A stretch of 64,000 bases of DNA from Clostridia bacterium (GTDB taxonomy: Bacteria; Bacillota; Clostridia; UBA1381), in assembly GCA_017621875.1 (NCBI GenBank), contig JAGASE010000020.1:124001-188000 (forward strand), written 5' to 3'. The notes under the pieces were generated by a model that was not told the origin of the DNA, did not search any database, and saw only the letters and a list, made by a program, of their open reading frames with translations. Below, in pieces: positions 1-64,000 of this stretch; the stretch's first letter is position 1, and every line of letters begins with the position of its first letter. The translations under genes and the position numbers were made by a program.

Positions 1-1
1 T

Positions 2-1057
2 TTAATGGCAATCTATCTTATATTTGATGAACGCATTATTGCTATGTTCGGCGGAACTGTAAACGTGGAAACCTTTAATTATTCAAAGGAGTATTTCTTT
101 TGGATAACACTTGGTATTCCGTTTTATATGTTCGGTCAGGCGATTAATCCTTTAATTCGTGCAGACGGAAATCCAAGATTTGCGATGATTTCGACGGTTG
201 CGGGAGCAATTATAAATATCATACTTGACCCTATATTTATCTTTTGTTTCAAGTGGGGTATGATGGGTGCAGCTGTTGCGACGGTAATCGGACAGATTGC
301 TACGGCACTGCTTGCCATGTGGTATTTATTCAATACAAAGATAGTAAAGCTTTCAAAAAAGGATTTTAAATTGGAAACCAAAATAGTAAGAAAAACATTA
401 GTGCTCGGTGTATGCAGCTTCCTATCACAGATTTCGCTTGTGGCAGCGATGGCAGCGATTAACAATATGATTCGAAAATATGGTGCCTTAGATGTTGTAT
501 TCGGTCAGCCGCAGTATGCCCAAATACCCATGGCGGTTGTCGGAATTGTTATGAAGGTTTTCCAAATTGTAATTTCAATAGTGGTTGGTATGGCAGCAGG
601 CTGTATTCCAATTGTGGGCTTTAATATGGGAGCTAAACTAAACGACAGAGTAAAATCATTATTTACAAGACTCCTTGTTTATGAGGCGTTGGTCGGAGCT
701 GCTGCATTTGTCGTTGTAGAATTTTTCCCTATGCAGCTAATAGGAATATTCGGAGCAGCGAATGAAAGTGTTTATTATACAAATTTTGCCGTAAAAGCAT
801 TCAGAATTTATCTTTGTATGATAATATTTGCCTGCGTAAATAAGGCAGCATTTATATTCCTGCAAGCCATGGGGAAGGCTGTGGCATCAACAATGCTTTC
901 CATGGTGCGTGAAATTGTATTCGGCGTTGGGTTTGCACTTATACTGCCAAGATTCTGGGGACTTGACGGAGTACTTTGGTCAATGCCTGTTTCTGATGTG
1001 CTGACACTTGTAATATCAGCAATTGTGATAGCTTCTGCATATAAAAAATTATCTTAA
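2..1057 (+). CDS. MATE-family efflux transporter, 3' part
   Basis: This is the C-terminal part of a multidrug and toxin extrusion (MATE) type cation-coupled exporter in the cytoplasmic membrane. The frame is open to the left edge of the window, so the start lies upstream; about 350 residues are visible, against roughly 450 for the family. The protein is a series of hydrophobic helices, with typical MATE stretches such as QAINPLIRADGNPRFAM near the visible start and GAANESVYYTNFAVKAFRIY near residue 255. Substrate cannot be told. No intact gene follows on the same strand before the decayed region, so no operon partner is seen. Confidence 0.9.
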   Translation, partial: LMAIYLIFDERIIAMFGGTVNVETFNYSKEYFFWITLGIPFYMFGQAINPLIRADGNPRFAMISTVAGAIINIILDPIFIFCFKWGMMGAAVATVIGQIATALLAMWYLFNTKIVKLSKKDFKLETKIVRKTLVLGVCSFLSQISLVAAMAAINNMIRKYGALDVVFGQPQYAQIPMAVVGIVMKVFQIVISIVVGMAAGCIPIVGFNMGAKLNDRVKSLFTRLLVYEALVGAAAFVVVEFFPMQLIGIFGAANESVYYTNFAVKAFRIYLCMIIFACVNKAAFIFLQAMGKAVASTMLSMVREIVFGVGFALILPRFWGLDGVLWSMPVSDVLTLVISAIVIASAYKKLS

Positions 1058-1198
1058 CTAAAAAAAGCAGTTGTAGCGGTAATGAAAATATTGACATGCC
1101 GTATGCGTGTGTGTATAATAAAGCCTGTGGGACAGGTATTGAAATAACGTGGGACAATCAGCTTGTAAAGCTTGCCGGCTGTGGATAAATGCAGAGTT

Positions 1199-1507
1199 TG
1201 ACAGAGGGCACATAACCATGGCGGAACATATGTCTGCTGCATACTGCCTACATCAGTAAAAAATTCACAGGGGCTTGAAAAGCCTTGTGAGGAGGGCTCT
1301 GCATTGGTTCTTCCTGCAGGAAAGGGACATAGGCACAGCTTTAGCGTTGGTGTTACAAAGAGAGATAAAAACATGAAGTTTGAAAAATTTATTAATGCAC
1401 AGCCTGTATGGGAAAAGGTAGACGGACGAGCGAGCATGAACCATGGTTTTGCGTCATATGCAGCGGCGTGGATAGGAGAAGCTTTGGAGAGTATGGGTAA
1501 AAAGTGA
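1199..1507 (+). pseudogene. Glycosidase C-terminal remnant
   Basis: The plus strand is open from about 1199 to 1507. It encodes a segment (LVLPAGKGHRHSFSV, then GRASMNHGFASYAAAWIGEA) that looks like the tail of a six-hairpin (rhamnosidase-like) glycosidase. There is no upstream start with a ribosome binding site and no catalytic domain, and the stretch just upstream (about 1100-1190) is broken by stops. I read it as the surviving 3' end of a lost gene. Family assignment rests on pattern memory of the NHGFASY-type motif and is weak. Confidence 0.35.
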
Positions 1508-1548
1508 AACGTATTCAGCTAAAATGACCTATTTATGCAGCAGGGAGT

Positions 1549-1773
1549 ATTACCGAAACAGTGAGAATTTTAGGTTTACTGAAAAAGAAATATGATTTAG
1601 AGTCGCTTGCTTTGGGCGTTACGGCATATGTGCAAAGCACTATGATTAACTAAAGCCAAAATCAACAAGAATTTTCAAAGAGTATTGGGGAATAAAAATT
1701 AAAGATTTAATTAATAATACGCGGATTGAAAAATCAATGGTGCTGCTGCGAGGGGGTATGACTATCATCTAAT
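1549..1773 (+). pseudogene. AraC-family regulator remnant (HTH domain only)
   Basis: Two plus-strand frames together give a recognisable AraC/XylS DNA-binding domain. The first part reads KKKYDLESLALGVTAYV, and the second TRIFKEYWGIKIKDLINNTR then IEKSMVLLRGGMTII, matching the usual pattern of helix, RIFK, G, L-N-R-I-E-K and LL. A stop and frame change separate the halves. The second half runs straight into the palindrome at 1771-1810, where the domain is cut off before its last helix. No sensing domain is present, so it cannot make a working regulator. Confidence 0.6.
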
Positions 1774-1810
1774 ATGCACTCTGAAGGTAATTGCCTTCAG
1801 AGTGCATATT
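1771..1810. terminator. Perfect 17-bp hairpin, probable bidirectional terminator
   Basis: The arms AATATGCACTCTGAAGG (1771-1787) and its exact reverse complement (1794-1810) flank a 6-base loop. It lies between the AraC remnant (plus) and the 3' end of the rhamnosidase pseudogene (minus). Only short A/T runs flank it, so termination is plausible but it lacks a classic long U tract. Confidence 0.55.
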
Positions 1811-1826
1811 AGTATAACCGTATATT

Positions 1827-3944
1827 TTATCGATGGATTGGAATAATATGTTTCCCTGCCGAAAGATGTATTTTTTCATTATTTTCCGGGTTTATAAAAA
1901 TTACCGGCGAATCTGTGTTTATGTCAATTTTATTCATATCATAACAGACACTAATGTTTTTATGACGGGCTTTTACCCATTTAACTTGTGGTATAAAGCA
2001 CGGCCGGATGCAGATTTTATTATTTTCCAATCGTATACCTGCAATGTACTTATACATCCACATATCAACCTCGCTGTACATATGGTGATTGCATGAATGA
2101 GACATATCCCAATACTCACATAGGGTTGTCATGCCGTTTAATATCCAGTAAGCGTAGCTGGGCATATTCGGATTTGTAACCATATCATACATTAAATCGC
2201 AGTGCCCGTTCTCGGACAAAACAGTGAATAAATATTTCGTACCGAGTATTCCTGTATCAAAACTACAGTTATTGTTACGGATTATGTAAACCAGCCTGTC
2301 CAGAGCCTTTTCTTTTTCAGCTTCGGTGTACATATCAAAATATATTGCAGCAGCAAGTGCTGTTTGCCTGTTTTTTAAATAAAAATCGTCCTTTAAAAAG
2401 ATATCACGAAACGCTGTTTTTATTTCTGCTGCTTTTAACAGATATGGCTCAGAGTCTTCGTTCATTATTTCTGCACATTCTGCCATTATAATATAATCGG
2501 AGCAGTAATAGCATGTGTCGGTTATGTTGTTAGGGCATACGTCAGTCCCGTCGGGTGCAAGCCAGTCTCCAAGTCCGTAGTTTAAGATATTATTATCGGA
2601 CATAGAATCCATAAAGTTCATATGAAGCTTCATGCTGTTCCAGTTTTCCTTTATTAAATCAGTGTTGCCGCAGTATTTGTATACCAAATATGGTAGATGA
2701 ATTAAGACGCTGTCCCAGGCAGGCCCCGTACCCCAGTTATATCCCCAACCGCCGGTTGGAGCAATGCACGAAATCTGACCGCTCGGACGCTGTGAATCCC
2801 GAATGTCGCCGAGCCATTTTCTATATATTTCGACAGCATCGTAATTCATAAGAGTTTGGTCTGCAGATAACAAAGCGTCGCCTGTCCATGCATTTTGCTC
2901 TCTTTGAGGACAGTCGGTAGGAAAGCCCTGCATATTTGTGAGAGTAGACCATCGGCAGGCTGAATGGATTTTATTGAGCATTTCGTCACTGCATTCAAAG
3001 TCACCTATAATTTCAAGGTCGGTATGGACTACCTGACCGATTATTTCAAAATTCTCAGGTGTATTTGTGACTTCAACATACCGGAAACCATGGTAAGCAA
3101 AATGCGGAGCGAAGGTTTCTGTGCAGCCGCCCTTCAAAATGTATTTATCGCAGTGAGTCTGACTGCCGAGAATCGTGTTAAGCTCTTCAGGATTTATACT
3201 GCCGTCACTGTGTAATAGTTCAGAATATCTCAGTGTAATTTCTGTTCCGGGTGTGCCTTTTACGATGATTTTAACCCAGCCGCTGATATTTTGTCCTAAA
3301 TCATAAACGTTGTCAGAAATTTTCGTGGGTTTGATTTCCTTGATAACCTTTATGGGAGGGATAGAGGTCTTTTTCATAATGCCTCCGGGACTTCTGCATA
3401 TAAAAGCCTTATTTAAGTGGCTATCATTAAAATCAGCGTCAAAAAAACCGTCTGTTTCAAGCCGAGCGTCATATATTTCACCTCGTCTTGTTTCGTTATA
3501 TATAATCGGTCCGTCGGCAACACTCCATGATGAGTCACTTTTAATATGTGTGCAGCTGCCGTCGGTAAATTCAATTTCCAAATCCAAAATCATTTTCGGG
3601 TGATGAAACTATGGAGCTTTATATGTATCCCATCTCGGATACAAGGTGCAGTACCAACCGTTTCCCAACATTGCTCCTACTGCATTTTTTCCTGCCTTTA
3701 TAAGCGTTGTTACATCATACGAATTATATAAAACGGTTAAATCATATCTTGTTACCGGTGTCAAAAGTACATCATCGGTTACCGACTGACCGTTTATATA
3801 ATAAAGTCCGTATCCCAGTCCGCAGGCATAAAGAGTGGCTTTTTTAACAGTCTTTTCAATATCAAAGGTTTTTCTGAACATAGGTGCAGGACCTGTTTCA
3901 GCTTTAGATGCAGCAATCCATTTACAGTTTTTAAAGTTATCCAT
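1827..3944 (-). pseudogene. Alpha-L-rhamnosidase (GH78) interrupted by an in-frame TAG
   Basis: GH78 enzymes release terminal L-rhamnose from pectic and other glycosides. The start at 3944 has a GGAGG box just upstream. The N-terminal jelly-roll part (GLGYGLYYINGQ, LGNGWY) is followed by KAP, TAG at 3609-3611, then FHHPKMILDLEIEF in the same frame. The (alpha/alpha)6 barrel is complete: PTDCPQREQNAWTGDALLSA, then WGYNWGTGPAWDS, ending near residue 705. Family members commonly have Trp just after KAP, so a single TGG-to-TAG change explains the break. There is no signal peptide, so the ancestral enzyme was cytosolic. Without readthrough the product is dead; the C-terminal 588 codons could start at an internal ATG (3593) but would lack the N-terminal domain. 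Confidence 0.85.
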
Positions 3945-4068
3945 TTGTGTCCTCCGTAGAATTATTTCTGATTTTAATTTTTACTGTAGTGCCGGCTCCG
4001 ACTTTGCTTTCAAAGGTCAATCCGCAGCCATTGTCAGATACGGTCAATTCTATAAAGCGTAAGTAAAA
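3937..4068 (-). pseudogene. Histidine-kinase ATPase-domain remnant
   Basis: The minus strand here encodes RFIELTVSDNGCG followed directly by LTFESKVGAGTTVKIKI and a stop. The first piece is the G1 box (DNGCG) and the second the G2-to-C-terminal strand (GAGTTVKI) of a HATPase_c domain. The ATP-lid segment that normally lies between them is missing. It begins right after the TAG of the AraC gene, in the same frame, and its stop overlaps the rhamnosidase start. It looks like a deletion scar of a sensor kinase gene. It encodes no functional protein. Confidence 0.6.
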
Positions 4069-4830
4069 CTATTTGTCATAATTATAGGTATACTTAGACG
4101 GTGATACTCCGATATTTTTCTTAAATTCAACAGAAAAATGCTTATAATCATCATATCCGCACATTTCGGCTATTTCCTGTAGTGTGAAATATCCTGCTAT
4201 TATCAGAGATGCCGCGTATTTCATTCTGAAATTTATTACATATTTTTTGGGTGAAATATTAAATTCTTTTTTAAAAAGCTTCCTGAAATACGGCTCGCTC
4301 ATCAAAGACTTCTCGGCTGCTGCCTGCAGTGAAAAATCTTTTTTTAAGCAGTTTGCCTCTATATATTGTATTGAAGGATAGATTTTTAAATGACTATCAT
4401 GTGTCGGGCGATTATCCTTATACAACTCGGAAAAAATAGTGTTAAGAAGAGCAGAGGAGTCGTGCTTGTATGAGATATCCTTCTTATTCCAGCAATACAG
4501 GATTTCTCTAAAAAGAGCAGCATATTTTTCAAAATCGGTCGGATGAAAATATTCTATATCATTTGAATGATAATTAAATGTTTTAAAATGAATGACGATT
4601 ACCTTATCCTTTTTTGCTATACGGGTATAGTTAACGTCAGACGGAAAATAACAAATTGAATTGTCGGTAATTTCTGTTTCTTTACCGCCTGCTTCAATTA
4701 TCGTATCTGCCTCAAATCTGAAAGAAAGTGCGTCAAAATTACGATTTGAATTATATGTTTTCGTATTTCCTTGGTCTAAGAATAAAACATCCAAGATTTG
4801 AAAAGCTATTGTTTCTTGCTCAAAAATCAC
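4069..4830 (-). CDS. AraC-family transcriptional regulator
   Basis: This is a cytosolic DNA-binding regulator of about 253 residues. The N-terminal half is a cupin-like sensing region (QILDVLFLDQGNTKTYN and following beta strands). The C-terminal two-HTH AraC domain has FSLQAAAEKSLMSEPYFRKL, FKKEFNISPKKYVINFRMKY and IAEMCGYDDYKHFSVEFKK. I place the start at the second GTG (4830), eight bases after AGGAGG; the first GTG (4839) touches that box. It is divergent from the GH10 operon and sits upstream of the rhamnosidase pseudogene, so it probably activates the 4969-12330 operon in response to a sugar. The inducer is unknown. Confidence 0.85.
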   Translation of the reverse strand: MIFEQETIAFQILDVLFLDQGNTKTYNSNRNFDALSFRFEADTIIEAGGKETEITDNSICYFPSDVNYTRIAKKDKVIVIHFKTFNYHSNDIEYFHPTDFEKYAALFREILYCWNKKDISYKHDSSALLNTIFSELYKDNRPTHDSHLKIYPSIQYIEANCLKKDFSLQAAAEKSLMSEPYFRKLFKKEFNISPKKYVINFRMKYAASLIIAGYFTLQEIAEMCGYDDYKHFSVEFKKNIGVSPSKYTYNYDK

Positions 4831-4847
4831 GATAAACACCTCCTATA

Positions 4848-4947
4848 ATAAGAAAATCATAGCATAATTGTTTCGAAAAATCAACCTTTTTGAGCGAAAT
4901 ATAAGTGTTTTTATAGTTAACTGTATGCTATTATAAAGATACAAATC
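4848..4947. promoter_or_regulatory. Divergent promoter region between AraC gene and GH10 operon
   Basis: For the minus-strand AraC gene I see TTGATT, a 17-base spacer and TATGAT with an upstream TG. For the plus-strand operon I see an extended -10 (TATGCTATTAT, about 4923-4933) with no good -35 at the right distance, as expected for an activator-dependent promoter. Operator sites for the AraC protein should lie in between; none stands out as a clear repeat. Confidence 0.5.
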
Positions 4948-4968
4948 AAGCTTAAGGAGGAAGATGTA

Positions 4969-6291
4969 ATGGAGGACAGAAGAAAGGTTTTAGAGTTATT
5001 TGAAGAACAAAAAGAATTTTTGGATGAAAAAATCAATTTTGGTATTGAACAGTATCGGAAGGGCTATGCTGATATAGTTATAAGGGATAAAAACGGCGAT
5101 ATAGTTCAGGGCGTGAAGGTTAAGCTGACGCAAAAATCACATGAATTTAAGTTCGGTGCAAATTTGTTTATGCTTGATGAATTGGAAACACAAGAGAAAA
5201 ACGAAGCTTATAAAAAATATTTTGCAGATACCTTTAATATGGCAACACTTCCTTTTTATTGGGATGCAACCGAGCCTGAAAAAGGCAGAACAAGATATGA
5301 TAAGGATAGTGAAAAATTATATCGAAGACCTGCTATTGACCTTTGTATTGAATTTTGCAAAAAACATGGCATTGAGCCGCGTGAGCATGCTCTTGCATAT
5401 GAACATTTTTTCCCGGAATGGCTTTATAATGCAAGCGTTCCCGAAGAAAAAATTGCAATAGAAAAACGATATCAGGAGATTTCCGAAAGATATAAAGATA
5501 CAATACCGACAATCGAAGTAACAAACGAAATGGAGTGGGAAAAAGGAAGAACTGCTTTTTATGATGAGCCGGATTTTGTGGAATGGTGTTTTAAACTGGC
5601 AGAAAAGTATTTTCCGGCAAATCAGCTTGTAATCAATGAGCATACTGCTGCGGCGTGGGGAGACAGATGTCGGGCTACGGATAAATATTATTCATATATT
5701 GAAGCAGCTATGCTAAAGGGTGCAAGAATTGATGCAATAGGTATGCAGTATCATATGTTTTTTAGAGCTGAGGAGGAATATCCTAAAACAAGAATGTATT
5801 ATAATCCTGAAATGCTCTATAAGCATATGGATTTATATTCGAATTTCGGCAAGCCTCTGCAGGTTACAGAGGTAACAGTCCCTGCATATTCAAATGATGA
5901 GCAGGACGAGGCAATTCAGGCAGAAATTATTGAAAAGCTTTATTCGGTATGGTTTTCTCATCCAAATGTAGAACAAATTATATACTGGAATTTGGTTGAC
6001 GGGTATGCTGCTTTTGCAGATCAGGGTGATATGACTTCGGGTGAAAACTATTACTACGGTGGCTTGCTACGATTTGATATGACTCCAAAGCCCGCATATT
6101 ACACAATTAAAAACCTGATTGAAAAGAAATGGCATACTGAAACAGAGGCTGTTTCTGATGGCAGCGGAAAAATAAATTTCAAGGGCTTTTACGGTGAGTA
6201 CGATGTGCAGCTTGAAGTTGACGGGAAAACCGTACATACAAACATAAAGCTTTCATCAAAAGGCTCAAATGTATTTAATATAGACCTTTAA
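4969..6291 (+). CDS. GH10-like endo-beta-1,4-xylanase family protein
   Basis: Predicted cytosolic glycoside hydrolase of 440 residues in the GH10 (beta/alpha)8 family. Residues 30-75 hold the lead-in RDKNGDIVQGVKV and FKFGANLFML seen in many GH10-like proteins, followed by FYWDATEPEKG. The likely acid/base is Glu187 (EVTNEMEW) and the nucleophile Glu301 (QVTEVTVP). A short beta-rich tail follows from residue 390. No signal peptide is present, so it acts on imported oligosaccharides. It is first in the operon with the sugar-acid genes, with AAGGAGG seven bases before ATG. True substrate may be xylan-derived or another beta-linked chain; the motifs around both glutamates differ from textbook xylanases. 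Confidence 0.8.
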   Translation: MEDRRKVLELFEEQKEFLDEKINFGIEQYRKGYADIVIRDKNGDIVQGVKVKLTQKSHEFKFGANLFMLDELETQEKNEAYKKYFADTFNMATLPFYWDATEPEKGRTRYDKDSEKLYRRPAIDLCIEFCKKHGIEPREHALAYEHFFPEWLYNASVPEEKIAIEKRYQEISERYKDTIPTIEVTNEMEWEKGRTAFYDEPDFVEWCFKLAEKYFPANQLVINEHTAAAWGDRCRATDKYYSYIEAAMLKGARIDAIGMQYHMFFRAEEEYPKTRMYYNPEMLYKHMDLYSNFGKPLQVTEVTVPAYSNDEQDEAIQAEIIEKLYSVWFSHPNVEQIIYWNLVDGYAAFADQGDMTSGENYYYGGLLRFDMTPKPAYYTIKNLIEKKWHTETEAVSDGSGKINFKGFYGEYDVQLEVDGKTVHTNIKLSSKGSNVFNIDL

Positions 6292-6319
6292 TGTGAAGAT
6301 ATTATTTAAGGAGGAAAAT

Positions 6320-7690
6320 ATGAAAGAATCAATAAGAGAAAAAATTTCAGAGCATGTAAATATTTGTTCAAATCCGTCGGAACTAAAAATAACGGATATT
6401 CGTGTAGCAAATATTAACGGAGCACCAAAGCATTGTCCGTTGATAAAGATTTACACGAATCAGGGCATTGTCGGCTATGGCGAGGTAAGAGATGCTTCAA
6501 GTGCTACATATGCATTAATGCTCAAGTCAAGACTTATCGGAGAAAATCCATGCAATGTTGACAAGCTTTTCAGACGTATAAAGCAATTTGGAGGACCGTC
6601 AAGACAGGGCGGAGGCGTATCCGGATTAGAAATCGCACTGTGGGATTTGGCAGGTAAAGCATGGGGCGTTCCGCTTTGGCAGATGCTCGGAGGTAAGTTT
6701 CGCGACAAGGTGAGAGTGTACGGAGATACCGATGTTGACGGCAAGCATACAGGTACAGATATGGGTAAGGCTATACAAAAAAGAATTGATATGGGCTTTA
6801 CCATAGTTAAAATGGATTTGGGAATAGAGCTTCTTTATGATGAGCCGGGCTGTCTTAACGCACCGCTTGGAATGCTCGAGAATATGCAGAAGTATTCAGC
6901 AAAGGCTATTGCACATCAGGGCGGCTCAATTGATAAGGAACTAATGCGTGGAAAAAATTATGAGGTATTTACAATTCCTCATTACGCAACAGGTATTCAT
7001 ATTACAGAAAAGGGTATGGATTATCTTGAAAACTATGTTAAGCAGGTAAGAGATGTTGTAGGATATGAGGTCCCGCTTGCTATCGACCACTTTGGTCACG
7101 TTTCTATGGAGGACTGCATAAAGTTCATGAAGCGTCTTGAAAAATATAATATTGCATGGGTTGAAGATATTCAGCCATGGCACTTGTCAGACCACTATGA
7201 GAGAATTGCGTCAAACTGCAATGTACCTTTGGCAACGGGCGAAGACATATACCTTGCAGAAAATTTTGAGCCACTGCTCAAAAATCATGGTATCGCAATA
7301 GCTCATCCTGACCTTTTATCAATCGGCGGAGCGTTGGAAACGAAGAAGCTGGGAGATATGTGTGAAAAGTACGGTGTTGGCATGGCAATACATATGGCAG
7401 AAAGCCCAATCGCATGTATGGCTGCTGTTCATACAGCTGCAGCACTGCAGAATGTGTTGGCAGTTGAGTTCCATTCTGTTGATATTCCATGGTGGAATGA
7501 TCTTGCAATCGGTATTGACAATCCGCTATTTAAAGATGGATTTGTAAATGTTCCGAATAAACCTGGACTGGGAATTGATGAGCTTAATGAGGAATTAATA
7601 GCAGAGCATATCCACGAGGATTATCCGGGACAGTGGGAACCTACAACCGAGTGGGATAACGAGTGGGCAAATGACCGCGAGTGGAGCTGA
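6320..7690 (+). CDS. Sugar-acid dehydratase, enolase superfamily (mandelate racemase type)
   Basis: Members abstract a proton next to a carboxylate and eliminate water, giving 2-keto-3-deoxy sugar acids. The ATG at 6320 has an ideal AAGGAGG; a longer GTG frame from 6293 would place that box inside the gene. The metal ligands are seen with classic spacing: Asp256 (AIDHFGH), Glu282 (WVEDIQ), Glu308 (TGEDIY). The second-strand lysine region reads TIVKMDLG, so KxD replaces the more usual KxK. A late AIHMAESP supplies the His of the His-Asp dyad. Neighbouring KDG-type kinase and KDPG-type aldolase genes fit a dehydratase role. The substrate (galactonate, rhamnonate, a uronate product or other) cannot be fixed from sequence. 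Confidence 0.82.
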   Translation: MKESIREKISEHVNICSNPSELKITDIRVANINGAPKHCPLIKIYTNQGIVGYGEVRDASSATYALMLKSRLIGENPCNVDKLFRRIKQFGGPSRQGGGVSGLEIALWDLAGKAWGVPLWQMLGGKFRDKVRVYGDTDVDGKHTGTDMGKAIQKRIDMGFTIVKMDLGIELLYDEPGCLNAPLGMLENMQKYSAKAIAHQGGSIDKELMRGKNYEVFTIPHYATGIHITEKGMDYLENYVKQVRDVVGYEVPLAIDHFGHVSMEDCIKFMKRLEKYNIAWVEDIQPWHLSDHYERIASNCNVPLATGEDIYLAENFEPLLKNHGIAIAHPDLLSIGGALETKKLGDMCEKYGVGMAIHMAESPIACMAAVHTAAALQNVLAVEFHSVDIPWWNDLAIGIDNPLFKDGFVNVPNKPGLGIDELNEELIAEHIHEDYPGQWEPTTEWDNEWANDREWS

Positions 7691-7693
7691 TAT

Positions 7694-8395
7694 ATGAAGG
7701 ATTTAAAAATCAAATGGATAGGTCAGAGCGGATATATTCTTACAGACGGTGAAACTACCGTCTGTATAGACCCGTATTTATCGGATGTTGTGAACCGTAT
7801 TGCGAACAGACCGAGAATGGTTAAACCGGCTGTTGCACCTCAGGAGCTGGATGCAGATGTTGTGATTTGTACGCATAATCATTTAGACCATGTAGATATT
7901 GATGCAATACCTCTTATGAACAAAGAAAATATCTTATTTTTAGCACCGCTTGATGCAAAAAATCAGCTTATTGAGTGCGGCGTCACGCGATATAAGCAGT
8001 TTGATGAAGGAGACAGCTATAAAATAGGCGAATTTGAGATTACAGCCGTTTATGCCGACCACACTGTTCCTGCAGTCGGCGTTATTGTGAAGCATAATGG
8101 AATTACAATGTATTTTTCGGGTGATACATATTATGACGAAAAGCTTGAAGCTTTAAAAGCTTACAATATTGACATCATGTTCATTTGTATCAACGGAAAG
8201 CTTGGTAATATGAATGTTTACGAGGCAGCTCGGTTAACGGAAATTATAAATCCAAGGGTAGCTGTTCCGAATCATTACGGAATGTTTGAAAGTAATACGG
8301 AGAATCCGCAGAACTTTGAGGCTTTTCAAAGATTTATAATGGAATATAATCGTGAATACGATATATCGGAATTTTGGGGTGATATAAATGTTTGA
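7694..8395 (+). CDS. MBL-fold metal-dependent hydrolase, UlaG-like
   Basis: A 233-residue metallo-beta-lactamase-fold protein. The metal site is visible as His61, His63, Asp65 and His66 in THNHLDHVD, with DHTVPAVG near residue 120, FSGDTYYDE near 145 and NHYGMF near 195. Length and layout resemble UlaG, the L-ascorbate-6-phosphate lactonase. In this operon a lactonase that opens a sugar lactone made by the next gene's dehydrogenase is the simplest role, but this is inference. It starts three bases after the dehydratase stop and overlaps the next gene by eight bases, so it is translationally coupled. Cytosolic. Confidence 0.75.
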   Translation: MKDLKIKWIGQSGYILTDGETTVCIDPYLSDVVNRIANRPRMVKPAVAPQELDADVVICTHNHLDHVDIDAIPLMNKENILFLAPLDAKNQLIECGVTRYKQFDEGDSYKIGEFEITAVYADHTVPAVGVIVKHNGITMYFSGDTYYDEKLEALKAYNIDIMFICINGKLGNMNVYEAARLTEIINPRVAVPNHYGMFESNTENPQNFEAFQRFIMEYNREYDISEFWGDINV

Positions 8396-9116
8396 TTTAA
8401 AAGGAAAAACCGCACTTGTTACAGGTTCTACGCAAGGCATTGGCTATGAAATAGCAAAAGTGCTGTCCGATTATGGTGCAAATGTATATATTCATGGAGC
8501 GGAGAGTATTGAAAAATGTCAAAGAGCGTGCAGCAGAATACCAAATTCATTGCCTGTGAGAGCAAATTTGCTGGAGCTTTCGGACATTGATAAACTGTAC
8601 GAGGAAACCGGTGATGTGGATATTCTTGTTTTAAATGCGTCAATTCAATATAAAAAGCAATGGGACGAGTATACCATTGAGGAATACGATGATCAGATGA
8701 ACTGTAATGTAAAAAGCTCATATCTGTTAATGAAAAAGTATTCTGAGGGTATGAAAAAAAACGGCTGGGGCAGAATTGTTTGCATTGGCAGCGTAAATCA
8801 GTATAATAATCATCCCGAGCTTTCAGTTTACGGAGCAACCAAGGCTGCTCAAATGAAGCTTGTGCTTAGCGTTGCAAAGGCACTTGCACCGTTTGGAATA
8901 ACTGTAAACAATATTGCACCGGGTGCTATTGATACACCGAGAAATAAAACAGTGCTGTCTGATCCCGAATTGAAAAAGACTGTCGAAGGAAAAATTCCGT
9001 GTGGATATATTGGAAAGCCGGAGGATATAAGCCCGGCTGTACTGATGCTTTGCTCCGATGAGGGAAGATATATAACAGGTACGGATTTAAAAATAGACGG
9101 TGGAATGAGCTTATAA
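8388..9116 (+). CDS. Short-chain dehydrogenase/reductase (SDR)
   Basis: A classical SDR of 242 residues, cytosolic and NAD(P)-dependent. The nucleotide-binding motif TGSTQGIG is near residue 12, NAS at about residue 83, and the catalytic set is Ser135, Tyr148 and Lys152 (YGATKAA). The C-terminal part has NNIAPGAIDTPRN and the terminal DGGMSL. It begins inside the end of the lactonase-like gene. In a sugar oxidation route it would turn a free aldose into a lactone, or reduce a keto-sugar acid. Sequence alone does not choose between these. Confidence 0.85.
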   Translation: MFDLKGKTALVTGSTQGIGYEIAKVLSDYGANVYIHGAESIEKCQRACSRIPNSLPVRANLLELSDIDKLYEETGDVDILVLNASIQYKKQWDEYTIEEYDDQMNCNVKSSYLLMKKYSEGMKKNGWGRIVCIGSVNQYNNHPELSVYGATKAAQMKLVLSVAKALAPFGITVNNIAPGAIDTPRNKTVLSDPELKKTVEGKIPCGYIGKPEDISPAVLMLCSDEGRYITGTDLKIDGGMSL

Positions 9117-9130
9117 AAAGGAGAATTAAT

Positions 9131-10039
9131 ATGCATTTTAACGATAGAGAAGAAATAATTGCATTAACGCCGCAATGGAAGGGCGAACGATTCGAGGACG
9201 GAAGACCTAAGGTGGCGGATAAGTACCTCAAAGCATTGAAAAATCTGACTTTAGAGGAAGTATGGAAGCCTATATTTGTAAAGGGCTATGAGAGCCAGTT
9301 TGAGGGAAGACTGCACACACTTCATGATGACGGCAGAAAGCTGATAGGCAGAGCAGTAACAGCTACTTACTGTCCGTACAGACCTGACCTTGATGAGGTT
9401 GTTAAGGATATCGGAAGGTCAGAAAATCGTACAGGGACATATAATCAATGGGTGATAGATAATCTGGTGGAAGGTGATGTCCCTGTTATTGATATGTATG
9501 ATAAAATTTATAAGGGAACATTTTTGGGCGGAAATCTTACAACTGCTCTTAAAAATAAGACGAAGAACGAAAACGGCGGAGCAGTAATCTGGGGCGGTAT
9601 CCGCGATACCGAGCAGATGAAAAAGGTTGAGGATACTCAGGTTTATTACAGAGGTATTGACCCTACGCCTATTCGTGAATTTATTATGACGGGGTATAAT
9701 ACCGTGACAAGGATTGGAAATGCGGTTTGTCTGCCGGGCGATGTTGTTTTTGGTGCAGGCGGCGGAGTTTTGTTTATTCCGAGTCATCTGGTTGAGGAGG
9801 TTGTAGGCGGTGCGGCTAAAACTCAGGTTAAGGATTTATTCGGATTTGAAATGATTGCACTGAATAAGTTCACAACAGCACAAATTGACCGTAATACATG
9901 GACAAAGGAAATGCTTGATTTATTGATGGAATTTATCAAGACAGACGATAGAGCGGCAGAATACCGAGATTTGGATTGGTCAGAGGAGTATGACTTGGCA
10001 ATAAACGGTGACCCGAACGATACACAATCGGCACTTTAA
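9131..10039 (+). CDS. RraA-like aldolase/decarboxylase family protein
   Basis: A 302-residue protein of the RraA/HMG-aldolase fold. Relatives cleave 4-hydroxy-4-methyl-2-oxoglutarate-type compounds or decarboxylate oxaloacetate with a divalent metal. Visible family segments are GRAVTATYCPYRP near residue 77, GGNLTTALKN near 135, and the phosphate or carboxylate loop GAVIWGGIRDTEQM near 155, then PGDVVFGAGGGVLFIP near 205. The protein is longer than stand-alone RraA (about 160), as in many sugar-operon homologs. It sits between the SDR and the KDPG aldolase, with AAGGAG before ATG, so it may perform an alternative retro-aldol step on a sugar-acid intermediate. Confidence 0.78.
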   Translation: MHFNDREEIIALTPQWKGERFEDGRPKVADKYLKALKNLTLEEVWKPIFVKGYESQFEGRLHTLHDDGRKLIGRAVTATYCPYRPDLDEVVKDIGRSENRTGTYNQWVIDNLVEGDVPVIDMYDKIYKGTFLGGNLTTALKNKTKNENGGAVIWGGIRDTEQMKKVEDTQVYYRGIDPTPIREFIMTGYNTVTRIGNAVCLPGDVVFGAGGGVLFIPSHLVEEVVGGAAKTQVKDLFGFEMIALNKFTTAQIDRNTWTKEMLDLLMEFIKTDDRAAEYRDLDWSEEYDLAINGDPNDTQSAL

Positions 10040-10083
10040 TAGTATGCTTTGCCTGATAAAAATTAAGATAACGGAGAAATAAA

Positions 10084-10722
10084 ATGGAAGAGCTTATAAA
10101 TAAAATAACGCAGACGGGGATAATACCCGTAGTAAAAATTGATAATTCCGAAGATGCAGTACCGCTTGCAGAGGCTTTAAAAAACGGCGGACTTGCATGT
10201 GCAGAGATTACCTTTCGTACAGCTGCTGCCGAGGCGGCAATCAGAAAAATATCGGAAAAATATTCCGATTTCTTTATCGGAGCAGGAACAGTTTTGAGCT
10301 GTGAGCAGGCAGACGCTGCAATGAATGCAGGAGCCTCATTTATTGTAAGTCCCGGACTTAATCCTGATGTTGTGAAATATTGCAATCAAAAGGGATACCC
10401 GATTATTCCGGGAGTTTGCACTCCGTCCGAAGTAGAAGCTGCAATCTCTCTTGGACTTACATATCTTAAATTTTTCCCGGCAGAAGCAGCCGGTGGAGTT
10501 AAGATGATAAAAGCTATGGCGGCACCATATACAAAGGTAAGATTTATGCCAACAGGCGGAGTATGTGTAAATAATCTTGCGGACTATCTGAATTGTAAAG
10601 CAGTCTATGCCTGCGGCGGAAGCTGGATGGTTCCGGCAGATAAAATTACAGGCGGAAATTTTGACGAGATAGAACAGCTTACAAGGCAAGCAGTAGAGCT
10701 TTTAAAGGAGATACGAGCATGA
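10084..10722 (+). CDS. eda: KDPG/KHG aldolase family (2-keto-3-deoxy sugar-acid aldolase)
   Basis: A class I aldolase of 212 residues that splits 2-keto-3-deoxy-6-phosphogluconate-like compounds into pyruvate and an aldehyde phosphate. The Schiff-base lysine is Lys129 (YLKFFPAEA), and the proton-shuttle region is Glu41 and Arg45 in AEITFRT. The phosphate loop is FMPTGGV near residue 157. GAGTVL near 62 and SPGLNPDVV near 88 are also typical. It overlaps the kinase start by four bases (ATGA). With the kinase it forms the last steps of an Entner-Doudoroff-like route. Confidence 0.92.
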   Translation: MEELINKITQTGIIPVVKIDNSEDAVPLAEALKNGGLACAEITFRTAAAEAAIRKISEKYSDFFIGAGTVLSCEQADAAMNAGASFIVSPGLNPDVVKYCNQKGYPIIPGVCTPSEVEAAISLGLTYLKFFPAEAAGGVKMIKAMAAPYTKVRFMPTGGVCVNNLADYLNCKAVYACGGSWMVPADKITGGNFDEIEQLTRQAVELLKEIRA

Positions 10723-11741
10723 AAAGAGTAGTTACATTCGGAGAAATAATGTTAAGACTTGCACCTAACGGTTATTACAGATTTTTTCAAAATGACCAGA
10801 TGCAGGCAACATTTGGCGGCGGCGAGGCAAATGTTGCGGTTAGCCTTGCGAATTACGGATTTGACAGTGTGTATGTCACAAAGCTGCCTAAGCACGCAAT
10901 CGGAGAAGCGGCGGTAAACAGCTTGAGATATTTTGGCGTAGATACCTCAAAAATTGTCCGCGGCGGTGACAGAGTCGGAATATATTACCTTGAAAAGGGA
11001 GCGTCACAGCGTGGCTCGGTTTGTATTTATGACAGAGCACATTCTGCAATTCATAATGCTGATATTGACGATTTTGATTGGGATGATATATTTGAAGGTG
11101 CGGATTGGTTTCATTTTACCGGAATTACACCTGCACTCGGAGAGAATGTTGTTGAGATTTGCAAGAAAGCATGTATGGCTGCGAAGGCTAAGGGCGTAAA
11201 AATTTCCTGCGACCTTAATTATCGCGGTAAATTATGGACAAGAGACGAGGCAAGAAAATCAATGACCGAGCTTTGTCAATATGTAGATGTGTGCATTTCA
11301 AATGAAGAGGACGCAAAAGATGTTTTCGGAATTGAAGCAGAGGGGACAGATATTTACGGCGGTAAGCTTAATCATGAGGGCTATAAAAGCGTCGCAAAAC
11401 AGCTTTCAGATAAATTCGGGTTTGAAAAGGTGGCAATAACCTTAAGAACTTCAATTTCCGCAAACGATAACGACTGGGCTGGTATGCTTTATGACGGTGA
11501 TGATTACTATTTTTCCAAATCATATCATTTGCATATAGTGGACCGTGTTGGAGGCGGAGATTCCTTTGGTGCAGGCTTAATTTATTCGCTGCTATCGGGA
11601 AAAACCACAAAGGAAGCAATAGAATTTGCTGTTGCCGCGTCTGCATTAAAGCACACTGTAGAGGGTGATTATAACAGAGTATCGGTTGCAGAGGTTGAAA
11701 AGCTTGCAGGTGGTGACGGTTCGGGAAGAGTACAAAGATAA
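10719..11741 (+). CDS. kdgK: PfkB-family sugar kinase, probable 2-keto-3-deoxygluconate kinase
   Basis: A ribokinase/PfkB-fold kinase of 340 residues. N-terminal substrate contacts are suggested by TFGEIMLRL and the FGGGEANVAVSLANYG motif (PfkB signature 1 region). The C-terminal signature DRVGGGDSFGAG holds the catalytic base Asp281. Its length and SRYFF-like start (YYRFFQNDQM) are those of KDG kinases. ATGA coupling to the aldolase argues that its product is the aldolase substrate. The exact sugar acid (KDG or a stereoisomer) is not certain. Confidence 0.87.
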   Translation: MKRVVTFGEIMLRLAPNGYYRFFQNDQMQATFGGGEANVAVSLANYGFDSVYVTKLPKHAIGEAAVNSLRYFGVDTSKIVRGGDRVGIYYLEKGASQRGSVCIYDRAHSAIHNADIDDFDWDDIFEGADWFHFTGITPALGENVVEICKKACMAAKAKGVKISCDLNYRGKLWTRDEARKSMTELCQYVDVCISNEEDAKDVFGIEAEGTDIYGGKLNHEGYKSVAKQLSDKFGFEKVAITLRTSISANDNDWAGMLYDGDDYYFSKSYHLHIVDRVGGGDSFGAGLIYSLLSGKTTKEAIEFAVAASALKHTVEGDYNRVSVAEVEKLAGGDGSGRVQR

Positions 11742-11751
11742 GGGATTTATT

Positions 11752-12330
11752 ATGAACATTAATGATGTGTTAAAGTCAAGACGTACAATCAGAAAGTTTA
11801 AACAGACACCGCTTTCGGGAGAGCAGCTTATGCGATATATTGATGCAGCACGTGTTGCTCCGTCAGCTGCGAATCTTCAGCCGCTTAAATATATAGCTGT
11901 AAAAAACACAGAAATGGTAGAAAAGATTTTTGGATTGGTTAAATGGGCGGGATATCTTGCATCGGAGTACAATCCTAAAGAGGACGAGCGACCGACTGCA
12001 TATATCGCAGTTTGTGCAGATACAGCTGTTCGCAAAGCCGGCTATGAAATTGATGTGGGTGCGGCAGTGGAAAACCTGATTCTTTCTGCATTTTCCGACG
12101 GAGTTGGTGCATGCTGGATGGGGGCTGTAGACAGGCCGAAAATCAGCGAGCTTTTAGGCTTGCCTGAAAATCTGGTGCTTTCATGCGTTGTGGCTCTTGG
12201 GTATCCGGCAGAACAACCCAAGGAAGTAAAGGTGACAGATGGAAATATTAAATACTATCTGAACGAAGAAAATACCCTTTGTGTGCCAAAGCGTGATTTG
12301 GAAGATGTAATAATTAAAATATATGACTGA
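11752..12330 (+). CDS. Nitroreductase-family flavoprotein
   Basis: About 192 residues of the FMN-binding nitroreductase fold. The N-terminus SRRTIRKFKQTPLS carries the usual R-R-(S/T)-x-R FMN phosphate contacts, PSAANLQP follows near residue 37, and GACWMGAVDRPKI near 118. The ATG at 11752 lies ten bases after the kinase stop; a longer in-frame start would overlap the kinase gene by nearly 80 bases and is not preferred. It is last in the operon, before a terminator. The role beside sugar-acid genes is unknown; redox recycling is possible. Confidence 0.8.
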   Translation: MNINDVLKSRRTIRKFKQTPLSGEQLMRYIDAARVAPSAANLQPLKYIAVKNTEMVEKIFGLVKWAGYLASEYNPKEDERPTAYIAVCADTAVRKAGYEIDVGAAVENLILSAFSDGVGACWMGAVDRPKISELLGLPENLVLSCVVALGYPAEQPKEVKVTDGNIKYYLNEENTLCVPKRDLEDVIIKIYD

Positions 12331-12342
12331 TAGTAATATTTT

Positions 12343-12377
12343 AAAAGCAGGATACAATTTGTATACCTGCTTTTAAG
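12343..12377 (+). terminator. Terminator after the sugar-acid operon
   Basis: AAAAGCAGG and CCTGCTTTT pair, with TA-rich inner bases, followed by T/A-rich sequence. It lies 12 bases after the nitroreductase stop. A short U run makes it a moderate terminator. Confidence 0.6.
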
Positions 12378-12430
12378 CTATATGGCGGTTTATATACATG
12401 AAAAGTAGAGATATTTAATTCATAAAAATA

Positions 12431-12505
12431 TTGCATTTATCACGCTTTTATGCTATAATTACTACAAAAAATGGACGTGCAAACAAAAGGAGTATATGCT
12501 ATAAT
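12431..12505 (+). promoter_or_regulatory. Promoter and conserved operator-like element before GH38 gene
   Basis: The element ACAAAAAATGGACGTGCAAA (ends 12483) is followed after exactly 11 bases by the extended -10 TATGCTATAAT (12495-12505). The same element and spacing occur before the ABC importer at 16328. It contains the dyad TGnACGTnCA and covers the -35 position, which suits an activator site. A second possible promoter, TTGCAT, 17 bases, TATAAT, lies just upstream (-10 at 12454-12459). The conserved geometry favours the downstream -10. Confidence 0.65.
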
Positions 12506-12546
12506 TTAGCTAAAATAGACAGAAATATTTGAGTAGGTGAATAGAA

Positions 12547-15219
12547 ATGAAAAATGTACATATTATATCGCATTCGCATTGGGACAGGGAATGGTATATG
12601 CCATTTGAATATCACAGAGCATATTTGGTTAAGCTGATTGACGATTGTCTGGAGCTGTTTGAAAAGGATAAGGATTTTAAAGGCTTTCATTTAGACGGTC
12701 ATACAATTTTGGTTGAGGATTACCTCGAAATCAAGCCCGAAAACGAAGAACTGATTAAAAAATATGTTTCCGAAGGGCGTTTTGCAATGGGACCGTGGTA
12801 TGTTTTGCAGGACGAGTTTTTAACGAGCAGTGAAGCAAATATCAGAAATCTGCTGGTTGGTATAAGCATAGCAGAAAAATTCGGAAAGGTAACGCCTATA
12901 GGATATTTCCCGGATTCCTTTGGAAATGTGGGACAAATGCCGCAGATTTTGAAACAGGCAGGAATGAAGGCAATCGCCTTTGGCAGAGGAGTTAAGCCTA
13001 CCGGAATGAATAACAGTGTTTCTGACGGGTATAACTCACAGTTTTCCGAGCTTTACTGGCAGTCCCCTGACGGAAGTACGCTTCCTGCAATACTTTTTGC
13101 AAACTGGTATAATAACGGTATGGAGCTGCCTGAGGACGGAAACAAGGAGTATTGGGAGAAAAAGCTGGAAGGCGTTGAAAGATATGCGTCAACCGATGAG
13201 CTTTTGCTGATGAACGGCTGTGACCATCAGCCGGTACAGAAAAATCTGACTTCGGCAATCAATGCGGCAAAGGAGAACAATCCCGAATATAACTTTATTC
13301 ATTCAAGCTTTGAAAAATATGCTGAGGCACTGGCAAAAGCACTTCCCGAAAGTCTTTCAACCATACAGGGCGAGCTTATCGGACAGGACACCGACGGCTG
13401 GTTTACTCTCGTGAACACCTGCTCATCTCATGTGGATTTGAAGGTGATGAACAGAAATGGTGAGATACTGCTTGAAAATGCGGCAGAGCCTCTGTCGGTA
13501 ATAGCAGCACAGCTCGGAAAAAAATATCCTCATGAAATGCTTCTTTATTCGTGGAAAACTCTTATGCAGAATCATCCGCATGACAGCATCTGCGGCTGCA
13601 GCTGTGACGAAGTAAATGATGAGATGCGTACAAGATTTATAAAAAGCAGACAAGCAGCCGAAGCTGTTATAAAGGATAATCTTAAATATATCGCACAGCA
13701 CATAGACAAATCGGGCTTTGACGGCTGCGATGCAGTATTTACCGTTATAAATACCTTTGGAAAGAAAAGATGCGGTATTGTATCTGCCGATGTTGATGTG
13801 AGAAGATTTTACGGCTCGGCAGGGCTTCGCAATTCGGCAGGCGAGATAAAGAAAACGTTATATACGGGCGAATACGAGCTTGTTGACGAAAGCGGAAATG
13901 TTGTTTCATGTACGTCTTCCGATGCAAGGCTGAGATTTGGATACGATTTACCTGAGGACAGATTCAGACAGCCGTATATGGCAGAAACAGTTACAATTAC
14001 TTTTGAAGCCTGCGATATTCCTGCTATGGGATATAAGGTATACGGAATCAGAAAGAAAGCATCAGCAGAGAAGACAAAAAGCCTCGTAAAAGAAGCAAAT
14101 ACTATGGAAAACGATTACATCAAGGTGCTTATAAATACAGATGGTACTGTTGATGTAACAGATAAGAGTACAAAAAGAACGTTTTCAGGATTATTGCGTC
14201 TTGAGGACGTCGGCGATATTGGCACTGAATATACATTTATTCCCGCACAGGGCGATACTCCGATTCTTTCGGGCAATACACCTGCGGAAATTGAGCTTGT
14301 AAAAAATGAGGAATTTTTGGCTGAATATAAGGTTACAGTTTCTGTTACAATACCTAAGTCTGCCGACAAGACTGCTATAGAAGAAAAAAGCGTATTTATT
14401 GAAGGCAGAGCACGCCAAGGAAAAAGAGACAATGAAACCGTAACTATGCCGATAACCTTTTACATTTCTCTCTCTGAAAATTCAAAGAGACTTGATGTAA
14501 AATGCGAATTTGAAAATACGGCAAAGGATCACCGTCTGCGGGTATTGTTCCCAACAGGACTGGAGTGTACCAAACACAAGGCGGAATCGGTATTTGAGGC
14601 AGCCGAGAGAAATAATGTGCATAAGCCATGCTGGACATATCCAAGCGGCTGTGAGCATCAGCAGGGATTTGTTATGATGCAGGATTCGTCTGCAGGACTT
14701 GCGGTTGCGAACATCGGCTTGTATGAATATGAAATAACCGGCGATAACAGCATTGCGGTTACTTTGGTGCGTGCAGTGGCAGAATTGGGCGACTGGGGCG
14801 TGTTCCCGACAGAGCTTTCGCAGCAGCAGAAGAAGCTGGCGCTTGAATTTGCGATAATTCCGTTCGGCTCGGAAAATGATGCGTACACAGAAGCAGCGTC
14901 TTTCCAGAATCGTATGTGCAATGTGCAGGTTGTTGACAATACTTCTGCAGATTATCGCAATAACCAATTTGTGTGGTCGGGAGACAGCCTGCGTCTTACC
15001 TGCTTTAAGGCAGCACAGGACAGCGATGACATAATAATGCGTTGGGTGAACTATTCGGATAAGGAGCAAAAGCTTGTTATAGATAAAACCGAATGGATTG
15101 ATAATCTTTATGCAAGTAATGTTATTGAGAAAAAGGGAGAAGTACTTAAATATACAAACGGAAGCTGGGAAATTACCGTAAAGCCGTTTGAAATAGTCAC
15201 CTTCGGTTGTGCAAAATAA
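12547..15219 (+). CDS. Alpha-mannosidase, GH38
   Basis: A cytosolic retaining alpha-mannosidase of 890 residues. The N-terminal zinc motif SHSHWDREW holds His11 and Asp13, the predicted nucleophile is Asp123 in FPDSFGNVGQ, and NHPHDSICGCSCDEV near residue 342 supplies another zinc ligand. A long beta-sandwich half follows, with LDVKCEFENTAKDHRLRVLF near 660. No signal peptide. It differs clearly from the other GH38 pair in the window (40436 and 56852), so it likely serves another alpha-mannoside. It is transcribed alone from the conserved promoter element and ends at strong terminators. Confidence 0.92.
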   Translation: MKNVHIISHSHWDREWYMPFEYHRAYLVKLIDDCLELFEKDKDFKGFHLDGHTILVEDYLEIKPENEELIKKYVSEGRFAMGPWYVLQDEFLTSSEANIRNLLVGISIAEKFGKVTPIGYFPDSFGNVGQMPQILKQAGMKAIAFGRGVKPTGMNNSVSDGYNSQFSELYWQSPDGSTLPAILFANWYNNGMELPEDGNKEYWEKKLEGVERYASTDELLLMNGCDHQPVQKNLTSAINAAKENNPEYNFIHSSFEKYAEALAKALPESLSTIQGELIGQDTDGWFTLVNTCSSHVDLKVMNRNGEILLENAAEPLSVIAAQLGKKYPHEMLLYSWKTLMQNHPHDSICGCSCDEVNDEMRTRFIKSRQAAEAVIKDNLKYIAQHIDKSGFDGCDAVFTVINTFGKKRCGIVSADVDVRRFYGSAGLRNSAGEIKKTLYTGEYELVDESGNVVSCTSSDARLRFGYDLPEDRFRQPYMAETVTITFEACDIPAMGYKVYGIRKKASAEKTKSLVKEANTMENDYIKVLINTDGTVDVTDKSTKRTFSGLLRLEDVGDIGTEYTFIPAQGDTPILSGNTPAEIELVKNEEFLAEYKVTVSVTIPKSADKTAIEEKSVFIEGRARQGKRDNETVTMPITFYISLSENSKRLDVKCEFENTAKDHRLRVLFPTGLECTKHKAESVFEAAERNNVHKPCWTYPSGCEHQQGFVMMQDSSAGLAVANIGLYEYEITGDNSIAVTLVRAVAELGDWGVFPTELSQQQKKLALEFAIIPFGSENDAYTEAASFQNRMCNVQVVDNTSADYRNNQFVWSGDSLRLTCFKAAQDSDDIIMRWVNYSDKEQKLVIDKTEWIDNLYASNVIEKKGEVLKYTNGSWEITVKPFEIVTFGCAK

Positions 15220-15233
15220 TGAATAAGCTAATA

Positions 15234-15273
15234 AAAATCTGTTGACATATTTGATTTGTCAGCAGATTTTTTT
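15234..15273 (+). terminator. Rho-independent terminator after GH38 gene
   Basis: AAATCTGTTGACA and TGTCAGCAGATTT pair with one mismatch, followed by a run of T. It sits 15 bases after the mannosidase stop. Confidence 0.8.
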
Positions 15274-15280
15274 AATTTAA

Positions 15281-15317
15281 AATGAGTATGCAGAAAGCAT
15301 ACTCATTGGATTTTTTT
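15281..15317. terminator. Second hairpin, bidirectional terminator
   Basis: AATGAGTATGC and GCATACTCATT form a perfect 11-bp stem with loop AGAAA, followed by seven T on the plus strand and T-rich sequence on the minus strand. It separates the convergent mannosidase and phosphoesterase genes. Confidence 0.8.
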
Positions 15318-15319
15318 AA

Positions 15320-16099
15320 TTATACTCTTTTGTATTCGGTTGAAAAACCGTTTTCCAAATCAAGTATTCTGTATCCGCGGTTTGGTGCATCTGCACTACA
15401 GCCTGCACTGTAGGAAAAATCACCGCAATAGAAAACCGGCAGATTACGCCATTCACTTCCTAAAATAACAGTGTTAGACCTATGTGTATGACCTGTGAAA
15501 GCACATATAATGCGGTCGTTTTCGGAGATTATTTTCTTTAATTCTTCACTTTCCTGTTCAGGATAAATGTCGTGAGCACAAAGTATAATTTTTTTGTCGC
15601 TGTGCGTCTTTATGGCAGCCTTCAAAAGCTCGGTATCAATACCTGTATATGTACCGTCGCTATGATCTGTAGGGTCGAGGTCACCGCCGAAGGTATCGCA
15701 CATCAAAAATACATAGTCGTCGTATACAACGGAAAATTGTCTCGGAAATTCGGTTATTTCCTTCCATTTTTCATTTCCGTATTGCTCGTGATTTCCGGGT
15801 ATCAGATAGGTCTTTACAGGAAATTTCGGATATATCTCTCTCATAAAATTTTGGGTATTGCTGACGGGAGGATTATTAAGATATGAGCCGCCCTCGCCCC
15901 ATGCCCAAAAATCCAGTGAATAATCACCAAGACATAAAATCATGTCAAACGGCTTTTGCTCATATTCATTATTTATGCTTTCGCATAGCATTTTCATTCT
16001 GTCTTCATTAACTGTTTTGTGCCATACGTGGTCGCAGTAATGAACATCTGTGACTATTAAAATCCTTTTATTATCTGATTTTTCACATACATAATCCAT
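15320..16099 (-). CDS. Metallophosphoesterase (calcineurin-like)
   Basis: About 259 residues of the calcineurin-like phosphoesterase fold, with no signal peptide. Metal-binding motifs appear in order: VTDVHY near residue 16, LGDYSLDF near 55, PGNHEQYG near 101, CAHDIYP near 177 and FTGHTHRSN near 202. This set indicates a two-metal phosphoesterase. The ATG at 16099 follows AAGGAAGG; an upstream ATG at 16162 has no box. It stands alone, divergent from the importer operon. The natural substrate is unknown. Confidence 0.85.
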   Translation of the reverse strand: MDYVCEKSDNKRILIVTDVHYCDHVWHKTVNEDRMKMLCESINNEYEQKPFDMILCLGDYSLDFWAWGEGGSYLNNPPVSNTQNFMREIYPKFPVKTYLIPGNHEQYGNEKWKEITEFPRQFSVVYDDYVFLMCDTFGGDLDPTDHSDGTYTGIDTELLKAAIKTHSDKKIILCAHDIYPEQESEELKKIISENDRIICAFTGHTHRSNTVILGSEWRNLPVFYCGDFSYSAGCSADAPNRGYRILDLENGFSTEYKRV

Positions 16100-16241
16100 A
16101 TTGATAACCTTCCTTATGTAAATTTCTCCACTAATGATATAATAAAACTTATAGAAAGTCAATGGATTTTTTTTGGTTCTACAATTAGTGGATAATAGTG
16201 TGTTTTACATGAGTAAATGGTGTTTTTGAGTTGTCTTATTG

Positions 16242-16293
16242 TAAAATTGCTACAAAAAATGGACGTGCAAAAGCCAAATACCTATGTTACAAT
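16242..16293 (+). promoter_or_regulatory. Promoter and conserved operator-like element before ABC importer
   Basis: The element ACAAAAAATGGACGTGCAAA (ends 16271) is followed after 11 bases by TATGTTACAAT (16283-16293), matching the arrangement at 12462-12505. No good -35 hexamer is present, which supports activator dependence. The ATG of the binding-protein gene is 34 bases downstream. Confidence 0.65.
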
Positions 16294-16327
16294 AATTACA
16301 TAAAATAAATTTTTTGGAGGTATATTT

Positions 16328-17731
16328 ATGAACAAGAAAAAAATACTGTCACTGGTGATGAGTATAGTTATGACCGGCACGCTGCTTGCGAGCTGCGGAG
16401 GCGGAACACAAAATGCTTCGACAGACGAAGATGTTACAGTTATATCGCTGTGGGTAAATAATTCACACAGCAAATCCGTTATGGATGAACTGGTAAATGA
16501 GTGGAATAACACAACGGGTAAGGAAAAGGGAATCAAAATTGACTATGTTGTAAAGGGTGATGACTACACAAGTCAGCTGGAGATGGCACTAAATGCGGAT
16601 AATCCGCCGGATATTTTCTTAAAGGGTGCAAATGCCAAAAATGTTGAAAATGGAGTTGTTGCAACGCTTACAGATTATCCTAAAGCAGTAGAGTGGCTAA
16701 AGAACTATGAAGGTTACATTGAATACTACAGCAATCCGTATTACAAGGGTGAACAAAAAATAGTTACAGTTCCAAAGGGCGTAGGCGTATACGGATTGGT
16801 TTATAATAAGGACATGTTTAAGGCTGCCGGAATCGTGGACGAAAACGGAGAGGCAAAGCCGCCTAAGACATACGCTGAAATGATAGAATATGCCAAGAAG
16901 CTGACAAACCCCGAAAAGAAGGAATACGGAATTATATTCCCGGTTAAATGGAGCGGATGGACCACTACCGACATTATTTATCCGGCTTTAGTGAGCGGCG
17001 GAAAAAATTCCGGATATGACAGAAAGACAGGAACGTTTGATTACAGCGATATTGCTCCTATCATGAATGCAATACTGCAGATAAAGCATGACGGAAGTTG
17101 CTATCCGGGTGCAGAAAGCTTGGATAATGACCCGGCAAGAGCACTGTTTGCCGAGGGAAGAATCGGTATGAAGTTTTCCGGTGACTATGATGTTGGCGTG
17201 TTCACAAACCAGTTCCCGGCTAAATGCGACTGGGGTGTTGTTGAATATCCGTCCGAAAATGCTGATGTAAGATACAAAAATCCTATGATTTACACCGAAG
17301 GCGGTGTTATCAGTACAAAGGCTATAGAGCGTGTAGGCTTTGAAAAGGTATTTGAGGTTTATAAATGGTTTAACAGTGACGAGCTTGTTCGTGAGCTTTA
17401 TAAGGAAGGCTTAATAATTCCTTATAAGTATGATATTTATGAGGACATTGTAGATGAATGTAAGATGCCGCAGATTGCAGAATTTGCGAAGATTACAGAA
17501 AACGGTGCAAACGTTATGGCTAACATCAACTCAAGACCTGAGGGCTTTACAGGTCAGAGCATACAGTCACTTTGTGCAAATGATTTCTGGTATGAGAAAA
17601 AGCCGATTGAAGAAACCCTTGCCGAATACAGCAAGGCTTGTACAGAGGGTATTGCTACATATATTGAAGAAAATCCCGACTATGATACATCACCGTTTAT
17701 CGATCCTGATTGGGATATAAGACTCAAATAA
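16328..17731 (+). CDS. Sugar ABC transporter substrate-binding lipoprotein
   Basis: A 467-residue extracellular solute-binding protein (family 1 type). A lipoprotein signal with lipobox LLASC near residue 23 is followed by a polar linker, so it is tethered to the outer face of the membrane. The mature domain contains the hinge-type segments VYGLVYNKDMFKAAGI and AEGRIGMKFSGDYDVG. It is followed by two permease genes. No ATP-binding subunit is in the window, so a shared MsmX-type ATPase elsewhere is likely. Probable cargo is an oligosaccharide that feeds the GH30 and GH38 enzymes; the link is inferred from neighbours and the shared promoter element. Confidence 0.92.
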   Translation: MNKKKILSLVMSIVMTGTLLASCGGGTQNASTDEDVTVISLWVNNSHSKSVMDELVNEWNNTTGKEKGIKIDYVVKGDDYTSQLEMALNADNPPDIFLKGANAKNVENGVVATLTDYPKAVEWLKNYEGYIEYYSNPYYKGEQKIVTVPKGVGVYGLVYNKDMFKAAGIVDENGEAKPPKTYAEMIEYAKKLTNPEKKEYGIIFPVKWSGWTTTDIIYPALVSGGKNSGYDRKTGTFDYSDIAPIMNAILQIKHDGSCYPGAESLDNDPARALFAEGRIGMKFSGDYDVGVFTNQFPAKCDWGVVEYPSENADVRYKNPMIYTEGGVISTKAIERVGFEKVFEVYKWFNSDELVRELYKEGLIIPYKYDIYEDIVDECKMPQIAEFAKITENGANVMANINSRPEGFTGQSIQSLCANDFWYEKKPIEETLAEYSKACTEGIATYIEENPDYDTSPFIDPDWDIRLK

Positions 17732-17741
17732 TTCTATAATG

Positions 17742-17772
17742 GTGTGCTTTATCCAAAACGGATAAAGCACAC
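17742..17772. terminator. Perfect 13-bp hairpin between binding protein and permease genes
   Basis: GTGTGCTTTATCC and GGATAAAGCACAC flank loop AAAAC. No U tract follows. Such hairpins often protect the binding-protein mRNA or weaken readthrough, giving more binding protein than permease. Confidence 0.65.
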
Positions 17773-17810
17773 GCTATGAAATGAATGCATAAAGAAAGGC
17801 GTGAAAAAGA

Positions 17811-18746
17811 GTGTCTAAAACGGACAGAGCAAAAAAGAAAAGGGCTTTAAGCGGAAAAGCACAGGATACCATATCCTGCTATCTGCTTCTGCTGCTGCCG
17901 ATTATTGGCTTTTTATTGTTTAATATTTACCCGCTGCTGTGGCAGATTCAAAAGGCGTTTTACCGTTATAACGGTGTTCCGTCTTACACAAAATATGTAG
18001 GACTTAAAAATTTTATTACTATCTTTACTGAGGATATTCCTTTCTGGAAATCTTATCTGGCTACCTTTCAGTTTACCCTGATAAAAGTGCCGGTGGAGCT
18101 TTGTATAGCATTGTTTATTGCGTCTCTTCTCAGCAATGAATCAATTAAGGGGAAAGGACTGTTTCGGGCAATATATTATGTGCCCGTGCTGTTAAGCTTG
18201 GTTGTTGTGGGAATAATCTATTCAAATTTCTTTACATATTTCGGTGTGGCAAACAGCCTGCTGCAGAAAATAGGGCTGATTTCAGAGCCTATTGATTTTT
18301 TTGCTACAAAGTGGAGGACTATGACGAGCTTAATCGGCGGTCACGTCTGGTGCAACGTCGGAACAAATGTTTTGTTCTTTACAGCGGCTCTTGCGAATAT
18401 TCCAAAGGACTGCTATGAAGCGGCATATCTTGACGGTGCAGGAAGATTTACGACCTTCAGAAAGATTACACTTCCGCTTATGGGACCGGTATTGTCCACT
18501 ATTTTGCTGCTGTCATTTCTCGGTACATTAGGTGTCGGCGAATATATATATCTGACAAGTAACGGTGCTCCGGGAGGCGAAACAACAACGGTGGGAATGT
18601 ACATGCTGAACTATCTTCCTGGCTTTTCAACGGGCAATATTGATATGGGATATGCCAGTGCATTGACATGTATAGTGTCAATAATCAGCGTAATTACATC
18701 ATTTTCGTTCAGAAAACTCAGTTCATGGCTTACAAGCCGAGCGTAA
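17811..18746 (+). CDS. Sugar ABC transporter permease, first subunit
   Basis: A 311-residue MalF/UgpA-type membrane protein with about six helices. The start is a GTG. The EAA loop that contacts the ATPase reads EAAYLDGAGRFTTFRKITLP near residue 203. Charged N-terminal tail (KKKRALSGKAQ) is cytosolic. It forms the channel with the next gene's product, just after the binding-protein gene. Confidence 0.9.
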   Translation: MSKTDRAKKKRALSGKAQDTISCYLLLLLPIIGFLLFNIYPLLWQIQKAFYRYNGVPSYTKYVGLKNFITIFTEDIPFWKSYLATFQFTLIKVPVELCIALFIASLLSNESIKGKGLFRAIYYVPVLLSLVVVGIIYSNFFTYFGVANSLLQKIGLISEPIDFFATKWRTMTSLIGGHVWCNVGTNVLFFTAALANIPKDCYEAAYLDGAGRFTTFRKITLPLMGPVLSTILLLSFLGTLGVGEYIYLTSNGAPGGETTTVGMYMLNYLPGFSTGNIDMGYASALTCIVSIISVITSFSFRKLSSWLTSRA

Positions 18747-18772
18747 AATTATCGGAAAGGAAAGAAAAATAT

Positions 18773-19627
18773 ATGCAGAGAAGAATGTCTCTTTTAGAAA
18801 AAATTATTACATATGCAATATTGATCGTCTTTGCGATAATTATTCTGTATCCTATTGCATTTATAGTTACTGGGTCATTTAAGTCAAATTCAGAGATATA
18901 TATTGATCCGGCAAAGTTTTTGCCGTCGCAGCCGACTCTTGATAATTACCGTCTGCTGTTCAGCAATGAGAATTTTGACTTTGGAAAGATGCTTACAAAC
19001 AGCATTATGTACTCGGTGTGGTCTATTGCATGTTCACTTTTGGTTACAACAATGGGAGCATATGTGTTTTCACGCGGAAATTTCCCGGGCAAGAAAATAA
19101 TTTTCACAGCGTTTACTGCACTGATGTTTATTACACCGGGCTCTATCGCAATTTACTGCAAATTTGATATTATCCGTTTTGCAGGGCTTTCGCCAAATAT
19201 ATATACGCTGATGCTTACTAAATTGTTTGCGGTACCTATTGTAGGATATTATCAGGTAAGGGGATATATTGATACACTGCCCAAAGAGCTGGACGAGTCC
19301 GCACGTATTGACGGCTGCAGCTTTATCGGAATACTTTTCAGAATTATATTCCCGCTTTTGAAGCCGGTGCTTGCAATGCTTGCTATTTTTGCATTTCAGG
19401 GCTCGTGGAATAACTACACAGAGGTTTTGATGTGGACATCGTCAAGACCGGAAAACTGGACACTTACAGTAGGAGTTATGTCTATGAAAAATTCAGGAAA
19501 CGCAGCTATCGGTACGGGATTTACAATGGCGGCTGCAGTAATAAGTATAATCCCTGTGATTATTGTTTACTGCTGCTTTAATAAGCTGATTGTAGACGGA
19601 ATAGCGGCAGGTGCAGTGAAGGGATAA
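18773..19627 (+). CDS. Sugar ABC transporter permease, second subunit
   Basis: A MalG/UgpE-type permease of about 284 residues. The EAA motif reads ELDESARIDGCSFIGILFRI near residue 177. I choose ATG 18773 because GGAAAGGAAAG sits at proper distance; an ATG at 18725 and longer frames overlap the previous gene. It ends 13 bases before the GH30 gene, so importer and hydrolase are one unit. Confidence 0.9.
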   Translation: MQRRMSLLEKIITYAILIVFAIIILYPIAFIVTGSFKSNSEIYIDPAKFLPSQPTLDNYRLLFSNENFDFGKMLTNSIMYSVWSIACSLLVTTMGAYVFSRGNFPGKKIIFTAFTALMFITPGSIAIYCKFDIIRFAGLSPNIYTLMLTKLFAVPIVGYYQVRGYIDTLPKELDESARIDGCSFIGILFRIIFPLLKPVLAMLAIFAFQGSWNNYTEVLMWTSSRPENWTLTVGVMSMKNSGNAAIGTGFTMAAAVISIIPVIIVYCCFNKLIVDGIAAGAVKG

Positions 19628-19640
19628 AAGGGGATTTGTT

Positions 19641-21023
19641 ATGAATAAGATAAAGCTTAATTATGATGTGCAGCGTCAGGAAATAGACGGCTTCGGTGCT
19701 TCCGGATTTGGATATTCCTCAAAGAATATCCGCAGACATAAATATTGTGACGATATTATGACGCTTCTTTTTGACAGGAAAAAGGGTGCAGGTTTGTCAA
19801 TATTGCGAAACGGAATAGGAGACTCCGCTGTTGGCTGGGGTGATGACTTAAACGGTCCTGAAGGAACTATTGAGCCGCAGGACGGCGTTTGGGACTGGAG
19901 TGTTAACGATACGCAAATATGGCTGATGCAGGAGGCTAAAAAGTACGGTTGTGACCTGTTTTACAGTGTGCCATGGAGTCCGCCTGCGTGGATGAAGGAT
20001 AACGACAGCTGCTCAAAAGGACACCTAAAGAAGGATATGTACCGAAAATTTGCAGAGTATCTTGCGGAATATGTGATTGGATATAAAGAGCATTTTGGAA
20101 TTGATATATACGCAATCTCACCGCAGAATGAACCTGAATCAGCTCCGTCATATTCCTCATGCGTTTATACGCCGGAGGAGCTGTGCGAGCTGGTACGAGA
20201 CCATATTGGTCCGGTATTTAAAGAGCGTGGAGTAACCGCTAAATTAATAGTCGGCGAGGCTGCCAATTATGATTTTGATATGATGGAGAAGGTTGCCGAG
20301 AACGAAGAAGCAATGCAGTATGTAGATATGTTTTCAGCTCACGGTTATTGGAGAGACCCACCAATTAAATTTGAAAAGGCACATAGCCTCGGCAAAAAGG
20401 TATGGCAGTCGGAATACTGTGCTATACAGGGCAGAGAAAGCGGAATTACTGACGGTGTAAAGTGGGCGAGAATTATCCATGAGCATATGGTTACGGCAGA
20501 ATCCAGTGCATTTTTCTACTGGTATCTGGCAAACCAGTATTATCACAACGATGAGCCTCTTATCCATATTAACGTAGAGGATAATACATTTGTTGTAAAT
20601 AAACGTCTTTGGACCTTTGCAAATTTCAGCCGTTTTATAAGACCGGGATTTGTAAGAGTAGATATGGAAAATATCGAAAGCGAATTAAAAATTACTACAC
20701 GTCCCGACCCGGAGGTTGTGCTTCCGCCAAGACATACCATTAAGGAAATGTTTAGAAAAGCCGCACCGGCAGTTTATGTAAGTGCATATAAAAATCCGCA
20801 AAGTGATGAGCTTGTTATTGTAGCTGTCAATGACACACAGGAGAATGTTGAAATTGATATAGATTTGAGCGGTGTTGAGAATGCAGATTTTGCAGTATTT
20901 CGTACTTCAAACGATGAGGATTTACAGGAGCTGCACAGAATATCTGCAAAAGACGGATTTTTGCACATTGTTTTAAGACCTGAAAGTGTAACTACATATA
21001 CAAATCAAAGGGACTGGAAATAA
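19641..21023 (+). CDS. GH30 family beta-glycosidase, cytosolic
   Basis: A 460-residue retaining glycosidase of family GH30 (clan A). Predicted acid/base is Glu164 (SPQNEPE) and nucleophile Glu258 (WQSEYC). The motif YSVPWSPPAWMKDN near residue 110 is typical. A beta-sandwich tail follows from residue 370. There is no signal peptide, so it cleaves imported oligosaccharides. It follows the permease genes directly. GH30 covers beta-glucosidase, xylosidase, fucosidase and glucuronoxylanase activities; subfamily is not clear. Confidence 0.88.
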   Translation: MNKIKLNYDVQRQEIDGFGASGFGYSSKNIRRHKYCDDIMTLLFDRKKGAGLSILRNGIGDSAVGWGDDLNGPEGTIEPQDGVWDWSVNDTQIWLMQEAKKYGCDLFYSVPWSPPAWMKDNDSCSKGHLKKDMYRKFAEYLAEYVIGYKEHFGIDIYAISPQNEPESAPSYSSCVYTPEELCELVRDHIGPVFKERGVTAKLIVGEAANYDFDMMEKVAENEEAMQYVDMFSAHGYWRDPPIKFEKAHSLGKKVWQSEYCAIQGRESGITDGVKWARIIHEHMVTAESSAFFYWYLANQYYHNDEPLIHINVEDNTFVVNKRLWTFANFSRFIRPGFVRVDMENIESELKITTRPDPEVVLPPRHTIKEMFRKAAPAVYVSAYKNPQSDELVIVAVNDTQENVEIDIDLSGVENADFAVFRTSNDEDLQELHRISAKDGFLHIVLRPESVTTYTNQRDWK

Positions 21024-21050
21024 GATTTAAAGCGGAGGTGAATTAAAATC

Positions 21051-23327
21051 GTGTTTAAAAGAATAATAAGCAGCTTATGTATCGGAGCAATGATAAGCTC
21101 ACTGGCAGTGCCGGTGCAGGCTGAGGAAACCGATACTGTAAATATTTACTGGAACGACGTTCATCAGCATATTGACGGCTTTGGTGCTGCAATTACACCG
21201 CATGTTGTGCAGCATATGGATCACAATCCTGAAATGCTTGATTTTATGTTTGACACAGAAAAAGGCTTTGGCTTCAGTATTGCAAGATATCAGGTTTTAG
21301 CTGATGAAGAAGTACTCGGCACTATGGGAAATCATATGGATCAGGACGGAACACTTCACTGGGATAGAGACCCATATCAAGTCAGGGCGATTAAAAGAGC
21401 ACAGGAGTACGGTGCAAAGATTCTGGCAACCCCGTGGAGTCCGCCTTCATGGATGAAGGACAATAACTCGCTGTATTACGGCGGCTCACTTTTGCCGGAA
21501 TACTATGACGATTATGCAAAATATCTGACAGAGTATGTTAAGGGGTATAAGGAGCAGCACGGAATTGATATTTCGGTTTTGTCAGTGCAGAACGAGCCAA
21601 ACGCAAATCCGCACTGGGCGTCATGTATATGGTCGGGTGATCAGTTCCATACATTTGTAAAGGATTATCTTGCACCTGCCTTTAAAGAAGCGGGGCTTGA
21701 TACTGAAATAATGCTTAATGATACCGCAAATTTCAGATGGCCGGCTGAAGATTTTCCGTATCTTGAAGACCGGGAGACAAGAGACGAGATAGATATTATA
21801 AGCGGTCACTCCTATTGGAATCTGTATGAAAGATTTTCAAGAGCAAAGGAGCTTTTAAAGCCTATGTGGCAGACAGAAACCAGTGACGTTGATACTGCCG
21901 ATGACCCGTCAATGGAATACGGAATCAGTTGGGCAACCGAAGTACACGTTTTGATGACGGTACCGGAGGTAAATGCGTTTCTGTTCTGGTATATGATGCA
22001 CAGATATGCAAACTCAGAAGCACTTGTAACCTGCCTGTGTGCAGACGGTGTTCGTATTAACAAGCGTGCATGGTGCTTTGCAAACTACAGCCGCTTTATA
22101 CGTCCGGGATACTGGAGGATAGGTGCAGATGAAAGTCCGTATGCTGATACATTTATAACTGCATATAAGGACGAGGAAAGCGGAAAATGCGTTGCAGTGT
22201 GCATTAATGATTCCACCGAAACTCATCAAACTGATTTTAACTTAAACGGCTTTAGTGCAGAACGTGTTACAGGCTATCGCACATCGGAGACAGAGAATCT
22301 TGATAATATAGGTGATTTTGCAGTAAACGGAAGCAACGTTAAGCTTGAGCTTGCACCGAGAAGCGTAACGACCTTTGTATTTGATGGCTGCGAAACAGAA
22401 ATTGCCGAAAGACACATTGAGGCAGAAACAGGCAGTGGAAAAATCGGAAATGCACAAAATTGTGATAATGAAGATTTGTCAGGTGGAATGGGAGTTAATA
22501 ACATCAGTGCAAAGGACAACGGAGTGTATTTTGACCATGTTCCGCTATCGGAGGGAGTAGCTGTACGTTATACATCGGTAAATAATGCGGACTGCGAGTA
22601 TAATGTGTACGTTAATGACAGTCTTGTAAATACTGTAACCTTCCAGTCAACACTGTCTGCAACAGCTGCATCGGCAGATGTTCAGATAACTGCACAAATA
22701 CCTGAGAATGCTACGGTTAAGATAACCGCAAAGGATGATTGTGACGGAATTATTATAGATTATATCGAGCTGCAGGAAACAGCAGAGGCAGAAGGTCTTA
22801 CGCTGCTTACTTCAAGTGCAGCTGCAAACTATTCATGGGCAGCAGATGCGATAGAAACGGTTAATTATGACGGAATTATGACCGTTTCAGAAGGTGATGA
22901 AGGACTTCTTATAACCCGCGGAGATTTTGCACATTCCCTGATTAAAGCAATAGGTGCAGAAACTGCGTGGACCGCAAACTTCCTCGACGCAACCGACGGT
23001 ACAAGCTATTATAGCTCTTTGGGAATCGGTAAAGCAACGGGAATTTTGCCGACGTCAGAGAACAATATGTTCTATCCTACGAAATATTTGAAACGCAGAG
23101 ATATGTTTGTCATAACTGCAAATGCACTTAAATACAAAGGGAAATCTGCTAAAGCAGGATATACGGGCGAATTTTCAGACTGGTCAGAGCTTACCACTGA
23201 GGAACAGGAGGCTGCTGTGCTTCTTATGGAAAATGAAATAATTGCGGGAAGTGACGGAAAATTGAATCCGGACGGATATGTGAATAATGCAGCGGCAGCA
23301 ACAGTGCTGTCAAAGCTTACGCAGTAA
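21051..23327 (+). CDS. Secreted GH30 glycosidase with CBM-like and SLH-like C-terminal domains
   Basis: A 758-residue exported enzyme, starting at GTG with GGAGGTG upstream. Residues 1-24 are a signal peptide ending VQA-EE. The GH30 domain (about 25-440) has acid/base Glu182 (SVQNEPN) and nucleophile Glu276 (WQTETSD), with ATPWSPPSWMKDN near 126. Residues 447-580 look like a CBM6-type lectin domain (HIEAETGSGKIG). From about 585 there are two to three degenerate SLH repeats (FLDATDGTSYYSSLGIGKAT; VLLMENEIIAGSDGKLNPDG), which would hold the enzyme to the cell wall. It is the outer partner of the cytosolic GH30 just upstream. Confidence 0.88.
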   Translation: MFKRIISSLCIGAMISSLAVPVQAEETDTVNIYWNDVHQHIDGFGAAITPHVVQHMDHNPEMLDFMFDTEKGFGFSIARYQVLADEEVLGTMGNHMDQDGTLHWDRDPYQVRAIKRAQEYGAKILATPWSPPSWMKDNNSLYYGGSLLPEYYDDYAKYLTEYVKGYKEQHGIDISVLSVQNEPNANPHWASCIWSGDQFHTFVKDYLAPAFKEAGLDTEIMLNDTANFRWPAEDFPYLEDRETRDEIDIISGHSYWNLYERFSRAKELLKPMWQTETSDVDTADDPSMEYGISWATEVHVLMTVPEVNAFLFWYMMHRYANSEALVTCLCADGVRINKRAWCFANYSRFIRPGYWRIGADESPYADTFITAYKDEESGKCVAVCINDSTETHQTDFNLNGFSAERVTGYRTSETENLDNIGDFAVNGSNVKLELAPRSVTTFVFDGCETEIAERHIEAETGSGKIGNAQNCDNEDLSGGMGVNNISAKDNGVYFDHVPLSEGVAVRYTSVNNADCEYNVYVNDSLVNTVTFQSTLSATAASADVQITAQIPENATVKITAKDDCDGIIIDYIELQETAEAEGLTLLTSSAAANYSWAADAIETVNYDGIMTVSEGDEGLLITRGDFAHSLIKAIGAETAWTANFLDATDGTSYYSSLGIGKATGILPTSENNMFYPTKYLKRRDMFVITANALKYKGKSAKAGYTGEFSDWSELTTEEQEAAVLLMENEIIAGSDGKLNPDGYVNNAAAATVLSKLTQ

Positions 23328-23339
23328 AGGAAGGATGCT

Positions 23340-24242
23340 ATGAAAAAATATATTATATCATTTATTTGTATACTGCTCTTTATAACCGCATCCTGCGGAG
23401 CAAGTGCAAGCTCGCTGCAGAATACTCTGGAACGGAGCGGAAATATCAGGATTTATACAAATAATGTAAAAAGCTTTAATAATTGCAGTGAAAGAATAGG
23501 CAAGAAAGATAAAGAGGACGCGTTCCTTATTTATGCGTTAAACGGTGCAAGGTCGGTTAAGGTTACGGTGTATTCCGATGCATTGATTGAGGAAAGCAGG
23601 ATTGCGTTTTATGTATCAGAAGACGGTGAAGCGTATGAGCCGGTGAAAATGTACCGTGAATTTACAGAAAACGGAAATGTAGGCTATTCTGAATATACGC
23701 TTGTGGCAAAGGGCTTTCCGGAGGATGCACAGTATTTCAAAATAGTAATGCCTGCGACCGAAAAGTTTTCTTATCTGCCGCAGATAGGCAGTGTAGAATT
23801 TTCCGATGAAGACTTTGAGGCTAAAGGCTTGCTGTTTGAAGATGACTTTAAAAACAAAAACAAAATGTATGACATTTCATCAAATTTCAGGTTTGAAAAC
23901 GGCGGAAGCGGATATATGGGCGATAACACTACCACACTCAGAATGTATGATTTAGACAGTGCAATCAAGTATAACATTAAAAATCCTATTAATTTAAAGC
24001 TCAGATATTTCATTATGGACGGTAAGGGCGAGGTTGAGATTTATGCATCCTCAAGGGACGGAGACTACACGTTAGTACAGAGCGAAAAAACTCTGCCGTT
24101 TCATTCTCATAATAACTGGAGCGGCGTAGACCTGACTGTTCAAAACTTCCCGGAGGGGACGGAGTATATTATGCTCAAGCTGCCGGCACACGGTCATTCA
24201 CCTTGGCCACCGGTACTTACAAGGCTGGAGGTATACTATTGA
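23340..24242 (+). CDS. Secreted module-repeat protein A (unknown family)
   Basis: A 300-residue exported protein of unknown function, 12 bases after the GH30 gene. The N-terminus is a signal peptide ending ITASCGASA; the Cys could be lipidated but the lipobox is poor. Two related beta-rich modules follow (about 28-160 and 161-300). The second reads LLFEDDF, EVEIYASSRDGDYTLVQ, FPEGTEYIMLKLP and ends VLTRLEVYY. The same pattern recurs in the proteins at 24239, 26104 and 32526. The arrangement (strand, DG-Y turn, FPxGTxYIK, final V-E-x-Y) resembles discoidin-like sandwich folds, so a carbohydrate-binding role is possible but not shown. Confidence 0.75.
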   Translation: MKKYIISFICILLFITASCGASASSLQNTLERSGNIRIYTNNVKSFNNCSERIGKKDKEDAFLIYALNGARSVKVTVYSDALIEESRIAFYVSEDGEAYEPVKMYREFTENGNVGYSEYTLVAKGFPEDAQYFKIVMPATEKFSYLPQIGSVEFSDEDFEAKGLLFEDDFKNKNKMYDISSNFRFENGGSGYMGDNTTTLRMYDLDSAIKYNIKNPINLKLRYFIMDGKGEVEIYASSRDGDYTLVQSEKTLPFHSHNNWSGVDLTVQNFPEGTEYIMLKLPAHGHSPWPPVLTRLEVYY

Positions 24243-26041
24243 TTGCAAAGATTATAAGCCTTATAATAGGCATCGGAATGATTTTTTGCGGTAGCTTTGC
24301 CGCAGCAGAAGCTCTTGAATATACCGACAGCTTAGTGATTAATAACGGAAGCTTTACAGACAGCGAATTTCCGTGGCGTATATCGGCAAGCAGCGGAATC
24401 AAAAATCACGGTGACAGTTCAGTTAAGAAGAACGGTGACAGTGATGTTGTATACGGTAATACAGCAAATTCAGAGCTTGTTTATGTCGCATCGGAAGGGC
24501 AGGAGTTTATAGTAACTGCCTATCTGGCGGCAGATGCACTTGCCGAGAATGTCTTTGCACTGGAATTTTCGGTCGATAAGCAGAGCTGGACTTTAGGCTA
24601 TACAAGTATAGCAGAGTATATGATTAACACTGAAAATATATCAGGTGAGCCATGGAGAGCTTGTATTCTAAAAGCCGTTGTCCCCGATGAATGTACATAT
24701 GCAAGAGTACGCTGGATTGCAGGGTCTTGGAAGTATATGCTCGGTGAGGTTCAGATGAGAAATCCTGTTGACAGAGGGGATTTTGTTGATGAGCTTACTG
24801 ATTTTAAAACCGTTTCGGAAACGAGCATGTATATGAAAAAGTATACTAAAACTCTTTCTGACGAAACATCTTGCAGTGTAGCGGAAAGAATGCCGTATTA
24901 CTGCGATGTAACACACGAATTTGATGAAAGCTCTGCTATTGTCGGAAAATACGGTGTATATACACCGGGACAATATCTGATTTATGACCTTGATTCGTCC
25001 CAAAGAAGCAGCATATGCATACAGACGGTTTACGATGATGATGTAAACATTCTTCATACGCCTTTTAAGTTTTATATTAAAACTGAGATGGGCTGGGAAC
25101 GAAAAGAAGCGATTTTGCATACTGAAGGCGTTCGGGCAGCGTATTACCTTGAGGATATTTGTGAGGGTGCCAAGCAGTTAAAAATCGTATTTCCGATTGA
25201 AGAAAGCGAAAGATGGGACGCAGCTATTGAGAGAGTTACTGTGCGTCCGGCAGGCGGAATAAAGGCAGAGGTGAAGGGGCTTGCGTATTTTGTGGACGGC
25301 GAGCGTGTATATTCTACACCTGCCAATTATGGTGATACTGTAGGAATTACAGGAGCTATTACCGACAAGGCTGATTATACACTTGTAAATCCGCGGCTTA
25401 TAGCGGCTGCATACGATAGTGCGGGAAAAATTGTTGCGGTAAACAATACAGGTATACTCAAGCCGACAGCACCCGGCGAGGAAAGGGATTTCAGCATAGA
25501 GCTGACTGACCTTGACTTTCAGGCAGAAAGCATAAAACTGTTTTTTTGGGAGGAAAACGAGCCTGTGGCGGTATGTGCAGAAAATGTTGTGTATAAGCCG
25601 GAGGAATTTGATACTTCATCGGGAACATTGACAGATAATTTCGAGGATTTATCAAAATTATGGGAGGTTTCAAGCGGATTCAAAATTGAAACCGACGCTG
25701 ACAGCGAGGTGCATCCGGGGTATGCAAATGTACTGCTCAGGGACTATAACCTTAAAAGAGCAATGAAATATAAGGTTTACGGTGCTGACAGTATGACAAT
25801 TACGGCATTCAGATTCAGAAAAATAGGAACTATTCGTGTATATGCAAGCGGCTATGACGGCGGCTATAAGGAGGTAAATACGGTGCTTACAGGAAATAGC
25901 CATACAGCAGATGACTGGTGGACTGCTAATTACACAGTATCGGAATTTCCCGAAGATACAACGTATATAAAAATTGAAATCGATAAAGGCTCAGGTGCGA
26001 GCTGGACACCTTCAATTGCACAGGTGGAAATAAATTATTAA
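24239..26041 (+). CDS. Secreted module-repeat protein B (unknown family)
   Basis: About 600 residues. I place the start at TTG 24239, seven bases after GGAGG and overlapping the previous stop (TTGA); the next residues form a signal peptide (IAKIISLIIGIGMIFCGSFA). Three modules are visible: about 30-165, 170-345 and 455-600. A short Ig/FN3-like domain (PRLIAAAYDSAGKIVAV ... SIKLFFWEENEPVAV) lies at about 350-455. The last module (VSSGFKIET, TIRVYASGYDGGYKEV, FPEDTTYIKIEIDKG, SIAQVEINY) is plainly homologous to the second module of the preceding protein. Translation is probably coupled to that gene. Function is unknown; extracellular binding is inferred. Confidence 0.75.
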   Translation: MIAKIISLIIGIGMIFCGSFAAAEALEYTDSLVINNGSFTDSEFPWRISASSGIKNHGDSSVKKNGDSDVVYGNTANSELVYVASEGQEFIVTAYLAADALAENVFALEFSVDKQSWTLGYTSIAEYMINTENISGEPWRACILKAVVPDECTYARVRWIAGSWKYMLGEVQMRNPVDRGDFVDELTDFKTVSETSMYMKKYTKTLSDETSCSVAERMPYYCDVTHEFDESSAIVGKYGVYTPGQYLIYDLDSSQRSSICIQTVYDDDVNILHTPFKFYIKTEMGWERKEAILHTEGVRAAYYLEDICEGAKQLKIVFPIEESERWDAAIERVTVRPAGGIKAEVKGLAYFVDGERVYSTPANYGDTVGITGAITDKADYTLVNPRLIAAAYDSAGKIVAVNNTGILKPTAPGEERDFSIELTDLDFQAESIKLFFWEENEPVAVCAENVVYKPEEFDTSSGTLTDNFEDLSKLWEVSSGFKIETDADSEVHPGYANVLLRDYNLKRAMKYKVYGADSMTITAFRFRKIGTIRVYASGYDGGYKEVNTVLTGNSHTADDWWTANYTVSEFPEDTTYIKIEIDKGSGASWTPSIAQVEINY

Positions 26042-26046
26042 TTTGT

Positions 26047-26070
26047 ATATCTTTATAAAAGCTAACGGGA
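26047..26070. repeat. Inverted repeat, left copy flanking protein C gene
   Basis: A 24-base sequence with core TTATAAAAGCTAACGGGA matches the reverse complement of 28115-28138 at 23 of 24 positions. It also forms part of a small local hairpin (GCTAAC-GGGA-GTTAGC, 26061-26076). Confidence 0.7.
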
Positions 26071-26103
26071 GTTAGCATTAAAATATAAAAGGAGAGTGTT
26101 TTT

Positions 26104-28059
26104 ATGAAGAAATTATTATCGCTGCTGTGTGCAGCGGCAATCACCCTTTCGGCAATGCCGGTACTTGCAGAAGATACGGGGACTACATGGGTAGACCCGG
26201 ATCCTGTTGAAGCTTTTGTGGACGAGCTTGATGCGAGCGGTACAACATCCGATGAGAGAAAAGCCAACTTCCTTAATTCCGAGGACAGCGGATATGTTTC
26301 GCAGCGCGACGGTATTTCGCCGAATGCATCTGAGCTTATCGCAGACCTTGGAGCAGAAGCAGGTACAGTTTTCAGAAGAGCAGCAGGCTGGTATACCGAG
26401 GAATCTTGTATCGTATATCGTGTAAATCCCGGCTGGAAGCTGGCGGTGAAAACCTTTGATGTTGACAACGACTACAACGGAGCAGGTGATGTGGATATTC
26501 AACTGACCTTTAAAGGAACACACTATAGAATAGAGTACAGCGAAATTGAATCGGTAAAGGTTAATAACGGATACAAAATTATGGCGGATACAAACAAGCA
26601 TCTTTACATGGCGACACATTATATTGATATTCCGGACGATGTTTACTGGGTGAAAATTTGCTTGCCTGAATGTAATAGTGATGGTACGCTCGGCTATGAT
26701 TCATGGAAAGCAGGTATTATGAGCGTTAGCATGTGGGATAACGAGTTTACAGATGAGCTTAATGATGATGAAACAGAGTTTTTAAGCAGCAGAACTGCAA
26801 CATATATGCCGCAAAGATATGCTATTGATACAAACCGAATCCAGTATAGTAGCGGCGGAGATGCTGTGGGAAGTAATTATCAGAGCACTACATATGGAGG
26901 CGGTGACAGATACCTGACATATGCTGTTGCAGGTGGAAGAGTAGCAGAAATTGAATATCGTGCAAATAAAGCTGTTTCTTCAGCTTTGGACTGTATCAGA
27001 TTATTTGCATCGGAAGACGGCAGTACATTTACACAACTGACCGATACGAAAAATCCTACAAGCCACGGCTCATCCGGCAATGACATTTTTTACAGGGAAT
27101 ATGCATTGCTGCCGGAGGGTACAGCATTTTTGAAGGTAATGCTGCCGGAGTATACGGGTTCATCAACAGCTGCATATACAAACTGGCATATAGGCATAAT
27201 GACTGTAGAGGTAAGAGATGCTGATTTCTATGATGATATTGAGGATAATTTCAGCAACCCTGCCGGAGGCAGCCATGCAGCACAGACTTATTTTTCAAAT
27301 TCTGCATATGACGGATATATAATTCAGAGAGCAGGAGCAAATGAAGCCATTCAATATAGTGCACCTACAGGAACTATAGGCGGAACTGCAATACATATGG
27401 GGGGATATTTTGGCAAAGCAGCTTGGCTTTCATATAAGGCATGGCCGGGCAAGCAGTTCGTTGTTAACAGCTCTAATTATAACACAAGCTATGAGTTAAC
27501 CTTATATGCATCAGAAACTTATACAACCGATACTGCAAATTGGACACAGCTTACCACAGTAAAGGAAGAAGGCGAAGCTATTTCAAACGCCAACGGAACA
27601 GCTGCAAAGCAGGAAATCTATACAGCGACGGTTCCTGAAGGAATGTACTATGTATATATGGCTACACCTTCATTCCCGCTGGCAGACGGAGCAACAACCA
27701 ATGGCGATACATGGAAAATAGGTATCCGCAATGTTACCATGCAGGACGTTCCGACAGCACCGAAGGCTGAATATGAGCACACAAATCCGGGAGATACCGC
27801 AGTAATTGAGGATGCAAAGCTTATTTTAAACGGCAGTGTAACAAAAAATTCAGGTGAATCTGAGAAGGTTTATGTATTCCTTGCATCTTATACCGGCAGT
27901 ACATTAACAGATGTTGACTGTGAATCAGCGACACTGTCCTCTGATGGAAAGCTCGACTACTCACTTAGCGTGGATGAGGCAGATGCTTACCGTCTGTTCA
28001 TCTGGAAGGGTGAGATTGAGCCTATTGCTAAATACGAAATCGACACCGATAATTTATAA
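26104..28059 (+). CDS. Secreted module-repeat protein C (unknown family)
   Basis: A 651-residue exported protein with a clear signal peptide (MKKLLSLLCAAAITLSAMP, cleavage after VLA). Three long modules follow at about 30-210, 212-380 and 381-555, each with an opening D-E/D-N-F type start, a Tyr-rich core, an ASE-DG turn (IRLFASEDGSTFTQL) and a late LPEGTAFLKVMLPE-type strand. Residues 560-651 are the small Ig/FN3-like domain (VYVFLASYTGSTLTDV ... YRLFIWKGEIEPIAKY). It has its own AAAGGAG box and lies inside the 24-bp inverted repeat. No enzyme motif is visible. Confidence 0.75.
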   Translation: MKKLLSLLCAAAITLSAMPVLAEDTGTTWVDPDPVEAFVDELDASGTTSDERKANFLNSEDSGYVSQRDGISPNASELIADLGAEAGTVFRRAAGWYTEESCIVYRVNPGWKLAVKTFDVDNDYNGAGDVDIQLTFKGTHYRIEYSEIESVKVNNGYKIMADTNKHLYMATHYIDIPDDVYWVKICLPECNSDGTLGYDSWKAGIMSVSMWDNEFTDELNDDETEFLSSRTATYMPQRYAIDTNRIQYSSGGDAVGSNYQSTTYGGGDRYLTYAVAGGRVAEIEYRANKAVSSALDCIRLFASEDGSTFTQLTDTKNPTSHGSSGNDIFYREYALLPEGTAFLKVMLPEYTGSSTAAYTNWHIGIMTVEVRDADFYDDIEDNFSNPAGGSHAAQTYFSNSAYDGYIIQRAGANEAIQYSAPTGTIGGTAIHMGGYFGKAAWLSYKAWPGKQFVVNSSNYNTSYELTLYASETYTTDTANWTQLTTVKEEGEAISNANGTAAKQEIYTATVPEGMYYVYMATPSFPLADGATTNGDTWKIGIRNVTMQDVPTAPKAEYEHTNPGDTAVIEDAKLILNGSVTKNSGESEKVYVFLASYTGSTLTDVDCESATLSSDGKLDYSLSVDEADAYRLFIWKGEIEPIAKYEIDTDNL

Positions 28060-28101
28060 AAAAACTTCTAATAGAAGCCCCGTCTATGGGCGTAGAAATA
28101 A

Positions 28102-28131
28102 GCAACGGGATAAGATCCCGTTAGCTTTTAT
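28102..28131 (+). terminator. Hairpin after protein C gene
   Basis: AACGGGAT-AAG-ATCCCGTT forms a perfect 8-bp stem followed by AGCTTTTAT. It could end or slow transcription between protein C and the SLH protein gene. Its right arm overlaps the right inverted repeat. Confidence 0.6.
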
Positions 28132-28138
28132 AAGGATA
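28115..28138. repeat. Inverted repeat, right copy flanking protein C gene
   Basis: This is the reverse complement of 26047-26070 with one mismatch. Together the two copies enclose about 2.1 kb containing only the protein C gene. Confidence 0.7.
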
Positions 28139-28203
28139 TAAGGCTGCGGCATGCACGTGCTGCAGCTAAAGACAAAATGAAAATATCAGGAGGTAACAGG
28201 GTA

Positions 28204-30870
28204 ATGAAATTAAAGAGGCTAACGGCATTGCTGCTTGCAGGAGTCATCTCTTTTACGGTATTCCCGGTTTATGCAAGTGAAAATACACATTATACCGAGG
28301 CTGCCGACAGACTGTATAAGCTGGAGCTTCTGGAGGCTCTGCCGGAGAATGCGGAACTTTCACAGACTATAACCAGAGGTATGGCAGTTAAATATGTTTT
28401 GCCGTTCTGCGGAGTTTCGGCAGGAGAAAAGGGCTGTGATACGGAATTTTATGATGTTGATAAAAAGCATCAGTATTCGCAGTATATTCAAGCAGCGGAT
28501 CAGCTTGACTTAATTCACGGATATAACGACGGAACCTTCCGTCCGGACGAGCCGATAACCTATATTGACGCACTTTCGATATTTGTTAATGCACTGGGAT
28601 ATAAGGATATTGCCGAGACCTACGGCGATTATCCCAAAGGGATTCTTGCTGTAGCACAGAATCTTGAAATTATGCTTTCGGGCAGCTATATCAACAAAGA
28701 GTCCATAACAGTAGGAGATTTCTTGTGCATAATGGATTTAGCGAAGGACAAGGATATTGCAGAGGCACTTGGAGATGGAATGAGAGTGTCATTTGACCGC
28801 ACAGATTCGATTTTAAGCGATATTCATGATATTTACTACGGTGAGGCTATCATGACTGCTAATGAATATACAAGCCTTTCCGAGGACGAATATCCCGGAG
28901 AAAACCATGTAATTATAGGTAATCAACGCTTTGATATAGGCGAAAGAGCAGGAAATGTCAGTGAGCTTCTGGGATATACGGTAGAATACTATTACCGCGA
29001 GGAAGCATCGGGAGATGTTCTTTTGTGGGCAATGGCAGATAAAAAGAATAATACAATTACTATTTCGTCGGAAAAATTAGTGAGCTATTCGGATTTTGTG
29101 TATAGCTACTATAAAACGGAGGGCAGCAGCTATGTATCAAAGGCTGAGCTTGCCGAAGATGCGGATATAATATATAACGGACGTGTAAATCTGCATATGC
29201 AGGAGAGCCTGTGGATACCAGAAAATGGAGAGGTAATTCTTATTGACAATGATGGCGACAGAGAGTATGATGTTGTTAAGATTACTGATTTTCAGAGTAT
29301 GCTGGTAGCTGCGGCATTTTCTGAAACCAGAGTATTAAGAGATAAATACACAAATCTTGACTTGAATTTTGAGGACGAAGCTCTTTATGAAGTGATATGT
29401 ATAAAGCAAGGACAAAGGGTAAGCTTTGACCAGATACAGGAGAATAATGCTTTAAGTATCGCAATGAGCAGCTCTGATAACAGCAAAATACTTGTAACAA
29501 TTTACATATCCGATGCAGTGGTTGAGGGTACTGTATCGGAATACACTGTTGGCGACGGCGAGCCTGATACGGTTGTTATTGAAGGTACAAGCTATAAGCT
29601 GACACCCTATGCTAAGAATAATGCAGGGATTGGCTTAAAAGATACAGGAAGCTTCTATCTGGACTGCAATGGTTATATCGTAGGAAGTGTTTTGGGCTAT
29701 AAAACGGGACTTCAGTACGGTTACTTTATCAAGGCACTTAATAATGAGGATGAGGATGTACTCAGCCTTAAAATTCTGAATACAGACGGAAGAATTATGT
29801 ATTATGACGTCAGCGAAAAAGCAAAGGTAAACGGAGCAAAGGAATCAAATGAAAATATAATATCAACTCTAAAGGTTGGTATTGACGGAACTGTATATGA
29901 AAAATGTGTCGGTCAGCCGATAAAGTATGCACTTAATCCTTATGGCGAGATTACCAAGCTGTTTACTCATAATAAAACCCAGAGTGGAGACGTGTCTGTG
30001 CAGGAGGAACGGATAAGGCTAATAAACGACTTTTCTGCAAAAGGAGTTACATATTATCCTACTGCCCGAACGATTAATATGTCCTGCGGAGTGTCAGAAG
30101 ACGCAGTTGCATTTTGTGTTCCCGATGTAGCATCGCAGGTTGCGGGTCTTGCAAGGGATACTGATTTTGTGGTTGAGGATGTTTCTGCATGGAAGCATAC
30201 AAATGGAAACAGACTTCAGACATTTGATGATGACGATATGGGATATTGTTCTCTTGTTCTGCGTGTAAATATTTTAGGCGGCGACACGATTGATGAAAAA
30301 AAAGACCCGTATGCGATGGTGGATAAGATTACTACAACGATTAATGATGATGAGGAGATTATCAGCGTGCTGCACGCTTATACCGGCGGAAAGAAAATAG
30401 AATTGCGGATAGAAGAAGGCACGGCACTCATAGGAGTTGATGGTGCAAGTGAGCTTACAAGAGGCAGCATAATCGAATACAATACTCTTGATAACGGCAA
30501 AACCGGCTGCGTAAAGCTGATTACAACACCTGATGATTTTGTACCGTCAGATACCTATGACGGCAACCGTACCCGCGAAAATGTAACAGTACGCGGTCAG
30601 GTACAGCGTAATAATTCCGATGTTCTGGTAATTTCCTATGAAAAGAGCAACGGGGAGTATGTTCACAGCTACCCGGCAGGAGCAAGCAATATGTGGTTTG
30701 TGCCGGTAACGGGCGGATATATTCATGTTTATGACAGTGATACAGATGAAATAAAGGTGGTATCAACACTATCCGATGTGAAGGATTATGACCATTACGG
30801 CAATAATGCGTCGCTTGTAATGTGCCAGATGACTTACATGAAGGTAAGCAATGTTTTTGTAATAAACTAA
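28204..30870 (+). CDS. Large SLH-domain surface protein, unknown body
   Basis: An 888-residue exported protein. ATG 28204 follows AGGAGG; the signal peptide ends near VYASEN. SLH repeats occupy about residues 30-210 (TITRGMAVKYVLPFCGV; DLIHGYNDGTFRPDEPITYI; GILAVAQNLEIMLSG), so the N-terminus would bind cell-wall polysaccharide. The remaining 670 residues are beta-rich with repeated short patterns of the type Y-x-V-x-x-K and G-x-I-x-x-Y, and no enzyme motif I recognise. It sits between module-repeat proteins and may present or organise them at the surface. Confidence 0.8.
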   Translation: MKLKRLTALLLAGVISFTVFPVYASENTHYTEAADRLYKLELLEALPENAELSQTITRGMAVKYVLPFCGVSAGEKGCDTEFYDVDKKHQYSQYIQAADQLDLIHGYNDGTFRPDEPITYIDALSIFVNALGYKDIAETYGDYPKGILAVAQNLEIMLSGSYINKESITVGDFLCIMDLAKDKDIAEALGDGMRVSFDRTDSILSDIHDIYYGEAIMTANEYTSLSEDEYPGENHVIIGNQRFDIGERAGNVSELLGYTVEYYYREEASGDVLLWAMADKKNNTITISSEKLVSYSDFVYSYYKTEGSSYVSKAELAEDADIIYNGRVNLHMQESLWIPENGEVILIDNDGDREYDVVKITDFQSMLVAAAFSETRVLRDKYTNLDLNFEDEALYEVICIKQGQRVSFDQIQENNALSIAMSSSDNSKILVTIYISDAVVEGTVSEYTVGDGEPDTVVIEGTSYKLTPYAKNNAGIGLKDTGSFYLDCNGYIVGSVLGYKTGLQYGYFIKALNNEDEDVLSLKILNTDGRIMYYDVSEKAKVNGAKESNENIISTLKVGIDGTVYEKCVGQPIKYALNPYGEITKLFTHNKTQSGDVSVQEERIRLINDFSAKGVTYYPTARTINMSCGVSEDAVAFCVPDVASQVAGLARDTDFVVEDVSAWKHTNGNRLQTFDDDDMGYCSLVLRVNILGGDTIDEKKDPYAMVDKITTTINDDEEIISVLHAYTGGKKIELRIEEGTALIGVDGASELTRGSIIEYNTLDNGKTGCVKLITTPDDFVPSDTYDGNRTRENVTVRGQVQRNNSDVLVISYEKSNGEYVHSYPAGASNMWFVPVTGGYIHVYDSDTDEIKVVSTLSDVKDYDHYGNNASLVMCQMTYMKVSNVFVIN

Positions 30871-30886
30871 GAAAGGACATAAAAAT

Positions 30887-32536
30887 ATGAAGAAATTTAT
30901 TTTCGGATTATTGCTGCTTGGGCTTTTGGCACTTGGGATACCGGCTTTTGCGGCAGTATCGGAAATCTCGGCAGAATTTGACGCAACAGCATCAATACTA
31001 ACTGTTTCGGGAAGCAGCACCGATACTCTTATGGTTATTGTTCCAAAAAACAGCAGCACAGATATTCCGTATGAATTAGAGGATATTGATGAAGTAAGCG
31101 GAAAGCTGCTTGTTTTCGGCGAGGCAAAGTCAGAGAATGGTACATTTTCACAGACCTTTCCGCTGCCGACAGACGAGCCGGATGGAAATTATACCGTGTT
31201 TGTATGCTCAAATGACATGGAAAAGCCGGAAAGAGTAGTATTTCGCTATATAAGTGAAAAAACTCTAAACGATGCACTTGATGAAATAAATGACGCCGGA
31301 GCAGAAGATATTATTTCTATAATAGATACATATAAGGAGCTTTTGGGGCTTGATACGAGCAATTTAAGTGCTACTGATGCAGAAAATATTATACTTGTAA
31401 GACCGGAAGACGGATTTAGCGATCCTGATGAGCTGCAGGCAGGTATGGATAAGGGGTATGCACTGACTGTGCTGAATAGCTCGCAGAATGCGTCGGAATT
31501 TAAGACAAATATAGAGAGCTTTAAGGAAACGCTTGGGCTTGACCTTGCCGTTTACAGCAGTATCGGCACTATTGATAGCCGCAGCGAAAAGCAGCTTGCT
31601 GTCTGCGAAGATGTTCTTGCAAAGCTGCCTGTTACAGATTTGACAGCATTTTGCAGCGAGCTTAACAGCACCGCAATGCGTACCGATATAAAGACAGCGG
31701 AGGATTGGGCATATCTTCGTGATATGGTCACTGAAACTTATCGTGAGCAGCTGGATATTTCGGAGGCTGCTTGGGAAAAGTATGAAAAGCTGAAGGATAA
31801 AGCTGCAGTTTTCAAGAGCCTGTATAATAAAAAGCCCGATGACATTGAGGACGCCTTTGAAGACGCTGTAGAGGCACAGTATAAATCGGAAAAATCAAGC
31901 AGCAGCTCCTCATCGTCAAGCGGCGGCTCAGGAGGCTCAAGTATAAAGGGCTCTGCTGTGATTTCCACTCCTATAATTACCGAGCCGGAAAACGCTTTTT
32001 CCGACCTTGACGATGCTGTGTGGGCAGAGTCGGACATCACTGCTCTTAAAAATGCAGGAATTTTGGCAGGTGACGGCAGCGGAAGCTTCTACCCGAACAG
32101 AACTGTTACACGCGAGGAGCTTGTTACAATGGTGGTAAAGGCTTTTGGCTTTGAAAAGTCAGAAGATACGGCTTTTGAAGATGTTTCACCTGATGCATGG
32201 TATGCAAACAATATTGCAGCAGCATTTTCTTCAGGTGCTATAAGCGGAATTTCCGAGACAAAATTCGGCGTGGGTATGGCGATAACCCGTCAGGATTTAG
32301 CGACAATCCTGTTCCGCTGTTCAGGACTTAATGCTATAGAAGAAGGCAAAACCTTTGCTGACGAGCAGGAAATTGACGAATATGCAAAAGAGGCTGTTTC
32401 GGTGCTTTCAAGCCATGGGGTAATAAGCGGTATGGACGAAAATAATTTCGGGCCGAAACAAACTGCAACTCGTGCTCAGGTGGCGGTTATGCTGAACAGA
32501 CTGCTGAATCTCAAGGAGGGAAACAATGATGCTTAA
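30887..32536 (+). CDS. SLH-domain surface protein with Ser-rich linker
   Basis: A 549-residue exported protein. The signal peptide (FIFGLLLLGLLALGIPAFA) is followed by a beta-sandwich of about 100 residues, then a helical region (about 125-325) with KEL and KLPVTDLTAF-like helices. A linker KSSSSSSSSGGSGGSS near residue 340 leads into three clear SLH repeats (366-549): FSDLDDAVWAESDITALKNA, FEDVSPDAWYANNIAAAFSS and FADEQEIDEYAKEAVSVLSS, each with the G-x-x-G-x-F-x-P-x-x-x-x-T-R-x-x element. It overlaps the next gene by 11 bases. Confidence 0.87.
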   Translation: MKKFIFGLLLLGLLALGIPAFAAVSEISAEFDATASILTVSGSSTDTLMVIVPKNSSTDIPYELEDIDEVSGKLLVFGEAKSENGTFSQTFPLPTDEPDGNYTVFVCSNDMEKPERVVFRYISEKTLNDALDEINDAGAEDIISIIDTYKELLGLDTSNLSATDAENIILVRPEDGFSDPDELQAGMDKGYALTVLNSSQNASEFKTNIESFKETLGLDLAVYSSIGTIDSRSEKQLAVCEDVLAKLPVTDLTAFCSELNSTAMRTDIKTAEDWAYLRDMVTETYREQLDISEAAWEKYEKLKDKAAVFKSLYNKKPDDIEDAFEDAVEAQYKSEKSSSSSSSSSGGSGGSSIKGSAVISTPIITEPENAFSDLDDAVWAESDITALKNAGILAGDGSGSFYPNRTVTREELVTMVVKAFGFEKSEDTAFEDVSPDAWYANNIAAAFSSGAISGISETKFGVGMAITRQDLATILFRCSGLNAIEEGKTFADEQEIDEYAKEAVSVLSSHGVISGMDENNFGPKQTATRAQVAVMLNRLLNLKEGNNDA

Positions 32537-33815
32537 GAAAATATTGTTGACTTGTATGTGTATCAGCCTGATGATTTCATCTGCAACTTTTGCACAGGCA
32601 GAAGCTTCTCTTACGGATAAATGCGATGATTTTTCAAATCTGTATGAATACAGCGAATACTGGTCGATTCAAACCAATAATAAGAGCAAGCTGGGCGAAG
32701 ACGGAGGACGTTTTCAGCGTAAGTCGGGAGCTGTCAGTGATGATGCAGACGATTCACAGTATATAACCTATTACTATCCGCGTCCGGAATCTGCCGAGGT
32801 GTTGTTTTACTACACTTCAGAGGAATACATATCGGCTGTGACGATTTCGGGAAGCAGTGATAATGTGAGCTTTACTGAACTTGAAACTACACGTACTGCG
32901 TATACAGGATGTGACAGTACCTCCAGCTGGAGCGGGGCTTATATTAAAGCAACTGATATTCCTGATGGTGTAAAATATATTAAAATTGAAATTGACAAGT
33001 CTGCAAATGTAACAACAGGCTGTGCAATCGGTCAGGTTACACTGGTGCAAGGCGAATCAAGCTATGTAAATACGGCTATTCCCGAGCCGGGTGAGTATAA
33101 TATAACTGAGGATAATTGTCTGAGTTTTGATATGCTTTACGACAAAAGTGAAAACTGGAGAGTTGAAACCAGTGAGGATAAATGGGGAGATGCAGGAAGA
33201 ATAATCAAATCTACCGATACAGATACAGAATATCTTGTATATAAGATTCCATCTGTAGTTAAACTTGATATGGCAATAAACTATACGGGTATGACAGATC
33301 CGTTTGAATTTGTAACGGTTGAAGCAAGCCCGGACGGAGAAAACTATACCGTGGCAGAGATTCCGGACGGTGCTCCGGCGGGTCTGACTGGAGGAAACTG
33401 GTCAACCTATACAGCGTCAATCGCACTTCCAAAAGGGACGGAGTATGTTAAAATTTCAGTCAGTCAGACTGATTATACAGCTCCGTGGTGGTTGAATTTT
33501 GTTAATTTTAAATTTTATTCATCTTCACCATATGAAATAAAGGACGGAGAAATTGATGTGACAGAAGGCACAGCTGCCGCTGATTATACGATAAAGGTAA
33601 ATTATAAGGTGTATGATAATATTACAATGTATCTGGCAGCATATGACGAAAGCGGACTGCTGCTTGATATATGTGCTGAAAGTGCTACGGCTGAGATGGG
33701 AGATGTGCAGCTCAATGCTTCTCTTGACCTTCCCGATGAAACAAAATACGTCAGAGCATTTTTCTTAAACGGCTTGCAGGGAATGCACAGAATTTGCGAA
33801 ACGCAGGAGCAGTAA
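32526..33815 (+). CDS. Secreted module-repeat protein D (unknown family)
   Basis: A 429-residue exported protein beginning ATGATG inside the previous gene. Signal peptide: about 1-25 (ISSATFAQAEA). Two modules follow, about 26-180 and 190-340: YSEYWSIQTNNKS ... DGVKYIKIEIDKS, and SENWRVETSEDKW ... LPKGTEYVKISVS. They match the modules of proteins A and B. The C-terminal 85 residues are the Ig/FN3-like domain (MYLAAYDESGLLLDI ... KYVRAFFLNGLQGM). It ends the surface-protein run, just before a palindrome and the sensor kinase gene. Confidence 0.77.
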   Translation: MMLKKILLTCMCISLMISSATFAQAEASLTDKCDDFSNLYEYSEYWSIQTNNKSKLGEDGGRFQRKSGAVSDDADDSQYITYYYPRPESAEVLFYYTSEEYISAVTISGSSDNVSFTELETTRTAYTGCDSTSSWSGAYIKATDIPDGVKYIKIEIDKSANVTTGCAIGQVTLVQGESSYVNTAIPEPGEYNITEDNCLSFDMLYDKSENWRVETSEDKWGDAGRIIKSTDTDTEYLVYKIPSVVKLDMAINYTGMTDPFEFVTVEASPDGENYTVAEIPDGAPAGLTGGNWSTYTASIALPKGTEYVKISVSQTDYTAPWWLNFVNFKFYSSSPYEIKDGEIDVTEGTAAADYTIKVNYKVYDNITMYLAAYDESGLLLDICAESATAEMGDVQLNASLDLPDETKYVRAFFLNGLQGMHRICETQEQ

Positions 33816-33823
33816 AATGGATT

Positions 33824-33855
33824 GGCATAGCAGCATAAATTTATGCTGTTATGCC
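33824..33855. terminator. 32-bp near-perfect palindrome
   Basis: GGCATAGCAGCATAAA meets TTTATGCTGTTATGCC with no spacer and one G-T pair. It lies between the surface-protein genes and the kinase gene. No U tract follows, so it may only reduce readthrough or could be a regulator site. Confidence 0.5.
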
Positions 33856-33891
33856 TATTTGAAAAAGGGCAGAAAATAAGGAGGCAAAGAT

Positions 33892-35385
33892 ATGGTTATA
33901 GCAATGTATTTATTGTTATTTTTTCTGACAATTATGTTAATGAAATCCTATAGAAAGATAATTACATGGTGCTTTTCCTTTTATTTAACCGGAATATTTC
34001 TGCTTTTGGTTGCTGCCCTTTTGTATATGGCAAAATTTTCTCAGTACCATTTTCCGCTTAGTATAGATTATTCAATATATTTATGGATGAGTAAGATAAA
34101 AATACGAATTTCTGATGTTTCGCGTATTTATAACATTGGAATAGCGGTTATAATGCTTGTGCCGTGCGTTTTATTCTCTGCTTTGGGTAAAAAGAATATC
34201 ATAAGGAGTATTCTTTTGGTAATACCAATAGTAGCATATCTCTGGTACAATGACTACAATACTTCAGAAACTATTTATATTCTTATGCATAGCACGCAGA
34301 AGGCTGATACCGTTAAATGGCTTGCAGATTTGGGACGGAATACTTCAATTATTGCAGTACTTTTATATATGCTTTTGCCAATACCGTTTTTCCTTAATAG
34401 AATTCGAGAATCAAAGTATCATTATACCAAGCGTGAAAACATTGTTTCTCTGCTGTGTGTGACAGCACTTGATATATTTGTTTCGGTATTCTTTATTTTT
34501 GGAAACCTGAGAACAATAAATCCGTACTACAGCACGCTTTTAAAGCATCCTACAGAGGACTTGATATGGGATACCTATTATCTTCTGCCGTTGTCGCTGA
34601 TGATTGTTTTAATTGCGATAATGGTAGCTTTGTATTGGGTAGATCCGTTTCGGCAGATAGTATTTTTTGATAAAAAAAGTATTTATAAAAGCAGCCGGCG
34701 TATTGATAAAAGTACAAGAATGATTTTTCATTCCTACAAGAATTCGTATGTAACCATGGCAAAGCTTGCGGAATGTGCAGAAACTGCTGCAGACAAGGAT
34801 ATTAAGGTTTGCAAGGAAATGATTGAGAAGATAAAAAAGCTTTCACTTTCGTCAATTGAGGACATTTCAAATATGATAGTTTCCTTAGAGGAAATAAGCA
34901 TTTCGGTAAGAGATATTTCCATACGCTCCTGCATAGAAAAGGCTTGTGAAAAGATTGCTGTTCCTGAATACATTATTTTGGAGAAGGATTATAAGGTAGA
35001 GGATGCTGTTATTCAGGGTTCGGAAGAGCATATTGTGTCTATGATAGTGAATCTGATTAATAATGCGGTTGAAGCTATTGATGAGAGCGAACGTGAAAAA
35101 GGCTGCATCTGTATATCGGTTGATACAGACGAATATTATCTGGAGATTGCGATTACAGATAACGGAAAGGGCATACAGAGGTCGGAGATAAAAAACATTT
35201 ATAAATCCTTGTTTTCTACCAAGTCCGGCTGTAAAAATTTCGGGCTCGGACTGACCTTTGTGGATAAGGTGGTAAAGGCACATTTCGGACATATTCATGT
35301 AAAAAGCAAGCCGGGAGAGGAAACGCAGTTTCAGATTTTATTGCCCTTAAAGAAAATTAATAGAAAAAGAGGTGCCGCAGTATGA
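33892..35385 (+). CDS. Membrane sensor histidine kinase
   Basis: A 497-residue kinase. About seven hydrophobic segments fill residues 1-260, with little extracellular sequence, so it may sense through its membrane domain. The predicted phosphoacceptor is His280 in MIFHSYKNSY. The ATPase domain has the N box LINNAVEAIDES near 390, G1 TDNGKGI near 428, F/G2 boxes GLGLTFVDKVVKAHFG near 455 and the C-terminal GEETQFQILLP. It overlaps the response-regulator gene by four bases (ATGA). Position next to surface and mannoside genes suggests glycan sensing; this is inference. Confidence 0.88.
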   Translation: MVIAMYLLLFFLTIMLMKSYRKIITWCFSFYLTGIFLLLVAALLYMAKFSQYHFPLSIDYSIYLWMSKIKIRISDVSRIYNIGIAVIMLVPCVLFSALGKKNIIRSILLVIPIVAYLWYNDYNTSETIYILMHSTQKADTVKWLADLGRNTSIIAVLLYMLLPIPFFLNRIRESKYHYTKRENIVSLLCVTALDIFVSVFFIFGNLRTINPYYSTLLKHPTEDLIWDTYYLLPLSLMIVLIAIMVALYWVDPFRQIVFFDKKSIYKSSRRIDKSTRMIFHSYKNSYVTMAKLAECAETAADKDIKVCKEMIEKIKKLSLSSIEDISNMIVSLEEISISVRDISIRSCIEKACEKIAVPEYIILEKDYKVEDAVIQGSEEHIVSMIVNLINNAVEAIDESEREKGCICISVDTDEYYLEIAITDNGKGIQRSEIKNIYKSLFSTKSGCKNFGLGLTFVDKVVKAHFGHIHVKSKPGEETQFQILLPLKKINRKRGAAV

Positions 35386-36098
35386 GCAAAATCAGGGTAA
35401 TTATATGTGATGATCAGCAATATATGTGTGAATGCTTTGAATATGCATTGAAAGAGACGGAGGACATTGAATTTCTGGGATATGCAACAAATAAAAGGGA
35501 TAGTAAAAAGCTGATTGAATCGGTTATGGCAGATATTGTACTTCTTGACATTCAGATGGATACTGCCACGACCGGACTTGAGCTTATACCGATTGTTCGG
35601 GAAAATCAGCCGAATGCAAAAATAATTATGATGACAGTACATGAGGACGAGGAATATATTTTCAGAGCCTTCAGCGAGGGCGTCAGTGATTATTTCCTAA
35701 AAACCTATCCTACGGAGGATTTGATAAAATCTATTAGAATGGTTCATAACAGTCAGGTTGTATTAAGACCTTATATTGCACAAAAAATATTGAATGAAGC
35801 AGGGCGTATTGCCGAAAAACAGAAGGAGCTTGAAGAAGATAATCTGAATATTAAAGAAAATCAAAAATCTCTTTTATATATTCTTAATATTATGACTAAG
35901 CTTTCTACGGCTGAGTTTGAAATACTTAAAGAGCTTTACTACGGAAAAACCTGTTCTCAGCTTGCTGAGGAAAGATATGTAACGGAAAGCACAATCAGAA
36001 CTCATACAGGAAGAATTTTGAAAAAATTTGAATATGGCAGTATGAAAAAGCTACTCGATGAGTTAAAAAAGATGAACGCTTTTTCTATGTTTGAATAG
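35382..36098 (+). CDS. Response regulator, NarL/LuxR type
   Basis: A 238-residue DNA-binding regulator. The receiver domain has acidic pocket CDDQQ near residue 8, phosphoacceptor Asp56 (LLDIQMD), Thr near 88 and Lys in YFLKTYP near 105. A helical linker (about 125-165) leads to a LuxR-type HTH at about 180-235 (LSTAEFEILKELYYG ... VTESTIRTHTGRILKKF). It is coupled to the kinase. Targets probably include nearby glycan genes. Confidence 0.9.
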   Translation: MSKIRVIICDDQQYMCECFEYALKETEDIEFLGYATNKRDSKKLIESVMADIVLLDIQMDTATTGLELIPIVRENQPNAKIIMMTVHEDEEYIFRAFSEGVSDYFLKTYPTEDLIKSIRMVHNSQVVLRPYIAQKILNEAGRIAEKQKELEEDNLNIKENQKSLLYILNIMTKLSTAEFEILKELYYGKTCSQLAEERYVTESTIRTHTGRILKKFEYGSMKKLLDELKKMNAFSMFE

Positions 36099-36116
36099 AC
36101 TGAAATGGAGAAGTAT

Positions 36117-38240
36117 ATGAAAAAAGAGCTGAATTGGGAATGCAGTATAGCCGGAAAAAATGATTTTTTTTATGCACGCGTGCCGGGTAATGCACAGGAA
36201 GACTATGCTGCTGCACATAATTGGGGCGATGTGAATTTTGCAGACAACTGCGAAATGTACCGGGGACTTGAAGACTACGGCTGGATTTACCGTGCAGAGT
36301 TTGCGACACAGGAGGACGGTACATGGTTTGTAAGTGAGGGTATTGACTATGAATGTGATATATTTTTAAACGGCAGTCATCTTTTGCACAATGTCGGACT
36401 GTATAAGAAAATAGAAATAGACCTTACCAAATTTTTGAAAGCAGAGAATGTTATTGAAGTACATATCGCACCTGTACCAAAGGACGGAAGAAGCGGAACA
36501 CGCGACGAAGCGGCACAGGTCACAAAGCCTGCCGTGAGCTACGGCTGGGACTGGCATCCGAGACTGGTTCCGACCGGCATGTGGCAGAAGGCTTACCTTG
36601 AAACACGCGGAGAAAGCTTTATTTTCGATGTTGACGTTACTTATACGTTAGATGATGCTTTGGAAAATGCACAGGTGTGCTTTGATATTACAGGCGGAAA
36701 AATGCCTGAAATACGACTGTATAGTCCTGATGGTAAACTGCTTTATGAGGGAAATGAAACCGAGATAGAGGTAAATGACGTTGAACTGTGGTGGTGCAGC
36801 GGTCAGGGAAAACCAACGCTTTACACCTATGAAGTGACGGCAGGTGAAAATATTATTTGCGGCACTATAGGTTTTAAGAAAATTGAATTGGTCATGAATG
36901 ACGAGGCTTGGGACGAGCCTTCTGATTTCCCGAAAGGTCGTTCTGTTCCGCCTATTACGGTGTGTCTTAATAACAGAAGAATTTTTGCAAAAGGCTCAAA
37001 CTGGGTTGCACCTGAGATTTTTTACGGAAAAATTAAGCACAAGCGATATGACGAGCTTTTGACGCTGGTGCGTGATGCGAATATGAATATTTTGAGATGC
37101 TGGGGCGGTGCAGTTGTCGGAAAAGAGGACTTTTTTGACCTGTGTGATCAGTATGGAATAATGGTGTGGCAGGAATTTCCGCTTGCGTGCAATTTATACA
37201 GGGACACAAAATTTTATCTTGATATTTTGGAGGACGAAGCGGTTTCGATTATAAAAAGAGTAAAAAAGCATGCGTGTCACTGCATATGGTGCGGTGGAAA
37301 TGAGCTGTTTAACCGCTGGTCGGGAATGACAGACCAGTCGCTTGCACTGAGGCTTTTAAATAAGCTTTGCTATGAGCTTGACAGAGATAAGCCGTTTTTG
37401 CCGACAGCCCCTGTCATGGGCATGGGGCATGGACATTACCTGTTTTATGATGCAGATATTGATAAGACAGTGCATGAAATTTATGGAAATTCACGATGTA
37501 CTGCATATTCCGAATTTGGTGTTCCGTCCTTATGCAGTATGGAAAATCTCAGAAAAATAATCCCACCGGAATTAATAGATGAGCCTGCACCTGATACTCC
37601 GTGGCAGACACATCATGCCTTCGGTGCGTGGGATGCAGCCGGAATTGATACATGGATATGTCGCTCGGTTATGGAAAAGTATTTTGGTGTTGGGCTAACT
37701 GTAGAAGAAATGATTAAATACAGCCAATTTCTGCAGTCGGAGGGACTGAAATTTATATTCGAGGAGGCTCGCAGACAACAGCCGTATTGCTCAATGGCGA
37801 TGAACTGGTGTTTTGCCGAGCCTTGGATTACTGCGGCAAATTCGTCGATTATCTCATATCCTGCAGAGCCTAAGCCTGCATATTATGCAGTGAAAGCTGC
37901 TCTCAGGAGTGTTATGCCAAGCCTTAAAATGCAGCACTTTTTATATACCCAAGGAGAATTGTTTTCAGGTGAGCTTTGGTTTTTAAATGATAGCGGGAAA
38001 GCTGCTGATACGAAAATTAACGTATTTTTGATGTATGATGATAAGAAAGAGCTGATAATTACTTGGGATACAGGAGTAGCTGCTGCAAATAAGAGGGGAC
38101 ATATAATTCAGTTTGTTGTCCCTGAAAGCGATAACAAGTGTATGAAAATCCGGCTTGAATCGTCTGCCGGAAACAGCGAGTATTCATTTTTGACTGTACC
38201 GCCGGCTGAAAAAGAGGATTTCAGTATTATGAACGGATAA
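36117..38240 (+). CDS. GH2 family beta-mannosidase-like enzyme
   Basis: A 707-residue cytosolic GH2 enzyme. Order: sugar-binding jelly roll (1-170, with [15 protein letters not shown] near 142), Ig-like domain, (beta/alpha)8 barrel. The acid/base is Glu396 ([11 protein letters not shown]) and the nucleophile Glu466 (YSEFGVPS). The CGGNE form and the WDWHPR box are those of GH2 mannosidases. ATG 36117 has GGAGAAG upstream; the ATG at 36105 lies before that box. It is shorter at the C-terminus than typical mannosidases. It follows the response regulator closely and precedes the GH130 gene, which fits beta-mannoside breakdown. Confidence 0.85.
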
Positions 38241-38265
38241 ATATTATATTATAGGAGAAGAAAAT

Positions 38266-39444
38266 ATGAGCAGAGAATATTTTGAAAAAAGAATTGCTGA
38301 GGTTACAGAAAACCACAATAATGTTATAAACAGGAAAAATGTTGAAAAATTCAGTATCAACGGTGTTTTTAACAGATATAGATATCCCTGCCTGATGCGT
38401 GAGGATATTCCTCTTAACTGGAGGTTTGACTATTCTTATGAGAGAAATCCAATGTTTTTGGAACGTATAAGAGTAAATGCAATTATGAATGCAGGTGCAA
38501 TATTTTTGAACGGAAAATATATTTTGGTTGCAAGAGTTGAGGGAAATGACAGAAAATCCTTCTTCGCAGTTGCAGAAAGTGACAATGGTGTAGACGGCTT
38601 CCGTTTCAGGGAAAAGCCGATTGTTCTTCCTAAGGTCAAAGAAATTGATACCAATGTTTATGATATGAGACTTACCCAACACGAGGACGGCTGGATTTAC
38701 GGACTTTTTTGCAGCGAGAGAAAGGATATAACTGTTGACGATACATCTTCTGCTGTTGCAAAATGCGGCATCGTACGAACAAAGGACCTAAATACATGGG
38801 AGCGTATGCCGGACCTTAAATCTCCTAATCAACAGAGAAATGTTACTCTTCACCCTGAATTTGTGGACGGTAAATATCTTCTTTATACCAGACCATCGGA
38901 CGGCTTTATTGATGTCGGCAGCGGCGGCGGAATAGGCGTTGCACTGGTTGACAGCATGGAAAATGCGGAAATAACCGACGAGAAAATTATAGATGCAAGA
39001 ATTTATCACACAGTTAAGGAGGTCAAGAACGGCGAAGGTGCAGTACCTATAAAGACAAAAGAGGGATGGCTGCATATAGCTCACGGCGTAAGAAACCATG
39101 CAACAGGCTTAAGGTATGTTCTTTATTGCTTTATGACTTCGCTTGATGACCCTACAAAGGTTATTTACGAGCCGGGCGGATATTTCTTAGCTCCAAAAGG
39201 GGCAGAACGTGACGGCGATGTTTCAGGATGTATATTCTCAAACGGTGCAATAGTTGATGATGACGGAAGAATATTTATTTACTATGCATCATCAGATACA
39301 AGACTTCAGGTTATTTCAACAACTATTGATAAAATGGTGGATTATTGTAAGAACACTCCGAGAGACGGATATACTACGCACACAAGTGTTGAAAATATCT
39401 GTAACCTGATTGATGCAAATAAAGATTATTATACAGAGGGTTGA
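38266..39444 (+). CDS. GH130 phosphorylase, mannosylglucose/mannooligosaccharide type
   Basis: A 392-residue five-bladed beta-propeller phosphorylase. GH130 enzymes split beta-1,4-mannosides with phosphate and give mannose 1-phosphate. Typical segments: [15 protein letters not shown] near residue 38, [19 protein letters not shown] near 87, [15 protein letters not shown] near 130, [17 protein letters not shown] near 187, and the [16 protein letters not shown] run near 208. This pattern is closest to the 4-O-beta-D-mannosyl-D-glucose phosphorylase branch (GH130_1), from memory of that group. Cytosolic. With GH2 and HAD neighbours it suggests import and phosphorolysis of mannan oligomers. Confidence 0.88.
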
Positions 39445-39451
39445 TTATATT

Positions 39452-40408
39452 ATGTTAAAAGCACACAATACAAATTCCAAAATTGTCATAAATCCTTTTG
39501 CCGACGCTGAAATTACATATGCATTCCATGATATTGACGGTACACATTCGTTAATCCGAGAATGGCCGCCTGTTATGAGCATATGCCTTTATGACGTAAT
39601 AGTAAACGGCTTACCTGAAGATTTTGACAGCAAGGAAAATGAAAAAAGGCTGATTAATGCAGCAGGAACAAAGGAGTTACCCGAAACCGACAGATTTTGT
39701 GTTGAGTCGGCAGGCCTTTCGGCACTTACACAGATGGAATGGGCGATACGACGCTCCGTTGAAGAAGGCATGGTGAAGGTAAACTGCGACATGAAAACAA
39801 ATTCTGAAATTATCAAAAGGATTTGGGAAGGTGAAGAGATTTTTGACAGCCTCCCGGAAACTGATGAAATGAATGAAATGCTGAAAGAAAAAACTCCGCG
39901 TCTTTTTAAGCTTTATGAGGCGGTACTAAACGGCTATTGCCGCGATAAAAACCTTGAAAAAGCGAAACAGAATCCCGAAAGCTATCAGGTGGACGGCTCT
40001 ATGGACTTTATGAGGTTTTTAAAGGATAACGGAGTGAAGAGCTACTTCGTTACGGGTGCTGTTGTTGAAAAGGGCATGGGGATGCATGAGGAGGTTGAAG
40101 CCCTTGGTTATAAAATAGGTAAAGGCGAGCTTGTTGAGGATATTATAGGCTCAACCTGGACCGAAAAAATCCCCAAAGAAACGGTTATGAAACGACTCTT
40201 GAAGGAGCTTGGAATTAATGGCAAAAATGTCCTTGTTGTAGGTGACGGCAGAGCGGAAATCCTGGCAGGTGCCGAAATGGGAGCTGTTGTAATCAGCAGA
40301 CTTCCAAAATCTTCCGAATATCAGAGAAGACTTCATAAGGAGCTTGGTTCAAATATAATTGTTGAAGACTATGTGGATAAAGATTTATTTGAGATTTTTA
40401 CCCCATAA
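39452..40408 (+). CDS. HAD-superfamily hydrolase
   Basis: About 318 residues of haloacid dehalogenase type. Motif I reads HDIDGTHS near residue 28, motif II TGAVV near 202, the lysine region around PKETVMKRLL near 240, and motif III VVGDGRAEIL near 258. A large helical cap (about 45-185) sits between motifs I and II. It starts eight bases after the GH130 gene, so it may dephosphorylate a sugar phosphate from that pathway, such as mannose 1-phosphate. Substrate is not defined. Confidence 0.78.
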   Translation: MLKAHNTNSKIVINPFADAEITYAFHDIDGTHSLIREWPPVMSICLYDVIVNGLPEDFDSKENEKRLINAAGTKELPETDRFCVESAGLSALTQMEWAIRRSVEEGMVKVNCDMKTNSEIIKRIWEGEEIFDSLPETDEMNEMLKEKTPRLFKLYEAVLNGYCRDKNLEKAKQNPESYQVDGSMDFMRFLKDNGVKSYFVTGAVVEKGMGMHEEVEALGYKIGKGELVEDIIGSTWTEKIPKETVMKRLLKELGINGKNVLVVGDGRAEILAGAEMGAVVISRLPKSSEYQRRLHKELGSNIIVEDYVDKDLFEIFTP

Positions 40409-40435
40409 TAACAATTTAACATAAGGAGATTTTAT

Positions 40436-43092
40436 ATGGGAAAGAAATTTGATATATTTTATTTTTCATCTACCCATTGGGACAGAGAGTGGTATCAGGA
40501 TTTTCAGGGCTTTCGTTATCGTTTGGTCAAAATGTTAGACAATCTTCTGGACTTATTTGAAAAGGACCGAATGTATCAGACCTTTCATTTTGACGGACAG
40601 ACAATCGTGCTTGAGGATTATGCTGAGATATGCCCTGAAAAAAAAGAAAAGCTGTTGAAATTAATAAAGGAACGCAAAATTCTGATTGGTCCGTGGTACG
40701 TTATGCCTGATGAGTTCCTGCTTTCGGGTTAAAGCCTTATCAGAAATCTTATGATTGGTCATAAGATTTGCAAGGAATGGGGAACAGTGCAGTGGAAATA
40801 CGGCTATATGTGTGATATTTTCGGTCATATTGCACAGACACCACAGATTTTTAACGGCTTTGGTATTAACTATTCGCTCCTTGGCAGAGGAACAACGGAG
40901 ACAGATCCTGAATTTTCCGCTGGCAGGCTCCTGACGGAAGTGAATGTCTGAATTTTAAGCTGGAACCGGGTGACGGATACTGCAATTTTACGACCGAAGT
41001 ATATATGCCGGTCCAGGATAAAAGTGCCGATAACCCTGAGATTATTGATCGCATTAAGAAATATATTGACCGTGAGCTTGAGCGCAGCGATATTCCGATT
41101 GTAATTGTGATGGATAGTGCTGACCATGCGGAAGTTTCGGTAAATACTACGGATTACATAAAGAAAATAGCAGAATTGTATCCTGATGCTACGGTACATC
41201 ATGTTAATTTATGCGAGCAGGGAAAGCTTCTGGAGGAATATTGGGATTCGCTACCTGTTATTGCGGGAGAACTGAATAAAACAGCACAGGAGCTTCACGG
41301 TTATCTTCATTTGATTACAAATACGCTTTCAAGCCATTATCCTGTAAAGAAGCAAAATGATGAATGCCAGAGCTTACTGGAAAAGAAAATAGAGCCGATG
41401 CTGGTAATGGCAGAGCTTGAAGGAATCAAATTAAATCGTGGCTTTTTGTAAAGAGCATATAAATATCTGATACAAAATCACCCGCATGACTCAATATGCG
41501 GCTGTTCAATAGATCAGGTACACAAGGATATGGAATACCGATTTGACCAGGTTAAGGAAATCGGAGCGGCACTTTGCAATGATTTTTGGCACCATCGTAA
41601 TCGAGGGGATAGACCTGAAAAGGGAGAAGCGTATGAGAATATCTTAACTGTTAATAATTTTCTTCCTTATGATATCGACAGGACTGTTACTGTGGATTTG
41701 GATTTTGAGCCGGACTATCCTGCACAGTATGAGGAGCCTTTCGGCTATGAAAGAATCAACTGTTTTAAGATATATGATGCACAGGGAAAGGAAATTCCTT
41801 ATCAGATTACCGAGATAAAGCGTGATTATCTGTACTGTGGTCGTAAGGACGTGCATACTGTAACCTTCAGGGCAAATATTCCTGCATTCGGAACTGCAGC
41901 ATATAAAATCGTTCCGCACAGTCCTGCAGTACGCTATCTTGAAAAGATGAAGGCAGGCATGAATTTTGCAGAGAATGCTTTTATTCGTATGGATATACTG
42001 CCAAACGGCTCGCTGAAAATTACCGATAAAAAGACAGGTAAGATATATACAGAGCTTGGAAATCTTGTTGATGACGGCGAAATCGGCGATGGATGGTATC
42101 ATGTAAATCCTGTTAATGACAGGGTGATTTCCTCTTGCGGAGGAAGCTGCATAATAGAACGTGTAGAATACGGTCCTGCAAGGTGCGTATTTAAAGTCAC
42201 CCGCGAGTTTAATGTGCCGGAGGAAATGATAACCGATAAATTCGGTAAGCACAGAAGTGAAAAAACTGTCACCTTGAAATTTGAGTCATATGTAGGTCTG
42301 TCAGAGGAGAGCAGATTTGTTGATGTTAAGCTGTGCTATAATAATATTGCCAAAGACCACAGATTACGCATGCTTATTCCTACCGGAATTGATGCAGATA
42401 CATATTTTTCCGGTCAGGCATTTTACTGCTGTGAAAGAAAAACGGGAATTGACTACACAACTCAGGACTGGCGTGAAACCGACCAGTATGAGAAAGCAAC
42501 CAACGGTATTTTTGGTAAGCGTGATAAGGACGGCTGTGGTATTGCCTTTGTTTCAGCTGCGGGACTGCACGAATGTGCGGCATACGATGATGAGGACGGA
42601 AGCTTGAGTGTCACATTGTCACGCAGCTTCAGAACCACTAAGCTGACTAACGGTGAAACAAGATGCCAGATTAATTTGCCGCTTGAATATTCATTTATTT
42701 TAGCACCGCTGGACAGCAATGTGGCATACAGCGACCTTTTAAGATTGCAGGATATACTTGCAACAGACGTTATGACGTGGCTTAAACCTGTTGTGCCGGG
42801 AACGTCAGTAGCTCAGCCGCAAAGCAGACTTTTGGTAGGAGGAAAGGATATCGCGGTAAGTATTATCAAAAAAGCAGAAAGCAGTGAAAAAAATGCTATT
42901 ATTGTCAGAGTTTTTAATGCTTCGAAAGAAGCAGCAGAGGGCTTTATTAAGACTGAAAAGATAATTGAAAAAGCAGAAGCAACCAACTTAAATGAGGAAA
43001 AAATAAGTGATATGAAAACTGAAAATAATTTGCTGAAATTCAACCTATCACCATGGAAGATTGCCACCTTTAAGCTGTATCTCAAAAATTAA
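40436..43092 (+). pseudogene. GH38 alpha-mannosidase, inactivated by two nonsense codons and a frameshift
   Basis: The region is colinear with the intact GH38 gene at 56852. Lesions seen by comparison: (1) TAA at about 40730-40732 in LSG*SLIRNLMIGHK where the intact gene has GAA; (2) a one-base net deletion near 40917-40921, between EFS and WQAPDGSEC; (3) TAA near 41449-41451 in GFL*RAYKYL where the intact gene has GAG. Catalytic segments survive (STHWDREWYQ, CDIFGHIAQ, NHPHDSICGCSID), so decay is recent. The start has AAGGAG. The protein is dead unless the sequence has errors. Confidence 0.9.
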
Positions 43093-43118
43093 AATTACAA
43101 CCATCAGTCTCATATCAA

Positions 43119-43171
43119 GCAGAAAAAGTTAACAAAATTATTTACATTTTATTAACTTTTTCTGCGTTTTT
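43119..43171 (+). terminator. Terminator after GH38 pseudogene
   Basis: GCAGAAAAAGTTAA (43119-43132) and its exact reverse complement (43152-43165) form a 14-bp stem with a 19-base loop, followed by a T-rich tail. Confidence 0.8.
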
Positions 43172-43192
43172 ATTTTTTTGCCTTTGAAAGTG

Positions 43193-43221
43193 TTGACTTT
43201 TTTTGTTTTTTGGTGTACGAT
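43193..43221 (+). promoter_or_regulatory. Promoter of glycyl radical enzyme gene
   Basis: TTGACT, 17-base T-rich spacer, TACGAT; the ATG is 28 bases further, after GGGAGG. No operator for the DeoR protein is obvious. Confidence 0.55.
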
Positions 43222-43248
43222 ATAAGTATCAAACTGGGAGGTTTAGAA

Positions 43249-45777
43249 ATGAAAAACGTTTACACTGCTGAAATTCCGAAATCTGTTCGTATACAAAAGC
43301 TTATAGATGACCTTTATTCGGGTACGCCGACTATTGAGTCTACCCGTGCCGAGATTATTACCGAAAGCTTTAAAAGTACCGAAGGTATGCCTATATATTT
43401 AAGAAAATCAAGAGCATTCAGAGCTATTGCCGAGAAGCTGCCAGTCGTTATTCGTGATGACGAGCTTATTGTCGGTTGCAACAGCGTTGCACGCAGAGGC
43501 TGTCAGACTTTTCCGGAGTTTTCAAATAAGTGGCTTGAAGAAGAATTTGATACTATCGCTACACGTAGTGCTGACGCTTTCTATATTTCTGAAGAAACGG
43601 CTGCTAAGTTAAAAGAGGTGCATAAATACTGGCAGGGAAGAACAACCAGCGAGCTTGCTACCTCCTATATGGCACCCGAAGCACTTAATGCAATAAATCA
43701 TAATATATTTACTGTAGGTAATTATTTCTACAATGGTATCGGACATGTCAGTGTAGATTACGATAAGGTGTTGAAAATTGGATTTAACGGTATTTACGAA
43801 TATGCCAAAGCTGAAAGAGATAAATGTAATATTTACGATAGTGATTATGCTAAGCGATTCAACTTCCTAACCTCTGTTATGGAGAGCTGCGAGAGTGCAG
43901 TTATATTTGCGAGACGTTATTCAGCTGCTGCAAAAGAGCTGGCAGATAATTGCAAAGACGCCAAAAGGCGTGAAGAGCTGCTGACAATCGCAGATATTTG
44001 CAACAAGGTACCGGCAAGCGGTGCAAAGAGCTTCCACGAGGCTTGTCAATCGTTCTGGTTTGTGCAGCTGCTGATTCAGACCGAATCCAGCGGTCACTCA
44101 ATCTCTCCGGGAAGATTTGACCAGTATATGTATCCTTATTATATTAAGGATATCGAAAGCGGCAGAATTACTCGTGAGCAGGCTCAGGAGCTTGTAGACT
44201 GCGTATGGGTGAAGCTCAACAGCCTTAACAAGGTGCGTGACGCTCTATCTGCTGAGGGCTTTGCAGGCTACAGTATGTTCCAAAACCTTATTGTTGGCGG
44301 TCAGGACATTGAAGGCAAGGACGCTACGAATGATTTGTCCTATATGTGCATAAGTGCATCAATGCATGTTAATTTGCCGCAGCCGTCGCTTTCTATGCGA
44401 GTATGGAACGGAACTCCGCACGAACTGATGGTTAAAGCTGCCGAGCTTACAAAGACAGGTATCGGACTTCCGGCATATTATAATGATGAAATTATTATTC
44501 CTGCACTTCTTTCAAGAGGTCTTTCGCTTGAGGACGCACGTGACTACTGTATAATTGGTTGTGTTGAGCCTCAAAAGGGCGGCAGAACCGATGGCTGGCA
44601 TGACGCCGCATTCTTTAATATGTGCCGTCCTTTAGAGCTTGTGTTCTCTAACGGAGTTGATAAAGGTGTTCGCGTAGGACCGAAAACGGGTGAGCTTGCA
44701 GAGCTTGATACATATGATAAATTCTTTGATGCATATAAGAAACAGATGGACTACGCTATAAAGCTGATGGTAAATGCCGATAATGCTGTAGATGCAGCAC
44801 ATATGGAGCGTTGTCCGCTGCCGTTTTTGTCATCTATGCTTGATGACTGTATCGGTAAAGGAAAATCGGCACAGGAGGGCGGTGCGGTTTATAACTTTAC
44901 AGGACCTCAGGGCTTTGGTATTGCAAACGTAGCCGATGCTATGTATGCCATTAATGAGCTGGTTTATAAGACCAAGACCGTAACACTTGAGCAGTATGCC
45001 GATGCACTTAAAAACAACTTCGGCATGCCGTACAGCGATGCTTATGCTGAAAAGCTTACTGTTGAGGTTGTTAAAGAAATAACTGCAGAGGGCTATAACG
45101 TTTCAGAAGCTCAGATTGCGGAAATTTTTATTCAGATTATGGAAAATAATATTGAGGCAGGCAAAAAGAGTGAATATCAAGCACTTTACGAGAGGATTAA
45201 AGCACTGCCTAAGTTCGGTAATGATATGGACGAGGTTGACATCTTCGGACGTGAAGCAGCCTATGCCTATACAAAGCCTGTTGAAAAGTACGAAAATCCA
45301 AGAGGCGGCAGATACCATGCAGGTCTGTATCCTGTGTCTGCAAATGTGCCGCTTGGTCTGCAGACCGGTGCAACGCCTGACGGCAGACTGGCAGGAACGC
45401 CTATTGCGGACGGTGTATCTCCTGCGGCAGGCAGTGATGTGAATGGACCTACTGCAGCAGCTAATTCGGTTGCTAAGCTTGACCACGGAATTGCCTCAAA
45501 CGGTACGTTATTTAATATGAAATTCCACCCGTCTGCACTTAAGGGTGCATCGGGAATTGAAGGCTTTATATCGCTTATCCGTGCATTCTTTGACCAAAAG
45601 GGTATGCACATGCAGTTTAATGTTGTGAGCCGCGAAACCTTGCGTGATGCTCAGCTGCACCCGGAAAACTACAAGAATCTTGTTGTCCGCGTAGCAGGCT
45701 ACAGTGCTTTGTTTACAACCTTGTCAAAGTCGCTGCAGGATGATATTATAAACAGAACCGAACAGGGAGGCTTCTAA
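43249..45777 (+). CDS. Glycyl radical enzyme, B12-independent glycerol/1,2-propanediol dehydratase type
   Basis: An 842-residue enzyme of the pyruvate-formate-lyase superfamily that uses a glycyl radical for dehydration in anaerobes. ATG 43249 has GGGAGG upstream. The active-site pair is Cys438 and Glu440 in IIGCVEPQKGG, the signature of the dehydratase branch, and the radical Gly is Gly817 in RVAGYSA near the C-terminus. Long stretches (FPEFSNKW, TTSELATSYM, HSISPGRFDQYMYPYY) match what I recall of the clostridial glycerol dehydratase and Roseburia propanediol dehydratase. No obvious N-terminal encapsulation peptide is seen. Next gene is its activase, seven bases away. Confidence 0.88.
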   Translation: MKNVYTAEIPKSVRIQKLIDDLYSGTPTIESTRAEIITESFKSTEGMPIYLRKSRAFRAIAEKLPVVIRDDELIVGCNSVARRGCQTFPEFSNKWLEEEFDTIATRSADAFYISEETAAKLKEVHKYWQGRTTSELATSYMAPEALNAINHNIFTVGNYFYNGIGHVSVDYDKVLKIGFNGIYEYAKAERDKCNIYDSDYAKRFNFLTSVMESCESAVIFARRYSAAAKELADNCKDAKRREELLTIADICNKVPASGAKSFHEACQSFWFVQLLIQTESSGHSISPGRFDQYMYPYYIKDIESGRITREQAQELVDCVWVKLNSLNKVRDALSAEGFAGYSMFQNLIVGGQDIEGKDATNDLSYMCISASMHVNLPQPSLSMRVWNGTPHELMVKAAELTKTGIGLPAYYNDEIIIPALLSRGLSLEDARDYCIIGCVEPQKGGRTDGWHDAAFFNMCRPLELVFSNGVDKGVRVGPKTGELAELDTYDKFFDAYKKQMDYAIKLMVNADNAVDAAHMERCPLPFLSSMLDDCIGKGKSAQEGGAVYNFTGPQGFGIANVADAMYAINELVYKTKTVTLEQYADALKNNFGMPYSDAYAEKLTVEVVKEITAEGYNVSEAQIAEIFIQIMENNIEAGKKSEYQALYERIKALPKFGNDMDEVDIFGREAAYAYTKPVEKYENPRGGRYHAGLYPVSANVPLGLQTGATPDGRLAGTPIADGVSPAAGSDVNGPTAAANSVAKLDHGIASNGTLFNMKFHPSALKGASGIEGFISLIRAFFDQKGMHMQFNVVSRETLRDAQLHPENYKNLVVRVAGYSALFTTLSKSLQDDIINRTEQGGF

Positions 45778-45783
45778 AAGAAT

Positions 45784-46572
45784 ATGCTTGATTATTTGAA
45801 TGTATCCGGCAGAATTTTTGATATTCAGAAGTTCTCTGTGCACGACGGACCGGGAATCAGAACTATTGTATTTTTAAAGGGCTGTGCATTAAGATGTAAA
45901 TGGTGCTGCAATCCGGAATCACAAAAGTTTGAAATTCAAACAATGCTGCAAGGCGGCAAAGAGGAAACAATCGGTCGTGATGTCACGGTAGCAGAGGTGC
46001 TAAGTATTGTAAAGCAGGACATGCCATACTATCGACGCTCAGGCGGCGGTATGACATTATCCGGCGGAGAAATGCTTTGTCAGCATGAATTTGCCTATGC
46101 ACTATTAAGGAGTGCTAAAGAGTCTTATATAAACACCGCTGTTGAGACTACGGGCTTTGCTTCTTACGATAAGATTGAGAAACTCCTGCCTTATATCGAT
46201 ACAGTGCTTATGGATATAAAGCATACTGACAGTGCAAAGCATAAGCTGTTCACAACGCAGCCTAATGAATTAATACTTGAAAATGCTGTGAAGATTGCTG
46301 AAAATGCAAATAAACTTATAATTCGTGTTCCCGTTATTCCGACATTTAATGATACAGAGGCTGAAATTGCGGGTATTGCAAAATTCGCTTCCGGGCTGAA
46401 GAATGTTGAAGAGATAAATCTCTTGCCGTATCACAGATTCGGTAAGGACAAGTATGACGGATTGGACAGGGAATATCTTATGGGTGATATTCCATCGCCT
46501 ACGGATGAACATATGCAAAAGCTTAAAGCTGTTGCGGAGAGCTATGGTTTAAAGTGCAAAATAGGCGGGTAG
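45784..46572 (+). CDS. Glycyl-radical-enzyme activating enzyme (radical SAM)
   Basis: A 262-residue radical SAM enzyme that generates the glycyl radical on the neighbouring dehydratase. The 4Fe-4S site is CALRCKWC (CX3CX2C) near residue 34, with HDGPGIRT before it, GGGMTLSGGE near 95 for SAM binding and DIKHTD near 148. The Cys-rich ferredoxin-like insert common in dehydratase activases (about 50-60 residues after the SAM cluster) is absent: NPESQKFEIQTMLQGGKEET passes straight to the second strand. It therefore looks like a compact, PFL-activase-sized version. Confidence 0.9.
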   Translation: MLDYLNVSGRIFDIQKFSVHDGPGIRTIVFLKGCALRCKWCCNPESQKFEIQTMLQGGKEETIGRDVTVAEVLSIVKQDMPYYRRSGGGMTLSGGEMLCQHEFAYALLRSAKESYINTAVETTGFASYDKIEKLLPYIDTVLMDIKHTDSAKHKLFTTQPNELILENAVKIAENANKLIIRVPVIPTFNDTEAEIAGIAKFASGLKNVEEINLLPYHRFGKDKYDGLDREYLMGDIPSPTDEHMQKLKAVAESYGLKCKIGG

Positions 46573-46649
46573 AGCGATATCCTCTAATTGCTGATGCGTT
46601 CAACAAAACCATTAAACGCAGAAAATCACAGAAAAACACAGAATATGTC

Positions 46650-46678
46650 TTGACTTTTTACAGTGTATGTAGTAAAAT
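46650..46678 (+). promoter_or_regulatory. Promoter of BMC shell-protein gene
   Basis: TTGACT, 17 bases, TAAAAT, 110 bases before the ATG. So the shell protein can be expressed apart from the dehydratase. The 216-base gap around it holds no other gene. Confidence 0.6.
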
Positions 46679-46788
46679 AGTTTAAGAACTCAATTAATTT
46701 TCATTGTCTCAGATTAACAAAGCACATAATACCAATCTGAAGATAAAAATAACAATAATTAATAGTTTTAATATGGAGGTATTCAAAA

Positions 46789-47067
46789 ATGGCACAGAAT
46801 GCATTAGGTATGGTAGAAACCAGAGGTTTAGTAGCTGCAATTGAGGCTGCCGACGCAATGGTGAAGGCTGCTAACGTAGAGCTTATCGGTACTGAGAGAA
46901 TCGGTTCGGGCTTGGTAAGCGTTATGGTAAGCGGTGATGTAGGTGCAGTAAAGGCTGCGGTAGAGTCAGGCGGTGCAGCTGCTGCAAAGCTTGGTGAAAT
47001 TGTTGCTACACACGTAATTCCGAGACCTCATGGCGATGTTGAAAAGATTCTGCCTTCAATAAAATAA
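46789..47067 (+). CDS. BMC-domain microcompartment shell protein (PduA/EutM type)
   Basis: A 92-residue single BMC-domain protein, about the usual length of a hexamer-forming shell tile. Sequence order: [20 protein letters not shown], pore region [19 protein letters not shown], and [15 protein letters not shown] at the C-terminus, very like PduA. The IGSG pore loop is that of diol-type compartments. It lies between the dehydratase pair and a DeoR regulator. No pentamer or trimer shell genes or aldehyde dehydrogenase are in the window, so a complete compartment would need genes elsewhere. Confidence 0.93.
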
Positions 47068-47137
47068 TTTTTGGTACGCACGTACATATTATGTAGAATA
47101 AATTACGCTTTAAAATTTATTGAAACGGAGAATTGAC

Positions 47138-47899
47138 ATGCTTGCGATTGAGAGGCAAAAAAGAATATTAGAGCTGCTGGCCACCGAAGGCGTAGTAATG
47201 GTAAGTAAGCTCAGCGTAGAGTTTGGCGTTACCGAAGAGACAGTACGCCGTGATTTAGAGACTTTAGAGGCTCAGGAGCTTCTTCGCAGAACACACGGCG
47301 GAGCACTCCCGATGGACGAAGGAAGCTACGAGCTTTCACTTGAAAAGCGCAAGGCTTTTAATGTTGAAGCTAAACAGGCACTGGCTCGCAAAGCAGCACA
47401 GCATATCGCTACGGGTGATACTGTCTTTTTAGACGCATCTACTACAACATTTTATCTTGCGAGAGAAATTAAAAGCATGAAAAATGTTACCGTTATTACC
47501 AATTCTATAAGAGTTATAAATGAGCTTTTTGGTGTAGACGGAGTTAAGGTGGTAGCTGTCGGCGGTATAGTGAGCAACAATCAGTCAATGGTTGGTGCTA
47601 TGACGGAAAACTATATCAGAGAGAATTATTTTGCGGATAAGATGTTTTTCTCCAGCAAGGGTATCGGGGATAATTCAATTATCCTTGAAGGCAATGAGCA
47701 GGAATGTTTTATCAAGCAGACTATGATAAAAAATTCACGTATACACTATTATCTTTGTGATAAGTCCAAGATTGGCAGAGTGGGGTATATGCGACTTTCT
47801 TCATTCGAAGATATCGATTATCTCGTAACCGATGCCGAGGTAGGAGGCTTATTGAAAGCTACTCTTGATGAATATAATGTAGAGGTTATCAATATTTAA
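47138..47899 (+). CDS. DeoR-family transcriptional regulator
   Basis: About 253 residues. N-terminal HTH: RQKRILELLATEGVVMVSKL and VTEETVRRDLETLEAQELL, followed by RRTHGGALP, the DeoR signature. The C-terminal sugar-phosphate sensor domain has GDTVFLDASTTTFYLAREI near 87 and a late KIGRVG motif. ATG 47138 follows CGGAGA; a start 18 bases earlier lacks spacing. It likely represses the dehydratase, shell and aldolase genes until a sugar phosphate binds. Confidence 0.9.
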   Translation: MLAIERQKRILELLATEGVVMVSKLSVEFGVTEETVRRDLETLEAQELLRRTHGGALPMDEGSYELSLEKRKAFNVEAKQALARKAAQHIATGDTVFLDASTTTFYLAREIKSMKNVTVITNSIRVINELFGVDGVKVVAVGGIVSNNQSMVGAMTENYIRENYFADKMFFSSKGIGDNSIILEGNEQECFIKQTMIKNSRIHYYLCDKSKIGRVGYMRLSSFEDIDYLVTDAEVGGLLKATLDEYNVEVINI

Positions 47900-47966
47900 T
47901 CGAAAATACCTATAAAATTTCAAAATAAACTATGCAGGTAAGCATAACTAAGGAGGATATATAACA

Positions 47967-48911
47967 ATGTTAGTTAATATGAATGAAGTCTTAAGACCGG
48001 CAAAGGCAAACCGTTACGCAATAGGCTTGTTTAATGCCGTTAATTTAGAGCTTGCACGCGGAATTATCAGTGCTGCCGAAACAACGAGATCCCCTGTTAT
48101 TATGGGTACTGCCGAAGTTCTGCTTCCTTACGGTCCTTTGGAAGAGGTTTCCTATTATTTGATTCCAATGGCAAAAAAAGCGTCTGTTCCTGTTGTTGTA
48201 CATCTTGACCACGGTCTTTCTTATGACACATGTATTAAGGCACTGGAGCTTGGTTTCAGCTCTATTATGTACGATTGCTCAACAGATTCATACGAGGACA
48301 ATGTACGCAAGGTAAAGGAAATGGCAGATATTGCTCATTCATACGGTGCAACTATCGAGGGTGAGCTTGGACATGTCGGCGATAACGAAGGCTCAGCAGA
48401 GGGCAGCTCGCATCTTGATGACCCTTCAAAATATTTCACAGACCCTAAGCTTGCAAAGGACTTTGTTGATAAAACGGGCGTTGACGCCTTGGCGATTGCA
48501 GTAGGTAATGCTCATGGTGCATATAAATTGCCTCCAAAGCTTGATTTTGAAAGAATCCGCACGATTGCAAAAACCGTTGATGTTCCATTAGTGCTTCACG
48601 GCGGTTCAGGTCTTACCGATAATGATTTCAAACAGGCAATAAAGGAAGGTATCAGTAAGGTTAATATCTTTACCGATATCAACGTTGCGGCAGTAGAAGC
48701 TGAATTTAAGAAATTCTCAAGCATGGATAAGGGGCTTATTGACCTTATTCCTGCAGCTGTTGAAGCTGTTAAACAGGAAAGCATGAAGAAAATGCAGCTG
48801 TTCAGCAGTGACGGAAAGGCTGATAACAGCAAGGGTTCTATATCTGCAGAAAGTCTTGAGCTGGTTACAAAGCTCGTTGCTCAAGAGGTTGCAAAGTACC
48901 TTAATAAATAA
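47967..48911 (+). CDS. Class II fructose-bisphosphate/ketose-bisphosphate aldolase family
   Basis: A 314-residue zinc-dependent aldolase. Zinc site and active-site segments: VVHLDHGLSYDTC near residue 75, GATIEGELGHVGDNEG near 127, DALAIAVGNAHGAYK near 172, VLHGGSGL near 210 and NIFTDIN near 233. AAGGAGG precedes the ATG. Members act on fructose-, tagatose- or related bisphosphates, giving DHAP and an aldehyde. With the DeoR and diol dehydratase genes it may feed aldehydes into the 1,2-propanediol route, but plain fructose-bisphosphate activity is equally possible. Confidence 0.88.
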   Translation: MLVNMNEVLRPAKANRYAIGLFNAVNLELARGIISAAETTRSPVIMGTAEVLLPYGPLEEVSYYLIPMAKKASVPVVVHLDHGLSYDTCIKALELGFSSIMYDCSTDSYEDNVRKVKEMADIAHSYGATIEGELGHVGDNEGSAEGSSHLDDPSKYFTDPKLAKDFVDKTGVDALAIAVGNAHGAYKLPPKLDFERIRTIAKTVDVPLVLHGGSGLTDNDFKQAIKEGISKVNIFTDINVAAVEAEFKKFSSMDKGLIDLIPAAVEAVKQESMKKMQLFSSDGKADNSKGSISAESLELVTKLVAQEVAKYLNK

Positions 48912-48922
48912 TAACAATTCGT

Positions 48923-48964
48923 AAAATGAGGATAACTGCATATTTGCAAATGTCCTCATTTTTA
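48923..48964 (+). terminator. Terminator after aldolase gene
   Basis: AAAATGAGGA and TCCTCATTTT pair across a 20-base inner part that itself contains GCA-TATT-TGC, with a T run after the stem. Confidence 0.7.
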
Positions 48965-49053
48965 TATAAGGGAAATTTGCGGCAGATGCACTTTTCAAAA
49001 TCATTGAATAAAATTGGTATGGATATTTTACTAATTAGTTTTTATAAAAGGTA

Positions 49054-49083
49054 TTGACACGACAGTCGCTAAAATGATATAAT
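49054..49083 (+). promoter_or_regulatory. Promoter of trpB
   Basis: Consensus TTGACA, 18-base spacer and TATAAT, with ATG 28 bases downstream after GGAGG. No Trp leader peptide or attenuator is seen. Confidence 0.75.
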
Positions 49084-49110
49084 ACAAACAATTTTATGGA
49101 GGAATTTATT

Positions 49111-50328
49111 ATGAAGCATAATGGAATTGAATTTGATACATATTTTAAGAATTATCCTGACGAAAAAGGATTTTTCGGAAAATACGGCGGCTCTTTTATT
49201 CCGGAGGAGCTGCAAAAAGCAATGGAAGAAATTACAGAGGCTTACTACACAATTTGCAAATCAAGCAAGTTTATAAGCGAGCTTCGCAGAATTCGCAGAG
49301 AGTTTCAGGGAAGACCTACACCTATATCTTATCTTGAAAGACTTTCAAACTCACTCGGTAACGTTCAGTTGTATGTAAAACGCGAGGATTTAAACCATAC
49401 AGGTGCTCATAAGCTCAATCACTGTATGGGTGAGGCACTTTTAGCAAAGTACATGGGAAAGAAAAAGGTTATTGCCGAAACAGGTGCAGGTCAGCATGGC
49501 GTTGCACTTGCTACCGCTGCTGCATACTTCGGACTTGAATGCGACATTTATATGGGTGCTGTAGATATAAAAAAGCAGGCTCCAAATGTTGCAAGAATGA
49601 AAATACTTGGTGCAAATGTTATTGAAGTAACAGAAGGTCTTGCAACACTAAAGGAAGCTGTTGATGCTGCGTTTATGGCATATTCAAGGGATTATAAGGA
49701 TTGTATTTACTGCATCGGCTCGGTAGTCGGTCCGCATCCGTTCCCGATGATGGTCCGTGATTTCCAGAGTGTAGTCGGTATCGAGGCAAGAGAGCAGTTT
49801 ACCGAAATGACAGGCGAGCTGCCAGATGCAGTTGTAGCTTGCGTAGGCGGAGGCTCTAATGCAATGGGAATGTTCTCAGGATTTTTAAATGACCCGGTTG
49901 ATATTTACGGTGTTGAGCCTTTAGGACGAGGCACTGCACTTGGAGACCATGCAGCAAGTCTTCAATATGGAACGGAAGGCGTTATGCACGGCTTTAACAG
50001 TATTATGCTAAAGGACGAAAACGGTGAGCCGGCTCCTGTTTATTCTGTTGCAAGCGGACTTGATTACCCGTCATCAGGTCCTGAGCATGCATTTTTGCAC
50101 GATCTGGGCAGAGTAAAATATGATGTGGTAACAGACGATGAAACTATTGATGCATTTTTCACTCTTTCCAGATTGGAGGGTATTATTCCTGCAATCGAAA
50201 GCTCTCATGCTGTAGCTTACGCCATGAAGCTTGCAAAGGAAATGGGCAAGGGATCAATCCTCATCAATCTCTCCGGCAGAGGTGACAAGGACATGGATTA
50301 CATCATAGAAAAATATGGCATAAGATAA
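49111..50328 (+). CDS. trpB: Tryptophan synthase beta chain
   Basis: A 405-residue PLP enzyme that joins indole and serine into tryptophan. The PLP lysine is Lys101 in HTGAHKLNH, and [10 protein letters not shown] near residue 250 binds the cofactor phosphate. [15 protein letters not shown] and [15 protein letters not shown] are family segments. The ATG at 49111 has GGAGG. No trpA or other trp genes are beside it, so it is a solitary gene on its own promoter, able to salvage free indole or partner with TrpA from elsewhere. Confidence 0.95.
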
Positions 50329-50345
50329 TTATTTTCATGCAAACG

Positions 50346-50370
50346 GCGTCGCTTTCCTGCGACGCTTTTT
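50346..50370 (+). terminator. Terminator after trpB
   Basis: GCGTCGC and GCGACGC form a 7-bp GC-rich stem with loop TTTCCT, followed by five T. Confidence 0.85.
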
Positions 50371-50444
50371 AAGTTATCTGTTAACAAGCTTTTGCTTTTA
50401 GTGTATTAAAACGTAAAATTTTAAAATATTAAGCTGTGATTATC

Positions 50445-50473
50445 TTGAACTTTCTGTAAATATGTGGTACAAT
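50445..50473 (+). promoter_or_regulatory. Promoter of HAD phosphatase gene
   Basis: TTGAAC, 17 bases, TACAAT. The 70-base leader has GAGCTG and CAGCTC arms far apart, a weak hairpin. Confidence 0.55.
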
Positions 50474-50542
50474 ATATCGGACGAGCTGTTGACAGTTAGC
50501 ATGTATTGTATCATTGCAGCTCTTTGTATATAGGAGGAATTT

Positions 50543-51175
50543 ATGAATTATATTTTTGACTTTGACGGAACTTTGGTAGATTCAATGCCCATATGGTCAC
50601 AGCAATTTATTTCTGTTCTTGAACAAAACGGTATAAAATGCCCGGATGATTTTGTAAAAATCATAACTCCGCTTGGCAATTACGGCACTGCCGAATATTG
50701 CACTACACTTGGTGTTAATATGACGGCCGAGGAGATTCTTGAGATAACCGATGCTAACCTCTACGAGGAGTACGCATATAATATCCCTGCAAAGGAATAT
50801 GTAAAGGAAGCTTTGATAGCACTAAAGGAAAAAGGTCATAGCCTTAATGTACTTACCGCATGTCCGCATATAAGACTGGACGTTACATTAAAGCGATTGG
50901 GGCTTTACGAGCTTTTTGATAACGTATGGTCCTGCGATGATTTTGATTTTACAAAATCACAGCCGCAGATTTATACTCAGACAGCTGAGCGTTTAGGCGT
51001 CAGTGTAAAGGAATGTATCTTTTTGGACGACAACTTCAATGCACTTGCAGCAGCAAAAGAATCAGGTATGACAGTATTTGGTGTATATGATGACACCTCA
51101 GCGGATTACAAAGACCAGATAGCTGCAATTTCGGATAAATATATATACGATTTCCGAGGACTTTTAGAGAATTAA
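50543..51175 (+). CDS. HAD-family phosphatase (phosphoglycolate-phosphatase-like)
   Basis: A 210-residue HAD hydrolase, type C1 cap. Motif I is FDFDGTLVDS at residues 4-13, motif II TACPH near 110, and motif III IFLDDNFNAL near 157. GGAGG precedes ATG. Such proteins remove phosphate from small metabolites; the substrate cannot be named. It is followed by azlCD with eight bases between stop and the first possible start, so readthrough is likely. Confidence 0.85.
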   Translation: MNYIFDFDGTLVDSMPIWSQQFISVLEQNGIKCPDDFVKIITPLGNYGTAEYCTTLGVNMTAEEILEITDANLYEEYAYNIPAKEYVKEALIALKEKGHSLNVLTACPHIRLDVTLKRLGLYELFDNVWSCDDFDFTKSQPQIYTQTAERLGVSVKECIFLDDNFNALAAAKESGMTVFGVYDDTSADYKDQIAAISDKYIYDFRGLLEN

Positions 51176-51224
51176 AATAAAAGTGGATAAAGCTTCTTTA
51201 TTCACTTTTTTAGCGGGAGAAATT

Positions 51225-51941
51225 ATGAAAGAGAATAACAATTTTTTTAAAGGGATATCCGATGGAATACCGATTTGCTTAGGATATATGTCGGTTGCTT
51301 TTGCATTTGGTATTTTTTCCGTAGACAGCGGACTTTCATGGATTCATGCACTTTTAATATCAATGACGAATGTGACCTCTGCAGGACAGCTTGCGGCTGT
51401 GCCGATTATTGTATCGGGAGGAACGCTCATTGAACTTGCCGTATCACAGCTGGTGATAAATTTGCGGTATGCACTGATGTCGGTATCATTATCACAGAAG
51501 CTTGGGAAAAGTGTGGGACTTTTAGACAGATTCATTATTTCCTTTGTGAATACCGATGAGGTGTTTGCAGTCGCTACATCACAGGAGGGAGCTATAGGAA
51601 AAAAATATCTGTACGGACTTATATTAACTCCGTATTTAGGCTGGAGTGTGGGAACATTAATAGGAGCTGTGGCAGGAAATATTCTGCCATCTTTGGTAGT
51701 TTCGGCTTTGGGGATAGCCATTTACGGAATGTTTGTTGCAATAGTTGTTCCCGTAGTGAAGACGCATAGACCGACGGCGTTTTGCGTTCTTACAGCTATT
51801 GTTTTTAGCTGTGCGTTTGAATATATTCCTTTATTAAAAGAGGTTCCGGGCGGATTTTCTATAATAATATGTGCTGCTGCAGCAAGTGCAATTTTTGCGG
51901 TAATAGCACCTGTAGACTCGGAGGTGGACAGCAATGAATGA
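51225..51941 (+). CDS. azlC: AzlC-family branched-chain amino acid exporter subunit
   Basis: A membrane protein of about 238 residues. The typical start GISDGIPICLGYMSVAFAFG and the segment SMTNVTSAGQLAAVPI near residue 50 identify AzlC. I choose ATG 51225 after GGGAGA; a GTG at 51183 would add 14 atypical residues. It works with the small AzlD protein encoded next, with an 8-base overlap. Confidence 0.9.
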   Translation: MKENNNFFKGISDGIPICLGYMSVAFAFGIFSVDSGLSWIHALLISMTNVTSAGQLAAVPIIVSGGTLIELAVSQLVINLRYALMSVSLSQKLGKSVGLLDRFIISFVNTDEVFAVATSQEGAIGKKYLYGLILTPYLGWSVGTLIGAVAGNILPSLVVSALGIAIYGMFVAIVVPVVKTHRPTAFCVLTAIVFSCAFEYIPLLKEVPGGFSIIICAAAASAIFAVIAPVDSEVDSNE

Positions 51942-52251
51942 AAATAACTTCTGGATTTATCTTCTGGTTATGGCCGGTATAACTTATATGATACGAATGA
52001 TACCGCTTGTTTTGATTAAGAGGAAAATAAAAAATAAATTTATTCTTTCTTTTTTGTATTACATACCATATACAGTTTTGTCTGTTATGACGATTCCGGC
52101 AATTTTCTGTTCAACATCAAGTACTCTGTCAGCATTTGCCGGATTTTTGGCAGCAGTGATACTTGCATATTTCGGAAAAAGCCTTCTAAAAGTTGCGGCA
52201 AGCTCCTGTGCTGTCGTATTTGCTGTTGAATTTTTGATAAGTATTTTGTGA
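51934..52251 (+). CDS. azlD: AzlD-family small transporter subunit
   Basis: A 105-residue protein with three to four hydrophobic helices. AGITYMIRMIPLVLIKRK near residue 9 is the usual AzlD opening. It overlaps azlC, so both are made together. The pair exports branched-chain or related amino acids in characterised relatives. Confidence 0.9.
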   Translation: MNENNFWIYLLVMAGITYMIRMIPLVLIKRKIKNKFILSFLYYIPYTVLSVMTIPAIFCSTSSTLSAFAGFLAAVILAYFGKSLLKVAASSCAVVFAVEFLISIL

Positions 52252-52281
52252 TAAATTTGTATTTCCGAGGAAATAGATAAT

Positions 52282-52764
52282 ATGATAAAGCATCCTTTTC
52301 CGCCGCTTTTTGACGGTAATTCAAAAATTTTAATACTCGGCAGCTTTCCTTCGGTGAAGTCTCGAGAACAAAAGTTTTTTTACGGGCATCCTCAAAATCG
52401 TTTTTGGCGTGTTATTTCGCAGGTTACGGGAAGCAAAATGCCAAGCACTATTGAAGAAAAACGCGGGCTCCTGCTTTCAAACGGAATTGCTCTTTGGGAT
52501 GTTATAGCTTCCTGCGAGATAACAGGAAGTGCGGATAGTACGATAAAGAACGTGGTCACCAACGATTTATCGGAAATTTTTAAAAAAGCCGATATAAAAC
52601 AGATTTTTGTGAACGGAAAAACCGCGGAGAAATATTTTAACAAGTATACAAAGAATGTAATAAACAAAACCGCAATTTGTCTTCCTTCAACCTCGCCTGC
52701 AAATGCGGCATGGTCTGTTGAAAGACTTACACAGGCTTGGGGTGTGATTACAGAGTATTTATAA
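52282..52764 (+). CDS. DNA-deoxyinosine (hypoxanthine) glycosylase, UDG superfamily
   Basis: A 160-residue cytosolic base-excision enzyme. The N-terminus HPFPPLFDGNSKILILGSFP is typical, followed by FFYGHPQNRFWRVI near residue 33 and a late LPSTSPANAAWS that matches the superfamily's second motif. Relatives remove hypoxanthine from DNA. Its 3' end overlaps the convergent pnuC by six bases. Confidence 0.85.
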   Translation: MIKHPFPPLFDGNSKILILGSFPSVKSREQKFFYGHPQNRFWRVISQVTGSKMPSTIEEKRGLLLSNGIALWDVIASCEITGSADSTIKNVVTNDLSEIFKKADIKQIFVNGKTAEKYFNKYTKNVINKTAICLPSTSPANAAWSVERLTQAWGVITEYL

Positions 52765-53466
52765 TACTTCGTCAAATATTTTCATGCTTTGCTTTTTTTC
52801 GCGGCGTTTCCAGCTTACAAAACCGTAAAGGTCATTAACCAAAAACATTAAGAAGCAAACAATCATAGGGGAATAGGAAGGATTTTTAAGCGATGCGGAA
52901 ATCCATAGTATAATGAGCACAATATCATTTGCGGCATATGCAACAGCGTAATAGGAATTTCTATACATCATCAGGTATGATGCAAGAAAACTGGTAGTTA
53001 TCGAGATTGTACTGACCAAAAGATTTGCTGTTCCAAGCATTTTTAATATGAAATAGAACATGACTGTTACAGATATAGCCAAAATCATCATTAAAAGAAG
53101 TTCACGCCTTGAAAGACGGTGAATTTTTACTTCATTTCTGCCTTTTTCAAATGGGTTACGAAGCCATGTTATAATTGATATGACTGCAATCGGCATTGTC
53201 ATTCCCAGGTATGTTATCATTTCGCCAAAGTAGCGGAATTTATAGGAATTTATGGCATACAGGATACTGAAAATTACACCGAGGATTTGTCCCCAAACAT
53301 CACCTCTTGCAACAAAAATCAGCGAAGTGACGCCGATTACCGTAGCAGCAAAAGTAACAGGCTCAAGAGAAGATGTTAAAAGATTTGAGAGCGTTACAAT
53401 TATGAGAGATATACTCCAAAGCAGCCATTCGTGTTTTGTCAGCCCTGAAAAGGGATTTTTTAGCAT
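52759..53466 (-). CDS. pnuC: PnuC-family nicotinamide riboside/vitamin transporter
   Basis: A 235-residue inner-membrane carrier with about seven helices. Typical PnuC stretches: ARGDVWGQILGVIFSILYAI near residue 55, ITWLRNPF near 99 and NDIVLIILWI near 180. ATG 53466 has AGGAGG; a longer frame lacks it. It stands alone on the minus strand behind a structured leader. Cargo is probably nicotinamide riboside, though the family includes other vitamin carriers. Confidence 0.88.
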   Translation of the reverse strand: MLKNPFSGLTKHEWLLWSISLIIVTLSNLLTSSLEPVTFAATVIGVTSLIFVARGDVWGQILGVIFSILYAINSYKFRYFGEMITYLGMTMPIAVISIITWLRNPFEKGRNEVKIHRLSRRELLLMMILAISVTVMFYFILKMLGTANLLVSTISITTSFLASYLMMYRNSYYAVAYAANDIVLIILWISASLKNPSYSPMIVCFLMFLVNDLYGFVSWKRREKKQSMKIFDEVL

Positions 53467-53489
53467 AATAATACCTCCTGTCAAAAAAT

Positions 53490-53565
53490 AAACACCCGAC
53501 GGCATATCTTCTAAGACCTAACGATATGCTGCGAGTGTATACTCACACTACCCGGTGGCAGTTGA
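53490..53565 (-). ncRNA. Structured 5' leader of pnuC, candidate riboswitch of unknown class
   Basis: On the minus strand the leader has three pairing elements: an outer CACC/GGTG, AGTGT-GAGTAT-ACACT, and GCATATC with GATATGC around a 14-base loop. A U run (TTTATTTTTT) follows and then AGGAGG. The layout is that of a switch acting on termination or the ribosome site. I do not see TPP, NAD-I, THF or ykkC core motifs by eye. Confidence 0.45.
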
Positions 53566-53579
53566 TTTTTATTTTCTAC

Positions 53580-53608
53580 AGTATAGCATAAACTTCAATA
53601 AAATGCAA
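53580..53608 (-). promoter_or_regulatory. Promoter of pnuC
   Basis: On the minus strand TTGCAT, 17 bases and TATACT with an upstream TG. It gives a leader of about 105 bases. Confidence 0.65.
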
Positions 53609-53740
53609 GTAATTTTATCAAATATCTTGAAAAATATATTGCTTTGTGGTAGTATAACAAGCGTGGATAAAATGAAAAAAACAGGTCATTATGCCTTTTA
53701 AATTAGATTTATATGCCGAAAGATTGGAAAATAAATCTGT

Positions 53741-53769
53741 TTGAAATATTTTTACAAAGGTGGTATAAT
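53741..53769 (+). promoter_or_regulatory. Promoter of patatin-like gene
   Basis: TTGAAA, 17-base spacer and TATAAT, with GAGGAGG and GTG start 32-45 bases downstream. The gap from the pnuC start to here (about 300 bases) holds no further gene. Confidence 0.65.
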
Positions 53770-53813
53770 TAAATCATATTGGACTTAGATACATAAATTT
53801 GAGGAGGAATAAC

Positions 53814-54662
53814 GTGAAAACAGGACTTATCATGGAAGGCGGAGCACTGCGTGGACTGTTCACATCGGGAATTACAGATATAATGATGGAGAACGGAATA
53901 GAATTTGACGGTGCGATAGGTGTTTCCGCAGGTGCTGCGTTTGGCTGCAATTATAAATCAAGGCAGATAGGACGTGCAGCGAGATATAATATTAAATACT
54001 GCCGCGACAAGCGTTACTTTGGCATGCGTTCACTTTTGTTTACTGGAAATTTATTCGGCGTAGACTTTTGTTATCATGAGATTCCGGAAAAACTGGATAT
54101 TTTTGATAGCGAGGCGTTTAATAATAATCCCATGGAATTTTACGTTGTATGCACCGATATTGAAACGGGAAAACCTGTTTATAAAAAATGTGATAAAGTA
54201 GATGAAAATTTCCTTGACTGGATAAGAGCTTCGGCTTCGCTGCCGCTTGTTTCACAGATTGTTGAGGTTGATGGATATAAGCTTTTGGACGGAGGGATTT
54301 CCGATTCTATTCCTCTTAAATACTTTGAAAGCATAGGCTATACAAAAAATATCGTTATTCTCACACAGCCTAAAGGGTATGTAAAGGAAAAAAATAACAT
54401 GATGCCGATAATACGCAGAGTTCTTAAAGGATATCCGTTAATGATAAAGGCGATAGAGAACAGGCATAATATGTATAACGACACCTTGCGGTATATTGAA
54501 GAAAAAGAGGCTGCAGGGGAGATTCTCGTACTTCGTCCTGAGGAGGCTTTGCCCATAAAACGAACCTCGCGTGATTTGGAAAAAATAAAGCAGGTTTATG
54601 AAATCGGCAGACAGACAGGCATGAAAAATATTGATATAATAAAGGATTTTCTTGCAGACTGA
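53814..54662 (+). CDS. Patatin-like phospholipase family protein
   Basis: About 282 residues. The oxyanion loop EGGALRGLF is near residue 9, the nucleophile serine is in GVSAGA near 38, and the catalytic Asp is in DGGISDSIP near 160, so the Ser-Asp dyad is complete. The GTG at 53814 follows GAGGAGG; a TTG at 53799 would lie before that box. Cytosolic, probable lipid acyl hydrolase. Followed after 41 bases by a transporter gene. Confidence 0.9.
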   Translation: MKTGLIMEGGALRGLFTSGITDIMMENGIEFDGAIGVSAGAAFGCNYKSRQIGRAARYNIKYCRDKRYFGMRSLLFTGNLFGVDFCYHEIPEKLDIFDSEAFNNNPMEFYVVCTDIETGKPVYKKCDKVDENFLDWIRASASLPLVSQIVEVDGYKLLDGGISDSIPLKYFESIGYTKNIVILTQPKGYVKEKNNMMPIIRRVLKGYPLMIKAIENRHNMYNDTLRYIEEKEAAGEILVLRPEEALPIKRTSRDLEKIKQVYEIGRQTGMKNIDIIKDFLAD

Positions 54663-54703
54663 GAAAAACTAAATAATACTTATGATAAATGGGAGAATTG
54701 ATT

Positions 54704-55804
54704 GTGAGCATCAGAGCTTTTTTTAAGAAAAACACTGTAATGACCGTTGCACTGCTTGCCGCGGTCGTTACAAGTATAATTGTACCGATTGACAGAGAGT
54801 ACGCAGGTTACTTTGATTTCAAAACGTTAACCTGCTTGTTTTGTGTTTTGGCGGTTGTGTGTGCATTGAAAAATATTAATTTTTTCTATATGCTTGCCAG
54901 AAAAATCGTACAATGCTTTAAAACGACAAGAATGAGTATACTTGCACTTGTATACATAACCTTTATCGGCTCAATGCTTATTGCAAACGATATGGCTCTT
55001 TTGACATTTCTGCCGCTGGGGTATTTTGTGCTTACCAGTACGCACAAGGAAAAGCATATGGCATTTACGTTTATAATGCAGAATATTGCGGCAAATCTCG
55101 GAGGCATGCTGACGCCGTTCGGCAATCCGCAGAATTTATATTTGTATACAAAATACGAAATTCCTGCTGCGGAATTTGTCTCAATAATGGCTCCGCCTTT
55201 TTTAGTGTCTATTCTTATTATAACCGTTTGCTGCCTTTGCGTGAAATCTGAGCCACTTGAAATTTCCAATGAGAAGATTGAGTTAACTCCGTGGCGTACA
55301 GCAGTGTATTTGTTGCTTTTTGCATTTTCTATTGCAATAGTATTCAGAGGTATTCCGTATCTTTTAGGCTTGATAGTGATTCCACTGTCCCTTTGGTTTC
55401 TTGACAGAAAAGCACTTAAAATGGTAGATTATCCGCTACTCTTAACATTTGTGTTTTTCTTTATTTTTGCAGGTAATATGTCGCGTATTTCAATGGTTCG
55501 TGAATTTTTTTCTGCTCTGCTTGATAAAAGCACATTGATTTTCAGCGTACTGTCCTGCCAGGTTATAAGTAACGTACCCTCGGCAATCCTTTTGTCGCAG
55601 TTTACCGAAAATTACCGGGAGCTGTTGCTTGGCGTAAATATAGGCGGTGCCGGAACATTAATAGCTTCATTGGCAAGCCTTATCACCTTCAGGGAGTATG
55701 TGAGGCATAACCCCGGAAGAACAAAACAATATATCGGTTTGTTTACGTCGTATAATTTTGCGTTTGTAGGTGTTTTGACATTATTTATGATGATTTATAT
55801 CTGA
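54704..55804 (+). CDS. Anion/citrate transporter family membrane protein (ArsB/CitMHS superfamily)
   Basis: About 366 residues, ten or so hydrophobic helices. Signature-like parts: IANDMALLTFLPLGYFVL near residue 90 and NLGGMLTPFGNPQNLYLY near 130, the paired hairpin regions of the ion-transporter superfamily, then VISNVPSAILLSQF near 285. GTG 54704 is chosen because GGGAGA lies nine bases before it. Cargo is unknown. Confidence 0.8.
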   Translation: MSIRAFFKKNTVMTVALLAAVVTSIIVPIDREYAGYFDFKTLTCLFCVLAVVCALKNINFFYMLARKIVQCFKTTRMSILALVYITFIGSMLIANDMALLTFLPLGYFVLTSTHKEKHMAFTFIMQNIAANLGGMLTPFGNPQNLYLYTKYEIPAAEFVSIMAPPFLVSILIITVCCLCVKSEPLEISNEKIELTPWRTAVYLLLFAFSIAIVFRGIPYLLGLIVIPLSLWFLDRKALKMVDYPLLLTFVFFFIFAGNMSRISMVREFFSALLDKSTLIFSVLSCQVISNVPSAILLSQFTENYRELLLGVNIGGAGTLIASLASLITFREYVRHNPGRTKQYIGLFTSYNFAFVGVLTLFMMIYI

Positions 55805-55809
55805 TACAA

Positions 55810-55836
55810 AAAACGGAGCGTATCTGCTCCGTTTTT
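55810..55836. terminator. Bidirectional terminator
   Basis: AAAACGGAGC and GCTCCGTTTT form a stem with a 6-base loop and T runs on both strands. It separates the convergent transporter and AraC genes. Confidence 0.88.
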
Positions 55837-55858
55837 GTTTAAAATCGAATTTTTATTT

Positions 55859-56737
55859 TCACTCTGAATTTCTTTTACCTAATGTACGTTCTTCGGGTAC
55901 AGCCTCTGTCAATGCCTTTTTATATTTTGCAGGTGTAGTATTATATGTAGCTTCAAAAACCTTGTAAAACCACGAAAGATTGGAAAATCCACATTCAAAG
56001 CATATGTCGGTTATAGAAAGGTTACTTGTTCTCATAAGATTGGCTGCGTAATTCATTCTCAGATTTGTTATAAATTCAAAGGGAGTAATATTATAATATT
56101 TTTTCATGCAGCGTGCGATATGCTCGCGGCTTTTGCCTGAAAGCTCTACCAGCCTGTCTCCGCCTAATACAAAGTTTGCTGGGCTTTTCATTTTTTCGTA
56201 TGCAATTTCAAGCCACAAAGGAATATCACAATGCTCCGGAGAGTAGTTATGAAAATACTTTGTAAAAACATTAAAAAGTAAAGTCCGCATTCTGCTGTTT
56301 GCCTCAAGTGGATTTTCAAATGAATTAAGCTCCAGTATTGAGTATAAAAGCTTTTCCTGCTCGTTTGGAAGAAGCATTGCAGCGGGCGGCATTTTTGATT
56401 CAAAAAGCACCTCAGAAGGAAAGCCGTTGCCCAAATACGCAAAAAGCTCGGTTAATGCATCTTTTTTAAAGGAAAAATTTATAAACTCAAAAGGCTCGCT
56501 GCCGGTTGCAGAATAATAATGATGGTCAAAATCACGTATGAACAGAAGACTTCCGGCTTCAATCGTCTGCAGGGTATCATTTACTATATGCAGCAGAGTT
56601 CCTTTGGTAGTAAGAAATATCTCATAAAATTTATGCTTGTGAGGGACAAAGCCCTCAATATCACTGCGAATATATCTCACATGAAATTCATTGCTATTTG
56701 AAAATTCGCTTTGTATACTTAGTGTATCGTATCCCAT
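55859..56737 (-). CDS. AraC-family transcriptional regulator
   Basis: About 292 residues. N-terminal cupin (VPHKHKFYEIFLTTKG near residue 30, a sugar-binding pattern) and C-terminal two-HTH domain (LSGKSREHIARCMKKY, TPFEFITNLRMNYAANLMRT and ITDICFECGFSNLSWFYKVF). ATG 56737 lies nine bases after AAAGG. It is divergent from the GH38 gene at 56852 and so probably its activator. The form (RhaR/RhaS-like with cupin) suggests a mono- or disaccharide inducer. Confidence 0.9.
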   Translation of the reverse strand: MGYDTLSIQSEFSNSNEFHVRYIRSDIEGFVPHKHKFYEIFLTTKGTLLHIVNDTLQTIEAGSLLFIRDFDHHYYSATGSEPFEFINFSFKKDALTELFAYLGNGFPSEVLFESKMPPAAMLLPNEQEKLLYSILELNSFENPLEANSRMRTLLFNVFTKYFHNYSPEHCDIPLWLEIAYEKMKSPANFVLGGDRLVELSGKSREHIARCMKKYYNITPFEFITNLRMNYAANLMRTSNLSITDICFECGFSNLSWFYKVFEATYNTTPAKYKKALTEAVPEERTLGKRNSE

Positions 56738-56851
56738 TCTCATCAACCTTTCAATATCACAATAACATAAAAAAAATATCGTGTCAATGGTAGATGGGAA
56801 AAATTTTTTTTGATATACTCTATATGTCAAAAATTAAAAGGAGAAAGTACT
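56738..56851. promoter_or_regulatory. Divergent intergenic region, GH38 promoter
   Basis: TATACT at 56813-56818 is a probable -10 for the plus-strand GH38 gene, with no good -35, as for activator-dependent promoters. AAAAGGAG precedes the GH38 ATG. No clear operator repeat is visible. Confidence 0.45.
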
Positions 56852-59524
56852 ATGGAAAAAAATAAGGATATATATTATTTTTCGAGCACACATTGGGACA
56901 GAGAGTGGTATCAGACCTTCCAAAGCTTTAGAAGCAGGCTGGTGGCAGCAACAAACGACCTTTTGGATATACTTGAAAACGATAAGGATTTCGGTGTATT
57001 CCATTTTGACGGTCAGACAATAGTTCTTGAGGACTATGCGGAAATTGAGCCGGAAAAGGCAGAAAAACTGAAACAATTTATTAAGGAGGGCAAGCTCAAG
57101 GTCGGACCGTGGTATGTTATGCCGGACGAGTTCTTGCTTTCAGGTGAAAGCCTTATCAGAAATCTTATGATAGGACACAAGCTCGCAAAAAAATGGGGTG
57201 CAGAGGATGCGTGGAAGCTCGGATATGTCTGCGATATTTTCGGTCACATCGCACAGATGCCGCAGATTTTTAACGGCTTTGATATAACAAATTCTCTTCT
57301 TTGCCGTGGTCACGTAAAGGCAGAGGACGCATATTTTATCTGGCAGTCTCCTGACGGCAGCGAATGTATAAACTTCCGTGCAGGTAACAAGGATGGATAC
57401 GGAGAGTTTTGTGCGAATGTAATAGTAAAACCCGGCACCATGAAGCCGGATAATCTTGATGCAATTAAAGAACGTGTAGGCGGATATCTCGACTTTTTGT
57501 ATACAGCAACAAAGCATCATATTTACATAGTAATGGACGGCTGGGATCACGTTCCTCCACACCGAGATACAGTCAAATATATCGAAATGATTAAGGAAGC
57601 AGCACCTGATGCAAATGTTCATCATACCGACCTTTTGGAGGCGTATAAAAAGCTTGAGGAAATCAGGGAGGATTTACATATTGTAAAGGGCGAGCTTAAC
57701 AAAACAGGAATAGATGGTTTTCCGCAGCTTATCACAAATACACTCTCAAGCTATTATCCGCTTAAAAAAGCAAATGATATGTGCCAAAATCGTCTTGAAA
57801 AGGTGATTGAGCCACTTTTGGTGTATGCAAAAATGCATGGAATTGAGATAAACAGAAGATATTTAGAGCTTGCATACAAATATCTTATCGAAAACCACCC
57901 GCATGACTCTATCTGTGGCTGCTCAATCGACCAGGTTCACAAGGATATGGAATATCGCTTTGACCAGACAAATGAGCTTTGCGATGTTCTGCAGTCAAGC
58001 TATCTTTCAAGCGACGGAAGAGAATACGTCAATTTTGCAGGAAAAGAGTCGGACGGAATTATTACTCTTTACAATACCCTTCCGTTTGAAAGAGAAGAGG
58101 TAATAACCATAGATATCGGAATGAAGGAAAATTATCCGACCACCTATCAGGAGCCGTTCGGATACGAGCGTATAAACAGCTTTAGGATATTTGATGATAA
58201 AGGTGAAGAAATTCTATATCAGATAATAGATATCAAAAGAGCTCAAAAGCAAACGGTGTATGCCCAGACAATGCGTATTATTGATATTTACACTATAACC
58301 TTTAAAGCAAAGCTTCCGGCTGGGGGAAAATGTGAGTATAAGGTCATAGAATCAAAAACTCCCGCACGTTATTTAAAGCATATGAAGTCCGGTATGGATT
58401 ACATGGAAAATGATTATGTGAGAGTTAATATAAATTCCAACGGCTCAATATCTATTCTTGATAAAAAGACAGGAAAGCTTTATGATAATCAGTTAAACCT
58501 TGCAGACGATGCTGAAATCGGTGATGGCTGGTATCATGCAAATCCGAAGAATGACAGCAGTATTTATTCGGGCTTTGGCGGCTGCAGTGTTGAAAAGATA
58601 GAAAGCGGCTGCTCACGATGCGTGTTTAGAATAACCAAAACGATGATGCTGCCTGAATCTATCGAGGTTACACCTGCTTCTAAAAAACGCAGTACAGCTT
58701 ATAAAGAATTTACCGCAGTATACGAGGTGGGCTTATCGGAAAATGCAAGATATTGCGATGTAAAGCTTACTATTGACAATAATATCTGCGACCACAGACT
58801 CCGTATGGCAATTCCTACAAACACCGATTCCGATACATATTTTGCAGGACAGGCGTTCTACTGCTGCGAGCGAAAGGACGATATCGACTATTCAACACAG
58901 GATTGGTACGAGTATGACCAGTACGAAAAGGCGATGAACGGAATTGTCGGAAAACGCGACAAGAACGGAAACGGACTTGCGTTTGTATGTGCAAACGGAC
59001 TGCATGAATGCAGCAGCATGGGAGATGAAAATAAGACGCTGTTTGTAACGCTTTTAAGAAGCTTCAGCACAACAGTTCAGACGAACGGCGAAACAAGATG
59101 TCAGCTTCAGGGAGAGCATAGCTACAAGTTTATCCTTGCTCCTATAGACAACACTGTTGAATATGCTGACCTTGTTCATATGCAGGATGGCTTAGCGGCA
59201 GAAATAATAAGCGTGTATATAGATGTTCCAAAGGGTACACCGGCAGAAGAAGCTGTAAGCAATATAAAGGTTTACGGAAAAAATATCTGCACCTCAATTA
59301 TAAAGCGTGCGGAAGATGAAGACGCATATATTGTACGAGTATTCAATGCATCGGACAATGAAAGCGAAGCTGTTATTGATTTTGCAGGCGATATCGGATT
59401 TGCGAAGGAAGTAAATCTTAACGAAGATGATATCGCATCAGACAATGTAAGCACAAGCGGCAAAAGTGTATTGGCAAAGGTTAAGCCGTGGCATATTGTA
59501 ACAGTTATGGTGGGACTTAAATAA
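56852..59524 (+). CDS. Alpha-mannosidase, GH38
   Basis: An 890-residue cytosolic enzyme. Zinc and catalytic segments: FSSTHWDREWYQ at residues 9-20, CDIFGHIAQMPQIF near 130 with the nucleophile Asp, and NHPHDSICGCSIDQVHKDM near 348. The C-terminal half has DHRLRMAIPTNTD near 648. ATG 56852 is preceded by AAAAGGAG. It is the intact twin of the pseudogene at 40436 and differs from the GH38 at 12547. Control by the divergent AraC protein is likely. Substrate could be alpha-mannosides from N-glycans or mannan. Confidence 0.93.
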   Translation: MEKNKDIYYFSSTHWDREWYQTFQSFRSRLVAATNDLLDILENDKDFGVFHFDGQTIVLEDYAEIEPEKAEKLKQFIKEGKLKVGPWYVMPDEFLLSGESLIRNLMIGHKLAKKWGAEDAWKLGYVCDIFGHIAQMPQIFNGFDITNSLLCRGHVKAEDAYFIWQSPDGSECINFRAGNKDGYGEFCANVIVKPGTMKPDNLDAIKERVGGYLDFLYTATKHHIYIVMDGWDHVPPHRDTVKYIEMIKEAAPDANVHHTDLLEAYKKLEEIREDLHIVKGELNKTGIDGFPQLITNTLSSYYPLKKANDMCQNRLEKVIEPLLVYAKMHGIEINRRYLELAYKYLIENHPHDSICGCSIDQVHKDMEYRFDQTNELCDVLQSSYLSSDGREYVNFAGKESDGIITLYNTLPFEREEVITIDIGMKENYPTTYQEPFGYERINSFRIFDDKGEEILYQIIDIKRAQKQTVYAQTMRIIDIYTITFKAKLPAGGKCEYKVIESKTPARYLKHMKSGMDYMENDYVRVNINSNGSISILDKKTGKLYDNQLNLADDAEIGDGWYHANPKNDSSIYSGFGGCSVEKIESGCSRCVFRITKTMMLPESIEVTPASKKRSTAYKEFTAVYEVGLSENARYCDVKLTIDNNICDHRLRMAIPTNTDSDTYFAGQAFYCCERKDDIDYSTQDWYEYDQYEKAMNGIVGKRDKNGNGLAFVCANGLHECSSMGDENKTLFVTLLRSFSTTVQTNGETRCQLQGEHSYKFILAPIDNTVEYADLVHMQDGLAAEIISVYIDVPKGTPAEEAVSNIKVYGKNICTSIIKRAEDEDAYIVRVFNASDNESEAVIDFAGDIGFAKEVNLNEDDIASDNVSTSGKSVLAKVKPWHIVTVMVGLK

Positions 59525-59527
59525 TTT

Positions 59528-59561
59528 AAAAGGGCTGCAGTGCTATACTGCGGCTCTTTTC
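59528..59561 (+). terminator. Terminator after GH38 gene
   Basis: AAAAGGGCTGCAGT and ACTGCGGCTCTTTT pair with G-T wobbles around GCTAT, ending in T4. Confidence 0.75.
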
Positions 59562-59632
59562 ATGAAAAAACCATCACACAATTCACAAATCGGCATAGTA
59601 TATAATAAATACTGTAAACGAGGTGGATTTGT

Positions 59633-59785
59633 ATGCTTAGATTGGGCTGCAAGGCAATAGGGCTTGCCGCACTTACCTTCTGCGGAGGAATGATATGCGG
59701 CTTGCTTTTTCCGATATGGGTAGTAGTGGTGGTTGAAACTGTACTTCTCATTTTAATAGCATACTGCTGCCTGTTCAGATTTTAA
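59633..59785 (+). CDS. Small hydrophobic membrane protein (50 aa)
   Basis: An ORF of 50 codons preceded by GAGGTGG. It begins MLRLGCKAIGLAAL and continues into two hydrophobic stretches (about 6-28 and 30-47). No family is recognised with confidence; similar tiny two-helix proteins are common in Clostridia. It lies between the GH38 terminator and spoVM. Confidence 0.5.
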   Translation: MLRLGCKAIGLAALTFCGGMICGLLFPIWVVVVVETVLLILIAYCCLFRF

Positions 59786-59864
59786 ATGTGTGGTCTTTTG
59801 CTGCTTGTTCCGACAGCAGGAGAGAATATGAGCTGATTTGGAACTTATGGAAAGGAGATTTTTT

Positions 59865-59936
59865 ATGAAAATTGTTGTAATGAAAATGCCTAAGCTGTTA
59901 TCAGGGATAGTGAAAACGATGCTGAAAATGAACTAA
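59865..59936 (+). CDS. spoVM: Stage V sporulation protein M (SpoVM)
   Basis: A 23-codon gene with AAAGGAG eight bases before ATG. The peptide contains KMPKLLSGIVKTML, matching the SpoVM pattern K-L-P-K-x-L-x-G-I-V-x-x-x-L. In Bacillus this 26-residue amphipathic helix marks the curved forespore membrane and guides coat assembly. It supports an endospore-forming ancestry. The Bacillus protein begins MKFYTIKLPKFLGGIVRAML, from memory; the N-terminus here is more hydrophobic. A chance match is unlikely given the box and length. Confidence 0.75.
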   Translation: MKIVVMKMPKLLSGIVKTMLKMN

Positions 59937-60034
59937 TCGACGCAGATAATGACAGTAAGGTGAATTTTTGATAGGCTATTGCTTTGCTGTACAGTAAAAT
60001 AGCACAAAAAACGGCAAAATAAAAGAAAATCTGC

Positions 60035-60063
60035 TTGACAATAAATCGCTTATATGTTAAAAT
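60035..60063 (+). promoter_or_regulatory. Promoter of purine operon
   Basis: TTGACA, 17 bases, TAAAAT, just before the ZTP leader. Confidence 0.8.
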
Positions 60064-60071
60064 TTTTATTG

Positions 60072-60181
60072 TGAATAGTATCTGCTGTAACTGACGGATA
60101 TGCGGTGAACCGCAAGGGAGCAGCGGATGGTTAATGCCGACCGTCTGGGCGTACCTATCTTATAGGATAGGTGCGCCTTTT
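60072..60181 (+). ncRNA. ZTP (pfl) riboswitch with terminator
   Basis: The 3' conserved part GCCGACCGTCTGGGC (60136-60150) is the hallmark of the ZTP aptamer. An upstream half (CTGACGGATATGCGGTGAAC) and a short P-stem complete it. It runs into a terminator hairpin, GGCGTACCTATC-TTATA-GGATAGGTGCGCC, followed by T5. ZTP/ZMP accumulates when folate-dependent formylation fails, and would switch on the purine genes here. Confidence 0.88.
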
Positions 60182-60204
60182 TACATCTTGAAAGGAGAAT
60201 TGAT

Positions 60205-60699
60205 ATGAAAAAGGTTGCAGTAATAATGGGATCGGACAGCGATTTACCTGTTGTTGAAAAGGCTATTAATACATTAAAGGAGTTTGGCGTGCCATACGAG
60301 GTACATGTTTTCTCTGCACATAGAACTCCGGAGGAATCAAAGGAGTTTTCGCAAAATGCCGCTAAAAACGGTTTTGGTGCTATAATCGCGGCCGCAGGAA
60401 TGGCTGCACACCTGGCGGGTGCAATTGCGGCAAATACAGTACTTCCTGTTATCGGAATACCTGTAAAATCAACAGTGCTGGACGGTATGGACGCACTTTT
60501 ATCAACTGTTCAGATGCCTTCGGGAATACCCGTTGCTACGGTTGCCATTAACGGTGCGGCAAATGCGGCTCTGCTTGCGATACAAATTCTTGCCGTAGAA
60601 GATAAGGATTTATATGAAAAGCTGTTAAAGCACAGACAAGCAGGCTATGACAAGGTAATTGAAAAAAATAAGCTCATCGAAGAGCAATACAATAATTAA
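60205..60699 (+). CDS. purE: N5-carboxyaminoimidazole ribonucleotide mutase
   Basis: A 164-residue class I PurE that moves the carboxylate of N5-CAIR to give [13 protein letters not shown] at residues 8-16 and SAHRTPE near 40 bind the substrate phosphate; GMAAHLAGA near 72 is the active-site loop. AAAGGAG precedes ATG. It leads the operon under the ZTP riboswitch. purK or purC are not in the window. Confidence 0.95.
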
Positions 60700-60718
60700 T
60701 ATTAGGGAGGATACACAA

Positions 60719-61759
60719 GTGGAAAAAAGCTTTAGCGAAACTTACAAAGAGGCAGGCGTTGATATTACTGCCGGCTACAAGGCTGTGGAGCTGATGAAGC
60801 AGCACATTGCAAGAACTATGATTAACGGAAAGGCTTCGGACATCGGAGGCTTCGGAGGACTTTTTGAGCTGGATTTGACAGGTATCAAAAAGCCGGTTTT
60901 AGTCAGCGGTACTGACGGAGTTGGAACAAAGCTGAAAATGGCATTTTTAATGGACAAGCATAACACTGTTGGCATAGACTGTGTTGCAATGTGTGTAAAT
61001 GACATTATCTGCTGCGGTGCAAAGCCGCTGTTCTTCCTTGACTACATTGCCTGCGGCAAGAATTATCCTGAAAAAATTGCGGACATTGTTTCAGGAATAG
61101 CCGAAGGCTGCGTACAGTCGGGCTGTGAGCTTATCGGCGGAGAAACTGCTGAGATGCCCGGATTTTATCCGATTGATGAATATGACCTGGCAGGATTTTC
61201 TGTAGGTGTTGTGGACAAGGATAAGGTTTTGGATAATTCTTCGATTGAAGAAGGAGATGTAATCATTGCACTTCCTTCAAGCGGTGTTCACTCAAACGGT
61301 TTCTCTTTGGTAAGAAAGGTTTTTGACGTGGAAAATGCCGATATCAAAAAGCCATGTGATGAGCTTGGCGGAAAATCTATCGGCGAAACGCTGTTAACTC
61401 CCACAAAGATTTACGTTAAGCCTATGCTTGCACTCTTTGAGGAAGTTAAGGTTAAGGCTGTTTCTCATATTACCGGCGGAGGCTTTTATGAGAATATTCC
61501 GAGAAGTATTCCAAAGGGCTTTACTGCAAATATTGAAAAAAGCTCTGTTAAAATTCTGCCTATCTTTGACCTTTTGCAGAAAACAGGAAACATTTCCGAG
61601 CATGATATGTTCAACACCTTCAACATGGGTGTTGGTATGAGCATCGTTGTAAGCGAGGCTGATAAAGATAAAGCTCTTGAGGTTTTAAAAGCAAACGGCG
61701 AAGATGCATATGTTATCGGAAAAATAACAAAAGGCGAGGAAAGAGTGGTAATATGCTAA
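60719..61759 (+). CDS. purM: Phosphoribosylformylglycinamidine cyclo-ligase (AIR synthetase)
   Basis: A 346-residue ATP-dependent enzyme making AIR from FGAM. GTG 60719 follows AGGGAGG; a longer frame starts inside purE. Signature stretches: [14 protein letters not shown] near residue 62, [18 protein letters not shown] near 93 and [11 protein letters not shown] near 140, and [13 protein letters not shown] near 250. Overlaps purN by seven bases. Confidence 0.95.
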
Positions 61760-62373
61760 AGACGAATATTGCCGTGTTTGTTTCGGGCGGCGGTACTAAT
61801 CTTCAGGCACTTATAGATGCACAAAAAGCGGGTATTATAAAAAGCGGAGAAATTAAGCTTGTTATTTCCAGCAGTCCTGCGGCATACGCACTTGAGCGTG
61901 CAGCTATGGCAGGAATAGATACTGCGGTTGTTTCGAGAAAGGAAGCAGCTTCGCAGGCGGATTTTGAAAAGGGAATAACAGACGCTCTTGAAAAATACGA
62001 TATTGATTTGATTGTGCTTGCCGGCTTTATGAGCATTTTAAGTGCAGATTTTACAAGACGTTATGAAAACAGAATTATAAATGTTCATCCGTCGCTTATT
62101 CCTTCCTTCTGCGGAAAAGGCTTTTACGGGCTTAAGGTGCATGAGGAGGCTTTAAAATACGGTGTAAAGGTAAGCGGTGCAACAGTTCATTTTGTGAATG
62201 AAATCCCAGACGGCGGAAAAATCATTCTGCAAAAAGCAGTGGAAATTGAAGACGGCGATACGCCTGAGACACTTCAAAAGCGAATTATGGAAAAGGCAGA
62301 GTGGATAATTTTGCCCGAGGCGACGGAAAAAATATCGAAAGAAATAATGGAGGAGAAAAATGCAGCCATATAA
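61753..62373 (+). CDS. purN: Phosphoribosylglycinamide formyltransferase
   Basis: A 206-residue folate-dependent GAR transformylase. [10 protein letters not shown] near residue 11 binds the ribonucleotide phosphate, and [20 protein letters not shown] near 113 carries the catalytic His; the Asp of the NHD triad is in DGGKIILQ near 154. Overlaps the next gene by 14 bases. Confidence 0.95.
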
Positions 62374-63088
62374 AACAGATAAAATCGGAGAATTAATAAA
62401 GGATAACACATATGTAGGCAGAGGAATTATTGTCGGAAAAACAGCGGACGGCGAAAAAGCTGCCGTTGCGTATTTCATTATGGGTAGATCAGAAAACTCC
62501 CGTAACAGAATTTTTGTTGAAAACGGAGAAGAAGTTATAATTCACCCGTTCGACGCCTCAAAGGTTGAGGACCCAAGTCTTATTATTTATTCACCGATAA
62601 GAGTATTTGAAAACAACCTAATTGCAACAAACGGTGACCAGACAGACACGATTTATGATTTCATAAAGGATGGAAAAACCTTTTCACAGGCGTTGGAAAC
62701 CCGCGAATTTGAGCCGGATGCACCAAACTTCACTCCAAGAATAAGTGCAATGCTCACCTTTGATGAAAATGATTTTTCTTATCAGATGAGCATTTTAAAA
62801 AGCAGTGACGAGAACGGAACTGCATGCAACAGATACACCTTCTCATATCCCGCACTTTCGGGGCTTGGACATTTTATTCATACATATCAGCATGACGGAA
62901 CCCCGATTCCAACCTTCTGCGGAGAGCCGGAAAGAGTGGTTATTCCGAACGATATTGATGAATTTACAAAGGAAATATGGGAAAACCTAAACGAACAGAA
63001 CAAGATTTCCATTTATGTAAGATATGTTGACCTCAAAACAGGCGAAACAGAAAACAGAATGATAAATAAAAATGCAAAGGAGAATTAA
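62360..63088 (+). CDS. IMP cyclohydrolase, PurO-type
   Basis: A 242-residue protein of the IMP_cyclohyd family, which closes the ring of FAICAR to IMP. Visible: NTYVGRGIIVGKTADGEKA, AYFIMGRSENSRNRIF near residue 35 and TPRISAMLTF near 125. It replaces the N-terminal half of bifunctional PurH. The formyltransferase half is the separate next gene, two bases away. Confidence 0.88.
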   Translation: MQPYKTDKIGELIKDNTYVGRGIIVGKTADGEKAAVAYFIMGRSENSRNRIFVENGEEVIIHPFDASKVEDPSLIIYSPIRVFENNLIATNGDQTDTIYDFIKDGKTFSQALETREFEPDAPNFTPRISAMLTFDENDFSYQMSILKSSDENGTACNRYTFSYPALSGLGHFIHTYQHDGTPIPTFCGEPERVVIPNDIDEFTKEIWENLNEQNKISIYVRYVDLKTGETENRMINKNAKEN

Positions 63089-63090
63089 TA

Positions 63091-64000
63091 ATGAAGGAAT
63101 TTGAATTAAAGTACGGATGTAATCCAAACCAAAAACCGTCAAAGATTTATATGCATGACGGAAGTGAGCTGCCTATCGACATTTTAAATGGCAGACCGGG
63201 ATTTATTAATTTTCTTGACGCGTTCAATAGCTGGCAGTTGGTTAAAGAGATTAAAGAGGCACTTGGAATGTGTGCAGCAGCTTCATTTAAGCACGTAAGT
63301 CCGACCTCGGCAGCTGTAGGAATAAAGATGAGCGATAAGCTTAAAAAAGCATGCTTTGTTGATGATATTGAAGGTCTTGACGATTCTCCTTTGGCAACGG
63401 CATATGCACGTGCAAGAGGAACGGACAGAATGAGTTCATACGGTGACTGGATTGCACTTTCAGATAAGTGTGACGTAACAACCGCAAAGATTATTTTCCG
63501 CGAGGTTTCGGACGGAGTCATCGCACCTGATTATGACCCTGAGGCTCTTGAAATTTTGAAAGGCAAAAGAAAAGGGACATATAATATAATCAAAATTGAT
63601 GAAAATTATGTTCCGACCGAGCAGGAGAAAAAACAGGTATTCGGAATCACCTTCGAGCAGGGAAGAAACAACTTTAAAATTGACGAAGCACTGCTAACCG
63701 ATATTGTAACGGATAACAAAAACTTGCCTGATGATGCAAAGCGTGACCTTATAATTGCACTTATTACATTAAAATACACACAGTCTAATTCGGTTTGCTA
63801 CGCAAAGGACGGACAGGCTATAGGCGTCGGTGCAGGTCAGCAGTCACGTATTCACTGTACGCGTCTTGCAGGGAATAAGGCAGACTACTGGCATTTAAGA
63901 CAGAGTGAAAAGGTGCTTAGCCTTCCGTTTAAGGACAGCGTAAGACGTGCCGACCGCGATAATGCTATTGATGTATATTTGGGCGAGGATTATGAAGACG
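63091..64000 (+). CDS. AICAR formyltransferase (stand-alone), 5' part
   Basis: The first 303 codons of a gene cut by the window end. It matches the AICARFT half of PurH: FELKYGCNPNQKPSKIYM at the start, AAASFKHVSPTSAAVG near residue 64, KYTQSNSVCYAKDGQAIGVG near 230 and GAGQQSRIHCTRLAG after it. The KHV catalytic Lys-His pair is present. Stand-alone AICAR formyltransferases pair with PurO-type cyclohydrolases. AAGGAG before ATG. Confidence 0.92.
   Translation, partial: MKEFELKYGCNPNQKPSKIYMHDGSELPIDILNGRPGFINFLDAFNSWQLVKEIKEALGMCAAASFKHVSPTSAAVGIKMSDKLKKACFVDDIEGLDDSPLATAYARARGTDRMSSYGDWIALSDKCDVTTAKIIFREVSDGVIAPDYDPEALEILKGKRKGTYNIIKIDENYVPTEQEKKQVFGITFEQGRNNFKIDEALLTDIVTDNKNLPDDAKRDLIIALITLKYTQSNSVCYAKDGQAIGVGAGQQSRIHCTRLAGNKADYWHLRQSEKVLSLPFKDSVRRADRDNAIDVYLGEDYED

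Follow-up and report, generated by a model that had tools for sequence, protein, structure and literature searches.

The region described here lies in a 64,000-nucleotide stretch of DNA (the window) on contig JAGASE010000020.1 of a Clostridia bacterium, the genome of which comprises 1.99 Mb on 24 contigs and is 92.6% complete. The open reading frames, coordinates and gene content given in a first-pass annotation of the sequence are correct, including the sugar importer that it placed upstream (Table 1). The importer is followed by two GH30 genes and by the genes of four exported proteins, termed A to D, the last of which is separated from the other three by two SLH proteins, S1 and S2. A sensor kinase, a response regulator and two further glycoside hydrolases come next, and more GH38-type genes also lie downstream. 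The GH30 that precedes the secreted one is probably cytosolic, as it has no recognisable signal peptide, while the tail of the secreted GH30 (residues 592-753) matches the full SLH-trimer profile at 66.6 bits, so the SLH-like tail described at the outset is borne out. Protein B most likely starts at the TTG at 24239, which overlaps the stop of protein A and has GGAGGT upstream. The rumen MAG SIG436 (L114) keeps the order A-B-C-S1-S2-D-sensor kinase-response regulator, with an S1 that is 44-46% identical to that of the window, and the locus is therefore not a chance arrangement.

Table 1. Genes and domains of the locus, with positions in the window
Feature	Position	Strand	Domains and evidence
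GH38 alpha-mannosidase-like enzyme, upstream	12547..15219	+	Glyco_hydro_38N 2.7e-34
ABC sugar importer	16328..19627	+	substrate-binding protein and two permeases
Importer substrate-binding protein	16328-17731	+	SBP_bac_1 2e-22
Importer first permease	17811-18746	+	BPD_transp_1 8e-15
Importer second permease	18668-19627	+	own sequence and profile match
GH30 without recognisable signal peptide	19641..21023	+	Glyco_hydr_30_2 4.5e-25
Secreted GH30	21051..23327	+	GH30/GH59 matches; degenerate SLH trimer 22824-23309
Protein A	23340..24242	+	modules 23415-23810, 23829-24239; SLH and Ig domains both absent
Protein B	24239..26041	+	modules 24332-24763, 24782-25252, 25622-26038; internal Ig-like domain 25259-25597
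Protein C	26104..28059	+	modules 26212-26742, 26746-27222, 27226-27750; C-terminal Ig-like domain 27757-28053
S1	28177..30870	+	SLH trimer at the N-terminus (28282-28758), followed by a beta-rich core of ~700 aa that includes OB-like domains; belongs to the order-wide S1 family
S2	30887..32536	+	beta and helical-repeat domain 31079-31996, then a Ser/Gly linker and an SLH trimer at the C-terminus (31997-32494)
Protein D	32526..33815	+	modules 32610-33053, 33114-33524; C-terminal Ig-like domain 33528-33812
Membrane sensor kinase	33892-35385	+	kept together with the locus in L114
LuxR-type response regulator	35382-36098	+	kept together with the locus in L114
GH2	36105-38240	+	
GH130	38266-39444	+	

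Proteins A to D share homologous beta-rich modules of ~140-175 residues, as the first-pass annotation had noticed, although their number is ten (two in A, three in B, three in C and two in D) and not "eight or so". The relationship was established by pairwise BLAST within the set (A2-B3 2e-21, D1-D2 6e-9, C1-C3 3e-9, C1-C2 7e-7, A1-C2 4e-7, A2-D2 2e-6, B3-D1 5e-6), where the database is tiny and the E-values are valid as a within-locus test only. The motif first ascribed to the modules (ASxDGxY, FPxGTxYIKI and V-E-x-x-Y) fits A2, B3 and part of the others, but C1-C3 form a looser branch. A profile search and a structure prediction had been suggested for the modules, and both were carried out. 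The profile of eight modules recovers exactly those eight across the whole genome and no others, and 7 of 40 related genomes also match it. The modules that diverge most are B1 and B2, which a wider profile detects at 1e-23 and 7e-4, respectively. Chance similarity of motifs is ruled out by the BLAST comparison together with these two profile searches.

No module in A to D reaches a Pfam or NCBIfam family threshold, and there is no match to PF00754 (F5/8 type C) at threshold in the Pfam scan of these proteins, so the statement that the module is not a named CBM holds, but it is not wholly unknown. An S2-type protein of 2495 aa in a related genome (L201) has nine tandem modules and an SLH trimer and matches PF00754 at 3.5e-13, with the best stretch inside a module, and a single protein of Ructibacterium gallinarum (L163) combines a module with a DUF4962/heparinase II/III region, an F5/8 domain and SLH. 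The predicted structure of D2 with the Ig domain (mean pLDDT 90.8) is confident, and the fold is a known one: its module part (residues 1-144) is a jelly-roll sandwich that matches the gingipain K2 adhesin (Z 12.3, 2.9 A over 130 residues), as well as MAM domains and TmCBM27 (Z 10.2, 4.0 A over 140). These matches and those of the tandem relatives to F5/8 type C rule out a wholly new fold. Given a jelly-roll model and tandem relatives that reach F5/8 type C, the module is best described as a predicted divergent, remote member of the lectin/CBM-type jelly-roll group. Sugar binding by the modules is putative; a common fold does not establish function. The best fold matches of the module include a non-glycan adhesin and MAM domains.

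An Ig-like domain is common to B, C and D, and the claim that it is C-terminal in all three is right for C and D, while in B it is internal with a module after it. In the model of D, residues 145-240 make up the Ig part, for which the match is the second domain of a GH2 beta-mannosidase (Z 9.6, 2.6 A over 94). Across the genome, 22 of the 34 matches to this domain lie within 10 kb of an S1 gene, in zones that make up 16% of the genome (p 3e-10), an enrichment that is somewhat inflated since the profile was seeded from S1 loci; the Ig-domain figures given here are those of the trimmed Ig-domain profile. C-terminal Ig domains and SLH domains are found in one protein in 0 of 76 cases, which weakly suggests that the two may be alternative ways to stay on the surface; the argument is weak because both types of domain sit at protein ends.

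The two SLH proteins named in the first-pass annotation, S1 and S2, indeed both carry SLH trimers. In S2 these are three repeats (Pfam SLH 4.6e-30), in S1 the trimer is recognised by its fold, and in the GH30 it is degenerate. Residues 36-217 of S1 match the fold of SpaA-SLH (Z 17.4, 3.0 A over 159 residues), which has been seen complexed with pyruvylated wall polymer, and the profile search with S1 also matches SpaA SLH structures. Past the SLH trimer, S1 is a string of small beta domains, some of them OB-like, for which the fold search gave no clear match, with OB-like pieces at Z < 8, and no evidence of a new fold. From these sequence features, anchoring of S1, S2 and the GH30 to wall polymer by SLH trimers is well supported. 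In some diderm Firmicutes the outer membrane is attached to the cell via SLH (PMC10628300), and S1 was considered as an OmpM-like outer-membrane tether with SLH and porin parts. This was rejected, as no match to Omp85 was obtained in the genome (92.6% complete), while control genomes gave the expected signal, and no porin match is listed for the S1 model. The genome also encodes two proteins of the PF04230 pyruvyltransferase family, which is not CsaB-specific and also matches E. coli and others. The absence of Omp85 and the presence of pyruvyltransferase-family genes fit a single-membrane cell with SLH anchoring.

The lead feature of the region is the S1/S2 pair together with the common C-terminal Ig domain, and not the modules. 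Searched with an SLH-free core profile, the genome has 15 S1 genes, of which 14 are paired, and all 14 of the S2 domains found with an S2-specific profile that excludes SLH adjoin S1 or are fused to it, so that the Sus-type layout first proposed is stronger than claimed, with a pair that recurs in ~14 loci of this genome. The lone S1 is near lepA-type housekeeping genes, with a different SLH neighbour, from which it appears that S1 alone has another, older role. In most pairs S2 precedes S1, the two being a few to ~40 bases apart, and in the window and in SIG436 S1 comes first. In other genomes of the order, an adjoining same-strand protein with at least two SLH domains is found at 35 of 40 sampled S1 paralog loci, and another locus has a long fusion. 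The S2-specific domain is present in 59 of 68 SLH neighbours of S1, and there are two natural S2-S1 fusions in all (L098 and L210). Outside the order, in other families of Clostridia, an S2-domain gene adjoins S1 in 10 of 20 sampled loci and a three-SLH gene does so in three more, and searches of six other genomes with both profiles show an S1-S2 linkage that is common and not perfect. S1 and S2 co-diversify: their tree distances correlate over 57 pairs (r 0.45, reached by 0 of 2000 permutations), and 20 of the 57 pairs have the same nearest neighbour in S1 and S2, where 1 is expected; within the genome of the window alone the correlation is not significant (r 0.20, 233 of 2000 permutations).

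S1 is also widespread. S1-like matches are present in all 41 genomes (that of the window and 40 relatives), many with more than 10, using a full-length query that also matches SLH repeats, and of 291 genomes sampled from the class, 85 have the S1 core; these belong to some twenty families. The phylum-wide sample gave matches in 7 of 298 other genomes, one weaker match each. Carriers include Monoglobus, Ructibacterium gallinarum and many rumen and gut MAGs. No earlier description of the S1/S2 pair was found in the open literature, where work on the Monoglobus pectinilyticus genome may mention such SLH proteins, and open-access literature gave nothing linking Monoglobus with SLH, or Gram-positive polysaccharide utilization loci (gpPULs) with the S-layer.

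The pairs in the genome lie among glycan-related genes. In the rest of the order and in other Clostridia families, too, the pair is usually found within CAZyme/importer loci that encode proteins with this Ig-like domain at their end. In the genome of the window, outside the window, 9 of 13 pairs have sugar importers, as does the pair in the window, and some pairs have no importer within 20 kb. Their neighbours include large exported proteins with GH74-like BNR repeats, GH42, pectate-lyase-like folds and WbsX, and CBM6/9/4_9/96 proteins are also found beside them.

The reading that we favor, with modest confidence, is that the region encodes the part of a gpPUL that acts at the cell surface, namely an S1/S2 platform and putative glycan-binding proteins A to D. 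It builds on family relations, pairing, linkage, SLH anchoring domains and folds, all of which were computed. S1 and S2 would be secreted and fixed to the wall through their SLH trimers, N-terminal in S1 and C-terminal in S2, to form a dedicated surface pair. Proteins A to D would be exported glycan-binding proteins assembled from a divergent jelly-roll module of the galactose-binding/CBM type. Those with the Ig-like domain (B, C and D) are probably kept at the surface by it, with S1 and/or S2 as the simplest partners, although docking of Ig-domain proteins on S1/S2 is a conjecture. The anchored GH30 would cut the captured polymer, the importer would take up oligosaccharides, and the presumed cytosolic GH38, GH2, GH130 and GH30 enzymes would finish them, with the sensor kinase/response regulator switching the locus on. 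With a separate set for each class of substrate, the pair would have been multiplied to ~14 loci in the manner of SusC/SusD in Bacteroidota, although the proteins are unrelated and there is no outer membrane. Glycan binding, tethering by the Ig-like domain and substrate specificity are the steps that we infer, and as a weak guess the substrate might be a mannose-containing glycan. Glycan capture by the locus is likely. The surface glycan-capture reading of the first-pass annotation survives in its surface anchoring, importer/CAZyme linkage and Sus-like layout, and is not fully supported as to the module, which has a known predicted fold.

A different account, unlikely but the most serious of the alternatives, is that S1 and S2 are S-layer or wall-architecture proteins, locus-specific surface tiles that provide spacing and display and capture no sugar directly, with A to D binding glycans or merely decorating the surface. 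The SLH trimer of S1 resembles those of Sap and SpaA, the S1 core gave no lectin or enzyme match in the fold search, only the OB-like pieces, and S1 can stand alone, as it does by lepA in this genome and in most of the related loci that were fetched. However, it is the pairs, unlike the unpaired copies, that sit in glycan loci. Ig-domain genes are present at 35 of 40 paired loci sampled from relatives versus 11 of 45 control loci, and importer genes at 18 of 40 versus 3 of 45, where the controls are mainly unpaired S1 loci from a conserved-pattern search with a six-sequence S1 alignment. Many S2-position proteins, moreover, have large extra N-terminal regions that bring their whole length up to ~2300-2500 residues, which also speaks against simple tiles. 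It is improbable that the modules and Ig-like domains serve in general adhesion to surfaces of the host or the community and not in nutrient capture: the nearest folds are indeed gingipain cleaved-adhesin and MAM domains, but the operon-like linkage to the importer, the sensor pair and the GH130/GH2/GH38/GH30 enzymes, the core order kept in L114 and the fusion of one module with a polysaccharide-lyase-like domain all argue otherwise. That the locus is an ordinary gpPUL in which unrelated SLH proteins are neighbors by accident, with no special pair, is very improbable, although SLH proteins are very common in this genome, which has 87 SLH repeats. The S2 domain forms a specific family outside SLH and adjoins or is fused to S1 in 14 of 14 cases genome-wide, and the pair shows both fusion and co-diversification.

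Taken beyond the single locus, the favored reading of a surface pair within a gpPUL leads to a bolder and more tentative proposal. S2-S1 may be a distinct Gram-positive glycan-acquisition pair, an SLH-anchored complex that is duplicated per substrate-specific locus and docks enzymes and binding proteins via the common Ig-like domain, and hence an independently evolved counterpart, in a large group of gut Clostridia, of SusC/SusD and its surface-glycan-binding proteins. To our knowledge, how complex glycans are held and degraded at the surface of single-membrane gut Clostridia other than the cellulosome makers is poorly understood, and we know of no marker comparable to susCD for predicting PULs in Gram-positive bacteria. 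A conserved S2-S1 pair that can be counted offers one for gut Clostridia over a broad range. It points to many unannotated surface proteins, and makes it testable whether a second, independently evolved surface pair for glycan capture exists. S1/S2 would be more than a variant of the gpPUL only if glycan capture or enzyme docking by S1/S2 is true.

In Bacteroidota, SusC/SusD pairs are copied across many glycan-specific loci, and the present system is alike in that a tandem pair recurs in many loci, next to genes of enzymes and of putative surface binding proteins. Anchoring in the Sus system is by outer-membrane lipoproteins whereas here it is by SLH to the wall, and no SusC/SusD or TonB-dependent receptor domain was found in the GH30, A to D, S1 or S2 by Pfam scan. 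The genome is organised in a Sus-like way, but it has neither Sus proteins nor an outer membrane to go with it. The S-layer proteins Sap and SpaA share the SLH trimer fold with S1 (Z 17 to SpaA-SLH), but no S-layer assembly domain is a convincing match for the S1 core of ~700 aa, and S1 is paired with S2 and multiplied in sugar loci. The F5/8 type C/CBM32, CBM27 and gingipain cleaved-adhesin domains are jelly-roll sandwiches of similar size to the modules, the tandem relatives of which reach PF00754, whereas the modules in the window are below Pfam/NCBIfam thresholds, number 10 in four proteins and have a motif pattern of their own. The cellulosome offers the idea of unanchored proteins attached to an anchored scaffold, with the difference that here the Ig-like domain would, by conjecture, have to take the part of dockerin/cohesin; an actual cellulosome was rejected, as no dockerin or cohesin is among the Pfam matches of the GH30, A to D, S1, S2 and the scanned neighbors of other pairs. 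In a gpPUL, as defined, a polysaccharide-degrading enzyme, an ABC importer and a regulator are encoded together (PMC5320581), and the same combination is present in the window, with GH30, GH130 and GH38 enzymes, the substrate-binding protein and permeases and the sensor kinase/LuxR-type regulator. The gpPULs of that paper, which names neither SLH nor S-layer, have no dedicated recurrent surface pair (PMC5320581), whereas the type of locus in the window has S1/S2, and its layout is that of a gpPUL with an extra surface pair that is multiplied like susCD.

S1 and S2, the SLH wall-anchored proteins encoded as a recurrent tandem pair, also occur fused, and S1 also occurs unpaired. Natural fusions at two other fetched S1/S2-type loci (L098 and L210) join the S1 core to the S2 domain and SLH repeats within a single protein of ~1400 residues. 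S1 lacking its pair partner, ~865 residues long, is found in many genomes of the group and is perhaps the ancestral surface protein. At L096 the lone S1 adjoins lepA-type housekeeping genes and the SLH neighbour differs. The S2-type protein of L201, which carries nine modules in tandem, Big_5, an Ig-like domain and an SLH trimer, is possibly a long glycan-binding stalk.

Protein A is at most a candidate lipoprotein: its signal peptide contains a lipobox-like ITASC, but that of its orthologue in the rumen MAG locus L114 has none.

Features of the window and of other S1/S2-type loci (L-prefixed coordinates are within that locus)
Feature	Coordinates	Remark
SLH-free GH10-like enzyme, mandelate racemase/mannonate dehydratase-like enzyme, KDPG aldolase, PfkB sugar kinase	4969-11741	upstream of locus
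Protein A	23340-24242	
GH38-like protein, 520 residues	41530-43092	match restricted to C-terminal part of GH38 family
Pyruvate formate-lyase-like glycyl radical enzyme, with its radical SAM activase	43210-46572	downstream of locus
Lone S1 copy	L096:8943-13659	
S2-S1 fusion	L098:6444-10628	
S2-type protein, 2495 aa	L201:10875-18362	
S2-S1 fusion	L210:219-4535	

The GH38-like protein may represent a shortened enzyme or part of a split one. The upstream gene set is one of uronate catabolism and, since it adjoins the GH30, GH38, GH130 and GH2 genes, the substrate of the locus may bear both uronate and mannose.
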